Source: Planctomycetota bacterium (lineage in GTDB: Bacteria > Planctomycetota > Planctomycetia > Gemmatales > Gemmataceae). Taken from it: DNA of 64,000 nucleotides. Each line of letters opens with the position of its first letter. Within the stretch, counting starts at the first letter, position 1. The stretch spans positions 1 to 64,000 of the forward strand of contig JAIOPV010000245.1 in NCBI GenBank assembly GCA_021413735.1, read 5' to 3'. This document shows positions 1-64,000 of this stretch, piece by piece. The notes under the pieces were generated by a model that saw only the letters and a program-made list of their open reading frames with translations, was not told the origin of the DNA and did not search any database. Position numbers and translations under genes: made by a program.

Positions 1-1
1 C

Positions 2-124
2 AACGATCCGGAAGTGAGTTGTCGTCGCAGCACGCGGTGGCTGGAACGGAACGAGAAAGCACGACTCTATTTTCATCGCTCGCGTAAACTGTTGCCTGCA
101 TTGAAGAACGAACTACGAATCTAG
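2..124 (+). CDS. C-terminal end of an unidentified gene (5' end outside window)
   Basis: An open frame runs in from the left edge and stops at TAG 122-124, giving about 40 basic residues (ending KNELRI). Nothing in this tail identifies a family. It is listed because the frame is open from the edge and the following 280 bases have no better gene. It could also be a chance open stretch, as the visible part is short. Confidence 0.35.
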   Translation, partial: NDPEVSCRRSTRWLERNEKARLYFHRSRKLLPALKNELRI

Positions 125-402
125 GGATACAGTAGAACTAAGTGTTTAAGGTTTTCGCGAAAATTGAATAATCTGATTGCGGGTGTTAGATCAGAACCAT
201 CTGATCGTCGTATCTGTGACAAACCCCGGCGTGACGCTGGGACACGTAATGTCTGCTTTGTTCTTTCGCAATGCCTTCTTGATCTCTCATCTCAGCACAC
301 TGCGGCACGGACCGACGGTCACTGCAAGCACGATCATCCAGATATCTCCAGTCGATCCGAGTAGGGAAGGGCAACCCCATCCTCGAACTCTGGAACGTAT
401 TC
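125..402. other. Intergenic region with a 12-bp palindrome
   Basis: No convincing gene is seen. Bases 152-163 form a perfect palindrome, TTTTCGCGAAAA, in a locally A/T-rich stretch upstream of the primase gene. A palindrome in front of a replication gene could be a repressor operator or part of an origin, but no iteron array or partner site was found. Confidence 0.3.
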
Positions 403-2721
403 ATGTCCACGACCACACACGCCCCCCGCCGAAGGCGGAAGGCACAGCACAGTCCCTCCCCCGTAGAAGCCGAACCTACCCCGGTCGTTGTCGCGGCCAG
501 CGGTAGTACCCTGCCGACGGCAGCGGCCTGCCCCACAGGCCCGACCACGACCTCGCAGCACGCCGAACACGCTGCGAAGAAGAAGACCACAACCTTCGTC
601 CCACTAAAGAAGGACGGCACCCCGAAGAAGGTTCTCTCCTGGAACGACAAACTCCGCATTCTCGACCCGAACGCGAATCCGGAACGGACCGAAGAGCGGC
701 TCGAAGCCTTCGCCAACCTGTTCGCCTTCAGATACACCGACGCGAGCATCACGAAGGCGAGAGGAGGCCCAAGGGACTGGACCGCCCTGCACGGTCGCGT
801 CAAGCTGACCCACATTGCACGCCACCTGCTGGCAGACCACGCCGCGACCCTGCGCCCGCAGTGGTTGGCAACACGGTCGTGGAAGACATCGGTGTACTTC
901 GCGTTCGACGTCGATGCTCACAGCGTGAAGGGGAAGCGGAGCTTCAAGCGTCGTTGCCGTCGGGTCGAGGACACCCTCGGTAGAGTGGGCATCAACCCCG
1001 ACGACCCGCTCCAGGTCTTGGTTCAACCCACTCCTTCCGGCGGTCGCCACTACTACCTGTTCTTCGACCAACCCCAGCCCCTGTACCAGTTTGAGGGTCT
1101 GTGGAACGACCTCGGGCTGACCCACGTTCCCGGCGAGATCGAGTTCTACCCGTGCGAACGACACGCCCTGCGACTCCCGTTCGGTCACACTCCCGGCATA
1201 GAACACGACCCGCGTGCCTGGATCAAGTTCATCGACGCCTACACCAGCCGTCGCATCAAACGGTTCTCATTCGCGGCCCTGCACGAAGCTGGCCACCGCC
1301 GGATGCCGACCGCAGCACCGACGGTGGTGCGGAAGGCACACGTTCGGGACCGTAGTGCCGTCAGCCAGGCCAGCCATACCCCGACATCATGCCTGGGCAT
1401 CCCAAAGGCTCAACGGCTGTCAACGCAGGCTGCGGCCGTCACCGCAATCACCACTAGCCCCGACGCTCGATACCTCGAACTCATCGAGCGCGGTCCGAAG
1501 TCACGGGCCGAAGCCGACGAACTCTTCGCCCTGGGCATCCGCGTTCCCGGCACGCGGAACACAACCCTGAACATCCTGGCCCAGCACCTCGTCTGGTTCC
1601 GCAGCCTGAACGCTTCGCAAGCCGCCGAACAGCTCACGGTGTGGGCCTACGACAGTCGGCACCGCAGCAAGGACATCCGCCACGACCTGGAACGCGGCAC
1701 AACCCGTGTCGCGACCGACATTGCCTCCATGTGCGACTGGTACGAGGAGCGGTGTGAACCACGACCCAGCGGCACTGCGTTCCGCCCCCACGAGAACACA
1801 AACCCACAGTTCGCGATGCCCGAGATCGAAGCCCTCAGGCCGTCGCTGGCCTTGATCCCGCCGGACGAACGGCTCAACCAAGCCCACTTCCTACTCTCAT
1901 TCCTGGGATTCGCGAAGCGTCACGGTCAGCCCGACCCTGACAGTAACGGCTGGGAGGCGGCACCCGCGGTCGCGGCCGTTATCCGACGCTGGCCGGGTTG
2001 CAACCACGGGAGGAACAAGATCCGTGTCGAGCGGGCGGTGGCCGCGGGTTTATACGTGATGACCAAGGAAAAGTACCAGGCTCCTGCCGGTCGAATAGGT
2101 CGTGCCCGCACGTACCGCTTGGCCGTACCAGTCGTTGCCGTCGAGGGTTGGACGCTGACCTACGAAGCCGCCCTGAAGAGCCTGACCGAGAACAGCAACA
2201 CCGTCCCCGAAATCCCAACCATGGTACCGTCCGTTGAGGTCGTCAAACCCGATGAGGTCACCAAACCCGAAACCGAGGAGCCATGCGATGCCAGCACTCT
2301 CAACCCCACAGACGTCGAACACAACCACAACCAACCGGCCGATCTACGTACGCCACGTGCCGGAAGCTGTGTGGGACCGGGTACACCACAACGCAATCTC
2401 TTCCAGGATGCGGTTCGGGGAGTACCTGGTCCGGTTGATGGCGGAATCCGCGCCATTCGCACCGATGACCTGCGAACCATTACCGATCTGCCCCGACAAT
2501 CCGACGCCGGAACTTCCGGTCGCGATCACGGGAATGCTCGACCAACCGCAGTAAACACCTCGAAAAGCTCCACACAGGAGCCAGCGGACCCGCAGCCGAC
2601 GATCATGCCAGAGTTATCGTTCGCCGATCGAGAAAACGCGATTCTCGGCCTGGATGCCACGGATGATGACGAATACAGCCGGTGGATTCGGCCTCGACGC
2701 GAGCACGCTGCGCGCCGGTGA
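403..2721 (+). CDS. Archaeo-eukaryotic-type primase/replication protein (AEP-like)
   Basis: The 772-aa protein has a disordered Ala/Pro/Thr-rich N-terminus (1-75) and then a domain with the three AEP primase motifs. Motif I is hhDhD in YFAFDVDAH (D169, D171), motif II is SGGRHYY (H216), and motif III is GEIEFYP (E247), followed by RLPFG. Known AEP enzymes use the acidic residues to bind metal and synthesise primers, and plasmids and phages often encode them for their own replication. A winged-helix-like region follows at about 450-560. The last ~145 codons overlap a second, better-supported frame (2288-2554), so the true C-terminus is uncertain. The ATG at 403 follows a weak Shine-Dalgarno. 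Family assignment rests on the motifs; the role in replication of an integrated element is inferred from the neighbouring P-loop ATPase. Confidence 0.7.
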   Translation: MSTTTHAPRRRRKAQHSPSPVEAEPTPVVVAASGSTLPTAAACPTGPTTTSQHAEHAAKKKTTTFVPLKKDGTPKKVLSWNDKLRILDPNANPERTEERLEAFANLFAFRYTDASITKARGGPRDWTALHGRVKLTHIARHLLADHAATLRPQWLATRSWKTSVYFAFDVDAHSVKGKRSFKRRCRRVEDTLGRVGINPDDPLQVLVQPTPSGGRHYYLFFDQPQPLYQFEGLWNDLGLTHVPGEIEFYPCERHALRLPFGHTPGIEHDPRAWIKFIDAYTSRRIKRFSFAALHEAGHRRMPTAAPTVVRKAHVRDRSAVSQASHTPTSCLGIPKAQRLSTQAAAVTAITTSPDARYLELIERGPKSRAEADELFALGIRVPGTRNTTLNILAQHLVWFRSLNASQAAEQLTVWAYDSRHRSKDIRHDLERGTTRVATDIASMCDWYEERCEPRPSGTAFRPHENTNPQFAMPEIEALRPSLALIPPDERLNQAHFLLSFLGFAKRHGQPDPDSNGWEAAPAVAAVIRRWPGCNHGRNKIRVERAVAAGLYVMTKEKYQAPAGRIGRARTYRLAVPVVAVEGWTLTYEAALKSLTENSNTVPEIPTMVPSVEVVKPDEVTKPETEEPCDASTLNPTDVEHNHNQPADLRTPRAGSCVGPGTPQRNLFQDAVRGVPGPVDGGIRAIRTDDLRTITDLPRQSDAGTSGRDHGNARPTAVNTSKSSTQEPADPQPTIMPELSFADRENAILGLDATDDDEYSRWIRPRREHAARR
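2288..2554 (+). CDS. Ribbon-helix-helix-like small protein, overlapping the primase frame
   Basis: This 88-aa product starts at ATG 2288, seven bases after an AGGAG at 2276-2280. Its core (PIYVRHVPEAVWDRVHHNA, then a SRMRFGEYLVRLM segment) has the beta-strand/two-helix pattern of ribbon-helix-helix DNA-binding proteins. It resembles the core of the protein at 9037-9630 (VHVRGVPASAWRNARQCA, then SFKDFVIHLL), which argues that this frame is translated. It lies wholly inside the 3' end of the primase frame in a different phase. It may be a copy-control or transcriptional regulator of the element. The function is inferred from the fold pattern only. Confidence 0.55.
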   Translation: MPALSTPQTSNTTTTNRPIYVRHVPEAVWDRVHHNAISSRMRFGEYLVRLMAESAPFAPMTCEPLPICPDNPTPELPVAITGMLDQPQ

Positions 2722-3101
2722 GTTGTTGTTTCGGCGACAGGAAGATAATAATGGAACGTCGGTGAAAGAAATCAGAATTACCCTGCCACCATCACCGATT
2801 TCTTTCGCTGGAGCGAGTTTGCCCGAACCTCTGATTGGTTGCTGAGTCTCTCTGGTCGAGGTTCACGACCGGCAGTTCTTCATCTGAGCGAGATTTTCGT
2901 AAGCCTCTTGTTGGAAGGCGATGACGAAACGTCATCCCTCAACCAACATTCAGTTCGCCGGGCCGTTCTTGCCTAGCGTTCCCACCCAAACCTCCACGGC
3001 AGGTGCCGCTACGGCCATCCGTGGTTTATTTTCGCGTAGCGGTATCGACCCGTTGCACCGGGGTTTGGACCCCTCGACATCGGGAGAAGGAGTCACGGAC
3101 G
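2722..3101. other. Intergenic region with a perfect hairpin
   Basis: No gene is supported here. Bases 2920-2936 form a perfect 7-bp stem (GATGACG/CGTCATC) with an AAA loop and no T-tract. A GGGAGAAGGAG Shine-Dalgarno for the next gene sits at 3081-3092. Confidence 0.4.
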
Positions 3102-4040
3102 ATGAGTGCGAAAACGACAATCGAATGGACCGATGCAACGTGGAATCCCGTGCGAGGTTGCACCGAGATCAGCCTCGGGTGCGCGAAATGCTATGCACGG
3201 GTGTTCGCCGAGCGGTTCCGGGGCGTCTCAGGACACCCGTTCGAGCAAGGCTTCGACATCCGGCTCGTCCCAAAGAAACTGACTGAACCCTTCCGCTGGG
3301 GCAAGCAGCAACGGGTGTTCGTAAACTCGATGAGCGACCTGTTCCACGAACAGGTTCCTGACCTCTACATTGCCAGCATCACTTCGGCAATGATGACCGC
3401 AAACTGGCACACCTACCAAGTTCTCACCAAACGCGCTGAGCGATTGCGAAAACTACTTAACACATCACTTCGCACCGCGGCAGAGGCGGCTCACATTTGG
3501 TGGGGCGTCTCTGTCGAGAATCGCAAACACGGGGTGCCCCGGATCGACCTCCTACGTGAAACCCCGGCAGCCGTCCGCTTCCTGTCCGTCGAGCCGCTTC
3601 TTGAAGATCTGGGTGAACTTGACCTCACCGGCATCCACTGGGTCATCGTCGGCGGCGAGAGTGGCCCTGGCGCTCGCCCGATGAATGTGGCCTGGGTGCG
3701 GTCGATTCGCGACCAGTGCGTTGCCGCTGGCGTGAAGTTCTTCTTCAAGCAGTGGGGTGGGGTGCACAAGAAAGCAACCGGTCGCGTACTTGACGGCCGA
3801 ACGTACGACGACATGCCGTCGCTCTCAATAAATCCAGTCCCGCTACGGCCACAGCGGAGAGCGCTTCTGCAAGTTTACAAGGAGCTGTGGCCCGCTGACG
3901 GATTTGAAGTTTTGAGCGACCTCCGACACAGAACAGTCGCCGCAGCAAGCAACGACCGTCGCTCCCGATACCACCTTGAGACCGTGAACTTGAAAGCGTC
4001 CACCGCCTGCACAGCGTGTTACGAAAGTACTCACCCGTGA
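3102..4040 (+). CDS. DUF5131 / phage Gp37-Gp68 family three-Cys protein
   Basis: The 312-aa protein begins MSAKTTIEWTDATWNPVRGC and has the Cys cluster C20-x6-C27-x2-C30, the hallmark of the DUF5131 family found in phages and mobile elements. Later conserved blocks include NSMSDLFHE, QVLTKRAERL, WWGVSVEN, FLSVEPLLEDLG, GGESGPGARPM and FFKQWGG. The cluster may hold a metal or Fe-S centre, but the biochemical role is not established. ATG 3102 follows a strong GGAGAAGGAG; an earlier in-frame start at 3003 has no such signal. The last ~60 residues after the usual LDGRTYDDMP end diverge. Family members often sit beside a TcmP partner gene, and none is recognisable here. Identification is secure; function is unknown. 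Confidence 0.85.
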   Translation: MSAKTTIEWTDATWNPVRGCTEISLGCAKCYARVFAERFRGVSGHPFEQGFDIRLVPKKLTEPFRWGKQQRVFVNSMSDLFHEQVPDLYIASITSAMMTANWHTYQVLTKRAERLRKLLNTSLRTAAEAAHIWWGVSVENRKHGVPRIDLLRETPAAVRFLSVEPLLEDLGELDLTGIHWVIVGGESGPGARPMNVAWVRSIRDQCVAAGVKFFFKQWGGVHKKATGRVLDGRTYDDMPSLSINPVPLRPQRRALLQVYKELWPADGFEVLSDLRHRTVAAASNDRRSRYHLETVNLKASTACTACYESTHP

Positions 4041-4122
4041 TCGGAAGCGCGTCAAGCATGCCAAGCCTGTCGGGCCCTCGGATCAGATGACCACATGGAT
4101 CGGTGGACCTAAGGTCCGGGGG

Positions 4123-4150
4123 TTGACACTCCAAAATCTAAGAGTAATAT
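4123..4150 (+). promoter_or_regulatory. Sigma-70-like promoter
   Basis: TTGACA at 4123-4128 is followed 16 bases later by TAATAT at 4145-4150, in an A/T-rich patch of otherwise G+C-rich DNA. It points toward the gene at 4641 across a leader of nearly 500 bases. Confidence 0.5.
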
Positions 4151-4240
4151 TCTATTGTTACCGAATCCCGACTGCCGCCCATCACGGGTGCTCACTTAGC
4201 ATGCGGGAATATTCAAATAGCCTCTGATTGGCATTCGGTC

Positions 4241-4309
4241 GGGTTTTTACCCAGAAACATCTTGCGTAGTGGGCCTCTTGGCTCACTGTGCCTGTTTCTG
4301 GGTAAACCC
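4241..4309 (+). promoter_or_regulatory. Long inverted repeat in the leader (attenuator-like stem-loop)
   Basis: GGGTTTTTACCCAGAAACA (4241-4259) is nearly the reverse complement of TGTTTCTGGGTAAACCC (4293-4309), the only difference being two extra T's in the left arm. The intervening 33 bases are G+C-rich. It lies about 90 bases downstream of the promoter at 4123, so a transcript from there would fold here. It could be an attenuator, a protein-binding RNA or a remnant of a small transposon end. Confidence 0.5.
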
Positions 4310-4640
4310 AACTTCCGGAAACAGGCCAAACCTGTATTCCGGGAGATGACTAGTGCCACACCCTTCCACCCTACCCGCCTCACTCGAAAATCGAACTCAA
4401 CATCTCTTAGCCCAGGCATTCGCCTTGGGTTGGGCAGTCCACCTATACTCCGTTTCCACACCAACGTTCTCTTTCCCTAGCCAGAGGAAGGCGGTGCCAC
4501 GTGCGCCGCCGTTCGCTGTCTGCACTCCAGTTACCACAAAACGCGGGCACACACGCCAACGCTTCTCACAGTTCAACCCGAAGACAGCCGCGTTCATCGC
4601 GGCGAAGGCTCCATACACACTATCCCCAAAGGACCCCCCA

Positions 4641-5054
4641 ATGTTCGATTTGAATTGGTTCCAGTTGAACACTACCGCGTTGCAAGGCTCAGACCGTACG
4701 CGATACCTCTGCGGGCGTTTCGATGCTCTCGGGCGTGCCGTTAAACGCCTGTGCGAAGCCGGGTGCAATGTTGAGTTGACCGTCACCGGCTTCCGCTGCG
4801 CACCCGCTGAGGGAGTCGTGCTGTTCGATGAGGGTGAGGAAGACGACCCCCACACCGCGATCCGACTCTACCTGGACAAACTCGGGATCGCTGAGCCTTT
4901 CGAGTTCCCTGCGTGCTCACCAACAGCAGCAGAATACGAAGCCCAATACACGGCGTTGCGCGATCGTCCCGACGTGAATGCCATCTTCGTGGCGGAGAAT
5001 GATGCCAGGTTCAAAGAGATGCTCACCGGCGGGAGGGATCACGACGGCAACTAA
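4641..5054 (+). CDS. Hypothetical protein, 137 aa
   Basis: The product begins MFDLNWFQLNTTALQGSDRT and is an acidic, soluble-looking protein with no transmembrane segment or recognised motif. An AGGA at 4630-4633 precedes ATG 4641, although the frame is open to ATG 4353. It lies between the DUF5131 gene and the P-loop ATPase gene on the same strand, so it is probably part of the same mobile-element block. The family was not recognised. Confidence 0.55.
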   Translation: MFDLNWFQLNTTALQGSDRTRYLCGRFDALGRAVKRLCEAGCNVELTVTGFRCAPAEGVVLFDEGEEDDPHTAIRLYLDKLGIAEPFEFPACSPTAAEYEAQYTALRDRPDVNAIFVAENDARFKEMLTGGRDHDGN

Positions 5055-5245
5055 GCTGCGGACTGCCAGCAAGTAACCACGCCGCGTGTTGTTGTTGTTG
5101 ATCAGACACGATCGAGCAATCGACTCTGCGCGACGGAATCCAAAAGGAGGCCCGCCGAACGGGCTTCCGTCCCCTTGTCACTCGCGCGAAACATCTCAGA
5201 GAGGTGCAAAAGTGCAAAAGTGCAAGACTCAGAAAGGAAGGACCC

Positions 5246-6106
5246 ATGCCAATTTCTCACACGATCAAGACGTTCGCGGCACTGACCAAGTATGTCGCCG
5301 CATTCATGATGACGAACGGTCTGCGGCTCTTGTTCATCGTCGGCGATCCCGGCGGATCAAAATCGTGGACCATCAAGAAGCAGATCAAAGCCGGCAAGCA
5401 CAAGTACTTGAAGACTGCCCGGCTCACCTCGTTTCAGCTGTACAAGCTGATGTACGAGTACCGTGACCAAGCAATCATCCTTGACGACGTGGAGGACGCC
5501 CTGAAGCGGGATGATACACGCAAACTTTTGATGCAAGCGTGCGAGACCGATGACAAAGCGCGCAAGGTCGGGTGGCTCGGCACTGAAAGCCGACTGACGT
5601 ACAAGCAGGGGAAGAAAACAGTCCAGGTTCCCAAGGAGTTCAAAATCTCAAGTCGAGTCTGTCTGGTCTGCAACGACTGGGCAATCCTCACCAGCAAATT
5701 CGGTGCATTACTCGACCGTGGGATCGTCATCTTCTTCGAGCCTTCGAGCGAAGAGATCCACAACTACGTCAGCGGTTGGTTCACGGACAAAGAGATTCTC
5801 GACTTCATTGGCGAGAACCTCGCGAAGATCAGTACCCACTCGATTCGTTTCTATGTCAATGCCCTGGATTTGAAGAAGCACAACCTCGACTGGAAAGCCG
5901 CGCTGACGGAGAGTTGGTCGACTGATCGAGCCCAGCCTTCAGCCGAAGAAGTCTTCAAGCAGGTCATCCTCAACCCGCAACTTGCGAGCGACATCGATCG
6001 TGCTGCTGAATTCGAACGCCTTACCGGGCTCAAGCGACGGTCGTTCTTCAACTACAAGAAGCGCCACAAGGAGGAACCCGTCGCCCAGAAAGCAACGGCA
6101 ACGTGA
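5246..6106 (+). CDS. P-loop ATPase, probable replication helicase-like protein
   Basis: The 286-aa protein has a Walker A motif GDPGGSKSW (residues 33-41, K39), a Walker B QAIILDDVED (about 75-84), and a probable sensor 1 strand ending in CND (VCLVCND). This is the layout of a compact AAA+-type domain such as those in plasmid or viral replication helicases. The C-terminus (RSFFNYKKRHK) is basic and may bind DNA. ATG 5246 follows AGAAAGGAAGG at 5231-5241. With the AEP-like primase upstream it would make a minimal primase/ATPase replication module (inference). It could equally be a transposition or partition ATPase. Confidence 0.65.
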   Translation: MPISHTIKTFAALTKYVAAFMMTNGLRLLFIVGDPGGSKSWTIKKQIKAGKHKYLKTARLTSFQLYKLMYEYRDQAIILDDVEDALKRDDTRKLLMQACETDDKARKVGWLGTESRLTYKQGKKTVQVPKEFKISSRVCLVCNDWAILTSKFGALLDRGIVIFFEPSSEEIHNYVSGWFTDKEILDFIGENLAKISTHSIRFYVNALDLKKHNLDWKAALTESWSTDRAQPSAEEVFKQVILNPQLASDIDRAAEFERLTGLKRRSFFNYKKRHKEEPVAQKATAT

Positions 6107-6308
6107 CCCGCTCCGGACTGAATCCTGGGGCGATTTCTCGGGGACACACTTCGATGCTCCGCCCCAGACGATCGAGTGGCTGCTCTCCGAAGACAGCGCG
6201 GACTGGTAGTTACATGCCCGAAACCGCCCGCACATCACGGGCGGTCCCACCGCCGATAGACAACCGCCCTGCGACAACCAACCACAACGAAAACCATAGG
6301 AGGAACCG

Positions 6309-7646
6309 ATGAAGTACTACGATCTGCGCAAGCACTGGACGAAGCGTATCAAGCCCCACCTCGGGGACGCCGAACTGAACCACATCCTTGTCCGGGACTT
6401 CAACAAGTACACCCTGGGCCGATGGGGTAAGCCGTTTACCGCCGACAAAGTGCCCCACGATTTCGAGTCGAACGATTGGCACTTGGACCATCGGGGGCGG
6501 AAGCCCCAGTACTGGAAATACGTCAAGCACTCCGCTTGCCACTGGACCGTCAACTTCGCCCTGCGGATCGCCAACCTGGCAGAACCCCAGCGACCGTGGC
6601 GGATCATATCCAGCCAGGCCCACTCGACTGTCTGGGATGGCCAGGAAACACTGTTCGACTTCAACTTTCAAGCACTCGGCGTTACCCCGGACGAGTGTTT
6701 CTCCGTCGCGAACCAGGGAAGCCACCTTGCGGTCGGGGAATACCTCCCCGTGTTCTTCGCCGACCACTACTCCATCGCACAAGACGCGGGGGAATTCTAC
6801 CCGGACGCGGCCGCCGCGACGGCACACGCTCTCTTCTGCTTCGATCGGTTCGGGGTCTACTTCGACCAGGATGACGGAGTCGTGGTTGCATACTCCAACG
6901 ACCCGTACCACGGCATTCCCCGCGAGGTTCGGGAGGGTGAGCTTGCCGCCCTCCAGCAAGCCCTCGCAGAAGCCGGCTACGCGATCGCCGGGACCGGACG
7001 CTACCCACTCACCGGACCGAACGCCGGGCACACATACATGGTCGCAGTCACCGCGACTGTTGACGACGTGGAACCGATCGGGGCGCTGTTCGACGCGTCC
7101 CGTGCGTCGCACAGACAGCAGGAGAGTCGACCCGCAGAGGAGTCGCCGTCCGCGTGGGTCCGGACGCACACAATCGCGAACCCGTTAGCAGTCCTCCCGC
7201 CGGAACTCTACGAGGACTTCCAATCCCTCGTCCCGGCCCTTGGTGAACCAGCGCGAGTAATCGACCAGGCGATGTTCAGTCAAGCCCGAGGGCAGCATGG
7301 CCTGCTTCCGGGCGCATCTCTCGATCTGGGGCTGGAACCTGCTCGGGCGGATGCCATCGACCTTGTCGTGGATCATTTCCTGGACTGCGCATTCCTGGCG
7401 GTGATCGAGCTGATGGCTGACGACGAGTCCTGTCAGGAATTCTCGGTCGGTCTGGTGGCCTTCTGCATCACGGATAAGGGCGAGTTGACTTTCTCTTACT
7501 CCGTGGAGGGTGAGCAAGTCAACAATCGCGTGAAAGCTGCTGAGGCAGTTACGACCGTGCTCCGGGTTGGACTCCCAGACTTCATTTCCGATGCCCAGAG
7601 GGACACGGCCTTCCGACTGAGTTGTAAAGGTGGAAGGAGACGTTGA
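6309..7646 (+). CDS. Hypothetical protein, 445 aa
   Basis: A strong AGGAGGAACC precedes ATG 6309. The protein starts MKYYDLRKHWTKRIKPHL, has a Trp/His-rich N-terminal third, an acidic middle containing FGVYFDQDDGVVVAYSNDP, and ends in a basic KGGRRR. No signal peptide, membrane segment or catalytic motif was recognised. It is co-oriented with its neighbours and shares their codon usage. The family is unknown. Confidence 0.7.
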   Translation: MKYYDLRKHWTKRIKPHLGDAELNHILVRDFNKYTLGRWGKPFTADKVPHDFESNDWHLDHRGRKPQYWKYVKHSACHWTVNFALRIANLAEPQRPWRIISSQAHSTVWDGQETLFDFNFQALGVTPDECFSVANQGSHLAVGEYLPVFFADHYSIAQDAGEFYPDAAAATAHALFCFDRFGVYFDQDDGVVVAYSNDPYHGIPREVREGELAALQQALAEAGYAIAGTGRYPLTGPNAGHTYMVAVTATVDDVEPIGALFDASRASHRQQESRPAEESPSAWVRTHTIANPLAVLPPELYEDFQSLVPALGEPARVIDQAMFSQARGQHGLLPGASLDLGLEPARADAIDLVVDHFLDCAFLAVIELMADDESCQEFSVGLVAFCITDKGELTFSYSVEGEQVNNRVKAAEAVTTVLRVGLPDFISDAQRDTAFRLSCKGGRRR

Positions 7647-7845
7647 GCCCGTTTGCAGGATAACCCCGGCCCACGGGTCGCCACCGGTGGACCCGTGAGG
7701 CCAACTTCCGTCGAGGACACAAACACCGGCGTCAGCGTGCCCGAAGCGGACGCCAAACCCAGTCTTTCACCACGATGCACTCACCCTCAAGTCAGACCAT
7801 GCACGAACCCTGCCACCAACCACGACGAAACCACAGGAGCAACCG

Positions 7846-8171
7846 ATGAAGTGCTACTGCTGCAACCATGAAGTCACGCTGACACGACACGTCAAGATCC
7901 GCGGCGATATCTTCGACGTGCCGAAACGATCACGTCGCTGAACGACCCCGCTCTCCTTGCCTACAAGGAGAACACAACCTACCGGTCGGCGTTCGTTTGC
8001 GAGGAATGCTACCGCTCCCTTCACAGTCAATTTGGTCAGGTCCTGATCAACGGCCGCGTCTACGGCATCGCGGGACGTTCCCGCGGTGGCCGTGCCGCAG
8101 TCTACGACCAGACCAAGTACGACGCCTTCCAGCGGAAGGTAAAAGCCGAACTGAGTCTTGATCCAGACTGA
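7846..8171 (+). pseudogene. Frameshifted small zinc-ribbon-like protein
   Basis: ATG 7846, after an AGGAG (7836-7840), opens MKCYCCNHEVTLTRHVKIRG and stops after 31 codons at 7941. From about 7929 another frame continues with coding character (SLNDPALLAYKENTTYRSAF, then VCEECYRSLHS) to TGA 8169-8171. Joined by a -1 shift, the two parts make a ~108-aa protein with one CxxC-type pair at each end, as expected of a zinc ribbon. The shift lies near CCGAAACGATCA (7921-7932). It may be a real inactivating deletion of one base, a sequencing error, or recoding. The intact function is unknown. Confidence 0.55.
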
Positions 8172-8490
8172 ACGCTGTAACGACTCACCCCACGACAGCA
8201 AACTCCACGAGCCGCTCCCGAAAGGGCGGCTCGCTGCGTTCCCGCTCTTCCACGAATCCCTGGTCACTTACGGTCAACGAGTTCGCAGCCGGGCAGTGCT
8301 TTCTTCAACACGGCACCCGCTGCGTCAAACCGTCGCATACCCGCTGGGCTTATTTCCGCTCACCAGTCGATGAGCCGTGGAACCGTGGGAACGTTTGTCA
8401 CCACCGTGACCAACGAACTCGCGCCACGCATCGTACCCGCGAGAGCCGCGACCTCATCGCGGTGGGGCGAAGCCCGCAAGGAGCAGAACC
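8172..8490. other. Intergenic stretch with a coding-like frame lacking a start
   Basis: A terminator-like hairpin occupies 8208-8233. After it, a frame from about 8234 reads SLTVNEFAAGQCFLQHGTRC and onward to TGA 8492-8494, overlapping the GTG start of the next gene as GTGA. There is no ATG, GTG or TTG to start it, so it may be a gene fragment or a chance frame. Confidence 0.35.
8208..8233 (+). terminator. G+C-rich hairpin after the zinc-ribbon gene
   Basis: CGAGCCGC (8208-8215) pairs with GCGGCTCG (8226-8233). Inside, CCC/GGG closes a GAAA tetraloop. It starts 37 bases after a stop codon. There is no T-tract, so it could be a Rho-dependent pause site or an mRNA-stabilising hairpin. Confidence 0.5.
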
Positions 8491-8886
8491 GTGAGCACAG
8501 TGCGATACCGCTATTCCGCAGGACCCATCCAGATCACCAAGCACCATATCGACTGGGAGAACCTTCCCGGCAGCGTCGAAGCCAGACTGAAGGCCGTGAC
8601 CGTAGACGCCCGGTTCTACATGAACCCGGAGTACACGGTCACAGGGCCGGCCGACGCGCCGTTGGAACAATTCGTGAAGCAGGCCCGCAGAGTGCAAGTT
8701 CTGTGGAACAAGCGACTGGCCCGCGTGTTCGGGGCCGGCGGTCGGAAGCGGATGGTCAAGAAGGCCGACCCGGCTCTGCGGCAACTCATCGGTAGCGGTG
8801 TGATGGTGCTCGAAGGTGTCCCTCAGAACCCGAAGGGCTGGCCCGATGTTCAACCCCACCGTCACCAAGCGGCCGGCTCTCGGTGA
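8491..8886 (+). CDS. Hypothetical protein, 131 aa
   Basis: GTG 8491 follows AAGGAG at 8478-8483. The product, beginning MSTVRYRYSAGPIQITKHHI, is soluble with a basic middle (KQARRVQVLWNKRLARVF), which may bind nucleic acid. No family was recognised. It belongs to the + strand block that begins with the primase. Confidence 0.6.
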   Translation: MSTVRYRYSAGPIQITKHHIDWENLPGSVEARLKAVTVDARFYMNPEYTVTGPADAPLEQFVKQARRVQVLWNKRLARVFGAGGRKRMVKKADPALRQLIGSGVMVLEGVPQNPKGWPDVQPHRHQAAGSR

Positions 8887-9036
8887 CCGGAAACCTGCCG
8901 AACCTGCCGCACCGGAAAGAGCTGCCGGATCAAAGTGCCTGTGCCCCGGGTTACGGCCCGCGGGCGACGCGGCGCTTGCCGCAACCTGCAACCAAACCAC
9001 GAGAACGAGAAGAACAAGAACGAAAACCAGAAGCAC

Positions 9037-9630
9037 ATGGAAGACAACAGAAACCACAAACAGAAAAACCGAGAGATGAAACAGATGACCCCGAAAACCG
9101 AACAAGAAACTCACCGACAACGAGATCCAGAAGAAGACAAAACCGCAATCTCCCATCGGTCAGACGCACCGAGCAAACCCGAGGATGCCTGGTCACCTTG
9201 CCAGGCATCTTCACTCTCCCGGAGCCGAGAGGAGTCACATACCCCAGTACTCCGACACGACGGACCGAACATCAACCCGTCGCCGGTCACCAACCCCGAC
9301 AGAAACTACTCCGTCCACGTCCGAGGCGTTCCCGCCAGTGCATGGCGGAACGCCAGACAGTGCGCCCTCTTGTCGGGTGTCAGCTTCAAGGACTTTGTCA
9401 TCCACCTGCTCCAAACAAGCAACCCTATCCGCGTCGGTGCGGCCGGTAACGGCCGCCAGGACACAACCCTGCCGATCACGGATGCGGACAACCCGGCGAA
9501 CGGCACAGCCATCGCACCAACAGACCAGATCCACCCGGACCACGACGATGCCGACGTGGGTGACGGACCACGTCCTCGCGGACAAAATCCGGCACCAACC
9601 CCGCGTCACGGTCGGGCGGAACCCCTGTGA
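9037..9630 (+). CDS. Ribbon-helix-helix-like protein (paralogue of the 2288 gene)
   Basis: The product of ~197 aa has a long hydrophilic N-terminus rich in Lys, Gln and Glu. A core NYSVHVRGVPASAWRNAR plus SFKDFVIHLL follows, matching the core of the protein at 2288-2554 in pattern and spacing. The C-terminus is disordered. Such proteins usually bind DNA as dimers. The start is uncertain: ATG 9037 or ATG 9076 (the latter after GAGAG) are both reasonable. Two copies of one regulator type in a single block suggest a mobile element with its own control circuits. Confidence 0.5.
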   Translation: MEDNRNHKQKNREMKQMTPKTEQETHRQRDPEEDKTAISHRSDAPSKPEDAWSPCQASSLSRSREESHTPVLRHDGPNINPSPVTNPDRNYSVHVRGVPASAWRNARQCALLSGVSFKDFVIHLLQTSNPIRVGAAGNGRQDTTLPITDADNPANGTAIAPTDQIHPDHDDADVGDGPRPRGQNPAPTPRHGRAEPL

Positions 9631-9771
9631 CCCGAACGACAAACCGGCCGCCCGCACAAGACCTTCGGTCCACCTGTGCCAGCGGCCGTGCCCAACGCGA
9701 GACCCACGAATAACGCCCTGCCCACGCCGCAGCAAAGCCGAACCGATCCCAACCTTACCAAGGAGAACAGA

Positions 9772-10353
9772 ATGTCGAACTCAAAGACCGCAAACAACGC
9801 CAACACCAAGTCAGCACCGAAACTTCAACCGTCCCAGGCGGCCGAGGCCCTCCGAAAGCACCTGGGCAAAGCCTACGCCACCCGCAGCCGAGGATGGAAG
9901 TACTTCAACAAGGAGCGACCGTTTCTGATCGCCGATCCAGACCCGGGTGACACCTGGAAGTGGTTGATTTCCGCGGCCGTGCTCGACACAAACCCCCTGA
10001 GCCTCGCCCTGGTTATCCAGAGTGTTCCCCAAAGTCCGACAATGGTCGAATACGCCGGATCACTCAGCGGAGAGGTGAAACCGAAGAAGGACCACGCCAC
10101 CTTCGTGCTCGTGCTCCCACCGGACGACACAGCCGCCATCAGAAAACTTGCCGGGATGATCCGAAAAGTCGAGACCACCAAATGGCGGTGGCTCTCAACA
10201 AAAGCGGCCGATGCCCTGACCAAACTCGCCAACCACCTGGGCACCCTGCCGCCCGCCCCTGGCGGAGAGGCGGCTCCGACCCCGCCCCCGATCCCCAAGC
10301 CGTCCCCACCAGCATCGAAGTCGAAGCCCAGCGATTCAGCAGGGTGTAAGTAG
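9772..10353 (+). CDS. Hypothetical protein, 193 aa, with Pro-rich tail
   Basis: ATG 9772 follows AAGGAG at 9760-9765. The N-terminus is Asn/Lys/Thr-rich, followed by a folded-looking segment (SQAAEALRKHLGKAYATRSR to LIADPDPGDTWKW) and an Ala/Pro/Lys tail. No motif was recognised. It is the last gene of the + strand block and is followed by a strong hairpin at 10441. Confidence 0.65.
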   Translation: MSNSKTANNANTKSAPKLQPSQAAEALRKHLGKAYATRSRGWKYFNKERPFLIADPDPGDTWKWLISAAVLDTNPLSLALVIQSVPQSPTMVEYAGSLSGEVKPKKDHATFVLVLPPDDTAAIRKLAGMIRKVETTKWRWLSTKAADALTKLANHLGTLPPAPGGEAAPTPPPIPKPSPPASKSKPSDSAGCK

Positions 10354-10440
10354 TCCCGCCCTGCGGGGTGACCCTAACCGGCCACCCGCACAGCAAAACG
10401 GTGCCTGCTCGCCCGAGCCCGAGAGCCGGAAGACAGGAAC

Positions 10441-10469
10441 GGCGGGTCAAGCCCCAGGCTCGACCCGCC
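10441..10469. terminator. Bidirectional-looking terminator hairpin
   Basis: GGCGGGTC (10441-10448) pairs with GACCCGCC (10462-10469), and AGCC (10450-10453) pairs with GGCT (10457-10460) inside. It lies between two convergent genes (ending at 10353 on + and 10486 on -). The T-run is short. Confidence 0.6.
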
Positions 10470-10485
10470 TTCATGAGTAGCTCAT

Positions 10486-11151
10486 TTAACCACGAAAGGA
10501 TTGAACGAGATGGGAAACGACTTCAGCGGAGGAGTGCGGGGAGCTACGCAACCAGGACGTGAGCTCCCTGTACTCCCGGAGGAAATCGTCCGCGAACGTG
10601 TCGGTGCCAGGAAGCTTGCCGCTGGGAGAAAGGCTGACCAACTCGGCGCCAGCTTTAACTGCGGCCCGAGCGAGGAGGTACATGTTGTGCAAGTACCGGG
10701 CGTAGTGAAACGGCACCCGGGAGTCCCGTCCGGAATCAGGGCGGAACCCGACCATCACTTTGAATACTTCGCGGGGGTTACTGTACTGGGTAACAACGGA
10801 CCAACTCCTCAGGTGGTTGAGGACGAGGTCAGCGTCCGTGGCCGGTCGCTTGAGGGCTTCGCTGGTCCACTTGACCAGGTGTCCGTCGAAAACCTGAGAT
10901 CTGTTCTGTAGTACCCGATCCCAGGAATCAGCAACGTCGTACCAGCACGGGTCCCGCTGGTTCTTCCAGTCAGGGTTCCGGGGTTCGGCAGCAAGGTGGA
11001 GCCGGAGGTCGGAAACAAGCTTCGCGACGAAGTGATCCAGGTTGGGATCAGAAGTTGACGCCCGAACGACGGAAGTCGGAGACCCCAGGTGTAGGGCGGG
11101 GACTGCTGTGACGGCGGTCTGAGCGATAAACTGACGACGTGTGGTTTTCAC
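10486..11151 (-). CDS. Tat-exported hypothetical protein
   Basis: From GTG 11151 the 221-aa product begins VKTTRRQFIAQTAVTAVPAL, a twin-arginine (TRRQFI) signal followed by a short hydrophobic stretch and small residues. It should therefore be exported folded to the periplasm. The mature part (HFVAKLVSDLRLHLAAEPRN and onward) shows no recognised catalytic motif. The frame is open further upstream to ATG 11256, but a Tat signal is normally at the very N-terminus, which favours GTG 11151. It stands alone on the - strand. Confidence 0.6.
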   Translation of the reverse strand: MKTTRRQFIAQTAVTAVPALHLGSPTSVVRASTSDPNLDHFVAKLVSDLRLHLAAEPRNPDWKNQRDPCWYDVADSWDRVLQNRSQVFDGHLVKWTSEALKRPATDADLVLNHLRSWSVVTQYSNPREVFKVMVGFRPDSGRDSRVPFHYARYLHNMYLLARAAVKAGAELVSLSPSGKLPGTDTFADDFLREYRELTSWLRSSPHSSAEVVSHLVQSFRG

Positions 11152-11882
11152 GTTGGGTACCGAGGTTTCAGGCTTGGGGAAATCAGCGTTCACGCACTTG
11201 AATTGTCGGGGATCCCTTGCAAACTTCGAGGAACTCGTCATCCCGGCCGCAACCAAGCGACGGGTTTCAATTGCTCCCCTTGGCTTTCACCCGTTTCAGC
11301 AGCGACACCGCTACCCGCCGGAGCAAGGCAAGGTTGGCACCCGCGTTGAAATCGTGGGTGTGACCTCTCGTCCCACGAAACGCATACCGAGGATACAGGC
11401 AGTCCATTCTCGATTCCCCAATCACCGCGAATCAACTCCGCGATCTGCTACGATCCCTCCCCTGGCATTCAGCACACCCGTCCCGCTTCACTCCAACCCA
11501 ACAACCACATCGCCATACCCGTCGCCGCCTCCAACCGTTGTTGGGTTCCACCAAATTCGAGGACCTGTGAATGCGATTTCCGGTAAGAGGCAACGCCCGC
11601 TGCCACGTCGAGACCGTCATTCCAATTGAGCGAAGAAGGTTGCTGCAAACCATATCGAGAAAGGTCATCTGGTGTGGCAGGAGTGCGGGAAGAGATGCGT
11701 CGACAGTAGGCCAATGAACGAGGGGAGAGGTTGCATCCTGTCTGCGGACGGGAAACCCGGGAATTTCACTTGACCTCGACTGCGGATCGCGGCTTCCATG
11801 GTTGCCACCTGGTATGACAGCCGCTGGACTCTCAATCGCTTTCGAGTTGCCCGCCGTCACCCCCACGGTTACGCTCGACTGC
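11152..11882. other. Intergenic region, divergent
   Basis: This separates the - strand Tat protein from the + strand ECF sigma gene. Frames exist on both strands but none has a ribosome-binding site or recognisable product. Nothing else was recognised. Confidence 0.4.
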
Positions 11883-12437
11883 ATGTCCGAACTGACTCGC
11901 CTCCTCGATGCCGCCGCGACCGGTGATCGCCAGGCCGCCGCAGACCTCCTCCCCCTCGTCTACGACGAGTTGCGAAAGCTCGCGGCCGTGAGGATGGCAA
12001 CTGAAGCCCCCGGCCAGACACTTCAACCCACCGCCCTCGTCCATGAAGCGTACCTTCGGCTGATTGGCCCGGCCGACGAGAGCCGTTGGGAGAACCGCGG
12101 CCACTTCTTCGCCGCTGCCGCAGAAGCTATGCGCCGTATCCTGGTAGATGTCGCCCGCCGGAAACGCCGAGAAAAACACGGAGGCCAACTCAAACGAGTC
12201 AAACTCCCCGACGTCTCTACCCGCGATCCAGACGATCGGCTCCTTGCGCTCGACGATGCCCTCACCCAACTCGCCGCAGAAGATCAGATTGCTGCCCGGG
12301 TAGTGGAATTCCGCCAGTTCGCCGGCCTGGGCCACGACGCGATCGCCTCAGCTCTCGGAATCACCGTGTACGCCGCCCGTCAGAAGTGGACCTACGCCCG
12401 AGCCTGGCTGCGGAACGCGATTTCGGACGATTCCTGA
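11883..12437 (+). CDS. ECF-type RNA polymerase sigma factor (planctomycete class)
   Basis: The 184-aa product (MSELTRLLDAAATGDRQAAA) has a region 2 with LVYDELRKLAAVRM and the AYLRLIG / WENRGHFFAAAAEAMRRILV segment typical of planctomycete ECF sigma factors. The region 4 helix-turn-helix (FAGLGHDAIASALGITVYAA) recognises the -35 element. This ECF class is characteristically encoded beside a Ser/Thr kinase, as here: the kinase gene starts 66 bases downstream on the same strand. Kinase-controlled activation is therefore likely by analogy. The start at ATG 11883 fits the usual N-terminus of the family. Confidence 0.88.
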   Translation: MSELTRLLDAAATGDRQAAADLLPLVYDELRKLAAVRMATEAPGQTLQPTALVHEAYLRLIGPADESRWENRGHFFAAAAEAMRRILVDVARRKRREKHGGQLKRVKLPDVSTRDPDDRLLALDDALTQLAAEDQIAARVVEFRQFAGLGHDAIASALGITVYAARQKWTYARAWLRNAISDDS

Positions 12438-12503
12438 TTGTTTTCGACAGCCGCAGTCCGGAACGACGCATTGATGGGTGAAGCCACCTGTTGGAGGACT
12501 GAA

Positions 12504-15500
12504 ATGCCGACCGACCCCGCCCGCGCACAAGCCGTATTCCTCGCCGTCGCCGAGGTTACCGATCCGGCCGCCCGAGCATTGTTTCTCGCCGAAGCCTGCG
12601 GCCGCGACCTGGAGTTGAAGGCCCGCGTCGAGGCCCTGCTCCGGGCGCATGACCAGGCGGACAGTTTGCTCGACGCCCCGCTCGTCGTCCCACGAGATCC
12701 GTACAACGCCGCCACTCGTGACTTCTCGCCCCTAAACCCGGACGCCGCGGCCTCGCAGGTCCCGGACGGCCTAGACCCGGCGGCCGACCGCGAGTCGTTC
12801 GCGTTCCTGTCCCCGTCCACCCGCCCCGACTCGCTCGGCCGAATCGGCCACTACGAGGTACTGCAAGTCCTCGGCAAGGGCGGGTTCGGGATCGTCTTCC
12901 GCGCCTTCGACGAGCAACTGCACCGACTCGTGGCGATCAAGGTGATGAACCCGGAGATGGCCGCCACGTCGCCGCCGCGGAAGCGATTCTTGCGGGAGGC
13001 TCGGTCCGCCGCGGCGGTCAAGCACGAGAACGTCGTGCAGGTATACAGCGTCGAGGAACAGCCGCTGCCCTACATGGTGATGGAGTACGTTGAGGGCCAG
13101 ACGCTCCAGGATAAGCTCGACGCGGGCGGACCGCTGAACGTTCTCGACATCCTGCATCTGGGCCGGCAAATGGCCAGCGGCCTGACCGCCGCACACGCGC
13201 AATACCTCATCCACCGCGACATCAAGCCGAGCAACATCCTGATCGAGGCGGGAGCCGATCAGAAGGTGAAGATCACCGACTTTGGCCTGGCCAGGGCGGC
13301 CGACGACGCCACCCTGACGCGCACCGGAGTCATCTGCGGAACACCGATGTTCATGGCACCGGAACAGGCCCACGGGGCGGCACTGGACCACCGCACCGAC
13401 CTGTTCAGCCTGGGGAGTGTGCTCTACCAGATGACCAGCGGCCGACCGCCCTTCCGCGCCCCGACCGCGATTGCCGTTCTCAGGCGGGTGACCGACGAGT
13501 CGCCGCGTCCCATCCGGGAAATTATCCCCGAAGTCCCCGACTGGCTCTGTGCGATCATCGCGAAGCTGCAAGCCAAGGAACCCGGTGCCCGATTCCAGTC
13601 CGCGAAGGAGGTCGCGGACCTGTTGGCACGGTGCCAGACGAGTCTGCAGCAGCACGGTCGGGTCGAGCTGCCCTTCGACCCTCTGCCGTTCCTGTCGGTG
13701 CCACCCAAGACGACGACGCCCGATCCATCCGCGGTCGAGATCGCCCCGAAGAAATCAGCCCCTCTGCCGGAAGCCCACGCCCCGCGCCGACACCGCTGGT
13801 CAGCGGCAGCGGCCGTTCTCGTCGCCGTGTTCGCTGGATTGGGCATGACCGAGGCGACAGGCGTCACGAACGTCCGCGGCACGGTCGTTCGCCTGTTTTC
13901 GCCCGACGGCACGCTGGTCGTGGAAGTGGACGACCCAGGCGTGAGCGTGAGCATCGACGGCGAGGAGATGGTCATCACCGGGACGGGGGTCAAAGAAATT
14001 CGCCTCAAGCCCGGCCAGTACAAGGTGCTGGCCAGCAAGGGCGGCAAACCGGTGATGCAGGAACTCGTGACCGTAGCCAGGAATGGCCGGCAGGTGGTGC
14101 GAGTCCACCGAGAGGCAATGGCCGGAGAGATCGACACTTGGCTCCAGTCCACGACCGCTTTGCCCACGGCGAAGCAGGTCGAAGCCGTCACCAAGAAATT
14201 AAAGGAATTGAACCCAAAATTCGACGGCCAACTCAAGTACATCGTCGAAGGGGGCGCGGTATCACAACTCGAAATGTCGGCGATGGGTGTCACCGACATC
14301 TCCCCCCTGCGGGCCTTCAGCGGGCTGAAGCAGTTGAGTTGCCCCGGGCCCTGGAACCAACACGCCGAGCTCTCCGACCTGACGCCGTTAACGGGCATGA
14401 AACTCGTCAAGTTGAACTGCTCCAATACAAGTGTCTCGGATCTGACGCCACTAATGAACTCCGAACTCGTAATGTTAAATTGCAATTCTACGAACGTCAT
14501 CGACTTGACAGCGTGTCGAACGATGAAGCTGGAAGAACTCTACTGCTGTGAGACGCCCGTCGCCGATCTTTCCCCGCTCAAGGGAATGCGCTTGAAGAAG
14601 TTGTACTGTGCTTGCAGGGCGATTTCCGACCTATCGCCCCTTCAGGGCATGCCCTTGCGGTCGCTCGGCTGCGATGGCTCGCGAGTGACCGACCTGACAC
14701 CTCTGCAAGGAATGGGACTCACGGAACTTTCACTCTACCATTGCCGCGTGAAAGATCTGACACCAATCCAAGGGATGAAGCTAACGGCATTGGTCGGCGA
14801 AGGTCCCGTTTCGGACTTCAATCCGCTCAAGGGCATGCCGCTCCAGTCACTGATATGGTGGGGAGTCGATCTGGGGCGCGATGCTGCGTTTCTGCGGGAG
14901 ATCAAGACCCTTGAGTCGATCAACTCCAAGCCGGCGGCAGTTTTCTGGAAGGAGATTGACTCTGCCAAGGCGGCCACGTCGGTCGATGAGGCCTGGCTCC
15001 AGTCCGTGGCCGCTCTGTCTACGGCAAAGCAAGTGGAAGCAGTGGCCAAGAAACTGAAGGAACTGAACCCCGATTTCGACGGCAAGCTCACGCACGCGGC
15101 TGAAGGCGGCGTGGTGACACAACTCGAAATGTCGGCGGTCGGCGTGACCGACCTGTCGCCGTTGCGGGCCTTTCGCGGGCTGAAAGAACTCCGTTGCCGA
15201 GGCGAGTGGGGTAAGCCATCCGTGGTACTGGCCGATCTGTCACCGCTCAGTGGCATGAAACTCACCCTGTTGGACTGTGCTCATACAAGTGTCTCGGACT
15301 TGACGCCGCTCAAGAACTCTGAACTTGTGATATTGAATGTTGACACCACACGAATTGTTGACTTGACACCGCTTCGGAAGACCAGGTTGGAGGAACTGAA
15401 TCTGACCGCAACACCGTTCATTGATCTATCGCAGCTAAAGGGAATGCCATTGAAGAAGTTGTCGTTCGGTGCGACGGCGATTAACGACCTCTCGCCACTG

Positions 15501-15830
15501 GCGGGGATGAAACTGCAGAGATTGGATTGCGGTGGCACAGGCATATCGAACTTGACGCCCCTGAGAGGCATGGAACTGACGGAACTGTATCTGTTCCGCT
15601 CGCGTGTGTCGGACCTGTCCCCGCTCAAGGGCATGAAACTGAAAACGCTGGTATGTAGTGGCACGCGTGTGTCAGACCTGTCGCCGGTCAAAGATATGCC
15701 CCTCCGCGAGCTGAGTTGCGAATTCAAGCCAGAGCGGGATACTGAGATTCTGCGGAGCATCAAGACACTGGAGCAGATCAATTTCAAACCCGCGGCCGAG
15801 TTCTGGAAGGAAGTAGGCCAAAAAAAGTAG
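12504..15830 (+). CDS. Membrane Ser/Thr protein kinase with PEGA-like domain and duplicated leucine-rich repeats
   Basis: ATG 12504 follows TTGGAGGACT. A conserved N-terminal domain (about 1-60) precedes a kinase domain at about 113-375. The kinase shows the Gly loop LGKGGFGIVF, VAIKVM, the catalytic loop HRDIKPSN (near 237), DFGLAR and APEQ, so it should be active. One membrane helix lies near 431-452 (AAAVLVAVFAGLG), placing the kinase in the cytoplasm. Outside, a PEGA-like beta domain (VSVSIDGEE...) leads into repeats of the form DLSPLKGMPLKKL. The ~280-residue module starting D-x-W-L-Q-S occurs twice in tandem. The neighbouring ECF sigma factor is the probable partner. The ligand of the repeats is unknown. 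Confidence 0.88.
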   Translation: MPTDPARAQAVFLAVAEVTDPAARALFLAEACGRDLELKARVEALLRAHDQADSLLDAPLVVPRDPYNAATRDFSPLNPDAAASQVPDGLDPAADRESFAFLSPSTRPDSLGRIGHYEVLQVLGKGGFGIVFRAFDEQLHRLVAIKVMNPEMAATSPPRKRFLREARSAAAVKHENVVQVYSVEEQPLPYMVMEYVEGQTLQDKLDAGGPLNVLDILHLGRQMASGLTAAHAQYLIHRDIKPSNILIEAGADQKVKITDFGLARAADDATLTRTGVICGTPMFMAPEQAHGAALDHRTDLFSLGSVLYQMTSGRPPFRAPTAIAVLRRVTDESPRPIREIIPEVPDWLCAIIAKLQAKEPGARFQSAKEVADLLARCQTSLQQHGRVELPFDPLPFLSVPPKTTTPDPSAVEIAPKKSAPLPEAHAPRRHRWSAAAAVLVAVFAGLGMTEATGVTNVRGTVVRLFSPDGTLVVEVDDPGVSVSIDGEEMVITGTGVKEIRLKPGQYKVLASKGGKPVMQELVTVARNGRQVVRVHREAMAGEIDTWLQSTTALPTAKQVEAVTKKLKELNPKFDGQLKYIVEGGAVSQLEMSAMGVTDISPLRAFSGLKQLSCPGPWNQHAELSDLTPLTGMKLVKLNCSNTSVSDLTPLMNSELVMLNCNSTNVIDLTACRTMKLEELYCCETPVADLSPLKGMRLKKLYCACRAISDLSPLQGMPLRSLGCDGSRVTDLTPLQGMGLTELSLYHCRVKDLTPIQGMKLTALVGEGPVSDFNPLKGMPLQSLIWWGVDLGRDAAFLREIKTLESINSKPAAVFWKEIDSAKAATSVDEAWLQSVAALSTAKQVEAVAKKLKELNPDFDGKLTHAAEGGVVTQLEMSAVGVTDLSPLRAFRGLKELRCRGEWGKPSVVLADLSPLSGMKLTLLDCAHTSVSDLTPLKNSELVILNVDTTRIVDLTPLRKTRLEELNLTATPFIDLSQLKGMPLKKLSFGATAINDLSPLAGMKLQRLDCGGTGISNLTPLRGMELTELYLFRSRVSDLSPLKGMKLKTLVCSGTRVSDLSPVKDMPLRELSCEFKPERDTEILRSIKTLEQINFKPAAEFWKEVGQKK
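14133..15824 (+). repeat. Tandem duplication of an LRR module inside the kinase gene
   Basis: Two head-to-tail copies, about 14133-14980 and 14985-15824, encode the same order: a W-L-Q-S segment, KQVEAV-KKLKELNP, a QLEMSA-GVTD block, then runs of DL(S/T)PL-GM leucine-rich repeats, ending in a ...TLE-IN-KPAA-FWKE segment. Their clear similarity at protein level suggests a fairly recent duplication within the gene. Confidence 0.8.
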
Positions 15831-16103
15831 ACCGAGATACCCGACCCGATCGCCGCGCCGCCGAGCAGGTGCTGCGGGTCGGCAACCTTCAGATAGCCGC
15901 CGCCCTGCCACGCTGCCGAATCGCGTGGGACGAAGGAATGATTGGCCCGACCACCGCCCCTGCTGGAAAACCATGAACCGAGCAGGCGACGACAACGCGA
16001 GACCCATCGTGCCGACTGAGGTGTTCCGCCTGGCGGTTACGACAACAACCGCTGTTACGTTGAAACCCGAGTTCCCGGACTCGAACTCGACACCGACTAC
16101 CTA

Positions 16104-16436
16104 GTGACGACAAAGTCACGGGCCGAACTTGTAGCCCTCAGGACCTGGTTGAAGGAACACGGTCACCCGCCCCTGCGACGCGTACGCAACCCCGTCCTGT
16201 CTCCGCTCTGGGCGCACGACGCGGCGGTCCTCGCCGAGTTCGACCGCGAGTTCCCCACTGCTGCCGAGAACGGTGGCAATTCACCGTTCGTCGATTCAAC
16301 ACCCGACGACGTTCACGTCCTGTACCACATCGCTCCCGATCAGTCGTCGTACCGCTCCCTTGAGGAGCTCCCGTCACTCACACTCCTGGAACTATTCCGT
16401 GAACCAAAACGCCCGCGAAAGCCCCGACGGGGCTGA
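16104..16436 (+). CDS. Hypothetical protein, 110 aa
   Basis: GTG 16104 starts a small basic/acidic mixed protein (MTTKSRAELVALRTWLKEHG) ending in a run of Arg/Lys. No family was recognised. It is convergent with the defence operon, whose last gene ends at 16590, and no clear ribosome-binding site is seen, so the gene call itself is uncertain. Confidence 0.4.
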   Translation: MTTKSRAELVALRTWLKEHGHPPLRRVRNPVLSPLWAHDAAVLAEFDREFPTAAENGGNSPFVDSTPDDVHVLYHIAPDQSSYRSLEELPSLTLLELFREPKRPRKPRRG

Positions 16437-16589
16437 AATGCCATGCTCGTGCGTGCGTCTCCCTCCGCCAGGATAGGGCAGCCATATCGACTCGCGAAAG
16501 GTTCTGGAACTTAGTCCCACGATCTTATCGAATGGTTTGTCCGCTAATGTGGAGCGGCTGAAGCGCATCCTATTACTATTACAGTATTA

Positions 16590-17252
16590 TCACTGCTCCC
16601 TCTCAATGCTCCTCAGTTCCTTCAAAAACCAAGACCGGCCTAACAGCTCCCGAAGGTGGTTCACTTTCCGGTTGTGACACCGACCGAGCCGACGGCCGCT
16701 TCCGCACGGACAGGCTCGCTTGTTCGCAAACCGACGGCGTAGGGATGCGACCCGAACAAACTCCAGGGCGGATACTCTGTCCGACGCTCCGAACAGTGAT
16801 GCGAAGTGTTGCAGCAGCCCCTCGTTGCCGTGTTCGAGTTCGCCAAACGGCATTCGCTTGTGCGCTGTGAAATAGGTGTGACCAAACAGATATGGGATCA
16901 GAATTCGCTCAACGAATGTGATTAGCGTTGGCGATTGCACGAGCAAAAGTCGGAGTTCTGTCCTGGCACCAAGGCAAAGCAGATCGCCTTCGAGTTTGTG
17001 GAATGTTGGGGCAATCCGCCCCCCTGTCTCACGTGCTGTCGGTGTTCTGCGGGGAAAGTCTGAAGGCACTCGCAGTTCGACTTCGTACTGATCCTCAAAC
17101 GTCAGGCCGTTAAGGTCCGCAGCTCGGAAATGAAGTTCTCCAGCGAGAACCAGATCATCGTTCGTCGATGGTGCGATGCGAAGGCCCGGGTATCGCAGGA
17201 GAGTATCCTGCAACCGCCACCGGGCGTAAAGCTCACGGGGTGTATCAGCCAT
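16590..17252 (-). CDS. E2-like ubiquitin-conjugating protein with C-terminal SEC-C zinc motif (CBASS-associated)
   Basis: The 220-aa protein has an E2/UBC-like domain: a strand pattern YEVELRVPSDFPRRTP, then FHKLEGDLLCLG, with C93 in the place of the E2 active-site cysteine and H85 a few residues before it, as in CBASS E2 domains. A SEC-C zinc motif, CPCGSGRRLGRCH (C181, C183, C192, H193), is attached at the C-terminus. It overlaps the CD-NTase gene by 8 bases, so the two are translationally coupled. In short type II CBASS a stand-alone E2 acts on the CD-NTase. Here the E1 and a triple Ubl are encoded in the same operon, so it may accept from that E1 (inference). SEC-C may tether it to nucleic acid or ribosome-associated partners. 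Confidence 0.75.
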   Translation of the reverse strand: MADTPRELYARWRLQDTLLRYPGLRIAPSTNDDLVLAGELHFRAADLNGLTFEDQYEVELRVPSDFPRRTPTARETGGRIAPTFHKLEGDLLCLGARTELRLLLVQSPTLITFVERILIPYLFGHTYFTAHKRMPFGELEHGNEGLLQHFASLFGASDRVSALEFVRVASLRRRFANKRACPCGSGRRLGRCHNRKVNHLRELLGRSWFLKELRSIEREQ

Positions 17253-18405
17253 CGTTGCCCCATGGCTTTGGTGCTGACGGGATGATCAAACTTGGTGCTG
17301 TGCGGGCAACGGCCGGAGCACTCGGCGAACGTGGCGTGAACTCTCGAAGCTCGTCCAGGGTAAGGTCCACTCGGAAAATCTTCCGCACCTCAAGACCGAC
17401 GGTGTTCCCTCGCAGAATTTCCGGGAGGCGAGCGATGTCCGCCGTAACGGCCTCATGCCAGGTCCAAAAGTTCTTTTCAAGCCGAGGGTCGCGAGACCAT
17501 TTGTCCGCGTAATCCTCGAACGGATCGGCAGGGTTGGGAACTCGCGGCTTCTGCTGCCGAACGAACGTACCCATGCGGGTAACAATGTTCGTGATCGCAG
17601 CGAGCAGGTCGGATTCACCGCTGTAGGCACGCGCCGCGAGATTCGTGATGACCATAGAAATCGGCGCGAGGTCACGATCGTTTCGGAACATTACGTCGCG
17701 GTGACGCTTCAGGATCTGGATGCTCCTCTGAAGCGTTGTCTTCCATTCGTACGACGGCACGTCCTCGATTGAGGCTTGTGCACGTCCTTCGAGCAGACTC
17801 GAAGACCGACCGAGTGCGACGCGTGACTCGAAGAAGTGGGCGAACCCGCGAGGATTACTACTCGTCCACAATCGAGAGGGCGTATGGTACTGTGGGTGCT
17901 TGCGATCTGTAATCGCGATTGCGCGGTTGGCCCAATCGGACTGCACCCCGGCACCGACCAACCGACGAACGACATCGGGGTCCTCGGGGACGCAGGGCAG
18001 TGTGTCCAGGTGAAAGCCGACCTCGTCCGCGTACTGAAGTCGCCAGCACCGGTTGTGCTCCTCCACCGGGGCCAGCATCCCGTTCGCCTTGGCGTAACCT
18101 TTGATCTCTTCCCCGTAGAGTCGCTTCAACTCGACTTGCGTGATGTCACCCTTGGTCAAAGCCCGGAGCAAGCACACGTTGTCGAGGTCGAAGTCGTCCT
18201 TCTCGTTCAGCGGACGAATCACCGTCCCGTAGCGGAACGACCCTTGGGGGCGGATGTCGGGGGCGAAACCCCGCACGAGCGATGCTGGGCGGTGTAGCCA
18301 CTCGCCAAGCGACTTGTGCCGGGCGGCGGCCTTCTCGTAGTAGGATTTTGGCACGTCGAGGTGCTCGACGACCATCGCTAGCAGCCGGTTCAATTCAGTG
18401 TTCAT
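17245..18405 (-). CDS. CBASS CD-NTase (cGAS/DncV-like nucleotidyltransferase)
   Basis: The 386-aa protein from ATG 18405 has the nucleotidyltransferase signature QGSFRYGTVIRP (G55, S56) followed by DDFDLD (D71/D73/D75) and a third acidic site in GFHLDTLP (D134). This is the DNA polymerase beta-type core of bacterial CD-NTases, which make cyclic oligonucleotide second messengers on phage infection. Its start overlaps the Cap5 stop as ATGA, and its stop overlaps the E2 gene. The C-terminus ends in small and basic residues (PSLIIPSAPKPWGNDG); in Cap2-containing CBASS the CD-NTase C-terminus is the conjugation site, so this tail is of interest. The nucleotide product cannot be predicted from what is visible. 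Confidence 0.85.
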   Translation of the reverse strand: MNTELNRLLAMVVEHLDVPKSYYEKAAARHKSLGEWLHRPASLVRGFAPDIRPQGSFRYGTVIRPLNEKDDFDLDNVCLLRALTKGDITQVELKRLYGEEIKGYAKANGMLAPVEEHNRCWRLQYADEVGFHLDTLPCVPEDPDVVRRLVGAGVQSDWANRAIAITDRKHPQYHTPSRLWTSSNPRGFAHFFESRVALGRSSSLLEGRAQASIEDVPSYEWKTTLQRSIQILKRHRDVMFRNDRDLAPISMVITNLAARAYSGESDLLAAITNIVTRMGTFVRQQKPRVPNPADPFEDYADKWSRDPRLEKNFWTWHEAVTADIARLPEILRGNTVGLEVRKIFRVDLTLDELREFTPRSPSAPAVARTAPSLIIPSAPKPWGNDG

Positions 18406-19628
18406 GATCGGACTCCGTTTGGAATGGACAATGCGCGAATGAAGCCACCGCGGTCGTTCACCTGGTCGTACACGTGCCACGGCGTGTCTGCCATGGGCAT
18501 GCGCACGCGGCCGAGTTCGACCGCCATTGCTGCAGAAACAACCGGAAATACATGAACCGGTGTCGTTTGCCCGTGCGACGCTTTAATGCGGTCCAGAACG
18601 GTGCGGAGGGTCGCTCGGAACCGGCGGAGCTGTTCGCGGCTCTTGGTTAGGTCGTTGTGCGGTGTTGGAACTGTGATCTCCCAAATACTTACCGAGACGC
18701 CGAGCATGGCCTCGATCCGGTCGCGGGTGACCGTGGCGCTGAGTGCCAGAACCAGTGCCGGTGGCCCATCTGTCTTCGGAGGGGCGTTGACGATCAAATC
18801 CGGCGTGCTCGCGGTCGTCGGCCAACTCCAAGTCTGTGGTTCGCGCTGACGCTGGTACACATCCGCTGGCGTGATGTCACCCAGCAGCGTCCCGAGCAGC
18901 ACGAGAAGGGGCTGGGGCGCGAGCGCGAACACCGAAAGGTGCTCGATCTCACGGAGAGCCAATCGGTCCCGCACGCGGCGCTCGAAGTGGTTCCGAAGGT
19001 GGGCTGCTTCGGTAAGCCAGAACTCGTCGCTCCGGTCTTTCGTCGGGTTGTCGAGCGTGCCGAGGCTGATCGGCGTTGCGGAAGCCGGATACCGCGATGG
19101 GAACATTGCGGTGGCCGCGTCCATCGTCAACCGCGGGGAATTGTGGTCCCCGATGTTTGCGCCGTACAGCACGACGGCACTGCGGAGATCGGGATCGATG
19201 CCGGTCACCACTTCGATGCGGAGTTCGTGCCGCGCTTTCATCGCGTGCAACACCGGAATGGTGTAACGACCGCCAGCCGGAGCTCGGTCAATCTTCAGGT
19301 GGCAAATGGGGCACACGAGCAACAGGTTGTCGATCCCGTTGAGCTCGTCCGCGACGATACCAGCGTTCCCACGCGGGCCGCCGCTACTGAATGAATAGAT
19401 GTGTGCCCGCTCGGCGATGTTCACTACTTCTTGGGTCACCGGTGAACGCCAGAGCGGCTGGTTGCATCCCGCAAACTCGCACCGGCCACCAGCTTTTCCC
19501 CACAGCATCGCTGTCACGATGGGCGAGATGTAGCGAGTCACCTCGCTCGGCTCACCGGGACTGCCAGCAAGGGTTGTTGATTTGGATGCCTTTTGCGGCG
19601 TGTTTTTGGTCTTTGCCGGGCGGGCCAT
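18402..19628 (-). CDS. cap5: CBASS effector: HNH endonuclease fused to a SAVED sensor (Cap5)
   Basis: The 408-aa product from ATG 19628 has a Lys-rich N-terminus and an HNH nuclease domain. Zinc cysteines are GGRCEFAGCN (C50, C55) and LVCPICH (C106, C109); catalytic candidates are H76 (AERAH) and the N/H pair of DNLLLVCPICHLKID. The region from about 170 onward (LSVFALAPQPLLVLLGTLLG, VLALSATVTRDRIEAMLG, VHVFPVVSAAMAVELGR) fits a SAVED domain, which binds cyclic nucleotides. Known Cap5 proteins degrade DNA when their SAVED domain binds the CD-NTase product, killing the infected cell. A GAAGGA ribosome-binding site precedes the start, and a shared promoter-like element lies 43 bases upstream. 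Confidence 0.88.
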   Translation of the reverse strand: MARPAKTKNTPQKASKSTTLAGSPGEPSEVTRYISPIVTAMLWGKAGGRCEFAGCNQPLWRSPVTQEVVNIAERAHIYSFSSGGPRGNAGIVADELNGIDNLLLVCPICHLKIDRAPAGGRYTIPVLHAMKARHELRIEVVTGIDPDLRSAVVLYGANIGDHNSPRLTMDAATAMFPSRYPASATPISLGTLDNPTKDRSDEFWLTEAAHLRNHFERRVRDRLALREIEHLSVFALAPQPLLVLLGTLLGDITPADVYQRQREPQTWSWPTTASTPDLIVNAPPKTDGPPALVLALSATVTRDRIEAMLGVSVSIWEITVPTPHNDLTKSREQLRRFRATLRTVLDRIKASHGQTTPVHVFPVVSAAMAVELGRVRMPMADTPWHVYDQVNDRGGFIRALSIPNGVRS

Positions 19629-19671
19629 GCAGAATCCTTCAATTGAAGCTGATGCGTTTCGGAATGGTTTC

Positions 19672-19711
19672 GAAAGAGTAATCGCCCGGCGAGGAAGCAA
19701 CCGGTAACGTC
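19672..19711 (-). promoter_or_regulatory. Promoter-like element B (before cap5), twin of the element at 22177
   Basis: Read on the - strand: GACGTTACCGGT, then 14 non-conserved bases, then GCGATTACTCTTTC. The element at 22177-22216 has the identical first block (12/12), the same 14-base gap and 13/14 of the second block. It ends 43 bases before the cap5 ATG. Conserved ends with a fixed non-conserved spacer are the signature of -35/-10 recognition. Confidence 0.7.
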
Positions 19712-19821
19712 GCCCAAGATTATTCCCAGCATGCTGCCGGGCTTCGGCCCTGACCTGATCGGTCGGTATGGGAGCCGACACTCGCGAGTCGATCGTTCGG
19801 CTTCAGGCACTCTGCGAAGGA

Positions 19822-20268
19822 TCACCTCCACGGGGTTAAGAGCCAGCGGCGGAGTCGACCCCACCAACCCAGCACTTTCTCATCTCTCACGGCCGGGATC
19901 GATGTCGGTTGAGGTAGAACCGTTGCCCGAATATCGCTACTCGCCACGGTGATGCGGTCTTGCTGCCTCGCCGCGATTTGCGAGCTATTCCAGACCTCTG
20001 CTTCAAGGACTCGCCCGCGGTCGATAACGTAATGTGACCGGCACGGTAATGTCCAACTGCCTACTGACGGCCACACAGAAACGGTTTCGCCGTCGTACGT
20101 CATCTTCCAACCAGTTGGCGAGAAAGGGGTGACGACCTCCTCCCCGCACCCGCAGCAGCAACAGTGGCTGGCGGTGCCAAACTCCATTGACACGTAGAGG
20201 ACCCCAGGCTCGAGGGTTTCCGGAAAGTTACACACAAAGCAGTGTTGAAGGCGGTGGCAGTGGATCAC
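19822..20268 (-). CDS. DUF6527-family Cys-rich zinc-binding protein
   Basis: GTG 20268 overlaps the E1 stop as GTGA. The 148-aa product has HCFVCN (C10, C13), a remarkable HCCCCGCG run (H35-C41), and WTLPCRSHYVIDRG (C76, H79), which together would bind one or more zinc ions. The pattern matches the DUF6527 family, which occurs in operons with multi-ubiquitin-domain proteins and ThiF-type E1 enzymes. The C-terminus ends in a Trp/Arg-rich WWGRLRRWLLTPWR, possibly amphipathic. Its biochemical role is not known; a deconjugase, adaptor or E3-like role is possible. Confidence 0.65.
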   Translation of the reverse strand: MIHCHRLQHCFVCNFPETLEPGVLYVSMEFGTASHCCCCGCGEEVVTPFSPTGWKMTYDGETVSVWPSVGSWTLPCRSHYVIDRGRVLEAEVWNSSQIAARQQDRITVASSDIRATVLPQPTSIPAVRDEKVLGWWGRLRRWLLTPWR

Positions 20269-21440
20269 GCCTGGTCTCCGTTTTCGAGCTGGTTGCCGTC
20301 GGTCGTGTAGGTACAGTGGTGCTCTCGTTCGAGATCACGGTAGAATCCGCGAATCTTCTTCCACTTGATGACGGCCAGCACGGCGTTGAGCGCGTTGAGG
20401 TCTGCGACCTGGATGTTGGAGGAGTAGATGTCGTTCGCTCCGCCGCCCGCAAAAGGGATGCGGCCTTGGTGAACGTGGTCACGCTTTTCGGGCGTACTCG
20501 CCGTCACCCGCAGCATTCCACCGAGTGAACCGTCGACGAGATCCAAGCCCATGCCGGAGTCGATAAACGGGATCCTGAGGGCCTCGAATCTCCCGACGAT
20601 CGCACTCTTTGCCTCACCCGCATCGAGGCAGAGAAACGCGAATGTGGTCCCGTCGAGCAGGGGCAGATTGTCCGTTGTGAGTCGGGTCTTGTGCGAGATG
20701 ATCCCGCGGTGCATTTTCGAATAAATCCCCTTGAGGTAATCGACCTTGAGGGGAGCGTCCCGCAGTTCCACGATCGATGGGGCGCCAGGCGCGCGAAATG
20801 CGTTGTGCTGGAGAAACTCGTCCGCGTCGAACAGACGGATTTCTCGCACCGGTGCCTTGGCTACAAAGTCGAGCACGTACGAGCCGGTCCCCCCGAGCCC
20901 GATGATGCTCACAATCTCGTGACTCAGAAGTTCGCTTAGCGCACCGATCCCTGCCCTACCGGACGCGGTCTCTGTGTAGTTAAATACACCGTCATTTTCG
21001 TCTTCAGGCTCGCGGAACACACGGGGCGTGGCGTCAGGCTTCAGCACCGCGGCCGGACCTGCGAGGATGCCGGCGTAGGCCGTCATCTTCTCGTGGTAGT
21101 CCAGGTAGTCCCGACCTGGCTTGGTCGAGAAGTGGTACTTCGCGGTTAAGCCGTGACCGAGGTTGTAATCCCCCGCACCCTCGCCGATGCCCGTGATTCG
21201 CTTGCCGTCGGCGTTGCACGGAAAATCCCCGTTGAACCACACCTGGTGCGAGTCCGGGGGCCGGGTCGTGTCCCCGGCCAGGGTCAAGCTCGAAACCAGA
21301 GTGCCCGTGAGCACTTCACGCTTCTCGTTGACGTAGGGCACCTCGCGCATCACGAGGTGCGTGCCCCGGATCTGCACAAAGTAGCCCTCGTCACGAAGAC
21401 GCTTGAGGTCGGCGTTACGATTGAGTAGTGCGTGTGACAT
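20265..21440 (-). CDS. ThiF-family E1-like adenylyltransferase with N-terminal DUF6791-type domain
   Basis: The 391-aa product from ATG 21440 has an E1 adenylation domain from about 170: IIGLGGTGSYVLDFVA (nucleotide loop 181-189), IRLFDADEFLQHN (D205, D207), and the AFLCLDAGEAKS strand. This fold activates a ubiquitin-like C-terminus with ATP. The N-terminal ~160 residues contain PPDSHQVWFNGDFPCNADGK, with H65 and C75 arranged like an E2 active site. This part may therefore be E2-like, giving an E2-E1 fusion comparable to CBASS Cap2 (inference). The gene starts 26 bases inside the triple-Ubl gene, in another frame. Its substrate is presumably that Ubl. Confidence 0.75.
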   Translation of the reverse strand: MSHALLNRNADLKRLRDEGYFVQIRGTHLVMREVPYVNEKREVLTGTLVSSLTLAGDTTRPPDSHQVWFNGDFPCNADGKRITGIGEGAGDYNLGHGLTAKYHFSTKPGRDYLDYHEKMTAYAGILAGPAAVLKPDATPRVFREPEDENDGVFNYTETASGRAGIGALSELLSHEIVSIIGLGGTGSYVLDFVAKAPVREIRLFDADEFLQHNAFRAPGAPSIVELRDAPLKVDYLKGIYSKMHRGIISHKTRLTTDNLPLLDGTTFAFLCLDAGEAKSAIVGRFEALRIPFIDSGMGLDLVDGSLGGMLRVTASTPEKRDHVHQGRIPFAGGGANDIYSSNIQVADLNALNAVLAVIKWKKIRGFYRDLEREHHCTYTTDGNQLENGDQA

Positions 21441-22131
21441 TGAACACGGTCCCCTTCTTGACTTTGACGACGCCACCGGCGCCCAGCTCCCCCGCTGGAG
21501 GCTTCGAAGCGGCGTGGCGGAAAGACATGGAAAAGACAACGTTCGGCTCGTGAGGCCCAGGGAACGCCAACTGCACGATCTGCGAGAACGTCACCTCTGG
21601 TCCGGCGACGGTCTTCTGCCGTGCGTTCACGATGATTTCAAAGGTCGGCCGAGGGGCTGTGAAGAACCGTTCGACGCCCGGCTTCGTCAGGTCGATTAGC
21701 TCGCCCGGTTCGACGAGGCGGTCCTCACCCCCGCGTACCTCCAAGTACACGACCTGGTCGTCCGCAGCCTTTGCCAACGTGCGCAGAGTGGCACCGCTGA
21801 TCGCGGGCTTCCCCCACCGCAACTCGTGGTCGTTCAGAGTGAGCCGGAAGTCTCGGTCGGACCGGAAGGCGACGAAATGCTCGGTCCCCTTGGCTCGCAG
21901 GTCGAACGTTTCATCCAGGCGGATGTCTTCAAAGTCTCCGCTCGGCAGCACGGCGAAGAGGCTAAAGTCGTCGACCGGCGTGAGGCCGGCGGCAATGAGA
22001 ATTTGGCGGCCCAGGGGAACTGGGTCGGCAACCGTAACCGGGCGAAAGTTGAGGCTTTCGTCGCTCACGGAGATCCGGTGCAAAGACGCGGCACCGAGGC
22101 CTCCGGTAGTTGTCGCGATGATGTTGTTCAC
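21415..22131 (-). CDS. Multi-ubiquitin-domain protein (three tandem Ubl folds)
   Basis: GTG 22131 follows AAGGA. The 238-aa product divides into three beta-grasp-like units at about 24-92, 93-161 and 162-238. They share a strand-strand-helix-strand order, seen in GRQILIAAGL, GATLRTLAKAA and FSQIVQLAFPGP for the helices and in FSLFAVLPSG, QVVYLEVRGG and VVFSMSFRHA for the following strands. This is the multi-ubiquitin family encoded beside ThiF E1 genes in bacteria. The C-terminus is ...NVTRTTQS, with no terminal di-Gly and no hydrolase tail, so the mature conjugating end is unclear. It is preceded by a promoter-like element 45 bases upstream and overlaps the E1 gene. Confidence 0.75.
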   Translation of the reverse strand: MNNIIATTTGGLGAASLHRISVSDESLNFRPVTVADPVPLGRQILIAAGLTPVDDFSLFAVLPSGDFEDIRLDETFDLRAKGTEHFVAFRSDRDFRLTLNDHELRWGKPAISGATLRTLAKAADDQVVYLEVRGGEDRLVEPGELIDLTKPGVERFFTAPRPTFEIIVNARQKTVAGPEVTFSQIVQLAFPGPHEPNVVFSMSFRHAASKPPAGELGAGGVVKVKKGTVFNVTRTTQS

Positions 22132-22176
22132 GAGGATCGTCCTTTCAGTAAGTCCCAGGCGTTTCGCCGTGGGTCT

Positions 22177-22216
22177 GAAAGACTAATCGCTCGATCGGGA
22201 TGTGACCGGTAACGTC
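22177..22216 (-). promoter_or_regulatory. Promoter-like element A (before the multi-Ubl gene)
   Basis: On the - strand: GACGTTACCGGT, 14 variable bases, GCGATTAGTCTTTC, ending 45 bases before the GTG start at 22131. It overlaps the TGA stop of the upstream helicase gene (22215-22217). The same two blocks with the same gap recur at 19672-19711 before cap5. The blocks do not match the sigma-70 consensus, which suggests an alternative sigma factor; one is encoded at the head of this operon. Confidence 0.7.
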
Positions 22217-25200
22217 AGCCGAGATTTTTCTTCATCGGTCCGTCGGGTAACGGCCCGCAGATAAAAAAAGCCGGGCAGCGGGGACAGGTTCTGCTCTGAT
22301 TGAGTGGAAATCGACCGGCCTGGACGTCGGTCCCCATCTTGTCAATCGACTTGCGACGGTTGGCAAGGACGCGGGTTGTCATCGCGACCGGCGTGATTTC
22401 ACCGTCGCTCAGGTGAACCAATTCGACCGCGGAGTCCGAGGAGTGGGCGTGCGCCGCGATGAAGAACGCCGCGGTCGCAAGACTCTCGGAATCCTTGGAG
22501 CCCTTGTGCCCGGTGTCGACCCGGCGCATCGTGATCTTCCCGCCCGCATTTAAGACCTGATCGGGACGGATCACAATCTCGCCTCCGGGGACCGCTAGGC
22601 GGAGTAATGGCACTGGTTGGATTTCTGAACCCAGAGCGGTTTCGGAGTAAAAGCTCAGCAACTGGACGGCGATTCGCTTGTACTCTTTCTCATAGCCATG
22701 ATCCGTCGGGCCATGGTTTGCCCACAAGACGTCTAACGAAGCCGTCAACTCTGCGAGTGAGGGTTCTTTGCCCCCGATCCCGTCGATGACTTTCTGGACG
22801 GCCGCGTGTAACTGCATGAACGCGGTTTCGTTCCGACGGCCCCCCACATCAAGGATGTGGGTGTAGAGGAAGCGGCGAGGGCACCGCTCGTACAAGGCTA
22901 GTTGGTGGTCGGTGAAAGCGAACGGCCCGTCGAAGGTCAGCGGTACCGGCGAATCTTCAGGGCTCGCAGTGAGAGCCTTCATCGGTCGAACGCGGCGAAT
23001 GTCGATTCTGCCGTCCAAGCGATCGATGAATGGCGACCGAGGGTGATCCGCCCCGTTCGACTTTTGGGTAGAGGAATAGAGCGTCAGCCGGTCGCGTGCT
23101 CTTGATAGAGCCACGAAGAACAAACACTGCTGTTCCTCACTCAAAGCCTCTTTGACGGCGTCTACCGCCTTGCCAGTGGCCCCATCGATCAAGCCATCGG
23201 GGGGGATAATCGTTCCCGCGACAAGGGCATTCGGCGAGCGGGGGAGACTTGAGTTGGTCAAACCTGGAATGTGGACTGCACGGAACTCAAGCCCCTTACT
23301 CCCGTGCATCGTCATCAGCCGAACGGCATCAATTCCTTGTGCGGCTGCGGGGAGATGACGCAGGTCGCGTTCATCAGAAAACAAAACCAGCCGTCGAATC
23401 CTTGTGAGTAGTCGAGAGAGCGGGAACCCTTGGCCGCCGGCTTGACTCCGAACGAAATTCATGAACTGCCATATCGCAATACCGCGTGACCGCGTCCGAA
23501 TGTCTTCGGCCTCGGCGACAACTGCGGCAACCCGCGTGCGATCAAGCAACACCGTGCAAAGTACGGTCCAAGGGTTTGCATCCGGCGCAAACCCGGCAAG
23601 GAGCGCGGCGACGCTTTGAAGACCCACGAGACCCTTCTGAGAGAGTGGAGGGAGGGTCTTGAGTCTTTCTACCCACTTCATCGGTTCGCAATCGTCCGCT
23701 TTGAGACTCGATAGCACGATGGCGACGTCGGCGAGCGGAATGGCATGAGCCTTCTGCCCCCCGACACGCAGCAACCCCATTGCCCGGCGATCAACAAGGA
23801 GTGAGAGGAGCGAAAGGAAGTCTTTGATCTCGTCGCGTTCGAACAAACTCCCGAGGTAGAGCACCGGCACGTCAAGGCTCTCCAGCCCTTCGGTCATGCG
23901 TCCGAGCCGTTCGTTGCCGGCGCTCAAGATCGCTTGATCGCGGTACGCGTATCCCTTCTTGTGCAACTCCTCGATCGCCTCCGCAACCGCCGCGATTTCT
24001 TGGTCGGCGGTCTCGACCGCCTGGTACTCGGGCCGCTCCCCGCCCTTACCGCGGTTCGCACGCAATCCAATCTCGGTCCCGCGGACACTCGGGATCTCCT
24101 CGGCGAATGTGAGGTACGCGTCGATGATCTCCTCGACACTTCGGTAATTCACCGTCAGCCGGCCGCGCTTTGCCCCAGGGAAATCCTCACGGTCGAAGCG
24201 AGCCATGTTGAACGCGGAGGCCCCTCGAAACCGGTAGATCGACTGCTTCACGTCACCAACTGCCCAGAGATTGCGGCCTTCCCCGGCGATGCATTTCAAG
24301 AGGCGCACGCTGCTCCTGTTCACGTCCTGATACTCGTCGACTAGGATGTGCTCGTAGCGTGTGGCCAGGTACTCACGGACGTCCGCGTTCGTTTCACATA
24401 GCCGAACCGTCATCGCCACGAGGTCGCCGAAATCGACACGCCCTTTGGCCACCTTCATTTTCTCATAGGCGGCGAATACGGTTGCTACCTCAAGACTGCG
24501 TTCGGCGGCCTCACGCTCTTCGGGAGCCGTGGCAGACTCAAGCATCGCCTCCGCCAGGACGCGGTATCCTCCGGCATCGATGACTTCGTCTTGGGCACGT
24601 GAGATCGCATCGAGAATGCTCTTGATCGAAGCCGAAGGGTCCAGCAGGTTTTTGAAATGTTTAAGACCGAGTTTTGGGTATTCATCCTCCAGAAACCCAA
24701 TCGCATCAGTTCGTTCGAGGAGCTTCGGGTTGTGGGGTAGTTTGAGGTGGTCGTGAAAGCGGCGGATGATGTCCAGCCCGAAGCCGTGGAAAGTGCCGAC
24801 CCAGATGCTCGCTGCCGCCGCCCGGTGTTTTGAACCGATTCGCTCCGAAAGTTCGCCGGCGGCCTTGTTGGAGAAGGTCAAAATAAGGATCTTGCTCGGC
24901 TCGATTCCTTTGGTGAGGAGGTACTCGACCCGGCCCACCAGTGTCTGCGTCTTCCCTGTTCCTGGCCCGGCCTCGAGCAGATACGGTGTTCCCTCGTGTG
25001 TCGCCGCCTCTTGCTGGTCCGGTTTCAGAGGCTTGTTCTCAACTTCTTTGGATGCGGGGATCTCGATCGCGGGAAGAAGGAGTGCGTCGAGGAGTTGTTG
25101 GGAGACAACGGCGTGCGGTGCGCCGAGTCTCGACGCAATAGTTGCCGCGGTAGCCCCTTCCTCAAGGTGCAATTTTCGCACCCATGGTCTGGGCACCAAG

Positions 25201-25616
25201 AACTCTCGTGCGAACAGGTCCATCTGGACCTCACGCCGTTGACGCTGGCTGTAGTCGATGACGCGATCAACACCAACGGGAACCGCCTCCGACGCCCTGA
25301 GTGGGTCAACCTCCGAGGTCTTATCCGCCTCGTCTTGGCCATCGAATTCAACGTGTCCAATCTCGTGGGCGACCAGAAACGCGCTTGCGAAATCATCCCC
25401 CGTGTCCTCATGGATGATCAGGAGCGCGTCGGGGTCGTACACTGCACGGCCGCCGAAGAGTCGAACATCCCCCGCCGGAACCTTGGCGACATCGATCAGA
25501 CGTCTCGCTGCTTCGGCGCACGCGAACGCGTAAGGTTTCCACGGATCTCGCCCCGTCGCGACCGCTGCGGCGTGGAATCGCCCCGCACTCTGGCGACTGA
25601 TCTCAATTGAGTCCAT
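22215..25616 (-). CDS. ImmA/IrrE metalloprotease - UvrD/RecB-type helicase - Fe-S nuclease-like fusion
   Basis: The 1133-aa protein has three parts. Residues ~30-145 form an ImmA/IrrE-type zinc protease with HEIGH (84-88) and a downstream glutamate in LFAREFLVP (E138). From ~195 comes a superfamily 1 helicase: Walker A AGPGTGKT (216-223), TFSNKAAGEL, WVGTFHGFG, VDEYQD, GDVKQSIYRFRGA and VALSRARDRL. The C-terminus carries a Cys (YERCPRRF) plus CPRCPAFFIC (C1111, C1114, C1120), the four-Cys layout of AddB-type Fe-S nucleases. The usual nuclease D-x-K seems replaced (RRVDTGH), so cleavage may be lost. It overlaps the upstream gene by 14 bases. ImmA/IrrE proteases are known to cleave repressors in response to stress or DNA. 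Confidence 0.85.
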   Translation of the reverse strand: MDSIEISRQSAGRFHAAAVATGRDPWKPYAFACAEAARRLIDVAKVPAGDVRLFGGRAVYDPDALLIIHEDTGDDFASAFLVAHEIGHVEFDGQDEADKTSEVDPLRASEAVPVGVDRVIDYSQRQRREVQMDLFAREFLVPRPWVRKLHLEEGATAATIASRLGAPHAVVSQQLLDALLLPAIEIPASKEVENKPLKPDQQEAATHEGTPYLLEAGPGTGKTQTLVGRVEYLLTKGIEPSKILILTFSNKAAGELSERIGSKHRAAAASIWVGTFHGFGLDIIRRFHDHLKLPHNPKLLERTDAIGFLEDEYPKLGLKHFKNLLDPSASIKSILDAISRAQDEVIDAGGYRVLAEAMLESATAPEEREAAERSLEVATVFAAYEKMKVAKGRVDFGDLVAMTVRLCETNADVREYLATRYEHILVDEYQDVNRSSVRLLKCIAGEGRNLWAVGDVKQSIYRFRGASAFNMARFDREDFPGAKRGRLTVNYRSVEEIIDAYLTFAEEIPSVRGTEIGLRANRGKGGERPEYQAVETADQEIAAVAEAIEELHKKGYAYRDQAILSAGNERLGRMTEGLESLDVPVLYLGSLFERDEIKDFLSLLSLLVDRRAMGLLRVGGQKAHAIPLADVAIVLSSLKADDCEPMKWVERLKTLPPLSQKGLVGLQSVAALLAGFAPDANPWTVLCTVLLDRTRVAAVVAEAEDIRTRSRGIAIWQFMNFVRSQAGGQGFPLSRLLTRIRRLVLFSDERDLRHLPAAAQGIDAVRLMTMHGSKGLEFRAVHIPGLTNSSLPRSPNALVAGTIIPPDGLIDGATGKAVDAVKEALSEEQQCLFFVALSRARDRLTLYSSTQKSNGADHPRSPFIDRLDGRIDIRRVRPMKALTASPEDSPVPLTFDGPFAFTDHQLALYERCPRRFLYTHILDVGGRRNETAFMQLHAAVQKVIDGIGGKEPSLAELTASLDVLWANHGPTDHGYEKEYKRIAVQLLSFYSETALGSEIQPVPLLRLAVPGGEIVIRPDQVLNAGGKITMRRVDTGHKGSKDSESLATAAFFIAAHAHSSDSAVELVHLSDGEITPVAMTTRVLANRRKSIDKMGTDVQAGRFPLNQSRTCPRCPAFFICGPLPDGPMKKNLG

Positions 25617-26205
25617 CGGCGTTGCATTCCCGGAGAAGGAGTTGCCGTTGCTGTTCAGTCATTTCCGTGGCCTGAACAAGTTCACGAAACGATTTCTGGC
25701 CTTGGTGCGACGGTTTTACGTCCGATTTGAAGGCGAGCGCCGCCAGTCCCGGTTGCGCCTGTGCGAAATAGTCTCGTGCCGACTCGACAGATACCCCGGA
25801 CGCGTCGGCGAACCGTTTTGTAAATGGCTCTGGAATCGACGACGCCGTCACCAGCCCATCTCGGAACGCCGTGAGGAACACACGAGGGACATCCAATGCC
25901 GACGCCAGCTTCGCGAACGCGAGGCCCTTGAATTTCGCGAACGGATTCACTGCCTCGGTGCGTGGCTCTACTTGCGGTTTGCAACCAAAGAATTCAGACC
26001 ACGCTGTTTCGAGTTCCGGGTCCGCCACGGGATCACCGTCAGGGGACATCGGAACATTGGCGAGGCGGAGCTCGGACGACAGGTCGATCAATTCTTGGGC
26101 GAGTTCCGGGTACTGGCGGAGATAACGTTCAAGGGTGCTCCGGTCGTGTGTGGCCTCGACCGCGAACGCGTCAAGAATCGCCTCCGGATCGCGGAAGGTG
26201 CTCAT
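25603..26205 (-). CDS. Hypothetical protein, 200 aa, possible anti-sigma or repressor
   Basis: ATG 26205 overlaps the sigma factor stop as ATGA, and the 3' end overlaps the ImmA-helicase gene by 14 bases. The N-terminus (DRSTLERYLRQYPELAQELI) resembles the short segments before planctomycete kinase domains. The middle (KLASALDVPRVFLTAFRDGL and ADASGVSVESARDYFAQ) looks like the helical part of an XRE-type regulator. Lying between a sigma factor and an ImmA-type protease, it is a good candidate for a repressor or anti-sigma factor destroyed by that protease. This is inference from position; no family was identified. Confidence 0.6.
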   Translation of the reverse strand: MSTFRDPEAILDAFAVEATHDRSTLERYLRQYPELAQELIDLSSELRLANVPMSPDGDPVADPELETAWSEFFGCKPQVEPRTEAVNPFAKFKGLAFAKLASALDVPRVFLTAFRDGLVTASSIPEPFTKRFADASGVSVESARDYFAQAQPGLAALAFKSDVKPSHQGQKSFRELVQATEMTEQQRQLLLRECNADGLN

Positions 26206-27038
26206 ACGTCCTCTTCCTCTTTCAAGGCGTCACGCAGGGTTTCAAACGCCCGATTTCGCCGATTGCGGACTGTTTTCTCACCGCAACCAACGAGATTGGC
26301 AATTGTGATAACCCCCTCCTTCTGGGAGTCAATCGGCACCTCTTGGAAGATCAACTCAATGACTCGCCGCTGGTCTGGCGGCAAGGAGTTAATCGCCGCA
26401 TGGAGCTTTGTCCGGTAAAGAAAATCCACACTTTCGCCATTGAGAGCGTTCCGCATCTTCGCAAGGGCCGATTCGATCTCCGTCGGTGGTCCGCCCACAT
26501 CGTCCGTGGAGTCCATCTGTTTGAAACGGAATTCGTCCCGCCAGACCTTTTTTCGAGCCGTCAACCGAAGTCGCGCGAGCGAGAAGTTGAAACGGCACTC
26601 AAAGCAATCGAGCCTGTCGTCGTATTTGCCCTTGCGGTCGCCACAGAGCATCTCTTGAAACTTCTGGAGGACGGCCTCTTGGATTTCTTGTTCACCCGAT
26701 TTTTCTGCGAGCATTGTGGTGCCGGCAAGCCGCCGAGGGGTTACGGGCACGGCCCGAAGGACTCGCTGGCGTAAAATCACGAATAAGTCGTGCAGGACGT
26801 CATCGATCAAACCGGGGCGGCGGACAAAGTACAGCACGCACTCGGACGGGACGTAGTTCGGATCATGACTATCCGTAATGCGAGAACGCTGAATAAGTTC
26901 GCTTGTCGACAACCCCAATAGAGTCGTAAGCGATACTTCCACCTCGCACGGGCGACTATACAGACTGCCGTCAGGCCACCGGTTGCGGAGCGGTGCGATC
27001 GACGGTTGTGGTTCTTCTCGGGCGACGTTCTGAGTCAT
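26202..27038 (-). CDS. Sigma-70-family-like transcription factor heading the defence operon
   Basis: The 278-aa protein has a C-terminal region-4-like helix-turn-helix: INSLPPDQRRVIELIFQEVP, then GVITIANLVGCGEKTVRNRR. A divergent helical region 2 is plausible at about 60-160 (VLYFVRRPGLIDDVLHDLF, FECRFNFSLARLRLTARKKV). It is longer than ordinary ECF factors, which have about 180-200 residues, and unlike the one at 11883. As the first gene of a tightly overlapping operon it probably controls that operon's expression. The repeated elements at 22177 and 19672 are candidates for its promoters. No convincing third copy is present upstream of this gene. Confidence 0.7.
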   Translation of the reverse strand: MTQNVAREEPQPSIAPLRNRWPDGSLYSRPCEVEVSLTTLLGLSTSELIQRSRITDSHDPNYVPSECVLYFVRRPGLIDDVLHDLFVILRQRVLRAVPVTPRRLAGTTMLAEKSGEQEIQEAVLQKFQEMLCGDRKGKYDDRLDCFECRFNFSLARLRLTARKKVWRDEFRFKQMDSTDDVGGPPTEIESALAKMRNALNGESVDFLYRTKLHAAINSLPPDQRRVIELIFQEVPIDSQKEGVITIANLVGCGEKTVRNRRNRAFETLRDALKEEEDV

Positions 27039-28495
27039 ATTCTGTTTGCCGCCTCCCCAAGTTCTTCGAAATCGCCAGATCCAAACATGGGACGTACGGG
27101 TGGTTCGGCCTCACCAACGTTGAAGCCACACTCTCAATGGTTGCACTCTTGCAAACTCACGGGTCTGTCCACTACGGATTATCAAACCTCGTATCCCAAG
27201 CACACGGAAACCTTCCGCAACTCCTGTTCGCGTTGCTCCTTCATTTGCCAACCGTAAACTGCCGAGTCGAACTCGCCAACTGACTTTGATGTGAGATCAT
27301 TCAGCCCCTTGATTGAACGAGGTCACTGACCGCTGGTTCCGGTGGAACTTCCCGGGAGCGTGGCGAGCGGTGTTCCGCAAGCGAAGTCGTCCGCAACCGT
27401 GTTTGTTCCCCTGTCGTAGTGCAACGTGTCGAGAGACATCCGCAGAGGAATCCAATCGTCTGTGATTCGATCGATCATGCCGACTCATCACACCATTGTT
27501 TCAGCACTTCCAATTACAGAATCGATTTGTCCAGCGAAAGCATGTCAGCAATTTCCGTTGTTTTTTGAGATTTTCCGACGATGACACTGTATCAGACGTC
27601 CCGCTATTCACCAAATTCATCGGCAATGTGACTGGGATCCCGAACTCATTCAGCATTGACATCGAAACAACCTGTCTCCAAATATTCGACCAAGACGGTG
27701 TCCTCGGTTCGCTGAGACTGACATTGTGCCCGAATATTCACCATCAGTATCGGAATTAAGTCCACAGCATCTGCGGTTGGGAGTCTCAGGGATGGGAAGT
27801 TGAACCCGCTCAAGTAAACTGACCCGCCTGTCGAAGCGACAGCCGACCTGTACGCCGGTCCCGCCGCACAAAGCAGAGCAGCGGGGGTGAGCGTAGCACC
27901 TCCAAAAACACGCTGGATCGCCTGTCCGTTTGAGTGGCGAAGGAGCCGTATACTAATCGGCTACACGAGAACTCGATCGAGCAGATCGGGTAAGGTTCCG
28001 CTCGGCATCGCCGGAGCCGCCGCAGTCAGGGCATCCTCCGCTTGCGTCAGGGGCTCGCTAACATTCCCAGCGCGTCGACATAGATCACGCCGTTGATCCG
28101 TTGAGCCGTCCACGCGAGCGTCGGCCGCGAGTTTGATGGCCGCAGCATGCAGGTGCTGTACTCGGCGAACGGCGCCGCACTCGCTGTTTCAGTAATCAGT
28201 AATTCTGATGCGGTAAACCGATCGCTATGGTTGATCTGGGAGCGTCGGTCACATCGACTAGCGCGGCGAACGGGATGTTGCTCAGGTGAGCCACCGTTCT
28301 GATCTCTGCTGACAACCCGGCACCTTCGCGGCGAGAACCAACATCCAGTTTCGCTTACAAACCCTGTAACCGTCGGTGGCGGGAGTTCGGGACCCTGTGT
28401 GATATCGTTGCATTCTTCGTGAACTCCCGAGCTATGCTCTGCGGACAACCCGGCGTACCATCTCATCACCCACAGAATGCAGCAAGGCGAACCAG
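27039..28495. other. Intergenic region between the divergent defence islands
   Basis: About 1.45 kb with no convincing gene. It has an A/T-rich central part (27490-27760) with one unsupported 87-codon frame, then the left copy of a direct repeat (27816-27863). AGCCG/CGGCT at 27944-27962 could form a small hairpin. Near the helicase gene, GGGAGTTC (28381-28388) and GAACTCCC (28421-28428) form an inverted repeat around a possible weak promoter (TTGCAT 28408, TATGCT 28433, 19-base spacing). Confidence 0.45.
27816..27863 (+). repeat. Left copy of a 48-bp direct repeat flanking the Hma-like island
   Basis: This begins AAACTGACCCGCC and matches 40395-40442 at 44 of 48 positions in the same orientation, with weaker similarity for about 40 bases beyond. 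Translated, both copies read KLTR-SKRQ-TC-P-P, so this may be the remnant of the small gene at 40293-40460. Confidence 0.65.
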
Positions 28496-31400
28496 ATGGC
28501 ACATACGACTACACTCCAACCAGGTTCCATCATCCGCGGCCCGACTCTTCCTGAACCTGTGGAGGTTCTCGCCGTTGTGCCGCTGGGTGATTCTCTGAAA
28601 GTCATCGGGCGAGGATTGCAGACCGGGTTGACCCACGATCCCGTCCTCACGCCGGATCAGCTTGCGCGACTTATCGTGTCTTCGGGCCAAGAACCGTTTG
28701 ACGGCGATGCCCGCCTCTTTCGCCTCGGGGTCGAAGCCCATCGACTGGGTCTCGCCTACGAGTACGATCCGTTCTTCTCACTCTCTATCGCGCGGGTTGA
28801 TCCGCTACCACACCAACTCGAAGCGGTTTATAACTACTTCCTCAAGTTGCCGCGAATTCGGTTTCTGCTCGCTGACGATCCCGGAGCGGGCAAAACGATC
28901 ATGGCCGGGTTGCTCCTGAAGGAATTGAAGGCTCGGGGGTTGGTCAAGCGAGTGCTCATTGTCACGCCCGCAAATCTGACATTCCAGTGGCAACGTGAAT
29001 TGGCCGACAAGTTCCGCGAGAAGTTCGAGGTGATCCGCGGCGATGTTCTGCGAGCAAACTACGGTCAGAATCCGTGGCAGGATAAAGACCAGGTCATCAC
29101 ATCCGTGTCGTGGGTGTCGGTGATGGAGGACGCTCGCGAGAGTTTGCTCCGTTCTCGGTGGGATCTCGTTATTGTGGATGAAGCGCACAAGATGAGTGCC
29201 CCGGCTGACGACCGGAAAACCTATGCCTACCGGCTCGGCGAATCGCTCTCCAAAATGACCGACCACTTCCTCTTGATGACGGCAACACCGCACAAGGGCG
29301 ACCAAGATCATTTCGCTCGTTTCGTTCCCGCACCCAGACACGGGCGAAGTCCACAAACTGTTCACAAAACGAGAAGTTCGCACAGCCGCGTTTGATTTCG
29401 ACGGCGAAGAACTCGATTTCTATGACGAACTGACCCGCTACGTTGAAGACCAATCAATCGCGGCCGCCGGAGAAGAATCGGCTCGTGGGCGTGCGGTCGG
29501 GTTCACGATGGCCCTGCTGCAAAGGCGAATGGCTTCCTCCGTGTATGCGGTTCGCCGCAGTCTTGAGCGGATGAGAGAGCGAAGGGAAAAGATTCTTGAA
29601 GACCCCGAAGCCTACCGTCGCGAGCAGATCGAGCGGCGAATCCCCGAAGACTTCGAGGATCTGACCGAAGACGAGCAACTGCGGATCATGGGTCATCTCG
29701 AAGGCGAGGTTTTGTCGGCTGACCCGACTGTCCTGCGTGAAGAGATCGGGCGACTGACCAAACTCATCGACCAAGCGAAGGGACTGGAACGGCGTGATGT
29801 GCAGTCGAAGCTCGCGAAACTCCGCAGCGTCCTGACGGAACACAATCTGTTCACAAACCCGAAGATGCGGTTGCTCGTCTTCACGGAACACAAGGACACG
29901 CTCGACTACCTTGTCGCCGATGGTCGTGATGGTCGCCCGCTGGGTAAGCTCCGCGAGTGGGGACTGACCGTCACGCAGATTCACGGTGGGATGAAGGTCG
30001 GCGACCGCGATACCCCTGGAACCCGCATCAATGCGGAACGCGAGTTCAAAGAGTCGGCCCAAGTTCTCGTTGCCACAGAAGCGGCGGGCGAAGGCATCAA
30101 CCTCCAATTCTGCTGGTTGATGATAAATTTCGACATCCCGTGGAATCCCGTGCGGTTGGAACAGCGTGTGGGCCGTATCCACCGGTACGGTCAAGAACAC
30201 GATTGTCTCGTCTTCAATTTTGTCGCCCAGAACACACGCGAAGGTCGCGTTCTCCAGAAGCTCCTCGACCGTCTTCGCGAGATTCGCCGAGAACTCGGCA
30301 CTGATCAAGTCTTCGACGTGGTTGGCGAGGTGTTCCCTTCGGCGCTGTTGGAAAAGCTGTTCCGCGACATGTATGCCCGGCTCACCGACGAGTACAAGAT
30401 TCAGGACCGGATCGTGAAGGATGTGAGTCCGGCCCGCTTCCGTGCGATTACCGAGAACGCTCTGGAAGGACTCGCGAAGAAAGAACTGAACCTATCGGCG
30501 ATCGTAGGGAAATCGGCCGAGGCGAAGGAACGCCGACTCGTCCCCGAAGTGATCGAACACTTCTTCGTCGGAGCGGCACCGGAATCCGGGTTGCAGCCGA
30601 AGGCGACGGCTCCCAACAGCCGGGCCTATCGCGTCGGCAAGGTCCCCCGAAACCTGTTCCCCATCGGTGACCGCCAGGAATCGAAGTTCGGTCGGCTGGG
30701 CCGCGAGTACGCCAAGATCGCGTTCGACAAGGCCGTATTGCCCAGCGACCCTACACTCGAGTGGGTTACGCCGGGACACCCGCTATTCGAGGCAGTTCGC
30801 ACCGATTTGCTCGCCCGAGTCGAGGATCACCTCCGACGGGGGGCGGTATTCTTCGATTTGCATCGCGAACGGCCCGCCGTGCTGGACGTGTACGCAGCGT
30901 CGATCAAAGATGGCCGCGGGCACACCCTCCACCGTCGATTGTTTGCCGTCGAAACATTAGCAACCAGCGAGATGACTCTTCACGAACCGACGATTCTCCA
31001 CGACATCACCCCGACCGCACCCGGCACGAAACCTTCAACCTCACTTCCCGCACCAGAACGACGGGCTGTTGAGCAGTTCCTTTACGAACGCGCTCTGAAG
31101 CCGTGGGCCGCACGGGCTTGTGCCGACCGTATCCGGGAAGTCGAGCGAGTTGAACGGCACGTCGAGATCAGTCTGAACGCCCTCATTGACCGGCAGCAAC
31201 TCCAACTCGGGGAGTTTCTCAACCGCCAGATCGTTGGCCAGACTGTGCAAGGGCTGGACGGGTTGATCGCCCAGGCGGAACAGCACCTTGACGAACTGAA
31301 CTCCCGCCGCGACACCCGGAAACGAGAGTTGGAACTGGAACGACACTGCACCATTTCGGACATCACACACATTGGTCGTGTGCAAATACATCCGCACCCT

Positions 31401-31832
31401 GACCGGGCGATGCCGCAATTCGCCCCGATGGTCCGCGACGACGAGATCGAGCGAATCGCCGTGGCTGTAGCCATCCGGCATGAAACGGAACGCGGTTGGG
31501 TGGCCGAAAGCGTCGAGTCCGAAAACCGTGGGTTCGACATTATCAGCCGTCGGCCCCACCCGCACGACTCGAAGGCGTTCGTCGAGTCGCGGTTCATCGA
31601 AGTGAAGGGCCGGGCCGGTGTGGGGGTGGTTGCCCTCACCGAAAACGAGTATCGTACCGCACAACGGCTTGCGGGCGATTACTGGCTCTACGCGGTGTTC
31701 AACTGCGGCGGCACGCCGGAACTGCACACGATCCAGAACCCCGCCCGCCTTGGGTGGAATCCGGTGATGACCGTCGAGCATTACCAAATTAACCCAGGCG
31801 CAATCGTGGAAGCGAGCGAAGGGAAGCAATGA
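28496..31832 (+). pseudogene. SNF2/DEAH-type helicase with DUF3883, broken by an out-of-frame deletion (Hma-like helicase)
   Basis: The first part (ATG 28496, frame open to 29395) has ADDPGAGKTIMAGLLLKELK, VTPANLTFQWQREL, VIVDEAHKM and LMTATPHKGD. After GDQDHFARF the reading becomes unrelated, while another frame resumes at about 29316 with LVSFPHPDTGEV and KLFTKREV. It continues through DEL-TRYVEDQSIAAAG, EAAGEGINLQF and RVGRIHRYGQ to a C-terminal DUF3883 domain with FIEVKGRAG. Relatives carry about 40 residues (including the LRR-KEALV segment) between these points, so a deletion removed them and shifted the frame. A downstream ATG at 29508 could yield only the C-terminal half. Such helicases partner DUF1156 methylases and DUF499 ATPases, as encoded here. 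Confidence 0.8.
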
Positions 31833-33541
31833 GCTACAAGCCCCGCACTCTGTTTCGACTGATTGAGGAAATCAACGTTTCGCTCTTCCTCCCACACATT
31901 CAACGCGCGTTCGTGTGGGATCGGGAACAGATGAGCCGCTTGCTCGACAGCCTCATGCGGAACTACCCGATCCAGACGCTCCTGTTCTGGCGAACGAAGG
32001 ACTATATCAAGGCACGCAGATTCATGCCTTCCGTCGAGTGGGACGCCGATCTCTCGGATTACTACGACAACAGCAAGACCGAAAAAGGCATCGAGAAGGT
32101 TTTCGTGCTCGACGGTCAGCAACGGCTCCAGTCCCTCTACGCGCTCTTCAACGGCTCCGTGAAGTCGAACGACGGCAAGACCGACCTCGATGCGTATCTC
32201 GACATCACGGGCGGCGACCAGCCCAACACCGAAGGGCTGATGTACCGCACCGTCTTCTCAGCCAAGCCGCCGGGGTTGTCGTTCTACCGGATACGCAACC
32301 TGCTCGGGATAGATGCGCAGAAGAACGCGCTGACTCTCGCCGATGAACTCAATGATGAACTTGATGACGGGTTGAAACAGGAGAGGGATGCTGAGCGCAA
32401 ACGCCAGCGGTTCGTCCGCGAAAACTGCAGTCAACTGGTATCGCTGTTGCGGGAGGAGAAGCACTTCTGGGTCGAAGAACTCGACGGGGTCGCGAACCAG
32501 TACCCCTACAAGAAGATTCTGGACATCTTCGTGCGAGTCAATTCGGGCGGAACCAAGCTCAACGCTTCCGACCTCATGTTCGCTGCGATGAAAGAAAAGT
32601 GGAGTGCGATTGAGCAGAACATCGAAGAAATCGTCGACCTCTTGAACGGCGGCCGACTTGACTTCGACAAATCATTCGCTCTGAAGTGCCTCGTCGTGGC
32701 TCACGGCAAGGGGGCAGAGTTATCCGCTGAACAGTTCAGTTCCCCGGAAGGCGAGACTCTCGTCAAGACGATCGAGGGCGAGTGGCACCGTGCCGAGGCC
32801 GCATTCCAAGAGCTGCGCGACTTCATCACTAACGATTTGAAGCTCTACGCGGACAAGGTGATCCGGAGCTACTCCAGTTTCATCCCTCTGTTCGATTACC
32901 TGTACCACAACCCGAAGCCGAACGAGGCGAACCGCGTCCTGATGCGGGGCTATTACTACAAATCGCAATTGTTTAACTGGTACGGTAGCCAGACCGATAA
33001 CGTGATCAACGCAATGCACACCCGGGTCGGTAAGGAACTGCCGGATGGCTTCCCGCTGGACACGGTGAAGACATACTTTTCGGCATCCCGGACGATGCCT
33101 GTCGAGTTGAAGTTGACGGACCTCCACAACATGCAACTCAGGTTCATCATCCTGAATCTCATCTACGTTGAACGCTTCGGTGCGAGCCCCTTTAATGTCT
33201 GCTTCAAGGGGAACGAGCCTCACATCGACCACATTTACCCCCAGAGCGCCCTGAAAAGTCAGCTCAAGCTGACGACACCGGACATCAACCACATCGGAAA
33301 TTATCGTTTCGTCGGTGCGACGGACAATATCCGCAAGCGGGCAGAGTACCCCGATGCGTTTTTCACTCGGCTGAAGAAGCAGAGTGTTGATGTTGTCTCC
33401 CACCTTCTCGTGCCAGCATTTGCTGAAGACCCCGCACTCCTGAAATTTGACGTGCCCACATATTGCGACTTCCGTGATCGCCGCCTGAAAGCGATCTTTG
33501 ACATCGCCAATAAGGTCGTGAACCCGGAACTGCAGAAATGA
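31829..33541 (+). CDS. DUF262 family protein with HNH-type C-terminus
   Basis: The 570-aa protein overlaps the helicase stop as ATGA. The N-terminus has the DUF262 (ParB/GmrS-like) pattern FLPHIQRAFVWDREQMSRLL and VFVLDGQQRLQSLYALF (near 92). The C-terminus has EPHIDHIYPQSALK (near 462), an HNH-like nuclease motif followed by NHIGNYRFV. GmrSD-type DUF262/DUF1524 proteins cut modified DNA in an NTP-dependent way. Its position inside the helicase-methylase-ATPase operon suggests it is an accessory effector of that system. Confidence 0.82.
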   Translation: MSYKPRTLFRLIEEINVSLFLPHIQRAFVWDREQMSRLLDSLMRNYPIQTLLFWRTKDYIKARRFMPSVEWDADLSDYYDNSKTEKGIEKVFVLDGQQRLQSLYALFNGSVKSNDGKTDLDAYLDITGGDQPNTEGLMYRTVFSAKPPGLSFYRIRNLLGIDAQKNALTLADELNDELDDGLKQERDAERKRQRFVRENCSQLVSLLREEKHFWVEELDGVANQYPYKKILDIFVRVNSGGTKLNASDLMFAAMKEKWSAIEQNIEEIVDLLNGGRLDFDKSFALKCLVVAHGKGAELSAEQFSSPEGETLVKTIEGEWHRAEAAFQELRDFITNDLKLYADKVIRSYSSFIPLFDYLYHNPKPNEANRVLMRGYYYKSQLFNWYGSQTDNVINAMHTRVGKELPDGFPLDTVKTYFSASRTMPVELKLTDLHNMQLRFIILNLIYVERFGASPFNVCFKGNEPHIDHIYPQSALKSQLKLTTPDINHIGNYRFVGATDNIRKRAEYPDAFFTRLKKQSVDVVSHLLVPAFAEDPALLKFDVPTYCDFRDRRLKAIFDIANKVVNPELQK

Positions 33542-36500
33542 CACAGCCTTACCCGAAGCGCCTCATCGAAGTCGATCTACCCATCGCTCGAATCTCGGCC
33601 CACGCGAGGCGGGAGAAGTCGATCCGACACGGACACATTTCAACCCTTCACATCTGGTGGGCACGGCGACCGCTCGCGGCCTGCCGTGCTGTTATCTGTG
33701 CTTCCCTATGGCCTGATCCCGCTGACCCACTCTGTCCGCAGGCATTCCGCAAGGCTGCGGCTAAACACCTCGTCGCGTTCGCATGTCGTGTTTTCCCCAA
33801 GATGATTACCGAGGAGAAGGCTCACCTTCAGGAAACGGCGTCTGAAGCGAGCCTCGTTCGGTGGAAGGTGTTCGCGAAGAACAACCCGCCGCTCGATCCC
33901 GCTGACGCTGACCACCAGAACATCCTCCGATTCGCACTCCTCGACTTCATCGCCGACTTCGCCAACTGGGACAACTCAACCGTTCCCGCGTATCTGGAGA
34001 CAGCTCGGGCACTCACACAGGCAGCGCACGAAGCCCTCGGCGGTGAGAAGGGTACGCGCCCGCTCGTTGCCGATCCGTTTGCGGGTGGCGGCAGCATTCC
34101 GCTCGAAGCACTTCGAGTCGGGGCCGACGCCTTTGCCAGCGACCTAAACCCTGTTGCCGTGCTGCTGAACAAGGTCGTTTTGGAGTACATCCCGAAGTAC
34201 GGTCAGAAGCTCGCGGACGAGGTTCGCAAGTGGGGTCAGTGGGTGAAGGAACAGGCCGAGAAGGAACTGAATGCCTTCTACCCTAAGGATGCCGACGGCT
34301 CGACGCCCATTGCGTATCTCTGGGCGAGAACGGCGCGCTGCGAGGGGCCAATGTGCGGTGTTGAAGTTCCTTTGCTCCGCGCGACAGCGTTGTCTGAACG
34401 AGACCCCATCGCTCATTTGCTCGTCGAAAAAACAGCAGATTCCAGGGCGGTTGTCACGGTGCGAGAGGGGAAACAAGCGACATCCACCGCGACCGTCCGA
34501 AGTGGCAAATTGACGTGTCCGTGTTGCAACTACACAACACCCGACAAACGCATCAAAGAGCAGATGCTATCCCAACATGGTGGAGCCGATCAGGCTCGGT
34601 TGCTCTCTGTCCTCGTGCAATCTTCTGGCTCCAAACGGATATTTAGAGGACCGACTGATGCTGATTTGCAAACGGTGGCGTCAGCCAAAAAATGGATCAG
34701 TGGACTTGATACGAAGAGCGGTATCCTCCCAGATGAACTGATCAATCCGTTGCGTCCTTATAAGAACACGGTCGGTGTCTGCATCGTGACCCGTATCGGA
34801 ATTAAGCGATTTCGAGACCTTTACAGCTCTCGTCAACTTGCAGCGATCCTGGTGTTTCAGAAGACGATCCAACGAGTTGGTCAGCTTTCCCATCCCGACC
34901 GATCCTTTAAGACGTCACTCCTGACATTGCTGCACTTCGTGCTTGATCGAATGGTTATGCAAAACAGCTCCCTCTCGCGCTGGAACCCGATCAGATCCAC
35001 AATCGAAGGCCTATTCTCAAAGCAAGCCCTCCAGATCGTTTGGGATTACGTAGAAGCAAACCCATGTGGCCCAGGGATGGCCAACTGGGATGGTGCCGTC
35101 GAGTGGGTCACGAGAGTCATTGAACACAATGTCAGCCTGGTCAACACAGGCGTTGCTGTCAGATCGCCGGCAGCAGATTGTCCCATTCCGCACGAGTCGG
35201 TTGACTTTTTTTTCACTGACCCACCATATTTTGCCGCCATTCCATATGCCGATTTGTCAGATGTCTTTTATGTGTGGATGCGGCGAGGCCTCGCAGACAT
35301 TGCCCCAGGTCTCTTTGATTCCGATCTGACCGAGAAAACCAACGAGCTGGTCGTCACGAATTCTGCAAAAGGGCCTGATGGTCGAGTGAAGGATGCTTCA
35401 TTCTTCGTGGATGGTATGACGAGCGCATTGCGGACGGCAAAGAACCTGACAAAGCCGCATGGTCTCTCGTGTCTGGTATTTGCTGATGCAAGCACTACAG
35501 CTTGGGAGTCAATGCTCTCTGCTGTCATCAATGGCGGGTGGGTGATGACGTCATCCTGGGCCATAGACACAGAACGACAAGGACGCACCCGTGCGCTGGG
35601 TTCAGCCTCATTGCAGTCTTCAATCTTCATGGTCTGCCGTCCGCGTGAATCAGACTTGACAGGCGAGTGGCGGCAAGTCCTATCGGAGCTGCCGAAGCGG
35701 ATGCACGAGTGGATGCCGCGTCTTGCAAGTGAAGGCGTCGTGGGAGCCGATGCGATCTTCGCGTGCCTTGGACCAGCTCTCGAAATCTTCTCCCGCTACT
35801 CGGGAGTTGAAAAGGCCAATGGCGATCCCGTCACGCTCAAGGAATACCTCGAGCACGTCTGGGCAGCGGTCTCAAAGGAAGCGCTCTCGACCATCTTCCG
35901 CGACGCCGACGCTTCCGGTCTCGAACCTGACGCCCGCATCACCGCCATGTGGTTATGGACCATCGGGGGTGGCGTGGAATCCGGAGCGAGGAACGCGGAA
36001 TCAGAGGAGAGCGAAGTCGAAGACACGGACGACGAGGAAACCGGCAAGAACAAGTCTGTCAAGTCGGCGGGTTTCGCACTGGAGTTCGACGCGGCTCGGA
36101 AGATCGCACAGGGGCTTGGCATCCACCTGGAGAAGAGCGAGTCCATTGTCGAGATAAAGGGCGACAAGGCACGGCTTCTCGCGGTCAGCGAACGCACGAA
36201 GCATCTGTTCGGGAAGGAGTCGAAGGAACCAGCCGCAGCGCCGAAGAAGAGAGGGAAGCCGGTCAATCCGGGGCTGTTCGACAATCCGAAGGATGTCAAG
36301 ACCGGCGAGGAAGCCCCCGTTGTGGAGCTGATGGCACCAACGCCCGGCTCAACGGTGCTGGACCGGTTGCATCAGGCGATGATCCTGTTTGGGGCACAAC
36401 GCGGCGAGTTGTTGAAGCGGTTCCTGGTCGAAGACGGCGTCGGCAAGGACGCCCGATTCTGGAAGCTCGCGCAATCGCTGGCGGCGCTTTACCCACCCGG

Positions 36501-36561
36501 AACGGATGAACGTCGCTGGGTCGAAGGCGTACTCGCCCGCAAGAAGAGTCTGGGGCAGTGA
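33538..36561 (+). CDS. DUF1156 DNA methyltransferase (Hma-like methylase)
   Basis: The 1007-aa protein overlaps the previous stop as ATGA. The N-terminus IRHGHISTLHIWWARRPLAA is typical of DUF1156. The SAM-binding motif VADPFAGGGSIPLEAL lies near 177-192 and the catalytic DPPY in FFFTDPPYFAAIPYAD near 555. The protein is probably an adenine or cytosine-N4 methyltransferase that marks host DNA. A basic, acidic-patched linker precedes the C-terminus (KKRGKPVNPGLFDNPKD). Codon use between about 34400 and 35650 is noticeably more A/T-rich than in its flanks, suggesting recombination of the target-recognition part. Encoded with helicase and DUF499 ATPase genes, it forms the core of an Hma-type defence system. 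Confidence 0.85.
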   Translation: MTQPYPKRLIEVDLPIARISAHARREKSIRHGHISTLHIWWARRPLAACRAVICASLWPDPADPLCPQAFRKAAAKHLVAFACRVFPKMITEEKAHLQETASEASLVRWKVFAKNNPPLDPADADHQNILRFALLDFIADFANWDNSTVPAYLETARALTQAAHEALGGEKGTRPLVADPFAGGGSIPLEALRVGADAFASDLNPVAVLLNKVVLEYIPKYGQKLADEVRKWGQWVKEQAEKELNAFYPKDADGSTPIAYLWARTARCEGPMCGVEVPLLRATALSERDPIAHLLVEKTADSRAVVTVREGKQATSTATVRSGKLTCPCCNYTTPDKRIKEQMLSQHGGADQARLLSVLVQSSGSKRIFRGPTDADLQTVASAKKWISGLDTKSGILPDELINPLRPYKNTVGVCIVTRIGIKRFRDLYSSRQLAAILVFQKTIQRVGQLSHPDRSFKTSLLTLLHFVLDRMVMQNSSLSRWNPIRSTIEGLFSKQALQIVWDYVEANPCGPGMANWDGAVEWVTRVIEHNVSLVNTGVAVRSPAADCPIPHESVDFFFTDPPYFAAIPYADLSDVFYVWMRRGLADIAPGLFDSDLTEKTNELVVTNSAKGPDGRVKDASFFVDGMTSALRTAKNLTKPHGLSCLVFADASTTAWESMLSAVINGGWVMTSSWAIDTERQGRTRALGSASLQSSIFMVCRPRESDLTGEWRQVLSELPKRMHEWMPRLASEGVVGADAIFACLGPALEIFSRYSGVEKANGDPVTLKEYLEHVWAAVSKEALSTIFRDADASGLEPDARITAMWLWTIGGGVESGARNAESEESEVEDTDDEETGKNKSVKSAGFALEFDAARKIAQGLGIHLEKSESIVEIKGDKARLLAVSERTKHLFGKESKEPAAAPKKRGKPVNPGLFDNPKDVKTGEEAPVVELMAPTPGSTVLDRLHQAMILFGAQRGELLKRFLVEDGVGKDARFWKLAQSLAALYPPGTDERRWVEGVLARKKSLGQ

Positions 36562-37148
36562 TGGCCACAGACCGCTTCAACCCCTGGCGTGAGGCATTCC
36601 TGACACACGTTCAGCGGAAGTCGATTGGCGAACCACTCAAGGAAGCAGCCATCAAAGGCCAACTGACGAATTGGACCGCGTGTCTGACGGGAGCGGTCGT
36701 CAAATCATGCCATGCGCTCGGTTGGAACGCAGCAGGGAAGGGCCACAAGCTTGACCTACTGCCGCAGGCCGGTCAGGAGTACCTCGGTATCGACGTGATG
36801 GCGTTCGCGGGCGATGCGGCTGTTCGGTGGCCGTTTCCGCTTGCCGCGTTTGAACTGGAAAACAGCCCGAAAGATGATCGCGTCGCGTATTCGTTGTGGA
36901 AGGTGCTGTGCATTCAGGCGAAACTACGGGTCGTGTTTGCATACCGTACCGATTGGGAACAAGGTCGCAATCTGGTCAGCGCCGTGTGCGGCGACGTGAT
37001 CGGGAAGCTGTCACCCGAACAACGGACGACCATCAAGGGTCAGACCGTGATGGTCCTCGGTAACCGCGGGGAAGGCGACACCTTCCCGAACGGTTACTTC
37101 AAATTCTGGATGTTGAACACCAACCTCGGCCGCTTTGAAAAGCTCTGA
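36561..37148 (+). CDS. PD-(D/E)XK-like hypothetical protein of the Hma-like operon
   Basis: ATG 36561 overlaps the methylase stop as TGATG. The 195-aa product has EYLGIDVMAF and, 20 residues later, PFPLAAFELENSPKDDRVAY, the D...E-x-(E/N) spacing of restriction-endonuclease-like folds. SLWKVLCIQAKLRVVFAYR follows. The canonical lysine is not clear, so nuclease activity is uncertain. It lies 30 bases before the DUF499 gene. It may be the nuclease or an adaptor of the system. Confidence 0.65.
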   Translation: MATDRFNPWREAFLTHVQRKSIGEPLKEAAIKGQLTNWTACLTGAVVKSCHALGWNAAGKGHKLDLLPQAGQEYLGIDVMAFAGDAAVRWPFPLAAFELENSPKDDRVAYSLWKVLCIQAKLRVVFAYRTDWEQGRNLVSAVCGDVIGKLSPEQRTTIKGQTVMVLGNRGEGDTFPNGYFKFWMLNTNLGRFEKL

Positions 37149-37178
37149 AAATCGGCCACCTCGCCCTGGTAAACTCTC

Positions 37179-40139
37179 ATGGCCAAGTTGAAGCCCTGGT
37201 ACGACGTGGTGGAACTGCGGGAAGACCTGCGGGACAACCGCCCGATGGACGCCTCCGAGTTCGCGGTTCACTTGGATCAGATCCGAGCAGGGAACGCGCC
37301 GAAGGATTACACCGACCCGCAACGGTTCTTCGACCGCACGTTCGTCACCGGCAGTTTACTCGATCTGGCTTCGCAGGTGGTGCGGCGACTATCGGGCATC
37401 CAGGTCGAAACTTCGGCCGTGTTCAACATGGCCACGCAGTTCGGCGGCGGGAAGTCGCACTCGCTCACCGCGTTGTACCACCTTGCCAAGAACGGCGACA
37501 AAGCGAATCGTTGGAAGGGCGTCGAACGGATCTTACTGAAGGGCGATATCAAGCGTGTGCCCGAAGCTGCGGTCGCGGTTTTCATGGGCAAGGAATTCGA
37601 CTCGCTCACCGGACGCGGAGGCAGCGGGGAACCGAAACGGTTCACACCGTGGGGCGAGATCGCCTGGCAACTCGGTGGTGCGAAGTCGTTCGCCGCGATC
37701 GAGCAGCACGAGAAGGAGTTCATCGAGCCGAAGGGTGACGCGATCCGTGCAATGCTGCCGAAGGATCGGCCGGTGCTGATCCTGATGGACGAGATCATGA
37801 GTTACGTCAGCACCTACCGGAAGAAGGGGTACGGAGACCGGCTCTACAACTTCATCGACTGCCTCGCGGAAACGGCTCGCGGCGAAAAGAACGTGTCACT
37901 GGTCGTTTCCATCCCGGCTTCGGATCTGGAGTACACGACGGAGGACGAAGCCGACCAGTCGCGTTTCAAGAAGATGCTCGATCGGCTTGGCAAGGCGATC
38001 ATGATGTCGGCGGATACGGAGATGGCCGAGATCATCCGTCGTCGGCTCTTCGAGTGGAAGGAGATGCCCGAAGAGGGGAAGAAGACGGCGGCGGCGTATG
38101 CAGAGTGGGCAGTGGAACACGCGGGGGAACTGTCGGGGATCGACGCGGATACGGCACGCGACCGCTTCCTGGCGTCGTACCCGTTCCATCCGTCTGTGAT
38201 CTCGGTGTTCGAGCGGAAGTGGCAGGCTTTGCCGCGGTTCCAGCGAACTCGCGGTGTGCTTCGGTTACTGGCGTTGTGGGTGGCCCACAACCACCAGGAG
38301 GAACACCGCAAGGCAACGCGCGAGCCACTCGTGACGTTGGGGCTTGCCCCGCTTCAGAATCCGACGTTTCGTTCCGCCTTGATCGAACAACTCGGGAACG
38401 ACTCGCTCGAAATCCCGGTTACCACGGACATTATTGGCAAGAACGACGCCCACGCCATGCGGCTGGACAAGGAAGCGGACGAGGCGGTCAAGAAAGCTCA
38501 ATTGCATCGAAAGGTGGCGACGTCGATCTTCTTTGAGTCAAACGGCGGGATGAGCCAAGGAAGGGCTGACGCATCGGTTCCGGAGATCAGAACGGACGTG
38601 TTCGGGCCAGATTCCAACATGGCTGACCTCGACAACGTGCTGGAGGGGTTGGCGTCAACATGTTACTACCTGAACTGGGACCGCAACCGCTACCGATTCG
38701 GGCTATCGCCGAACTTGAACCAGATCCTCGTGAACCGCCGCGGGGCGGTTCAGGCCAAGGCCATCGACGAGCGCATTCGCCAGCAAACGCAAAAGATCTT
38801 CGACAAGCACTCCCCCTCGGTGGAAGGCTCGAAGCACATCGAACGGAAATACTCACCGACGCGGAGCAACGACGTTCCTAACCGTGCGGTGCTGACTCTC
38901 GTAGTCCTGGGATTCGACACACCGAACGGCGATAAGAAGACGACTGACTTGATGGAGTTGGTCGTTCGGGATTGCGGATCGAGCGGGCGAACCTGCAAGT
39001 CGGCGTTGATCTTCGCCGTTCCGGATATCGGCGACGCCGTTCGCACTCAGGCTCGAAACGCTCTGGCGTGGGAAGACATTGACGACGACGACGACACCAA
39101 GAAACGGATCGACGAGGGGCAACGACGCCTCCTTCAACGGAACCTGGATAACGCCCGCCGCGACCTGGATGAAGCGATCTTCCGCACGTACCACCACATC
39201 CACTTACTCGGCAAGGATAACAACCTTCGGGCGATCGACTTGGGGGCAATCACGTCGAGTTCCGGGGGCAGCATTGTGGAACTAATCCTTCGGGAACTGG
39301 AACGAACCGACGAGATCACCACGGGGATTATCCCTGCCAAGTTGGTGAGATATTGGCCGCAGGTCAGCGAATGGTCCACGAAGGCCGCACGCGATGCGTT
39401 CTACTCTTCGCCTCAACTTCCGCGACTGATGAATCCGGAATCCATCAAGAGAACAATCGCGGACGGCGTGACGCAGGGGCTTCTCGGGTACGCAGGGCGG
39501 GGCACAAATGGACGGTTGAAGCTGTTGAAGTTCAAGGAGGCGTTGGCAGAGGGCGAGGTTGAACTCTCGGATGATGTATTCGTCTTAAAAGCCGAGGATG
39601 CACAGAAACTTCTGGAACCCCCGCGGCTCGCAAATCTGACAGTCAGGCCAGACCACGTCGTGGTCAAGCCCGGCGAGCAGGTAGCTTATACCTGTTCTCC
39701 CCTCGATCAGTACGGGAACGTATACCCCAGCCCTGCGATGAACTGGTCTGCGACTGGTGGCACAATGACACCCGAAGGCATTTACACTGCTGGCGCGACG
39801 GGCGGAATTCACACCGTGAGGATCGCATCTGGTGGGCTTGAGGCGATCGTTGAAGTGCGAGTGCGGACTGAGGATCATGGGCCGAGCGATGACACAGGCA
39901 TCCCGACTATTGAAACGAAGCCCGGCAAACGCACAATTCGCTGGCGTGGTACGGTTCCGCCGCAGAAGTGGATGAACTTCTACACCAAGGTTCTGACTCG
40001 GTTCGCCTCATCGCCGGACTTGAAACTGGAAGTGTCGTTCGAGATCACGATGGACCGCGAACAGGCCGTGGCGAAGGCCGACGAAACCCGTAGCGGGTTG
40101 AAAGAGTTGGGACTGGATGACAATGTGTCGCAGAGTTGA
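37179..40139 (+). CDS. DUF499 ATPase with C-terminal Ig-like domain (Hma-like ATPase)
   Basis: The 986-aa protein begins MAKLKPWYDVVELREDLRDN. Walker A is QFGGGKSHSL (K92) and Walker B is PVLILMDEIMSYV near 200. TGSLLDLASQVVRRL and IPASDLEYTTEDEADQSRF are characteristic DUF499 blocks. Near residues 806-895 sits a bacterial Ig-like beta domain (NLTVRPDHVVVKPGEQVAYT, PEGIYTAGATGGIHTVRIA), unusual for a cytoplasmic ATPase; it probably mediates protein binding. DUF499 proteins accompany DUF1156 methylases in defence islands. The gene ends the operon and is apparently intact. Confidence 0.85.
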   Translation: MAKLKPWYDVVELREDLRDNRPMDASEFAVHLDQIRAGNAPKDYTDPQRFFDRTFVTGSLLDLASQVVRRLSGIQVETSAVFNMATQFGGGKSHSLTALYHLAKNGDKANRWKGVERILLKGDIKRVPEAAVAVFMGKEFDSLTGRGGSGEPKRFTPWGEIAWQLGGAKSFAAIEQHEKEFIEPKGDAIRAMLPKDRPVLILMDEIMSYVSTYRKKGYGDRLYNFIDCLAETARGEKNVSLVVSIPASDLEYTTEDEADQSRFKKMLDRLGKAIMMSADTEMAEIIRRRLFEWKEMPEEGKKTAAAYAEWAVEHAGELSGIDADTARDRFLASYPFHPSVISVFERKWQALPRFQRTRGVLRLLALWVAHNHQEEHRKATREPLVTLGLAPLQNPTFRSALIEQLGNDSLEIPVTTDIIGKNDAHAMRLDKEADEAVKKAQLHRKVATSIFFESNGGMSQGRADASVPEIRTDVFGPDSNMADLDNVLEGLASTCYYLNWDRNRYRFGLSPNLNQILVNRRGAVQAKAIDERIRQQTQKIFDKHSPSVEGSKHIERKYSPTRSNDVPNRAVLTLVVLGFDTPNGDKKTTDLMELVVRDCGSSGRTCKSALIFAVPDIGDAVRTQARNALAWEDIDDDDDTKKRIDEGQRRLLQRNLDNARRDLDEAIFRTYHHIHLLGKDNNLRAIDLGAITSSSGGSIVELILRELERTDEITTGIIPAKLVRYWPQVSEWSTKAARDAFYSSPQLPRLMNPESIKRTIADGVTQGLLGYAGRGTNGRLKLLKFKEALAEGEVELSDDVFVLKAEDAQKLLEPPRLANLTVRPDHVVVKPGEQVAYTCSPLDQYGNVYPSPAMNWSATGGTMTPEGIYTAGATGGIHTVRIASGGLEAIVEVRVRTEDHGPSDDTGIPTIETKPGKRTIRWRGTVPPQKWMNFYTKVLTRFASSPDLKLEVSFEITMDREQAVAKADETRSGLKELGLDDNVSQS

Positions 40140-40292
40140 CGTTCGTGCAGAAACGCACCGATGAGTTTCTCGCAGCGGACATCACCCGATGGAAGTCTCA
40201 AGATGGCGGGTTACTTCAGGTCTGGGTCGGGCAAGGTGACCTTACTTCAAGTCACGTTGGCGGACCAACAACGGCCATGAAGAGATAGCATC

Positions 40293-40460
40293 GTGAAGAC
40301 TTACCCAGTCGAGTTCACATTTGTGATTCGGAGCTTCAGGGACGAAGGGAAGGCAGAGCCCGCTCACGCGAACAAGCCACGTCAGGTCCGACGGAAACTG
40401 ACCCGCCGGTCGAAGCGACAGACGACCTGTATGCCGGCCCCGTGGCAGAAAACAGAGTAG
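40293..40460 (+). CDS. Small basic protein, 55 aa, associated with the direct repeat
   Basis: GTG 40293 opens MKTYPVEFTFVIRSFRDEGK and ends with the basic RRKLTRRSKRQTTCMPAPWQ segment before TAG 40458-40460. The last ~25 codons are the repeat that is also found at 27816, where the same frame is preserved but the upstream half is lost. It may be a small protein of the mobile unit. No family was recognised. Confidence 0.4.
   Translation: MKTYPVEFTFVIRSFRDEGKAEPAHANKPRQVRRKLTRRSKRQTTCMPAPWQKTE
40395..40442 (+). repeat. Right copy of the 48-bp direct repeat
   Basis: 44/48 identical to 27816-27863, same orientation; weaker similarity continues to about 40480. The two copies lie 12.6 kb apart and enclose the whole helicase/DUF262/methylase/ATPase operon, with no such sequence elsewhere in the window. 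Confidence 0.65.
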
Positions 40461-40536
40461 CGGAGCGAACGCGACACATCCTAAACACGATCCAACTCAC
40501 CGTGCCATCACGGGTGGCGTCGGAGTCGTACACCCT

Positions 40537-40684
40537 CAGCCGATTCCCCGGCTGACCACCGCAGACGACGATCCGCCCACATCCGTCGTCGCAGTCGCGC
40601 GAGATAGAGGCTTACGAACCTCGCTGGTAAGGAACCCTGGGCCTTCCCTCGCCCGAGCCAAACGAGGGACGGTGCGAAAGCACC
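40537..40684 (+). ncRNA. Candidate structured RNA (four consecutive hairpins)
   Basis: Four stems are visible in order: CAGCCG/CGGCTG (40537-40554), GACGACG/CGTCGTC (40564-40590), CCCTCG/CGAGGG (40646-40668) and GGTGC-GAAA-GCACC (40671-40684). The last has a GNRA tetraloop. No open frame with a start covers them convincingly. An A-rich single-stranded-looking tract follows. No known RNA family was recognised. Confidence 0.35.
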
Positions 40685-41438
40685 AACGCCATGAGCTGAT
40701 GAAAACCTAGAAGTAGAATAAGAAGACGAGAAGATCAAAGAACACAACCAAAACTATCCAGAAGAAGTACCATAAACATACACTAAACGAACAGAAGAAG
40801 AACCAACGATACCCAAGTCGAAAGTACCTGTCCAAACGGACAGATAAAGAGTCCTTCCCAGAGTCAAAACTGGGGAGGATTCGTCGTTTCCACCTTCAAA
40901 TAAGCCAGGTCAAAGCCGTGAGGATCTGACCTGGAAAGCGGTTCCTCAAGATCCGCATCGACCACGCCGACTGCCGCGTGCACATGACCAGCAAGCACGC
41001 CCGAATCCGGAAACACTGCGGTCCGATCAGCGTCAAGGACACGGATGCAAGGATCAACCCGTTGGACCTGGACGCCGGGTTCCGCTTCATGTCGACCCTC
41101 CGAGAACGCGAGCAACGCGGCCCCTCAGACGTCGGTCGATGTGGCCCAAGCATCCAAAGTGATTGTTCTCACGAGCAAGGCTGGGTTGTAAAACTACTTT
41201 ACCGTCCGCGAGGCTCTGATCCTGACGGACGTGCCGACCTGATCCGCGGGTGCGAGAGGCTGGCCCGGCAAACCTACCGAAGGAAGCGATTAAGGTTTGC
41301 CCGCGGCAGACCAACTGGGCGACAACGGTGATGAGAACAACAACTACATCACACCATGGCGATCCACGACAGAAGCGAAAAGGCTTGGGAGCGCAGACCG
41401 ATTCAGTCAAGACTGCTCACCCGAAGGACACGGCTGAT

Positions 41439-42848
41439 ATGACGACCGCGAGCATTCCAACGGCCAAGCCGGCGCAGGTTGCTCACCTTGCCAGCAAGAT
41501 CATCAGCGTACGGGAATTGCTCGCCGACATGGCGATTGCCATACCCCAGTATCAGCGTCCTTACAAATGGACTGGCAAGAACATTACCCAATTGTTCTCC
41601 GATATCACGATCCACAAGGATAAGTCCTCATACCGGTTGGGAACGATTGTGTTCCATCAGGACGGGGAGCGGAAAAACATCGTGGATGGCCAGCAGCGGA
41701 CCATCAGCCTGCTGCTGACTGCCCGTGCCTTGATTAAACGCCGCAGCGAAAAGGAACTCGATCGAAAAGACCTGAACGAGCAGTTGGGAGAACTTGAAGG
41801 GAGGATGGTGAACCCCAGCTTTGAAAGCGAGATTTCCAAGTTCAACATTCACAACAACTACTTTGAGATTCTCCGCATCGTCTCCCGCTCGGACTTTACT
41901 GAGGAGCATATCGACTTCCTGTTGAACAAATGCCAGGTAGTCACCGTGGCACTGAACGATGTCTCGGAAGCGTTCCAGTTTTTCGACTCGCAGAATGCGC
42001 GAGGTCGGGACCTGGAGCCCCACGATCTTCTGAAGGCGTATCATCTGCGTGAGTTCGGCGCGAGCGACGACTCCTCGAAAACCAGCACGGTGGCCTGCTG
42101 GGAAAACAGTGACACCACTGAACTGGCTTCTCTCTTCTCGCAGTATCTGTACCGCATCCGGAACTGGTCCCGGGGGGCTTCGGCCCGTTACTTCGGCAAG
42201 GATGACACGGCGTTGTTCAAGGGCGTTAATATCGAGACAATCGGCAACTTCCCCTATGTGGAACAATTGCGGATCGCCCATCATTTTGTCGATCAGTACA
42301 ACGGGCAGTATGAGCGCAGGATTGACGGCCGTGCCTTGGGTTTTCCCTTCCACCTGGATCAAATCATCATAAATGGCCGCCGCTTCTTTGAACTGACGAG
42401 CCATTATCAGGAACTGGTTTCGCGGATTAGTGACGAATCCAAGCGCGATCACGAACTGGTCGGCCCCGAAGGGCTCGATGGTTATGCCCAGAAGATAATG
42501 GGCACGATCAACAGTTACCCGGCGAAGAACCGCACGGGAGACTGTTATGTCCGGGCGATCTTCGACTGCCTGCTGATCTACTACATCGACAAATTCGGCC
42601 TCACAGAAATCTCCCGGGCGATAGAGAAGATCTTCATCTGGGCCTACAGTCTGCGCTTGCAGATGCAAGTGGTCCAGCTTGCCACCATGGACAACTACGT
42701 GTTGGATAACAATCTGTTCAGGCGGATCAAAGAGGCCACCCGCCCCGCTGACTTCATCAACTGCAGCCTCCCTGTCCTCGCAGGGATGAAATCAACCAAA
42801 ACCGAGGAGATCGAGGCTCTGTTCAAGCAAATGAGGTATTATGAGTGA
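41439..42848 (+). CDS. DUF262 family protein (GmrS-like), first of a pair
   Basis: From ATG 41439 the 469-aa protein has the DUF262 motifs [36 protein letters not shown] and [16 protein letters not shown]. These form the ParB-like NTP-binding core of GmrSD-type systems. No HNH-like C-terminal motif is present. The next gene starts eight bases before this one ends and encodes the nuclease-bearing relative, so the two probably form a complex. Family members restrict modified phage DNA; the specificity here is unknown. The frame is open further upstream but without a good start. Confidence 0.8.
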
Positions 42849-44817
42849 CGACATCTCCCAGCTTTCCATCAAGGAACTCTTGAACGGCGGGGTGGACTAC
42901 GTCATCCCGATGTATCAACGCAACTACGCGTGGGACGAAGGCGAGATCACGCAGTTGATTCAAGACGTCATCGACTATTTGCCTGAGGGGCGGAATTACT
43001 ACATCGGCACGCTGGTGGTTTACGAACGCAAGGATTCCAAACCGACTGTTTTCGAAACGATCGACGGCCAGCAGCGGCTGACGACCTTGTCCCTGCTGGC
43101 GTCGTATCTGAAGAACACGAAGGCCGCCGATTTGTCCTGGTATAAGCAACTGCGGATTCACTTTGACAGCCGAGAGCACTCTCGCACCACCTTTGCCGCG
43201 ATCTTCGAAGGGAACTTCAAGGAAGACCCTTCCGAGGTGTTGGTTGAGAAGGAGATTAACACCGCTATTCTCAATGGCTACCGGCTCATCCAGAAAATCC
43301 TGCCGCAGAAACTGAAAGAGAACCGGCTCAAAGAGGAGCAGTTCGCTGATTTCTTGTTTGGCAGTGTGCAGATCATGCGGGTGAAGGTGCCGGCTGACAC
43401 TGATTTGAACCACTACTTCGAGATCATGAACAACCGGGGCGAGCAACTGGAAAAACACGAGGTGCTCAAATCCCGGATGATGGAAGTGCTCAATGGGATC
43501 GAGAACCCTGCGGAGCGTGAACAGAGCCAGAATTGCCTCCATGCCGTATGGGAGGCCTGTGCCAACATGGAACGGTATGTGCAAATGGGATTCGCTCCCA
43601 GCCAGCGCTGTGCGATTTTTGGAGGCAAGGACTGGGGGCGATTTGAGGTGACCGATTTCGATGGGCTGCGGGAGTCGCTGACAAGGTCAGAGGATGATGG
43701 CTCCACGCGGAGCATTTCCCAAACACTCGATGAGATTATTGCCGAAGCCAAAGGGGGTAACGAAACGGACGACAAGGAGGAGGAGTCCCCCGAGCGATTC
43801 AACACGGTCATCAACTTCGCGAACTTCCTCCTACATGTGTTGCGTGTCACGACTGAGAAGGACATCCCTCTCGATGACAAACGGCTCATTTCCACCTTTG
43901 AAGAGCATGTGCTCAAGGGGCAGGACGCTATTGCGAGAGTGAAGCGATTCACCTTCAGCCTGCTCCGGTGCAAATACCTTTTCGATCAGTATGTGATCAA
44001 AAGAGAGTTCATCAAAGGAACAGACCGCTGGAGCCTCAAGCGCTTCAAGTGGAAGGACGGCGGGAAAAAAAGTCAATCAGGGCGGGGAAACTACGTGAAT
44101 AGCTTTGGGGACGAAGAAGGCAACGGGGGCGACAACCGGAGGATCTTGATGCTCCTTTCAGCCTTCCATGTCTCAACGCCAACCCTGGTTTACAAACACT
44201 GGCTGAATGCAGCACTGCATCATCTCTTCCACGCCGAGGAAATCCGTGCGATGAGCTACCTGGGATACTTGGAATCAGTGTCGAAGGCGTTTGTGTTCGA
44301 CCGGTTTCTGGCTCCAGATGGTGGCGCTGATTACTTCGACATGATCTATCGGAATAAGGGAGTCTGCCAGACAAGTCGTGCGAGTGTTTCGGACGAGTGC
44401 CTGAAGTCCCGGCTGGCATTCGGTAACATCGAAAACAATCTGGTTTTCAACTTCCTGGATTATCTGCTTTGGTGTGAGCCTGGGGCAACAGAACCCGTCA
44501 AATCCTACGAGTTCACTTTCCGCAGCTCGGTGGAGCACTACTATCCGCAGCATCCCATGCCCGGCCATGATCCATTACCGTGCGAGGTGCTCAACGCATT
44601 CGGCAATCTTTGCCTGATCAGCCACAGCAAGAACTCGCGGCTCAGCAATTTCATGCCGCAAACGAAGAAGGAATACTACCAGACTAACACTCTCGATAGC
44701 GTGAAGCAGCACCTGATGATGAAGTTTGATCGTTGGGATGCTGAGAGCATTGCCCAGCATGATAAAGCAATGAAGAACGTGCTGCTGAATAGCCTTCAAG
44801 ACAGCCGGAACGCATAG
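42841..44817 (+). CDS. DUF262-DUF1524 protein (GmrSD-like), second of a pair
   Basis: The 658-aa protein contains [20 protein letters not shown] and [18 protein letters not shown] in the N-terminal DUF262 part. The C-terminal DUF1524-type part has [11 protein letters not shown] (near 561) and [19 protein letters not shown], the His-Me-finger nuclease signature. A central acidic linker is rich in Asp/Glu. It overlaps the preceding DUF262 gene in another frame, which implies translational coupling. Two adjacent DUF262 proteins, one with and one without the nuclease part, suggest a heteromeric restriction factor. Confidence 0.85.
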
Positions 44818-45148
44818 CGCGGAACCGCGTCATTGCCTGGATTCCAGACCCAGCACGCCCACGATTGCCTCGGATCGCTGTAGAAATTGATGCTGCACGC
44901 CCCAGTCCAACACCTTGATACTCTTCGGTCGTTGTTGCTGTGTCTACGGCAGCAAACCCAATTGAACGCTGCCCCAAGTCGTTCGCTCCCAAACGGCTGC
45001 CACCCCTCGCACGTCAACCATCCCAGAACACCGGTCGAGTGAACGGCCCAGCAACACCCGCAACGTCGGGTGGGTGCTGAGGCAGGGCCCTGTCATTCTC
45101 GACGGGTCCGGACGCTGAACAACCCGTCGATCCCTGACGCCCCCAAGA

Positions 45149-45216
45149 AATCCCAGACATTCTGCTGACCTCCTACAGACCTACATGGACCGCGGGTAGC
45201 TACTCATGTCTGGGAT
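45149..45216 (+). repeat. Leader repeat, copy 1
   Basis: Begins AATCCCAGACATT and runs through CTGACCTCCTA and GTAGCTACTCATGTC. In this copy ATCCCAGACAT (45150-45160) and ATGTCTGGGAT (45206-45216) are exact reverse complements, so the ends can pair. No gene follows directly. Confidence 0.65.
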
Positions 45217-45286
45217 GAGGCGCACCCGTGTGAATCTTTACGTGTCCGGACCCCAAAGAATCGTAGATCCCGACCACCTCACGAAC

Positions 45287-45408
45287 AATCCCAGACATTT
45301 CACTGACCAGCTAGAGAACTACAAAGAGCCGCAAGTAGATACTCATGTCCTCCGACGGGCGAGGTCACGGGTGCATCCGTGACCTCGCTGAATTCCCGCC
45401 GAAGGACA
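45287..45408 (+). repeat. Leader repeat, copy 2, with long hairpin, upstream of the 45475 gene
   Basis: After the AATCCCAGACATTT block comes a hairpin. Outer pairing is TGTCCT (45346-45351) with AGGACA (45403-45408), the middle is CG-CGGG with CCCG-CG, and the inner stem is a perfect 12-bp GCGAGGTCACGG/CCGTGACCTCGC (45359-45370 and 45377-45388). The gene at 45475 starts 66 bases later. Confidence 0.7.
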
Positions 45409-45474
45409 GAGTCAGGTCCACGTCACCACCCGTGGAACCCTGAAACAGTCCAGGTGGAAATACCGGAGGACAGA

Positions 45475-45933
45475 ATGCTTTCATCTCCAACACTTAAATG
45501 GTCGCAAGATGAATCGGGAACAGTCCTGGCTCCGCCGAGCGGACAACGCAACTTGATCCAACGGGCACTCGCCCTTGCAGACCTCATGGAACTGTTCTTC
45601 AACTCGTACGAAAGTTTACTCGACGAGTGTATTCCGTATTCAAACAGTAAGACCAGCCGGGACTCAGACAGGAAGGACGTGAGTACGCACTGTGCGATCT
45701 GGAAAGAACTCGATGAGGAACGAAAGTATCTGCTCGACCATCTCGCTCACCGCGTCCGTGTGCTCCTCCAGACGCTCGACGATCCGGAAATCGACCGTTT
45801 AGTTGATATCGAGGAACTCTGGCAGGATGAATCCCTGCATTCTGAGATGCACATCAACAAACTTGCGGAGAGCTATCCGAGTTCTAAAGAGCTGGTTTTA
45901 GCGGCTAAACGGCTGTACTTTGTGAATCAATAA
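45475..45933 (+). CDS. Hypothetical protein, 152 aa
   Basis: ATG 45475 follows CCGGAGGACAG. The acidic, helical product (MLSSPTLKWSQDESGTVLAP) contains LFFNSYESLLDECIPYSNSK and ends LAAKRLYFVNQ. No family was recognised. It lies just downstream of the copy 2 hairpin and upstream of a terminator, forming a self-contained unit like the one at 46442. Confidence 0.6.
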   Translation: MLSSPTLKWSQDESGTVLAPPSGQRNLIQRALALADLMELFFNSYESLLDECIPYSNSKTSRDSDRKDVSTHCAIWKELDEERKYLLDHLAHRVRVLLQTLDDPEIDRLVDIEELWQDESLHSEMHINKLAESYPSSKELVLAAKRLYFVNQ

Positions 45934-46033
45934 TCATCCAGATTGCTTCATAGTAAACTGGATTTGTTGAGTGATTCGGGAACTTCGATCTGACATTCCG
46001 ATGATCCCGAATTCCTCCCTGCTACCCACTCAG

Positions 46034-46057
46034 ACGCATCAACTCCGGTTGATGCGT
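46034..46057 (+). terminator. Intrinsic terminator-like hairpin after the 152-aa gene
   Basis: ACGCATCAAC (46034-46043) pairs perfectly with GTTGATGCGT (46048-46057) around a TCCG loop, followed by TCTTTCGTT. It lies 100 bases after the stop codon at 45933. Confidence 0.6.
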
Positions 46058-46066
46058 TCTTTCGTT

Positions 46067-46141
46067 ATGAGTCAACTTTCAACCGATGACTTCGCACCGC
46101 AAGTCGTAACTAACGTTGAAAAGGGCAATCCCGCAGAGTGA
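46067..46141 (+). CDS. Possible very small ORF (24 aa)
   Basis: ATG 46067 to TGA 46139-46141 encodes MSQLSTDDFAPQVVTNVEKG plus four residues, between two terminator hairpins. There is no clear ribosome-binding site. It is listed only because it sits in its own apparent transcription unit. Confidence 0.2.
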   Translation: MSQLSTDDFAPQVVTNVEKGNPAE

Positions 46142-46193
46142 ATCGGGAACGTACCAACTGACTCTCCGCCATTCCTGATCCACGCCATGCCCG

Positions 46194-46222
46194 GACGCCC
46201 GACGATTTTCCGGTCGGGCGTC
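46194..46222 (+). terminator. Intrinsic terminator
   Basis: GACGCCCGAC (46194-46203) and GTCGGGCGTC (46213-46222) form a perfect 10-bp stem followed by TTGTTTTCC. What transcript it ends is unclear; only a 24-codon ORF precedes it. Confidence 0.7.
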
Positions 46223-46259
46223 TTGTTTTCCTGCCCGCCGATCCCTCCCATCTCCAAGA

Positions 46260-46379
46260 AATCCCAGACATTTCGCTGACCTCCTAGAGAACTACAGACC
46301 AGCGAGTATGTACCCCTGTCCTCCGGCGGTGGGATGCATGGGTCGCTCCCATCTCCCGCTTAAGCCCGCTGAAGGACAG
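46260..46379 (+). repeat. Leader repeat, copy 3, with hairpin, upstream of the 46442 gene
   Basis: Begins AATCCCAGACATTTCGCTGA. The outer stem CTGTCCT (46316-46322)/AGGACAG (46373-46379) matches copy 2. The inner stem differs in sequence (GGGA/TCCC and ATGGG/CCCAT) but keeps pairing, which suggests that the structure is conserved. Confidence 0.7.
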
Positions 46380-46441
46380 GTTTTTACCCGGAGGGCACGG
46401 ACGCCACCCCGTTGTCCTCTTTCGATCTGGTGGCGGCCTGG

Positions 46442-47071
46442 ATGACAAAGATGTCGAAAAAAACAGACGCAGCCCTGGCGATGACCATCCCCTGCCCTGG
46501 AAAGTTCCTCTCAAACCTCTCCGCTAGCATCCGGAAGCGTTCTCAGAAAAGTCAGGATGAAATCAACGTCGAGTTGAATGAAAAACCTCCACGATGCAAG
46601 ACTGAGGCCGTTACCCCAGCAGTCAACCGGTGTCGGGTAAAAGGTCTTAACAAGGAAGTCATCCTGCAACTCATCGAAGAACACCAAAGCATCGCAAAGT
46701 GGTACGCTCTCGACTTCTTACGCGAGACCGAGGGGTTGAATGAGGAGCAGTTGTGGATGTGGGATTATCTGGAGGGTATGTACGGTGTGGACTTCCTTCA
46801 ATCGTACACCCAGCCGATCCCGGGAGACATCAGGGCAGTGTTCGAGCCGAACTTCTGGTTCCTCCAAGGGAAGATCCACATGCTGATGTGGCTCCTCGGG
46901 CAAAGCCTGACTGAGATCACCTTCGACAACATCTGGGATGAATACCTCCCCGGCGACTTGTGGGTTGAGGAAAGACAGGAAGTATCCGAGGGGAACGAGT
47001 CGAACCTTCCCCAGATTGAATCTGAGTTGACTCCTCCCCATATTCAAGCCGCCACCGAGGACACTCTGTGA
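46442..47071 (+). CDS. Hypothetical protein, ~209 aa
   Basis: The product has a Lys-rich N-terminus and then a segment rich in Trp and acidic residues (EEHQSIAKWYALDFLRETEG, WMWDYLEGMYGVDFLQSYTQ), ending in an acidic tail. No family was recognised. The start is uncertain: ATG 46442, ATG 46451 or an upstream TTG at 46412. A strong terminator follows at 47147. Like the 45475 gene it lies directly downstream of a leader-repeat hairpin. Confidence 0.5.
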   Translation: MTKMSKKTDAALAMTIPCPGKFLSNLSASIRKRSQKSQDEINVELNEKPPRCKTEAVTPAVNRCRVKGLNKEVILQLIEEHQSIAKWYALDFLRETEGLNEEQLWMWDYLEGMYGVDFLQSYTQPIPGDIRAVFEPNFWFLQGKIHMLMWLLGQSLTEITFDNIWDEYLPGDLWVEERQEVSEGNESNLPQIESELTPPHIQAATEDTL

Positions 47072-47146
47072 CATCCCAGGGGATCAATTTCCCCCGGCAT
47101 CCCGGTGAGTGATTCTCCCCGTTTACAAGTTCCAACCATTACCGTC

Positions 47147-47187
47147 CGCCCGTCCGGTACTTTCCACCGGGCGGGCGTTTTTCTTTT
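47147..47187 (+). terminator. Strong intrinsic terminator
   Basis: CGCCCGTCCGGT (47147-47158) pairs with ACCGGGCGGGCG (47166-47177), 12 bp with one G-T wobble and an ACTTTCC loop, followed by TTTTTCTTTT. It lies 76 bases after the stop of the preceding gene. Confidence 0.85.
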
Positions 47188-47352
47188 CCCGTCAGCCTTT
47201 CGTCCCGCGACCCAAACCCGTCCGTGCATAACCGCAGCTGTACGTCACTTGGCGGTCAACGTGAACCCTGCGCTCATGTGGGGTGTGCGTGGCTCGGACC
47301 AGACCCCGCTTACCTGCGGTTTTAGGTTTGGTGTCGAAACGGTGCGGTCAGT

Positions 47353-48183
47353 GTGGCCGCGCTCAACCTTGTCAACTTCGGAGGGACGACGGTGAACATC
47401 AACGATGCGACGAACGGGCGGCAGTACGGCGGCTGGCACGCCCGGGGCAAGATCAAGCGGACCGACCAGGCCGGCAACATCTTGGACAGCCAGTACGCCT
47501 TCGGCGGGGAGGTCGTCCAGATCAGCCCACGCTTCCAGCGGTCAGGCCAGAATTACCGCGTGCGCTTCGAGAACCCGGCCGCCGCGTTCGCGGCCTTCCT
47601 GTTCGAGAACGGGTTGCTGCCCGAACTGCTCACGCCCGCGGAAGCGAACCAAGAGTGGGCCCTGGCTCTCATGGACAAGTTCTGGGAGAAGACGAAGTAC
47701 CGCTTCCCCGCCCTGGCTTCACCGCACGCCGCGTCCGATTCGCTCAGCGTCCCGTCCCACCGGAACGGTTTCAGTTTCAACATCCTGCAAGTCCTGATCG
47801 AACACCTGGGCAGTGTCCGTCCTCTGTCGGTCCGCACGCCGTCCTTCCGCCCCGCTGTCAACGGCACGATCCCCGGCGTCGATCTGGAAGCAGCACGTCA
47901 GATGATCGCGGCGATGCGGTCGCGTGGTACCGAGGCCCCGCCTGTTCAGGCCGCAGTGGCGGTCGAAACTCCAGCAGTGGAATCCATGGAAGAAGACGAG
48001 GAGTTGGCCGCTATGAGAGCCGAACTCGCAGCTGGACGGGAGCACGAGGAGCGGTTGGCCGAGTTGGCAGAAGCGAAACAAGCCGGCGTATCGCCGGAGT
48101 CTACCCCGGAACCAGAGCCTACCCCAGAACCGGAGCCCACTCCGGTCGCTGTTACCAACGGCCGCGGCAAGCGGCACCGCTGA
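47353..48183 (+). CDS. Hypothetical protein, 276 aa, with coiled-coil-like and PEPT-repeat tail
   Basis: Starting at GTG 47353, the N-terminal part (NFGGTTVNINDATNGRQYGG and onward) looks folded. The region from ~200 is an acidic helix (EEDEELAAMRAELAAGREHE) likely to form a coiled coil. Then comes a short repeat of Pro-Glu-Pro-Thr and a basic end, NGRGKRHR. No family was recognised. The start is uncertain because GTG codons overlap and no strong Shine-Dalgarno is seen. It may be a structural or scaffold protein of the cassette that follows. Confidence 0.5.
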   Translation: MAALNLVNFGGTTVNINDATNGRQYGGWHARGKIKRTDQAGNILDSQYAFGGEVVQISPRFQRSGQNYRVRFENPAAAFAAFLFENGLLPELLTPAEANQEWALALMDKFWEKTKYRFPALASPHAASDSLSVPSHRNGFSFNILQVLIEHLGSVRPLSVRTPSFRPAVNGTIPGVDLEAARQMIAAMRSRGTEAPPVQAAVAVETPAVESMEEDEELAAMRAELAAGREHEERLAELAEAKQAGVSPESTPEPEPTPEPEPTPVAVTNGRGKRHR

Positions 48184-48564
48184 TCCTATCGCGGATTCGT
48201 CCTGGGTTGCCCGCCCAGGACGACTTCCCCAAGCCGACGCTGGAGAATACGACTTTCGACCCGACTGCAACCGGAGCCCGGCAGACCAAGATCCCTGCCG
48301 GACAGAAATCTAGACGTGCCGTGGGCCAGACCCCGGACCTACAATTTGGGTCCCCTTTCTCCCCACAAGTTCGTCGTCCATTCCCTGACAAAAAATTCGC
48401 CACCGCCACACGGAGAAATCGATCCGTGACGGGGTGACTGTGCCCGAGCGCATAACCGAACTCACCAACACGAACAACACACCGACCATTCCCGACCAAC
48501 TCGGTCGCTCCTGGGTTGGTCCGTCCCATGACCCAGATTCCCAATCACTCAACCGGAGAATTCG
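48184..48564. other. Intergenic region before the MoxR-VWA cassette
   Basis: 381 bases with no recognisable gene, repeat or strong hairpin. It presumably contains the promoter of the downstream co-oriented cassette, but no clear -35/-10 pair was found. Confidence 0.4.
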
Positions 48565-48831
48565 ATGTCCAGCAAGAACTCCGCTCTATCCTCGCTGCAC
48601 GATGCCTTCCTGCAAATCCTCCCGAAGATCGAGGCCCACGCACGAGCCGCGTTCCGAAGCATCCGCTGTCCGCACGACCGCGAGGACGGCGTGGCGGAAG
48701 TGATCGCTCACGCCTGGGAGCAGTTCACAAACCTCACGCAACCGGGAGCCATCTCCCCAGAACAACTCGCTCTCTGTGCTATCGCGAACTCCAGCGAGAA
48801 CCCTTTCACCTGTGCCCGCTGTAGCGAGTGA
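48565..48831 (+). CDS. Sigma-region-2-like small protein
   Basis: ATG 48565 follows CCGGAGAA. The 88-aa product (LHDAFLQILPKIEAHARAAF, CPHDREDGVAEVIAHAWEQF) matches the region 2 pattern of sigma-like proteins common in planctomycetes, including the DREDGVAEV core. It lacks any region 4, so it cannot be a complete sigma factor. It ends in a Cys pair, TCARCSE. It may be a truncated regulator or have a different role. It is the first gene of the MoxR-VWA cassette. Confidence 0.6.
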   Translation: MSSKNSALSSLHDAFLQILPKIEAHARAAFRSIRCPHDREDGVAEVIAHAWEQFTNLTQPGAISPEQLALCAIANSSENPFTCARCSE

Positions 48832-48878
48832 ACTTCACGGTCGTTCGCGAACACAACTTCAACCAAGGAAACCAACAC

Positions 48879-50015
48879 ATGAAACTGCTCCGTCCCGAGA
48901 TTGATACTGATCCCATCCAGGAGAAGTTCGCCCAAGCACGACGCGAACTCTCCGCTGCCATCATTGAACGTGACGAGGAGATTGATCTCGCTCTCACTGC
49001 CTTAATCGCCAACGAGCACTTGCTTCTGGTCGGACCACCCGGCTGCGGAAAGTCGCTCCTGCTCGACTCACTTCTGTCCTGGACCGGCGGAACGAAGTTC
49101 TCGATCCTGCTGACGAAGTTCACCGTTCCCGAAGAGTGCTTCGGGCCGGTCAGCCTTTCCGCCCTCAAGGAAGACCGGTACGTCCGCGTCACGACGGGCA
49201 AGCTCCCGGAGGCGGACTACGTCTTCACGGACGAGGTGTTCAAGGCCAGCAGCGCGATCCTTAACACCCTCCTGCGGATCTTGAACGAGCGGGTCTACGA
49301 CGCTGGCGATGGGATCACCCGGAAGGTGCCGCTCAAACTCTGTGTCGGGGCTTCGAACGAGTGGCCGTCGTCCGAAACCGGCAAGGAGCTGTCGGCCCTG
49401 TTCGACAGGTTCACCTTGCGTCGGGCGGTCTCACTGATCCGTTCGCAGGCCGGGCGGCAGAAACTCCTCTGGACGCGAAACCACGCCCCGAAGTTCACCA
49501 CCACAATAAGCCCGGAAGAGGTTGAAAAGGCACGTCGTGCGGCCGCATCCCTGCCGTGGTCCAATGAAGCGAAAGCCGCCCTGGAAGCAATCCTTCGCGA
49601 GTTGGCGAAGGAAGGCGTCCAACCCGGCGACCGACGCCAGTTCAAGACGGTCGGTGTCGTGCAGGCGTTCGCTTACCTGTGCGGTGCGGACGAGGTTCAG
49701 CCCGAGCACCTGGAGGTCGCTCAAAACTGCCTGTGGGACGACCCGACGGAACAACCCCAGAAGGTTGCCCAGGTCATCGCGAAGATCGCCAACCCCACGG
49801 GCATGCGGGTCACGCAGTTACTCCTGGAAACCGAACAAGTCATTTCCTCCTGCGACGTCCGCAACCTCACCGACGCCGCGAAAGCCGCCGCGAAGCTTTC
49901 CGAGATCGACAAGCAACTCGCTGGCTTGCGGGGCAACGGTCGGCTCGATCAGGCCCGAACGTACCTGAAAGAACAACTCCGCAAACTCAAGCTCGCCAGC
50001 ATCGAGGCGATCTAA
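48879..50015 (+). CDS. MoxR-type AAA+ ATPase
   Basis: The 378-aa protein from ATG 48879 (after AAGGAA) has Walker A LVGPPGCGKSLLLDSL, Walker B DYVFTDEVFKASSAILNTLL and the sensor KLCVGASNEWP. The arginine-containing FDRFTLRRAVS is typical of MoxR/RavA ATPases. These work with von Willebrand factor A proteins to remodel or insert metals into target proteins. A VWA gene follows two genes downstream, supporting that pairing. It ends in a helical, possibly coiled-coil tail (KLSEIDKQLAGLRGNGRLDQ). Confidence 0.88.
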   Translation: MKLLRPEIDTDPIQEKFAQARRELSAAIIERDEEIDLALTALIANEHLLLVGPPGCGKSLLLDSLLSWTGGTKFSILLTKFTVPEECFGPVSLSALKEDRYVRVTTGKLPEADYVFTDEVFKASSAILNTLLRILNERVYDAGDGITRKVPLKLCVGASNEWPSSETGKELSALFDRFTLRRAVSLIRSQAGRQKLLWTRNHAPKFTTTISPEEVEKARRAAASLPWSNEAKAALEAILRELAKEGVQPGDRRQFKTVGVVQAFAYLCGADEVQPEHLEVAQNCLWDDPTEQPQKVAQVIAKIANPTGMRVTQLLLETEQVISSCDVRNLTDAAKAAAKLSEIDKQLAGLRGNGRLDQARTYLKEQLRKLKLASIEAI

Positions 50016-50243
50016 ACCTCTCCGATCAGAATTCCAACACCGCGAACCGAGCAGCACATCACGCTCCCCGGAACGCTACACTTTCAGCCAACAGCAAAGG
50101 TTCTTCCCCGAAACGCCCCACGCAACACGGAATTCGATGATGAGAGTTTCCGAATCGAACCGCTGCCCACGACCATCCATTCCGCGGCGTTCGAGTTTAC
50201 ACCTTCCCGTCGCCTGTTCCCCGAGGTCGCCATCCGTGCCGGA

Positions 50244-50768
50244 ATGATCGTGTTTCACCAGCACTTCGGATCGGAGTACCGAATCCGTTCGGACGGCATG
50301 GACGAAGACGTTTGCTGGGTTGCCGCCCGAGAGATTTGCCAGCGTGTTCTCGGTTACGGTGCCGGCTTCTCCCTGAAACCGCCACCGCGGATGACGGTTC
50401 ACGGTTTGGCGTTTACCAGCAACTGGATGAAAACCCGCAGCGGTGTTTCCGTCCGCGATCTTTCCAACGGTTGGGAAATCCGCCGGGACACCAAAGCGAC
50501 CTTCAAGTACACCGTTTACCCCGAACGCAGCGATGAAGATCACGCCGATCCGCTCCTGGCCGGCAACACCCTCCGCACCGCACGCTGGAACGCCACCATC
50601 GCCTACTTCCAGCGTGAATTCCAGAACGCTCCCTACCTCGACGAGTTCGTGAACTCGATGCGGATGACCCCAGGCGAGTGGGGTCCGTTCTTGGCTTGGA
50701 GCGACAAACTCCAAGACCACGGACACGATGCATTTGCCCAGAAGGTTCGCTCTCACCTCCCACGGTAA
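50244..50768 (+). CDS. Hypothetical protein, at least 174 aa, between MoxR and VWA
   Basis: From ATG 50244 the protein reads MIVFHQHFGSEYRIRSDGMD. It contains MTVHGLAFTSNWMKTRSGVS and TPGEWGPFLAWSDKLQDHGH. The same frame remains open and looks coding back to about 50016, but contains no ATG, GTG or TTG there, so translation may start at a rare ATT or ATC codon. No family was recognised. Its location suggests a role as partner or substrate of the MoxR-VWA pair. Confidence 0.6.
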   Translation: MIVFHQHFGSEYRIRSDGMDEDVCWVAAREICQRVLGYGAGFSLKPPPRMTVHGLAFTSNWMKTRSGVSVRDLSNGWEIRRDTKATFKYTVYPERSDEDHADPLLAGNTLRTARWNATIAYFQREFQNAPYLDEFVNSMRMTPGEWGPFLAWSDKLQDHGHDAFAQKVRSHLPR

Positions 50769-50796
50769 TCCACAACACGACTTTCCAAGGAGCCTC

Positions 50797-52221
50797 ATGG
50801 ATCCCGATGAACTGCTGAAGATGCTCGATCTCAGTGCCGCCCCCGCACGGCCACCTGACGACCCGATACCCACAACCCCGCCAGCGCCTCCCGCTCAAGA
50901 CGAAGAAGCCAGCTCGACAGCCCTTCACCTGGATGAGTGGGGTTTGCGCCGAGGCCGCGATCTGATCGTCGAGAACGAACGGTTGAAGAAGATCAACACG
51001 GATGAGTTCGCCGCAGCGGACTTCTTCGGAGTGGCATTCGAGCCAGACCCGCAACTCGAGCCCCGGTGTCGTGAGGTTCGGCGTCACGCGTTCCTCACCC
51101 AAATGCTGGAAACCCCGGACTACCACTCGCTCCACGCGGCAACCCAGCTCGACGACACCGCTGCTGCCATCGCTGCCATACACTTCGCTGAGCAGTTCGC
51201 TCAACTGAAGAAGGATGACCCGAAAGAGAAGGATGACCCGAAGGACAAGCCAGAGAAAGGAGTGAACACGGCAACCGCTGCGGCAAACGAACTCGCTCGC
51301 GAGATGGCAACCCTTCGAGCAGTGGGGCGTGCCGTTGCAGAAGCAGGTAAAGAAGTGAGCGAATTGCACGAGGCAACTACCGCCCTCGGGATGGGGCCGG
51401 GCAATCCCGGCTCGAACGACCCACGAGCCATCGCCGCCCTGTACAAGCGAGTCCGAGGTGATTCTGCACTCCGGAAGATATGCGATCTCGCGGGTCGATT
51501 CCGACGAGTTGCTCAGTCGAAGCAGCGGATGAAATCGACACACGGCCTCGATGATGTCGTCGGGGTCGAACCAGGTGGTGATATCGGTCGATTGCTGCCG
51601 ATCGAACTCGCCAAACTGGTCGTCCCCGAACTCGAACTCGATACGCTCCGCAGGATCGCCGAACGACAAGCACTCTGCCGCGAACACCACTCAACCGAGC
51701 CCGTCGGCAAGGGGCCGATCATCGTGTCGGTCGATGAATCGGGAAGTATGCAAGGCCAGAAAGCCCACACCGCGAAAGGACTTGCCCTGGCACTCGCCTG
51801 GATCGCTCGCTCCCAGAAGCGGTGGTGCGGCTTGCTGGCGTACTCAGGCGACTCCGGTGAACGCCTCCTCGCACTGCCGCCGGGACGTTGGGATGAAGCA
51901 GCACTCTGCAACTGGCTGACGCAGTTCATCGGGCACGGTTCCGAGCTCGATATCCCTGTGCGAGAGATGCCCGATTACTACCGCAGGCTCGGCGCTCCAC
52001 ACGGAATCACCGATCTCGTGTTTATCACCGACGCCAAGTGCAAGCTCGACAGTGCCACCCAAACTCGATTCCTGACGTGGAAGCAATCCGCCCAGGCCCG
52101 GTTGATCTCGCTCGTGATCGACAACTCTCCTGGTGACCTCGCTGCCATCAGTGATGAGGTTCACTCCGTCCGCTCGCTCGATCCCACGGACGATGCCGTG
52201 GGCAAAGTTCTCTCTCTGTAG
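50797..52221 (+). CDS. VWA domain protein (partner of MoxR ATPase)
   Basis: ATG 50797 follows AAGGAG (50787-50792). The 474-aa product has a Pro-rich, acidic N-terminus, a helical middle with Lys/Asp repeats (KKDDPKEKDDPKDKPEKG), and a C-terminal VWA domain. That domain's MIDAS motif is DESGSM (near 312, the DxSxS form), and the second half reads GITDLVFITDAKC. VWA proteins paired with MoxR ATPases form metal-dependent chaperone-like complexes. The presence of a MIDAS site argues that it binds divalent metal. Confidence 0.85.
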   Translation: MDPDELLKMLDLSAAPARPPDDPIPTTPPAPPAQDEEASSTALHLDEWGLRRGRDLIVENERLKKINTDEFAAADFFGVAFEPDPQLEPRCREVRRHAFLTQMLETPDYHSLHAATQLDDTAAAIAAIHFAEQFAQLKKDDPKEKDDPKDKPEKGVNTATAAANELAREMATLRAVGRAVAEAGKEVSELHEATTALGMGPGNPGSNDPRAIAALYKRVRGDSALRKICDLAGRFRRVAQSKQRMKSTHGLDDVVGVEPGGDIGRLLPIELAKLVVPELELDTLRRIAERQALCREHHSTEPVGKGPIIVSVDESGSMQGQKAHTAKGLALALAWIARSQKRWCGLLAYSGDSGERLLALPPGRWDEAALCNWLTQFIGHGSELDIPVREMPDYYRRLGAPHGITDLVFITDAKCKLDSATQTRFLTWKQSAQARLISLVIDNSPGDLAAISDEVHSVRSLDPTDDAVGKVLSL

Positions 52222-52331
52222 TTCGCCCCTTCGCCCTACCTCACCAATGGCCCGGCGTGATCGGTTCCTCTGGAACGGACACGACCGGGCGGTTTCGTTT
52301 TCACCCTGTTTCACCCCAGAAGGAGTTTCTC

Positions 52332-53216
52332 ATGACGACGCTGACGACACTGACGACACTGACGACAACACCGTTCGCAGTATCCGAAGGCACCCGGCTT
52401 CTCGGCGAAGTTATCACCTGGACCTGCTCCGGCGCGAGCGTGCGTTACCCAGACCTGATCGCAGCTCTCCGCGATGCCGGTCTCGACGAGTCGGTCGCTC
52501 GCGAACTCGCTCCGAAACACGCCTTCACACGGGCCTGTAAGCGTCTCAGCGATCGCAGAATTATCCGACAGGTCGCCGAGGACGCCCGGTTCGTTCGCTT
52601 CCAGTTCACCGCCGAATCACGGGATGGGGACCACTACGCCTACGAACTGGAAACAATGCTCGTTCTCGACAAGGAAACCGGGGAGGTGAGCTGCGAGTTG
52701 CCGGGTCTTGCCACTCTCGCCCAAGAGGAACTGGATCGTGCGACCGAGGCACGCAGCGGAGCCGATGTCACCCGCGTGATCCAGAAGCTGTTTGAGAAGA
52801 ATGCCGACCTGTTCCCGATCCGGCCGCAAGGAGGAGCCTACTTCTGTCCCGCGGCACACACCGTCTACGTGGAGAAGGTTCAGACCATGCTCGGGCGGTT
52901 GAACGGCCAACTGCTCCGATTCCCAGTGCCAGCCGGCCTTCCGGAAGCGGACAGATCGGTGAAGGAAGCCGTGGCGGCCGGGCTGACGCAACTGATCGAA
53001 GAACACCGGAAGGCGGTTGCACAGTTCGGTGAAGACACCCGCGAGGACACGCTGAAGCGTGCGGCTGAGAAGATCCGAGTGACGCGGTTGAAGGTGGAGG
53101 GTTACGCCGAATTGCTTGCGGAGGAGAAGGCGAAACTCGACCGAGCCGTGGCCGACGCTCAGGACGAGTTGCGCGCCAAGGTCGCTGAACTCACCGCCCC
53201 GCCAGTCGTCGCCTGA
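52332..53216 (+). CDS. DUF6744-like hypothetical protein
   Basis: ATG 52332 follows AGAAGGAG. The 294-aa product begins with a low-complexity Thr/Leu run encoded by a 12-base repeat. Then come VRYPDLIAALRDAGLDESVA and FTRACKRLSDRRIIRQVAED (winged-helix-like), and it ends in a long helix (YAELLAEEKAKLDRAVADAQ). It appears to match the DUF6744 type seen in planctomycetes, whose function is unknown. It is tightly packed in the cassette. Confidence 0.6.
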   Translation: MTTLTTLTTLTTTPFAVSEGTRLLGEVITWTCSGASVRYPDLIAALRDAGLDESVARELAPKHAFTRACKRLSDRRIIRQVAEDARFVRFQFTAESRDGDHYAYELETMLVLDKETGEVSCELPGLATLAQEELDRATEARSGADVTRVIQKLFEKNADLFPIRPQGGAYFCPAAHTVYVEKVQTMLGRLNGQLLRFPVPAGLPEADRSVKEAVAAGLTQLIEEHRKAVAQFGEDTREDTLKRAAEKIRVTRLKVEGYAELLAEEKAKLDRAVADAQDELRAKVAELTAPPVVA

Positions 53217-53245
53217 TGCGGCTCACCCATTCACGGAGAATCAAC

Positions 53246-53539
53246 GTGATCGTCCTGAATACTCAAGTGCCGGACGACCAGCACTTGCGGATCATCACCA
53301 CGCCATCCGTTTGGGTGGCGTGGCCGTTTCTTCCCCTGGTGCGTCGAGTCCCCAACGGCATGGAGTTGGGAGTTCTCTTCGATGCCAAGGGTGCAATTGG
53401 TCGAACCGGCTTCTCGGCAACCGTCTTCGACACCAACCTGTTCACCATGCCATCCACGCTCGATCAGTTCCTCGCACTGCACCGAGAAGTCTACGACAGT
53501 GCCGAGGAGCTCATTGCGGCCGGTTGGCGAACCGACTGA
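53246..53539 (+). CDS. Hypothetical protein, 97 aa
   Basis: GTG 53246 follows ACGGAGAA, in the style of its neighbours. ATG 53216, overlapping the previous stop as TGATG, is the alternative. The product is VIVLNTQVPDDQHLRIITTP and onward, with a small hydrophobic WVAWPFLPLV stretch. No family was recognised. Confidence 0.6.
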   Translation: MIVLNTQVPDDQHLRIITTPSVWVAWPFLPLVRRVPNGMELGVLFDAKGAIGRTGFSATVFDTNLFTMPSTLDQFLALHREVYDSAEELIAAGWRTD

Positions 53540-53608
53540 CCTGGACCAATTCACTCCAGCTTCACGCATTCACAACAACCCGAGCAACTCATCAAGAAGG
53601 AGAGTCCG

Positions 53609-53827
53609 ATGATTCGTCCCGTGATCTGGCGTTGTCTCTGTAGCGGCAAACAGCACTCGGCTGCTCTCACCGGCAACATGGACGACGGCTTCCACGTCCT
53701 CGCTACCTGTGGACGAGGCAGCAACCGCGTACGTCCGGGTGAGATCCTCAACGACGGCGAGATCACCTGCCCGCAATGCAAAACCGAGGAGAGTATCGCC
53801 GCCCTCGTCAAATACCTGGCCGCATGA
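53609..53827 (+). CDS. Small zinc-ribbon-like protein, 72 aa
   Basis: ATG 53609 follows AAGAAGGAGAG. The product contains WRCLCSGKQHSA near the start and ITCPQCKTEE near the end, two Cys pairs compatible with one zinc ribbon. It may be an adaptor or nucleic-acid-binding protein of the cassette. No family was recognised. Confidence 0.6.
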   Translation: MIRPVIWRCLCSGKQHSAALTGNMDDGFHVLATCGRGSNRVRPGEILNDGEITCPQCKTEESIAALVKYLAA

Positions 53828-53978
53828 ACCACACCACCGCGTGAAACCGCCGGAATGAGCCGCGAGCCGACGATCGGTTCGCGGCTTCCGACGGGGACAC
53901 GTAAATGTATGCCCGCTTCTACTTCTGAACGCGCAGCGGGAACTCACTCCCGACTGCCCCACACGAAAGACCAACACC

Positions 53979-55064
53979 ATGCCACCAAGACGCAGACGAC
54001 ACGCCCCACATAAGGGCCAGGCGGCACTATTCGACAGCGACATGCCGCTCCCGTTCGGAATCCTGGACCTGGAAGACCGGATCACCGCCGACGCCGGACC
54101 TCCGGTCAGGGTCAAGTGCTACGTCCGTGGGTGCCCCGAGATGCTCAGGCCGCCGACGAAAGGTTTCCCAGGCGATCCCTGCAAAACCCACGGCATCCGC
54201 TGCCACCTGTCGAGTTCCACCGTCACCTACACCTACGCCGTCGCCACCGACAACCTGATTACGGCCCCGCAGGTGTTCCGCACGCGGGTTCGTGGGAACC
54301 CTCACAAGCTGGAAACCCACCGTTTCGGCTACTGCAATTCAGAAGACGCCCTCACCTGGAACGTTTTGAGATCCTTCCAGGATGCCGGTGCACTGCACCT
54401 GATCGCGGAACACGTTACCGGCCGCGAACTCTCCGAGGAGCCGCAACTCTACCTCTGGGGTCTGTCGTCCTTCGACGACAAGTTCCAGCCCTGGCCCTTA
54501 CTGAAGGAGGCACACAAACGGTTCGAGATCGGAAGACTGCCGATTACCAGGCCCCTCAGCGAACCCGATGCGATGTTGGTCGTACCGAAGAAGCTCGTGC
54601 TGATCCTGGAAGCGAAGCTCCTGGCAGACAACCCGGTGGCATACCGAAGCGGCCCGAGGAAGTCATCCCAATCGCTCACCCTGGAAGAAGTGATCGACCT
54701 TTACCACGACAGCGGCCAGCAGCTCCTCGACTACGACAAACTCCGTGCCGCACCCCACAGCTACACCCAACTCCAACGTTACCTGACGATCGCGGACTAC
54801 GTCGCACGGATCGATTCACCCAAAACCGACGCGTACCTCGCCAGCGTCGTGCGGGCCGGACACGAACACGACGCCACCCGAACCATGCGTGGGTTCATGC
54901 GTCCTGGTTACGGCAACCGGTTCGTCCGGCTCACCTGGGAAAGCATCTTCACCCTGGCACAGCTCCGCGGTCGGCAACTCGGTCGTCTGAGCGAGTACAT
55001 GCTGACCAAGGCCGTCGGCCTCAGCGGCGGGTTCGCCCCCGCGTTCTGCCTCGACGCATGGTGA
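53979..55064 (+). CDS. PD-(D/E)XK-like protein, 361 aa
   Basis: The protein begins with a basic MPPRRRRHAPHKGQ and has Cys/His segments near 45-75 (KCYVRGCPEM, CKTHGIRCH) that may bind zinc. From about 195 comes EPDAMLVVPKKLVLILEAKL, with the D...E-x-K spacing of the PD-(D/E)XK nuclease fold. The remainder (GQQLLDYDKLRAAPHSYTQL) is consistent with such a fold. It may be a nuclease active on DNA or RNA. It is co-oriented with the MoxR-VWA cassette, and the fold assignment is motif-based. Confidence 0.6.
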   Translation: MPPRRRRHAPHKGQAALFDSDMPLPFGILDLEDRITADAGPPVRVKCYVRGCPEMLRPPTKGFPGDPCKTHGIRCHLSSSTVTYTYAVATDNLITAPQVFRTRVRGNPHKLETHRFGYCNSEDALTWNVLRSFQDAGALHLIAEHVTGRELSEEPQLYLWGLSSFDDKFQPWPLLKEAHKRFEIGRLPITRPLSEPDAMLVVPKKLVLILEAKLLADNPVAYRSGPRKSSQSLTLEEVIDLYHDSGQQLLDYDKLRAAPHSYTQLQRYLTIADYVARIDSPKTDAYLASVVRAGHEHDATRTMRGFMRPGYGNRFVRLTWESIFTLAQLRGRQLGRLSEYMLTKAVGLSGGFAPAFCLDAW

Positions 55065-55143
55065 TCCCTTCCTGGCACATTCCCGATCCCAACCCCAAAC
55101 CCATTACTCAAACACCCCGCCAAACGCGGGAAAGGAGACTTCC

Positions 55144-55716
55144 ATGCCACGAGCCAAGAAAGCCCCGACCAAAACCTCCGGGGCACCCAAGATCCCTGGC
55201 CCCCTGAGCCCCGAGCAGGTTCACAAGTTGTTCGGCCTCGCAGATCCGTACGACCCACCACCCGAACCCACGGCTCTGGTTGGCTACGCCACGTTCTGGG
55301 ATCCAGGTCTCAGTATCGAGCGGCTCCGTGAGAAACACCGTTCATTGTTCTACCCCACGGACTTTCTCGACAAGGCTCGGTTCACGAAGGACACCGACTC
55401 CTGGAAGTGGCGACAACTTCGGCTGCTCCCCGTCGAGCCCGGCAAGCCGTTTCTCGAACAACAGAAACAGCTCACCAACGCCGATAGGCCCGCCGCCGCA
55501 AGAGAACTCGTGACGTTTCTCGTCCTGCACTTCCTGACGACGGGCGAGCGCTTCGAGTTGGAACGCTGGCGTTGCTCGGATGTGTTGCCTTCCAAGAAAC
55601 GTGTCATCGTGGGGCCGTTCGGTCCACTCGGCCTCGACATCGGCACGGTCGCCGACAGTTGGAACTCACCCAACATCTCCCTGTCGGCAATCTTTACACC
55701 GCACAGGAAACCATGA
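55144..55716 (+). CDS. Hypothetical protein, 190 aa
   Basis: ATG 55144 follows AAAGGAG (55132-55138). The product has a Lys/Pro-rich N-terminus, then LSPEQVHKLFGLADPYDPPP and RPAAARELVTFLVLHFLTTG. No motif was recognised. Its stop overlaps the next start as ATGA, so the two are translationally coupled. Confidence 0.65.
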   Translation: MPRAKKAPTKTSGAPKIPGPLSPEQVHKLFGLADPYDPPPEPTALVGYATFWDPGLSIERLREKHRSLFYPTDFLDKARFTKDTDSWKWRQLRLLPVEPGKPFLEQQKQLTNADRPAAARELVTFLVLHFLTTGERFELERWRCSDVLPSKKRVIVGPFGPLGLDIGTVADSWNSPNISLSAIFTPHRKP

Positions 55717-56348
55717 ACACCATCCCCAACCACCGAGGCCAACCTCCAAAAGCAAACGAAGAACCCGAACCACCAACCATCACGCCCTGGGAAACACTCG
55801 TCGAGGCGGCACTCGCCAACCTCGACATTCAGGACTCCATGACCGACCCCGAGTTGGGCCGCATCTGGAGACAAGAAAGCATCCGACGTTCCCCGACCTG
55901 TCGCAACGAGTGGGAGTACGTCACCGTGATCGCCACCGTGGGTGAAGCCCAAGCCGCCGCCAAACACAAGCGTTTCGGTGCATTCCTCGGCATCTTCCCT
56001 CTCGCCCGCGATGACCCGGTGCACCCGTACCAAATCCTGTACTGCTACAAGTCGGCGAGTCCGTACAACCGACGGGTTGAACAACGACGCGAATTGAAAC
56101 GCATCCTGGGCAAGAAGCACCGACCACTCGTCACCCGAGCCAGCCGTTCCACGAAGCGAGACTTTCTTCGCACCATCACCACGGATCAGATTCACGCAAT
56201 CCGTCTCCGGTTGACGCTCGATCCCAGTCGTTTCTGGCGCGTCGCGAAGGGCAAGGAATTCGTTCTCCTCCCCAAACGCCCCCGACAACTCACCCTGTTC
56301 GACAACTCCGACGAGGAAGCCGAACACGTTCCTGATGCCGGTTCGTGA
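55713..56348 (+). CDS. Hypothetical protein, 211 aa
   Basis: ATG 55713 overlaps the previous gene as ATGA. The product (MNTIPNHRGQPPKANEEPEP) has a disordered acidic/Pro N-terminus, a folded middle (RNEWEYVTVIATVGEAQAAA), and a basic region (NRRVEQRRELKRILGKKHRP). It ends in acidic residues. No family was recognised; nucleic-acid binding is plausible from charge. Confidence 0.65.
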   Translation: MNTIPNHRGQPPKANEEPEPPTITPWETLVEAALANLDIQDSMTDPELGRIWRQESIRRSPTCRNEWEYVTVIATVGEAQAAAKHKRFGAFLGIFPLARDDPVHPYQILYCYKSASPYNRRVEQRRELKRILGKKHRPLVTRASRSTKRDFLRTITTDQIHAIRLRLTLDPSRFWRVAKGKEFVLLPKRPRQLTLFDNSDEEAEHVPDAGS

Positions 56349-56453
56349 AACTGTCCTGCATTCCAACACCAAACCCCAACCTACCACACCGAACGGAACA
56401 ACCCCCGCCACACTGACGGGATGGTTGTCCGTCCCATGACCGAGGAAACCATC

Positions 56454-56828
56454 ATGTTCGAGGACTTCGAGTTGATTCACAGTTACAGCCGAGCACAGGC
56501 TCTTTCAGACGGGACGCTCGTTGATGTGACCGCTACCGCGAAGGAAGCAGGCATCAAGCACCCGACCGCCGTGACCCACGCGGTCTACGAGCAATTCATC
56601 CGCGTACCCGAAAGAGTCGAAGGGCAAGACGAACGTGGTCGTACCTGGGACATCATCTGGATGCTGAAGTTCGCGATTGCTCGGGCACCAGAAGGGGACT
56701 TCCTGATTTACACCGTCTTCGTTCGTAACGCCAACACGCAACCGCAGCCTGTGAAACTGAAGGCGATCTGCCACCCGGGCGACGAAGGCGAGGCGGTCGT
56801 TACCGTGATGCTTCCAGACGAGGACTGA
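56454..56828 (+). CDS. DUF6573 family protein
   Basis: The 124-aa product from ATG 56454 (after GAGGAAACC) begins MFEDFELIHSYSRAQALSDG and has LVDVTATAKEAGIKHPTAVT and GRTWDIIWMLKFAIAR. These are the conserved blocks of the DUF6573 family, small proteins common on plasmids and mobile elements. No biochemical function is known to me. It ends the co-oriented cassette that begins near 48565 and hints that the cassette is mobile. Confidence 0.75.
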   Translation: MFEDFELIHSYSRAQALSDGTLVDVTATAKEAGIKHPTAVTHAVYEQFIRVPERVEGQDERGRTWDIIWMLKFAIARAPEGDFLIYTVFVRNANTQPQPVKLKAICHPGDEGEAVVTVMLPDED

Positions 56829-57041
56829 CAAACGTGTTCACTCCGGTCCAGCGAGAGACTGACACGCACGCAATCAGGAGAACTGGTGGCCACGGATAAC
56901 CACTCCGGATTAACAGCACCGTTCCGCCTGCACCCCGTGTGATTCTTCGAAATCGAACCGAGAATCGCGAAGGCAACGCAAATTCTCGACACACAGTTCG
57001 GGGCCGGTTAAACTCCTCTTTATCAATGAGGAACGACCGTG

Positions 57042-60000
57042 ATGAACAAACCGGAATATGCTCCAGAGTCGAACAAAGACGCCAAAGCCATCGCTGCACT
57101 TCCCGACAGCGTCACCGACGCTGAACGAGCGACACTGCCCTTGCCCGCTCCCACATCGGGTGTAACTCCTGACGCCGAACGAGCCACACTGCCGTTGCTG
57201 GGCGCAATGCCCAGCACGATTCCCACCAATCAGCCGTTACCCGGAAAGATCGGGCGTTTCGACATACGCGGTTGGCTTGGTGCCGGTGCGTTCGGCGACG
57301 TTTACCGCGCATACGATCCGCAACTCGACCGTGAGATTGCGCTGAAGGTTGCGAAGCCCGGCACGCTCGACACGCCGGAACGAATCAGTCGATTCCTTCG
57401 TGAAGCGAAAGCTGCAGCAAATCTGCGGCACCCGAACATTGTTCCGCTGTACGAAACGGGACGCGACGGTGAGCGACTCTTCCTCGCCACGGCGTTCATT
57501 CCGGGGCAAACTCTCGAAGTGGTGGTGCAGGACGCGAACGAGAAGGGGGCACCAATCGCGTTGGATGTGGCATCGCGAATTATTCGGAAACTCGCCGAGG
57601 CATTGGCATACGCTCACTCCCAAGGCGTCGTTCATCGTGATGTGAAACCAGCGAATGTGATTCTCGACGCACAGGGTGAACCATTGCTTTTGGATTTCGG
57701 GTTGGCATCACGCGTAGAGGCAGGGGACGAGCGGTTGACGACGGACGGCCAAGGGATGGGTACGCCCGCGTACATGGCCCCCGAACAGGTCGACGGGACC
57801 GGCACGTCCGCAAGCGATCAGTACAGCCTCGGATGTGCGCTGTTCGAATTGGTGACGGGCCAGACGCCGTTCAGTGGCGGGCCGGCGCAACAGATGTTCC
57901 TGCACAAGACGCAGACGGTGCAGTCTCCCCGAAGTCTTCGTCGAGATGTTCCCCGTGACCTTGAGCGAGTGATCCTGAAGAGCCTGGAGAAGGAGCCCAC
58001 CAGACGGTATGCGGACTGCGGCGAGTTTGCTCAAGACTTGCGGCGGTTCATCGATAGAGAGCCAATCAGTATCCGTCCGCCAGGACTCTTCGAGCGTGGA
58101 ACGAAGTGGGTGAAACGACACCGAACAAGGCTCGCGGTCAGTGCCGTTCTACTGCTAGCAATCGGTGTGACTCTCGGTGCTGTCCATCGCCGATTAGCAA
58201 ACCAAGAGGTTAACGAAAGGCTGAGCGTTGTCTCATCCGCTCTAATCGCTCCGGACTGGGAGCCGGCCAAGATCGACGGCCTCGAAGACCACCTGGCTGT
58301 TCTCGACCATTTATCTCCGCAAGTTGCTGCTGATGCACGCCAGCGGATCGTGGCGCGACTCGAAGACTACATCGACGCGATCCTGAACCGGGCCACCCAG
58401 TTGACGACTGAAGATCTCGCCAGAGTGGATGCGTCCATTGCACGGATGCGTAACTTCGACACCGAACGAGCAACTGCGGCGCGGAGCCGACGAGTTCGGC
58501 GCTTCGCGGACTGGAGAACCGATACCCACCTCGCGCCGCCGTTCAGCGGATTCGAGCAGGTGTGTCTGCCGGATCGAGGGTTCTCCGTCGAGGGTGATGT
58601 CCTTCGGTGGAAGCCGTCGTCAGTCGGACAGGTTGGAGGTAGGCTTTCAGTCCCCTCTGATGGTCCGATTCGGATCACAGCGGAGTTTGTTGATCTTCCC
58701 AAACCGGGGGAGAGCATCGGATTTATGCTGAACGTGCCCGCCCCAAACCAAGGGGCGACGGCCCTCGCGTGTTCCTCAACTGATCCTCTGCTCGCCATCG
58801 GGCGCCGTGATGGCTCTATCGCACTCTATGACACAGGCCGTAGTGCCGAGACGAAACGGATTTCTGGACCCACAAATTCCGTTATCGGGCTGAACTTCAC
58901 CGCTGACGGCAAGCATCTGCTCGGAGCCTGGAGTGACGGAACACTTCAACTCCGTGCCGTGTCGGATGGCCGCGTGTTGTTCAAGGAGAAACTCCGGGAC
59001 GAGGTCGTCACTGCCACAGCGGTCGGGTCGGATGGCGGGCTCATTGGGGTGGGGACAAACAAGGGTGAAATCCTGATATGGGACCGTTCGACGGGGGGGC
59101 GGAAGTCTTACCGCGGGGAACACATGGTTGGACGACCCATCGCGGGTGTTGCGTTCAGTCCCGACGGCTCGCGGATTTATGCGGGATGGAATACCGTCGC
59201 CTGCTGCTGGGACCGGCTTACAGGGCGACCGGTTTGGCAGGACATGGAGCACGCACATACCATCACAGCAACTGACTTGTCCCACGATGGCAAGGTCTTC
59301 GCGACACTGACTCCCCAGCAGCGATACCTCAGGCTGTTTGACAGCGCAACGGGGCGGCAACTCAGTGGCTATGTACTGAAAGCGGGGACGCCAACGACGT
59401 TCAACCTGAGCGTGCAGACCCTTTTCCTCGCTGAACAAACTGGCACTATTCTTGGTTTCGACGGGCTTGCGACGAAACACCAGGTGACCATCTCCGGGGG
59501 TCCGGGAACGGTGCGGCGTCTGGCCTGCGGGTACGATGTCGACCGCGTGTACGCTCTTTACGCGTCCGGAGGGGTAACGGAATGGAATACTCTCACGAGC
59601 CAGGGATTGCCCATCTTGAAGACCGGTTCTTACCGAATTATCCTGTCCAACGCCTTGCAAGCCCAAGTAAGTGCTCAGAGCGTCTCATCACAAGGCCTCG
59701 AATTACAGGTACTTCGAGATGAGACGGTACTCCGGCGGCAGGCTATACCAACTCCAACAGGCAGAAGCATTCGTTTTACTATCTGTCGCGACGAGGCGGC
59801 GATAACGGCTGAGTTGAACGGGTCTTCGACTGTCCGGTTCATCGACCTCGAGCCAATTCCGCCCGAAGGTGGCAGCATTGCGGTGTTCGCACCCGGCGGC
59901 TGCGGACTGATGTCACTGCGAATCGACCGTCGCGACAATGCCCCTAATCCTACGCCGCTTGACCAAGGCAACTTGCTGTTCGCGGCCGGTCGCTACGCCG

Positions 60001-61685
60001 AGGTCGTAGAGGCATTCAGACCGCTCCTCCTTCAAACTCCAATGACTCCCCCCTCCCGTCGTGTGTGGCGGGAAGCCGCGTGCAAGACCGGGATCGCGTT
60101 AATTCGGCTCGGTCGTCCGGCAGAGGCCGTTGCTGCGTTACGGGGTGTAATCGACCAACCCTCCGTGGAGAGTGATGAGTGGACGGTGAAATCTGGGTTC
60201 TTGCTTGCTGAGGTGTTTGATGCCTTGGGACAGACCGGTCATGCAACGGCGGCTATCGAATTCGCACTTGTGACCGCCGATGCCGATGTCCGCGCACTCG
60301 ATGTGGTGACTTCACGGGAGTTGACCTCGGCAGCTCGTCGCCAGTACTCTCGTACGTTCAATCTGAATTCGTTACTCTTGCCGAATATAACGAGCCTCCG
60401 GGAAATCGACACCCTGATGCGACTCTGGGCACGAGAGGGGCGTCCGGGCCTGAGTGCGACTTGTTGGATTTCGCGGCTTGAAATTGCGAGACTCGCCGGA
60501 TCCAAAACCGTGGCCCTGGATTCCGCACGCGCCCTCCAAAAAGCTTATCCCGACTGGACCCAGCAGGGTAATTACCTCAGCGGGCGTTATCGGTGGGGAG
60601 CATCGTGGGAAGACTATTTTTTTATCGCTCGAGAATACGGGGTTCCTCGAGACTCGCTCAAGAGCCTTGATGGATACTTGTACCTGTCCGGGAAGCAGGA
60701 ATTTGCCAAACTTGCACCGGAGAGTATCGCGTGGCTGCTCGTGGAGCGGAGTCGCCTCCAAATCTCGCTTGGCGATTTGGCTGGCGCCCGTCAATCACTC
60801 GATGCACTATTCCAACACGCAGCGACGTTCCCGAACTTCGAGAATGGTTACCAGGCGTATGCAACTGGCAAGTTCATCTCAGGCTGTTTGCGAGATCAGG
60901 CCGGGGAGACAGTAGCTGCGGTCGAAGACTGGAAGAAAGGACTTTACACGGATTGGCTCAATCTATTCCCCATCGACGTCCGCAAAACGATCACGAAGAA
61001 GGGCGACCGTTTCCAATGGCGTATCGAACCGATCCTTCACGCTCTGACTCGGGCTCCGCTCGACGATGCCGACCAAGACATTAATGATTGCTTCTTTGTT
61101 GAACGACTAACAGCGGATATGCCGAAGCTTGCAGAGTTCATGAAACTTGCCTCGCTGTATCCGCGACTCACGTCGCTCCCGTGGAACACCCTGCGAGGTC
61201 GTGAGATCGCTCGACGAATTGCCTTTCGCCAACTCGGCCAACTTGAAACCTACCGATTGGTGCTGGTCTTCGGAGCATACCACGCCATCCGGAGTGGTCT
61301 CGGCAGTCGGGCTCTCACCACGGAAGAAGATGAGTTCGTTTACCAGACTGTGCGACAGGCGTTCGAAGCCTACTCGGCTGGCACAATTCCTCCCGCCGCC
61401 GTCATGCCACTGGCCGGGACGTGGGGGGAAGGGGACCTGAGCGAATTTGGATGGAAAGGTTCGAGTCGATCACTCCCACCAGATCTACGGGGAGCGTTCG
61501 GACTCATCCTCTCACTCCGCATCTCAGACCATTTTCGGCGGCCTGAAGCCGCCACGCAATTGCTCAAGCAGTTGGTTGACGACCCAGCAGCCACCGCCGA
61601 ATGCCGTCGGTTAGCCACGAGTACTATGAACAGATTGGCGGAAAACTCTCGCCTCCCAATCGCTCCGATGCCAAGGGTGAAGTGA
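57042..61685 (+). CDS. Giant membrane Ser/Thr protein kinase with WD40-like repeats
   Basis: The ~1547-aa product starts at ATG 57042 (GTG 57039 also possible) after TGAGGAACG. The kinase domain (about 69-330) has GWLGAGAFGDVYRAYDPQLD, the invariant lysine in IALKVA, HRDVKPANV, LLDFGLASR and APEQVDG, so it should be active. A membrane helix lies near 363-382 (SAVLLLAIGVTLGAV). The outer part has WD40-like repeats at about 570-760 (LLGAWSDGTLQLRAVSDGRV, AGVAFSPDGSRIYAGWN), then a TPR-like helical region toward the C-terminus. Such kinases are abundant in Gemmata-type planctomycetes and have unknown ligands. The next gene is convergent. Confidence 0.88.
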   Translation: MNKPEYAPESNKDAKAIAALPDSVTDAERATLPLPAPTSGVTPDAERATLPLLGAMPSTIPTNQPLPGKIGRFDIRGWLGAGAFGDVYRAYDPQLDREIALKVAKPGTLDTPERISRFLREAKAAANLRHPNIVPLYETGRDGERLFLATAFIPGQTLEVVVQDANEKGAPIALDVASRIIRKLAEALAYAHSQGVVHRDVKPANVILDAQGEPLLLDFGLASRVEAGDERLTTDGQGMGTPAYMAPEQVDGTGTSASDQYSLGCALFELVTGQTPFSGGPAQQMFLHKTQTVQSPRSLRRDVPRDLERVILKSLEKEPTRRYADCGEFAQDLRRFIDREPISIRPPGLFERGTKWVKRHRTRLAVSAVLLLAIGVTLGAVHRRLANQEVNERLSVVSSALIAPDWEPAKIDGLEDHLAVLDHLSPQVAADARQRIVARLEDYIDAILNRATQLTTEDLARVDASIARMRNFDTERATAARSRRVRRFADWRTDTHLAPPFSGFEQVCLPDRGFSVEGDVLRWKPSSVGQVGGRLSVPSDGPIRITAEFVDLPKPGESIGFMLNVPAPNQGATALACSSTDPLLAIGRRDGSIALYDTGRSAETKRISGPTNSVIGLNFTADGKHLLGAWSDGTLQLRAVSDGRVLFKEKLRDEVVTATAVGSDGGLIGVGTNKGEILIWDRSTGGRKSYRGEHMVGRPIAGVAFSPDGSRIYAGWNTVACCWDRLTGRPVWQDMEHAHTITATDLSHDGKVFATLTPQQRYLRLFDSATGRQLSGYVLKAGTPTTFNLSVQTLFLAEQTGTILGFDGLATKHQVTISGGPGTVRRLACGYDVDRVYALYASGGVTEWNTLTSQGLPILKTGSYRIILSNALQAQVSAQSVSSQGLELQVLRDETVLRRQAIPTPTGRSIRFTICRDEAAITAELNGSSTVRFIDLEPIPPEGGSIAVFAPGGCGLMSLRIDRRDNAPNPTPLDQGNLLFAAGRYAEVVEAFRPLLLQTPMTPPSRRVWREAACKTGIALIRLGRPAEAVAALRGVIDQPSVESDEWTVKSGFLLAEVFDALGQTGHATAAIEFALVTADADVRALDVVTSRELTSAARRQYSRTFNLNSLLLPNITSLREIDTLMRLWAREGRPGLSATCWISRLEIARLAGSKTVALDSARALQKAYPDWTQQGNYLSGRYRWGASWEDYFFIAREYGVPRDSLKSLDGYLYLSGKQEFAKLAPESIAWLLVERSRLQISLGDLAGARQSLDALFQHAATFPNFENGYQAYATGKFISGCLRDQAGETVAAVEDWKKGLYTDWLNLFPIDVRKTITKKGDRFQWRIEPILHALTRAPLDDADQDINDCFFVERLTADMPKLAEFMKLASLYPRLTSLPWNTLRGREIARRIAFRQLGQLETYRLVLVFGAYHAIRSGLGSRALTTEEDEFVYQTVRQAFEAYSAGTIPPAAVMPLAGTWGEGDLSEFGWKGSSRSLPPDLRGAFGLILSLRISDHFRRPEAATQLLKQLVDDPAATAECRRLATSTMNRLAENSRLPIAPMPRVK

Positions 61686-61747
61686 AGGCCCCTCGTACCG
61701 CAGAGGCGCAGAGGCACTGGCGGAGGTCGGTGGGAGATGCGGAAGTG

Positions 61748-63256
61748 TCAGCCAGCGAATGGCCGCAGTGCAACCGCAAACGCCCGGCAGTCCGCGAAGC
61801 GTGCGGTCGTGTCTCGTGACAGTGCTCGGTGGATTGCTTTCACCAAGGCTGATGGCAGATCCGGTCGATGTGTCGCAAGCGACACCGGCTCGGTCTGCAA
61901 GATCTGCGTGAACAACGTCTCCACAGTCGCACACGGCGGATAAACGGACTTCCCGCTCAGCAGTCGATACAGCGTTGCGGCTGCCGAGTACTGATCCGCC
62001 GCGGGCTTCACCGTACGCATGTCAAGAACCTGCTCAGGAGGCATAAACGCTGGCGTGCCGCCTTTTGATCCGGTCAGCGTTAACCCACTCAACGGGGATG
62101 CCTCGTACGCTCGCGCCAGACCGAAGTCCGTCAGTTTCACGATCTCCCTGCCGACGGCTGCCGGAGTTACCAAGAGATTCGATGGCTTCACATCACGGTG
62201 AACAAATCCCTTCTCGTGTGCGTGTGCCAACGCTTCCAACGCTTGAATCACCCAACCAACAGCACGCCCGACAGCCAAAGTGTCAATCGCGGGAGCCGAT
62301 TTCTGAGCGTCAACTCCCGGAACAAACTCCATCGCGAACCACACACGACCGCCTGCCACCCCCGTGTCGCGAAACTTCACGATCCCAGGATGATCCAGAC
62401 GACGAACCACATCTGCTTCTCGCATGAACTTGGTCAACGCGACGACCGTGAACGCAGCCGCCGGAAGGATCGTTTTGATCGCCACATCCTCGCCGGTTGC
62501 CAAATGCGCAGCGCGATACACCACACCCATACCACCGCGGCCGAGTTCAGAAATAATCCGATAACCCGGAATCTCTAACGGAGCGAAACTCGACGCTGCG
62601 GTCGGTTTCGTCGCGTACGAACCCGTCGAGGCACTGAACGCCGAGTGAACCCGAAACCGCCGAGCGATGCCAGCGGAATGAGCCGGGAACCGCACGACGT
62701 ATTCCGCGTACGAGGGACGTTCCCCTGCAGCCTCCCGCGCGAGAAATTCCGCGTACACCAACTCGATCAAGGCATCCGAGTCCACGGCAAGGTTCGGGGC
62801 GATGGCAAGATAGTCTTCGACTCGCACTCGATCACCACTTGCCCACCGACGAGCTAATTCGTCGGCCATTCCCACGCGACGCGGGTCAGGGGCAGTTTCA
62901 GAACCGACTGGAGTCGCAGGCGAATGAGTGAGTGTGGCACCCTCGCCCGGCTCGACAGGTCGCAACCGCACGACGAGTTGCGTCTGACCAATGGAAATTG
63001 TGTCGCCGTCGTTCAGATCGGCCTCGGCGGTTTTCGTTCCATTGACGAGCGTTCCGTTGACGCCGCCCATGTCGCGAAGTCGGCACAATGGCGGGTTCAC
63101 TTCGACGAGAAAGTGCAGTCGTGAAACGTGCGGATCCTTCTCCGGAAGGCTGAAGTGCGCTTCCGGAGAGCGACCGACAAGGAACGTGCTGTGTTCCGTG
63201 AGTTGAAACGAACGTCCGGTGTGCGGTCCGGCAGTGATTGCGAGTTCGACGATCAT
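61748..63256 (-). CDS. FHA domain - Ser/Thr protein kinase fusion
   Basis: The 502-aa product from ATG 63256 begins with an FHA domain: STFLVGRSPEAHFSLPEKDP, HVSRLHFLVEV and DMGGVNGTLVNG, about residues 10-100, which binds phosphothreonine. A linker with LARRWASGDRVRVEDYL precedes the kinase domain, whose motifs are ELGRGGMGVVYRA, VAIKTI, HRDVKPSNLL, LTDFGLARA and PPEQV. It is likely active and cytoplasmic, as no membrane helix is seen. The kinase may read phosphorylated partners, possibly the neighbouring receptor kinase, with which it is convergent. Confidence 0.88.
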   Translation of the reverse strand: MIVELAITAGPHTGRSFQLTEHSTFLVGRSPEAHFSLPEKDPHVSRLHFLVEVNPPLCRLRDMGGVNGTLVNGTKTAEADLNDGDTISIGQTQLVVRLRPVEPGEGATLTHSPATPVGSETAPDPRRVGMADELARRWASGDRVRVEDYLAIAPNLAVDSDALIELVYAEFLAREAAGERPSYAEYVVRFPAHSAGIARRFRVHSAFSASTGSYATKPTAASSFAPLEIPGYRIISELGRGGMGVVYRAAHLATGEDVAIKTILPAAAFTVVALTKFMREADVVRRLDHPGIVKFRDTGVAGGRVWFAMEFVPGVDAQKSAPAIDTLAVGRAVGWVIQALEALAHAHEKGFVHRDVKPSNLLVTPAAVGREIVKLTDFGLARAYEASPLSGLTLTGSKGGTPAFMPPEQVLDMRTVKPAADQYSAAATLYRLLSGKSVYPPCATVETLFTQILQTEPVSLATHRPDLPSALVKAIHRALSRDTTARFADCRAFAVALRPFAG

Positions 63257-63671
63257 GACGCGGCATCTCGTGGCGGGGAACTGTTGCAAGTATACCCGCC
63301 CGACATGATTGCTGGCGATCCAGAGCCCAAGGGAAGTTTGAGATAGTGATCCGAGCGGCCTTTCTGTACCGTTTTCGTCATCTCGAACGCGAACAGGTAA
63401 TTCACGTGTATAGAGGATCCGTTCTGCCAGACAGCCGCTGGTGTCGCCAAGCGAAGGTTGCAGAACAATCCGGAGCGGGTGATCGTCGATGGGAGTGTTT
63501 GCGAGAAGCGCGTTCAAGTGCGTGAGTTTCGCGATGAAGAACCGTGAAGGGTGGGTGGCGTGTGATTGGTGGGGTACTGTTGTTGCGTCGCCAGCAGCTT
63601 CCCCGAGGTTCAAAAGCGAACTCGGGAGCCAGCAAGTCGCAACCGCCGGACACAGTTCCGAGCGAAACCGG
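63257..63671. other. Intergenic region upstream of the FHA-kinase
   Basis: 415 bases without a supported gene. The FHA-kinase frame is open further upstream to 63613, but residues before ATG 63256 do not look like part of the family. No strong hairpin or promoter was recognised. Confidence 0.4.
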
Positions 63672-63998
63672 TTAGGGGTCTCTGTCCTGATGAGGCTGCG
63701 TGGATTCGTTCTGCGAAGGAGGACGCACCGACTCGCCCCACATTCCAGTCACAGCTTGGCCGTGTACGGTGGATTTGCCATCAGCTTGGAATTTTTGCTG
63801 ATGCCGCCAAGCCCGAATGTTCACAACGCACACCAAAAGACCAAGCCCGGCCAGCAGGAGCCCTGTGAAAAGGTTGACCATTGTGGCGAGGGCCGGGTTC
63901 AAGAGATCGATGTTGGCGATAGTGACCAGCTTCAGTCTGACGACAACCTCAGCGAGAATCGCGAAAAGGATTCCGAAGAGGACAAGGACACATCCCAT
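63672..63998 (-). CDS. Small membrane protein, 108 aa or longer (at window edge)
   Basis: The frame has two hydrophobic helices (CVLVLFGILFAILAEVVVRL and LLLAGLGLLVCVVNIRA) and a hydrophilic C-terminus rich in Ser, Gln and Pro. It is probably an inner-membrane protein with two spans. The first Met is only two bases from the window edge, so the gene may start outside it. No family was recognised. Confidence 0.6.
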   Translation of the reverse strand: MGCVLVLFGILFAILAEVVVRLKLVTIANIDLLNPALATMVNLFTGLLLAGLGLLVCVVNIRAWRHQQKFQADGKSTVHGQAVTGMWGESVRPPSQNESTQPHQDRDP

Positions 63999-64000
63999 CA

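Follow-up and report, generated by a model that had tools for sequence, protein, structure and literature searches.

How toxic immune operons stay silent and then switch on is an open question, and it is raised by an operon in the 64,000-nucleotide stretch of planctomycete DNA analyzed here (the window), which is headed by an ECF-like sigma factor and has a ubiquitin-like module and CBASS genes behind it. We asked whether the operon carries its own control sites and what would read them. Its genes, listed from the head of the operon, are:

26202..27038, minus strand: ECF-like sigma factor, the proposed reader of the elements P1–P3 described below; Pfam Sigma70_r4_2 above cut-off
25603..26205, minus strand: X200, a 200-aa protein proposed from gene order as anti-sigma or repressor partner
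22215..25616, minus strand: M78/IrrE peptidase, UvrD helicase and PD-(D/E)XK nuclease in one protein
21415..22131, minus strand: multi-ubiquitin-like (multi-Ubl) protein, first gene past P2 (Pfam Multi_ubiq, 1e-63)
20265..21440, minus strand: DUF6791-ThiF E1-like protein
19822..20268, minus strand: DUF6527 protein
18402..19628, minus strand: Cap5-like HNH-SAVED effector, first gene past P3
17245..18480, minus strand: CD-NTase, start uncertain
16590..17252, minus strand: E2-like CBASS protein with SEC-C motif

The sigma protein of the window matches Pfam sigma region 4 (Sigma70_r4_2, 27.9 bits against a cut-off of 25.7) and gave no match to Pfam sigma region 2. With E values up to 1 admitted, all eight A7 members matched region 4, the best at 7.6e-11, and in the L106 sigma protein Sigma70_ECF (PF07638) spans residues 72–254, above cut-off. 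The top matches of a low-confidence (pLDDT-60) fold model of the window's sigma factor were sigmaE and SigW. X200 separates the sigma gene from uvrD in the ten chromosomal loci and 16 plasmid loci that we read, and in one E. coli locus. The window's X200 matches no Pfam family, including no Pfam HTH, and nothing convincing among PDB sequences; other members showed single weak Pfam HTH matches, a low-confidence model gave no clear fold and only weak lambda-type HTH look-alikes, and viral relatives match only N-terminal parts. The Peptidase_M78 domain (Pfam, 2.2e-10) meets the HExxH motif, which reads HE[IL]GH in 10/10 chromosomal loci. The last three genes, with CD-NTase, SAVED effector and E2-like protein, meet the criteria for CBASS with an HNH-SAVED effector, and the E. 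coli ES2 gene in the place of DUF6527 is annotated as "ubiquitination-like system serine protease family protein". A search of the open-access literature found nothing on this sigma factor, X200 or M78-UvrD, although some searches were swamped by unrelated words and carry little weight.

The initial annotation had described one two-block element with 14 variable bases at the only two nonoverlapping joints of the operon, ending 45 and 43 bases before the start codons of the multi-Ubl and cap5 genes, and had read the two as promoters of the sigma factor heading the operon. The joints, the spacer and the distances all held: TTACCGGT-N14-GCGATTA is present at both joints, N14 being exact in each, and the start codons are GTG at 22131 and ATG at 19628. 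The count failed, as there are three copies and the third lies inside the sigma ORF. The elements and the associated stem-loop are:

26390..26418, minus strand: P1, third copy, in the 3' part of the sigma ORF; TTACCGGA-N14-GCGATTA, one mismatch
22177..22216, minus strand: P2, ahead of the multi-Ubl gene; -35-like TTACCGGT at 22212-22205, spacer 22204-22191, -10-like GCGATTA at 22190-22184
22145..22178, minus strand: stem-loop in the leader just behind P2, not retained at P3 of this genome
19672..19711, minus strand: P3, ahead of cap5 (HNH-SAVED); -35-like box at 19707-19700, -10-like box at 19685-19679

P2 begins 2 nt past the uvrD stop. The described extent of the blocks held only partly: the conserved core is shorter, TTACCGG(T)-N14-(G)CGATT(A/G), with far weaker constraint on the GAC and the TCTTTC tail, yet the similarity between the joints runs beyond the blocks (73 alignment columns with a score of 52, where 500 mononucleotide shuffles reached at most 31).

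The pattern GACGTTACCGGT-N{10,18}-GCGATTASTCTTTC has exactly two matches in the window (19672-19711 and 22177-22216, minus strand, each N14) and none in 100 shuffles. The initial annotation had proposed a genome-wide scan for the two-block pattern, and across the whole 9.8 Mb it occurs just these two times, even with 3 mismatches allowed; the genome search was also run with a looser core. A scan of 392 genomes of the phylum for the exact motif returned 3 matches, of which this window accounts for 2; the reversed control returned 2. Exact copies outside the operon were rare, with two seen: a lone site in G180 beside genes resembling rplJ/rplL by eye, and an off-operon copy in G413 that adjoins ORFs phage-like by eye and remains unexplained, that genome having no UvrD-type or X200 match. 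Two 1-mismatch sites, in G400 and G000, are both inside ORFs. The element had also been described as unlike the sigma-70 consensus, and this held at both joints: no sigma-70-like site (TTGACA / TATAAT-like hexamers) was found in 19500-22400, which covers both joints and leaves the P1 region outside the scan, and we therefore reject a housekeeping promoter there.

Conservation was assessed in ten chromosomal sigma-X200-UvrD loci from three planctomycete families, chosen by UvrD or X200 protein similarity. P1 was present in 10/10 and P2, right after uvrD, in 10/10, always with N14; the element faces the downstream gene at every place, and the position of P2 behind uvrD holds even when the following module is annotated differently. 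At up to 2 mismatches, the ten loci contain 22 sites at N14 (10 P1, 10 P2 and 2 P3), against 2 in all at spacings 8-13 and 15-20 and a mean of 0.23 (largest 2) in 60 shuffled-box controls. Spacer and flanks drift across the loci while the element persists, the mean pairwise identity at P2 being 0.96 for the boxes but 0.32 for the spacer. For two further loci we wrote down the expected layout before reading them, and it was found in both. Chance or a simple repeat is rejected on the basis of the shuffles, the genome scan, the phylum scan and the conservation of boxes versus spacer.

The boxes are not invariant, and loci with TTTCCGG or TTACCGAC boxes exist. Some base changes are common to P1 and P2 of one locus: G956 has TTACCGAT at both, which at P1 is a synonymous CGG->CGA change, and in G659 both sites read GCGATTG. 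Other box changes are confined to one site: three loci have C at -10 position 6 at P1 only. Tree-controlled co-variation of P1 and P2 went in the right direction, with 2-3 independent pairs per position and none opposed, but these are too few for significance.

According to the initial annotation, copies in many unrelated places, for instance inside coding sequence, would make the element a simple repeat. P1 literally lies inside coding sequence, but its boxes are constrained at the DNA level, as the comparison of ten sigma genes shows. Among 19 codon columns with invariant residues, only 3 use a single codon throughout and all 3 are in the P1 boxes; over row pairs, synonymous identity is 171/180 in the P1 boxes versus 1683/4438 elsewhere in the sigma genes. 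P1 lies 184 nt upstream of the start of the next gene. The leader predicted from it is 163-187 nt long across loci and within coding DNA, which counts against reading it as a promoter. Upstream of the sigma gene no site was found at up to 3 mismatches in the ten chromosomal loci, so that nothing points to the usual positive autoregulation.

The element is not confined to planctomycetes. We read 16 of 69 plasmid copies, all with a sigma gene by profile, from Proteobacteria and one cyanobacterium. P2 was recognizable in 15/16 (14 at N14, one at N13) and P1 was found in 15/16; in B. quebecense P1 is missing and a core match lies upstream of the sigma gene, and in R. leguminosarum BIHB 1148 P2 is degraded and the uvrD frame broken. 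The chromosome of E. coli CP61_Sichuan, record NZ_CP053730.1, has both P1 and P2, which differ at -35 position 7. Counting all loci read, the boxes are found alongside this sigma clade in Planctomycetota, Alpha- and Gammaproteobacteria and a cyanobacterium.

Without the sigma gene, the element is missing as well. Six relatives of the module without a detectable sigma gene contained none (0/6 at up to 2 mismatches and N14), although these comparators include a fragment (L079), a 3.8-kb contig (L081) and a locus with only half of X200 (L097). The sole exception is E. coli ES2, which retains P2 without a sigma gene, probably as the relic of a recent IS1 deletion. Three distant cassettes (L033, L034 and L035; UvrD 31-39% by BLAST), each with an X200-like gene, have a strongly diverged sigma gene, detected by profile only in L033 (4e-16) and L034 (5e-7) and by position only in L035. 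None of the three has the element, and a search in them for a different shared twin element gave nothing above shuffles: 4, 3 and 2 words were shared, where shuffles averaged 5.3, 3.9 and 2.2. The shared-word method recovers the known pair in G000 and L114. Because these cassettes lack it, the layout does not hold throughout the wider family, and comparison shows the two-box code to be clade-specific, limited to this clade of sigma genes. A phylum search using the window's sigma protein alone recovered only itself.

Two other associations were considered and rejected. The element is not a property of the ubiquitin-like module: the E1 of G402 is 71% identical to the window's, closer than those of G400, G444 and G485 (66-67%), yet G402 has no element, its UvrD being distant and its sigma and X200 genes strongly diverged. 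Nor is it a property of CBASS: a CBASS relative in G431 lacks the element, and eight of the ten chromosomal loci have the element but showed no CBASS gene in the stretches fetched.

P3 is confined to the two loci with CBASS, and comparison shows that it is a duplicate of the segment with the uvrD 3' end and P2:

22159..22230, minus strand: duplication source (uvrD 3' end, P2 and leader)
19654..19725, minus strand: decayed duplicate around P3

In the partner locus L006, the alignment of the joints covers 109 columns, among them the final codons of uvrD, and scores 151, with shuffles reaching 29 at most; the partner segment L1 still shows the uvrD C-terminal codons. In this genome both boxes of P3 are intact, although its flanks have decayed and the hairpin of the leader is missing. 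The equal spacing of the cap5 copy is inherited, since this copy arose by duplication of the Ubl one. The recruitment of CBASS to the operon's control through promoter duplication is part of our best reading and probable, but without transcript data.

The element, its places, its linkage to this sigma clade, the constraint on P1 and the duplication are shown by comparison; that P1–P3 are -35/-10 promoters read by the operon's own ECF-like sigma factor is the likely reading, in which transcription and binding are inferred without transcript or binding data. The promoter claim of the initial annotation was supported by most of the comparative tests run. The criterion for promoters of a cognate sigma factor, two boxes at a fixed spacing ahead of gene starts and conserved with the sigma gene, is met for this clade only. 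In the proposed mechanism, the sigma factor heading the operon would read the -35-like TTACCGG(T) and, after N14, the -10-like (G)CGATT(A/G). P1 would then drive transcription of X200 and the M78-UvrD-PDDEXK protein, P2 that of the ubiquitin-like conjugation module, and P3 that of the CBASS genes cap5-CD-NTase-E2 in this genome and one other. The upstream steps are weaker inferences: gene order and domains alone suggest that X200 may restrain the sigma factor and that the M78 protease domain, coupled to a DNA-engaging helicase, may cleave or release X200 on DNA damage or phage replication. Removal of X200 might then turn on all modules together.

The alternative that best withstands the data, and still an unlikely one, is an operator: the element would serve X200 or the helicase as a binding site, for repression or anchoring, with the true promoter elsewhere. 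X200 is linked to the element as tightly as the sigma factor is, and its low-confidence model has weak lambda-type HTH look-alikes. Against this, the element consists of two unlike boxes in fixed order with N14, neither an inverted nor a direct repeat, and is oriented toward the downstream gene everywhere; no sigma-70-like promoter was found at the joints, and the window's X200 has no Pfam HTH family. We consider it very improbable that P1–P3 are instead promoters of a host-encoded sigma factor. Planctomycete genomes have many ECF sigma factors, direct transcription evidence is absent, and the three distant cassettes with diverged sigma genes lack the element, all of which would suit a host factor; however, the same boxes accompany this sigma clade across Planctomycetota, Alpha- and Gammaproteobacteria and a cyanobacterium, and the genomes searched contain almost no other copies.

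Two further readings can be all but dismissed. The twin copies could be a simple repeat or recombination footprint, direct repeats left by module insertion and without promoter function, and indeed the P3 duplicate includes uvrD 3' codons and both copies flank the Ubl module as direct repeats. But P1 and P2 are present in eight loci with neither a CBASS gene nor P3 in the fetched stretches, their homologs do not drift as their spacers do, and the boxes of P3 are intact here though its flanks have decayed and the hairpin is lost. An RNA-level leader element (attenuator, riboswitch or processing site) draws support from the stem-loop region behind P2, with z below -1 in 9/10 loci (mean -2.1 versus mononucleotide shuffles). 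Yet the boxes are not joined by a consensus fold (0 pairs predicted, in an alignment that leaves hairpins unaligned), and the stem-loop is lost at P3 here (z +0.86) and strong at P1 in only 2/10 loci while the boxes are kept.

If P1–P3 are promoters of the operon's sigma factor, a short DNA code, readable by eye, predicts the genes controlled by a defense-encoded sigma factor, promoter copying is a route by which an unrelated system such as CBASS joins the same regulon, and P1 is a promoter-like site under selection inside the coding sequence of its probable reader. The presence of a whole system copy in an E. coli chromosome makes this directly testable. A bolder reading, which we would as readily doubt as defend, is a mobile, self-contained immune switch: the sigma factor, X200 and the fused M78-UvrD-nuclease sensor would move together between phyla and bring a private code, TTACCGG-N14-CGATT, of which the sigma gene itself contains a copy, and plug in ahead of different ubiquitin-like modules, one lineage having captured CBASS by duplicating the promoter and the uvrD tail.

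Among known systems, ECF sigma factors usually read boxes of the AAC/CGTC type, unlike TTACCGG/CGATTA. As in sigmaE/RseA and SigW/RsiW, a sigma gene is followed immediately by that of a proposed anti-sigma factor and the sites are two short boxes at fixed spacing; unlike in those pairs, the gene order gives no sign of a membrane anti-sigma factor and a site lies inside the sigma gene, not ahead of it. The multi-Ubl, E1-like and DUF6527 genes behind P2 look, in our own reading by analogy, like Bub operons (PMC13373217), for which we saw no sigma factor of this kind in the bearing sections of that work. CBASS and Bub operons are regulated by CapH+CapP, a DNA-binding repressor and a separate peptidase (PMC13373217); the present operon has a sigma factor with matching candidate promoters, and its peptidase domain is part of a helicase-nuclease protein. 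Bub and other immune operons likewise have CapW or CapK+CapS as dedicated regulators, encoded upstream (PMC13373217), but these are repressors or a repressor-kinase pair, not sigma factors, and have no M78-UvrD protein. The closest precedent is CASP-sigma/Csx30 of the type III-E CRISPR system of Desulfonema ishimotonii (PMC10028731), where an ECF-type sigma factor of a defense locus, whose binding motif occurs three times in its own locus, is held by an inhibitor that a defense-linked protease cleaves (PMC10028731). The operon described here likewise is a defense locus with its own ECF-like sigma factor; its three motif copies, P1, P2 and P3, are conserved candidates without binding data. The protease (Csx29, TPR-CHAT) and inhibitor of CASP-sigma are unrelated to those proposed here and its trigger is CRISPR, and the bearing sections of PMC10028731 mention no promoter inside the sigma gene such as P1. 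The protease candidate in our operon, an M78/IrrE domain, belongs to the same protein as a UvrD helicase-nuclease, and the modules under the proposed control are ubiquitin-like conjugation and CBASS.

The two elements ahead of the multi-Ubl and cap5 genes were found exactly where the initial annotation had placed them, on the minus strand and oriented with the operon. They and a third copy consist of a −35-like and a −10-like box with a 14-base spacer (N14) in between:

26390-26418, minus strand: P1, third copy, within the sigma ORF
22177-22216, minus strand: P2, element before the multi-Ubl gene
19672-19711, minus strand: P3, copy before cap5

The operon order is sigma, X200 (a 200-aa protein), M78-UvrD-PDDEXK (hereafter UvrD), P2, multi-Ubl, DUF6791-ThiF E1, DUF6527, P3, HNH-SAVED Cap5, CD-NTase and E2-like. 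The full two-block pattern has two sites in the window and none in 100 shuffles, and the genome scan proposed earlier recovered only these two sites genome-wide, even at three mismatches. Elsewhere in the window (11802-15830, plus strand), the ORF list, inspected by eye, shows a repeat-containing serine/threonine kinase gene behind an ECF-like sigma gene.

P2 is the ancestral element. Three related loci (L030, L031, and L032) carry sigma-X200-UvrD-Ubl-E1-DUF6527 at 46-66% identity, with no CBASS in the stretches fetched, and their uvrD-Ubl joints retain TTACCGGT-N14-GCGATTA. The sigma frame of L032 (7008-7718) has a shortened N-terminus, reflecting a frameshift, an assembly error or another start. 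When five genomes were searched whole with up to two mismatches, we found 48 sites, and the reversed pattern gave 35; the 11 exact sites all fell within an operon of this type. The search also revealed P1, a new site within the 3' portion of the sigma ORF, which four genomes carry without a mismatch and the window with one. Profile searches with X200 added L095 (family f2), L096 and L098 (f3), and later L105 and L106; L097, with half of X200 only and neither sigma nor UvrD, was set aside. Both P1 and P2 were found in L105 and L106, matching a prediction written before these loci were read. In total, P1 and P2 are each present in all ten chromosomal loci, with N14 throughout and P2 starting 0-5 nt past the uvrD stop in every case. 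At up to two mismatches, the ten loci contain 22 sites at N14 and a total of 2 at spacings of 8-13 and 15-20, while 60 shuffled-box controls gave a mean of 0.23 and at most 2. The P2 boxes have a mean pairwise identity of 0.96 and the P2 spacer one of 0.32; the corresponding P1 values are 0.94 and 0.41. A different module, with a JAB protein, lies behind P2 in L095.

P1 is under constraint as DNA. A codon alignment of the ten sigma genes contains 19 degenerate columns in which the residue never varies, and just three of these use a single codon throughout (Tyr TAC, Ala GCG, and Ile ATT), all within the P1 boxes. A fourth P1 column (Arg CGG) shows one change, to CGA in genome G956, whose P2 carries the same base; similarly, P1 and P2 of genome G659 both read GCGATTG. 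Across row pairs, which are not independent, synonymous identity is 171/180 in the P1 boxes versus 1683/4438 outside. We then compared P1 and P2 base by base in 24 loci, excluding L124, L126 and E. coli. The two sites agree at −35 positions 3 (24/24, permutation P = 0.003), 7 (23/24, P = 0.0001) and 8 (18/24, P = 0.014) and at −10 position 7 (21/24, P = 0.0004), and less so at −10 position 1 (13/24, P = 0.24); kinship is uncontrolled in all of these values. There are counter-examples: three loci have C at −10 position 6 of P1, where every P2 has T, −10 position 2 is altered at a single P2 only, and P1 and P2 of E. coli CP61 differ at −35 position 7 (TTACCGTT versus TTACCGGT). On a UvrD tree of 26 rows, 25 of them having both sites, the changes collapse to two or three independent pairs per position, mostly in the same direction and in no case opposed, which is too small a number to test.

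P3 is a copy of the uvrD-end/P2 segment positioned before cap5. The entire operon is present in L006, a Gemmataceae MAG (PLDW01000518.1), with protein identities of 64-87%, and its two joints resemble each other far more than those of the window: they align over 109 columns with a score of 151, the maximum in 500 mononucleotide shuffles being 29, and the similarity starts within the last uvrD codons and extends as far as the ribosome-binding region of Ubl. The two joints of the window have drifted further apart, with 73 aligned columns left and a score of 52 (shuffles at most 31), but both boxes are intact. The identical spacing of the twin elements, which the initial annotation read as the mark of two promoters of one sigma factor, thus holds as an observation and is explained by inheritance through duplication.

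The system is not confined to chromosomes. X200 relatives occur on 69 plasmid records, 16 of which are covered by our counts; their hosts belong to Rhizobium, Agrobacterium, Mesorhizobium, Sinorhizobium, Bradyrhizobium, Cereibacter, Acinetobacter, Klebsiella, Pseudomonas and the cyanobacterium Leptolyngbya. All 16 have a sigma profile match (E 4e-40 or better) immediately before X200, and UvrD, multi-Ubl, ThiF and DUF6527 come next in most; L114, L116, L123, L125 and L126 have different genes behind uvrD or have lost them, and in L121 and L124 the uvrD gene is either interrupted or lacks a complete annotation. The L125 sigma is split into two overlapping frames (frameshift, assembly error or another start). 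P2 is recognizable in 15 plasmids, 14 with N14 and P. koreensis with N13; in the 16th, of R. leguminosarum BIHB 1148 (L124), it is degraded and there are stops in the uvrD frame. Fifteen of the 16 have P1, differing from the planctomycete form at 1-4 positions; it is absent from B. quebecense (L126), where a core box match (TTTCCGGA-N14-CCGATTA, 8054-8082) just upstream of the sigma gene could be a relocated P1. On A. johnsonii pXBB1-8 (L118), an IS5-like element (12937-13896) lies between uvrD and P2, and P2 still directly precedes the Ubl gene, a natural separation from uvrD. E. coli CP61_Sichuan has the whole system with P2, its P1 being one base off the core, and E. coli ES2 has kept P2 and the Ubl module alone, behind IS1. 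In the latter (L131, 4289-6057), IS1 stands in place of sigma, X200 and most of uvrD, and the remaining P2, Ubl and E1 genes adjoin fimH, as in CP61. On the UvrD tree, L098 (G659) groups with the proteobacterial and cyanobacterial plasmid copies and not with other planctomycetes, which suggests horizontal transfer.

Six comparator loci (L079-L082, L097, and L099) carry relatives of the Ubl/E1, X200 or CBASS genes but lack a sigma gene by profile, and none has an N14 site at up to two mismatches; L079 is a fragment and L081 just 3.8 kb. L079 (G442) holds E1 gene pieces at 8355-8954, 80-90% identical to the window E1 with an internal gap, and part of DUF6527 (73%), and is the relic of a relative of the window operon. 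N-terminal parts of X200 (~45-90 residues) match L097 (G483, 10424-10627) and six viral contigs (L108-L113), none of which has a full-length X200 match; this part might be a separate interaction module. Three distant cassettes, L033, L034 and L035 (G406, G402, and G480; UvrD 31-39%), have strongly diverged sigma/X200-like genes directly before an M78-UvrD-type gene. X200-like genes were identified by profile in each (1.7e-10, 1.3e-9, and 1.5e-9), and sigma in L033 (4e-16) and L034 (5e-7), L035 having just an unassigned ORF at that place. All three lack the twin element, with no alternative shared twin word above shuffles, and L035 has one 1-mismatch match with spacing 17 at another place. The code therefore belongs to one cassette clade, and these loci form a second, perhaps with a different code.

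Across 392 phylum genomes, the exact motif matched three times, twice in the window and once at an isolated site in G180; its reversed form matched twice. A looser pattern, run separately on 95 family genomes, matched eight of them, two at this operon. One of the remaining six, G413, has an exact N14 copy and no UvrD-type or X200 match in the genome. At this site (TTACCGGT-N14-GCGATTA, L023, contig C1, 1502-1530), the sequence that comes next, AACTCTTCA, resembles what lies behind P2, and the adjoining ORFs look phage-like by eye; the site may be due to chance, a relic or a target carried by a phage.

The 34 nt behind P2 (22145-22178 in the window) fold with z below −1 in nine of ten loci, G444 being the sole exception (mean −2.1 versus mononucleotide shuffles). 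The stem-loops share their place in the window and in the P2 leaders of nine loci and are unrelated in sequence; RNAalifold on the sequence alignment found no common fold, and P3 of the window genome lacks the hairpin. It is not part of the switch.

While the element, its places, linkage, constraint and duplication are shown, its function is inferred: the boxes would be the −35 and −10 of the operon's own sigma. Sigma region 4 was matched in 8/8 aligned members; region 2 of the window protein, too diverged, was not recognized by Pfam, and the fold model is nearest to sigmaE and SigW (low confidence, pLDDT 60). Upstream of sigma, none of the ten chromosomal loci has a site with up to three mismatches; expression of sigma would therefore depend on another promoter, and the factor would drive X200-UvrD, Ubl and CBASS, not its own gene. 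The X200 gene occupies the usual position of an anti-sigma gene, and the UvrD N-terminus is an M78/IrrE peptidase domain with HE[IL]GH in 10/10 loci. The peptidase would remove X200 once the helicase encounters DNA that is damaged or comes from a phage, a step proposed by analogy with Csx30/CASP-sigma (PMC10028731) and CapH/CapP (PMC13373217) and, on balance, leaning toward doubtful.

In the literature searched, which did not cover most subscription papers and preprints, we found neither the sigma/X200/M78-UvrD cassette, nor its box sequence, nor the element's copy within the sigma gene, nor the CBASS promoter duplication. The nearest precedent is CASP-sigma, which has three motifs within its own locus (PMC10028731), and this kind of system is therefore already known.
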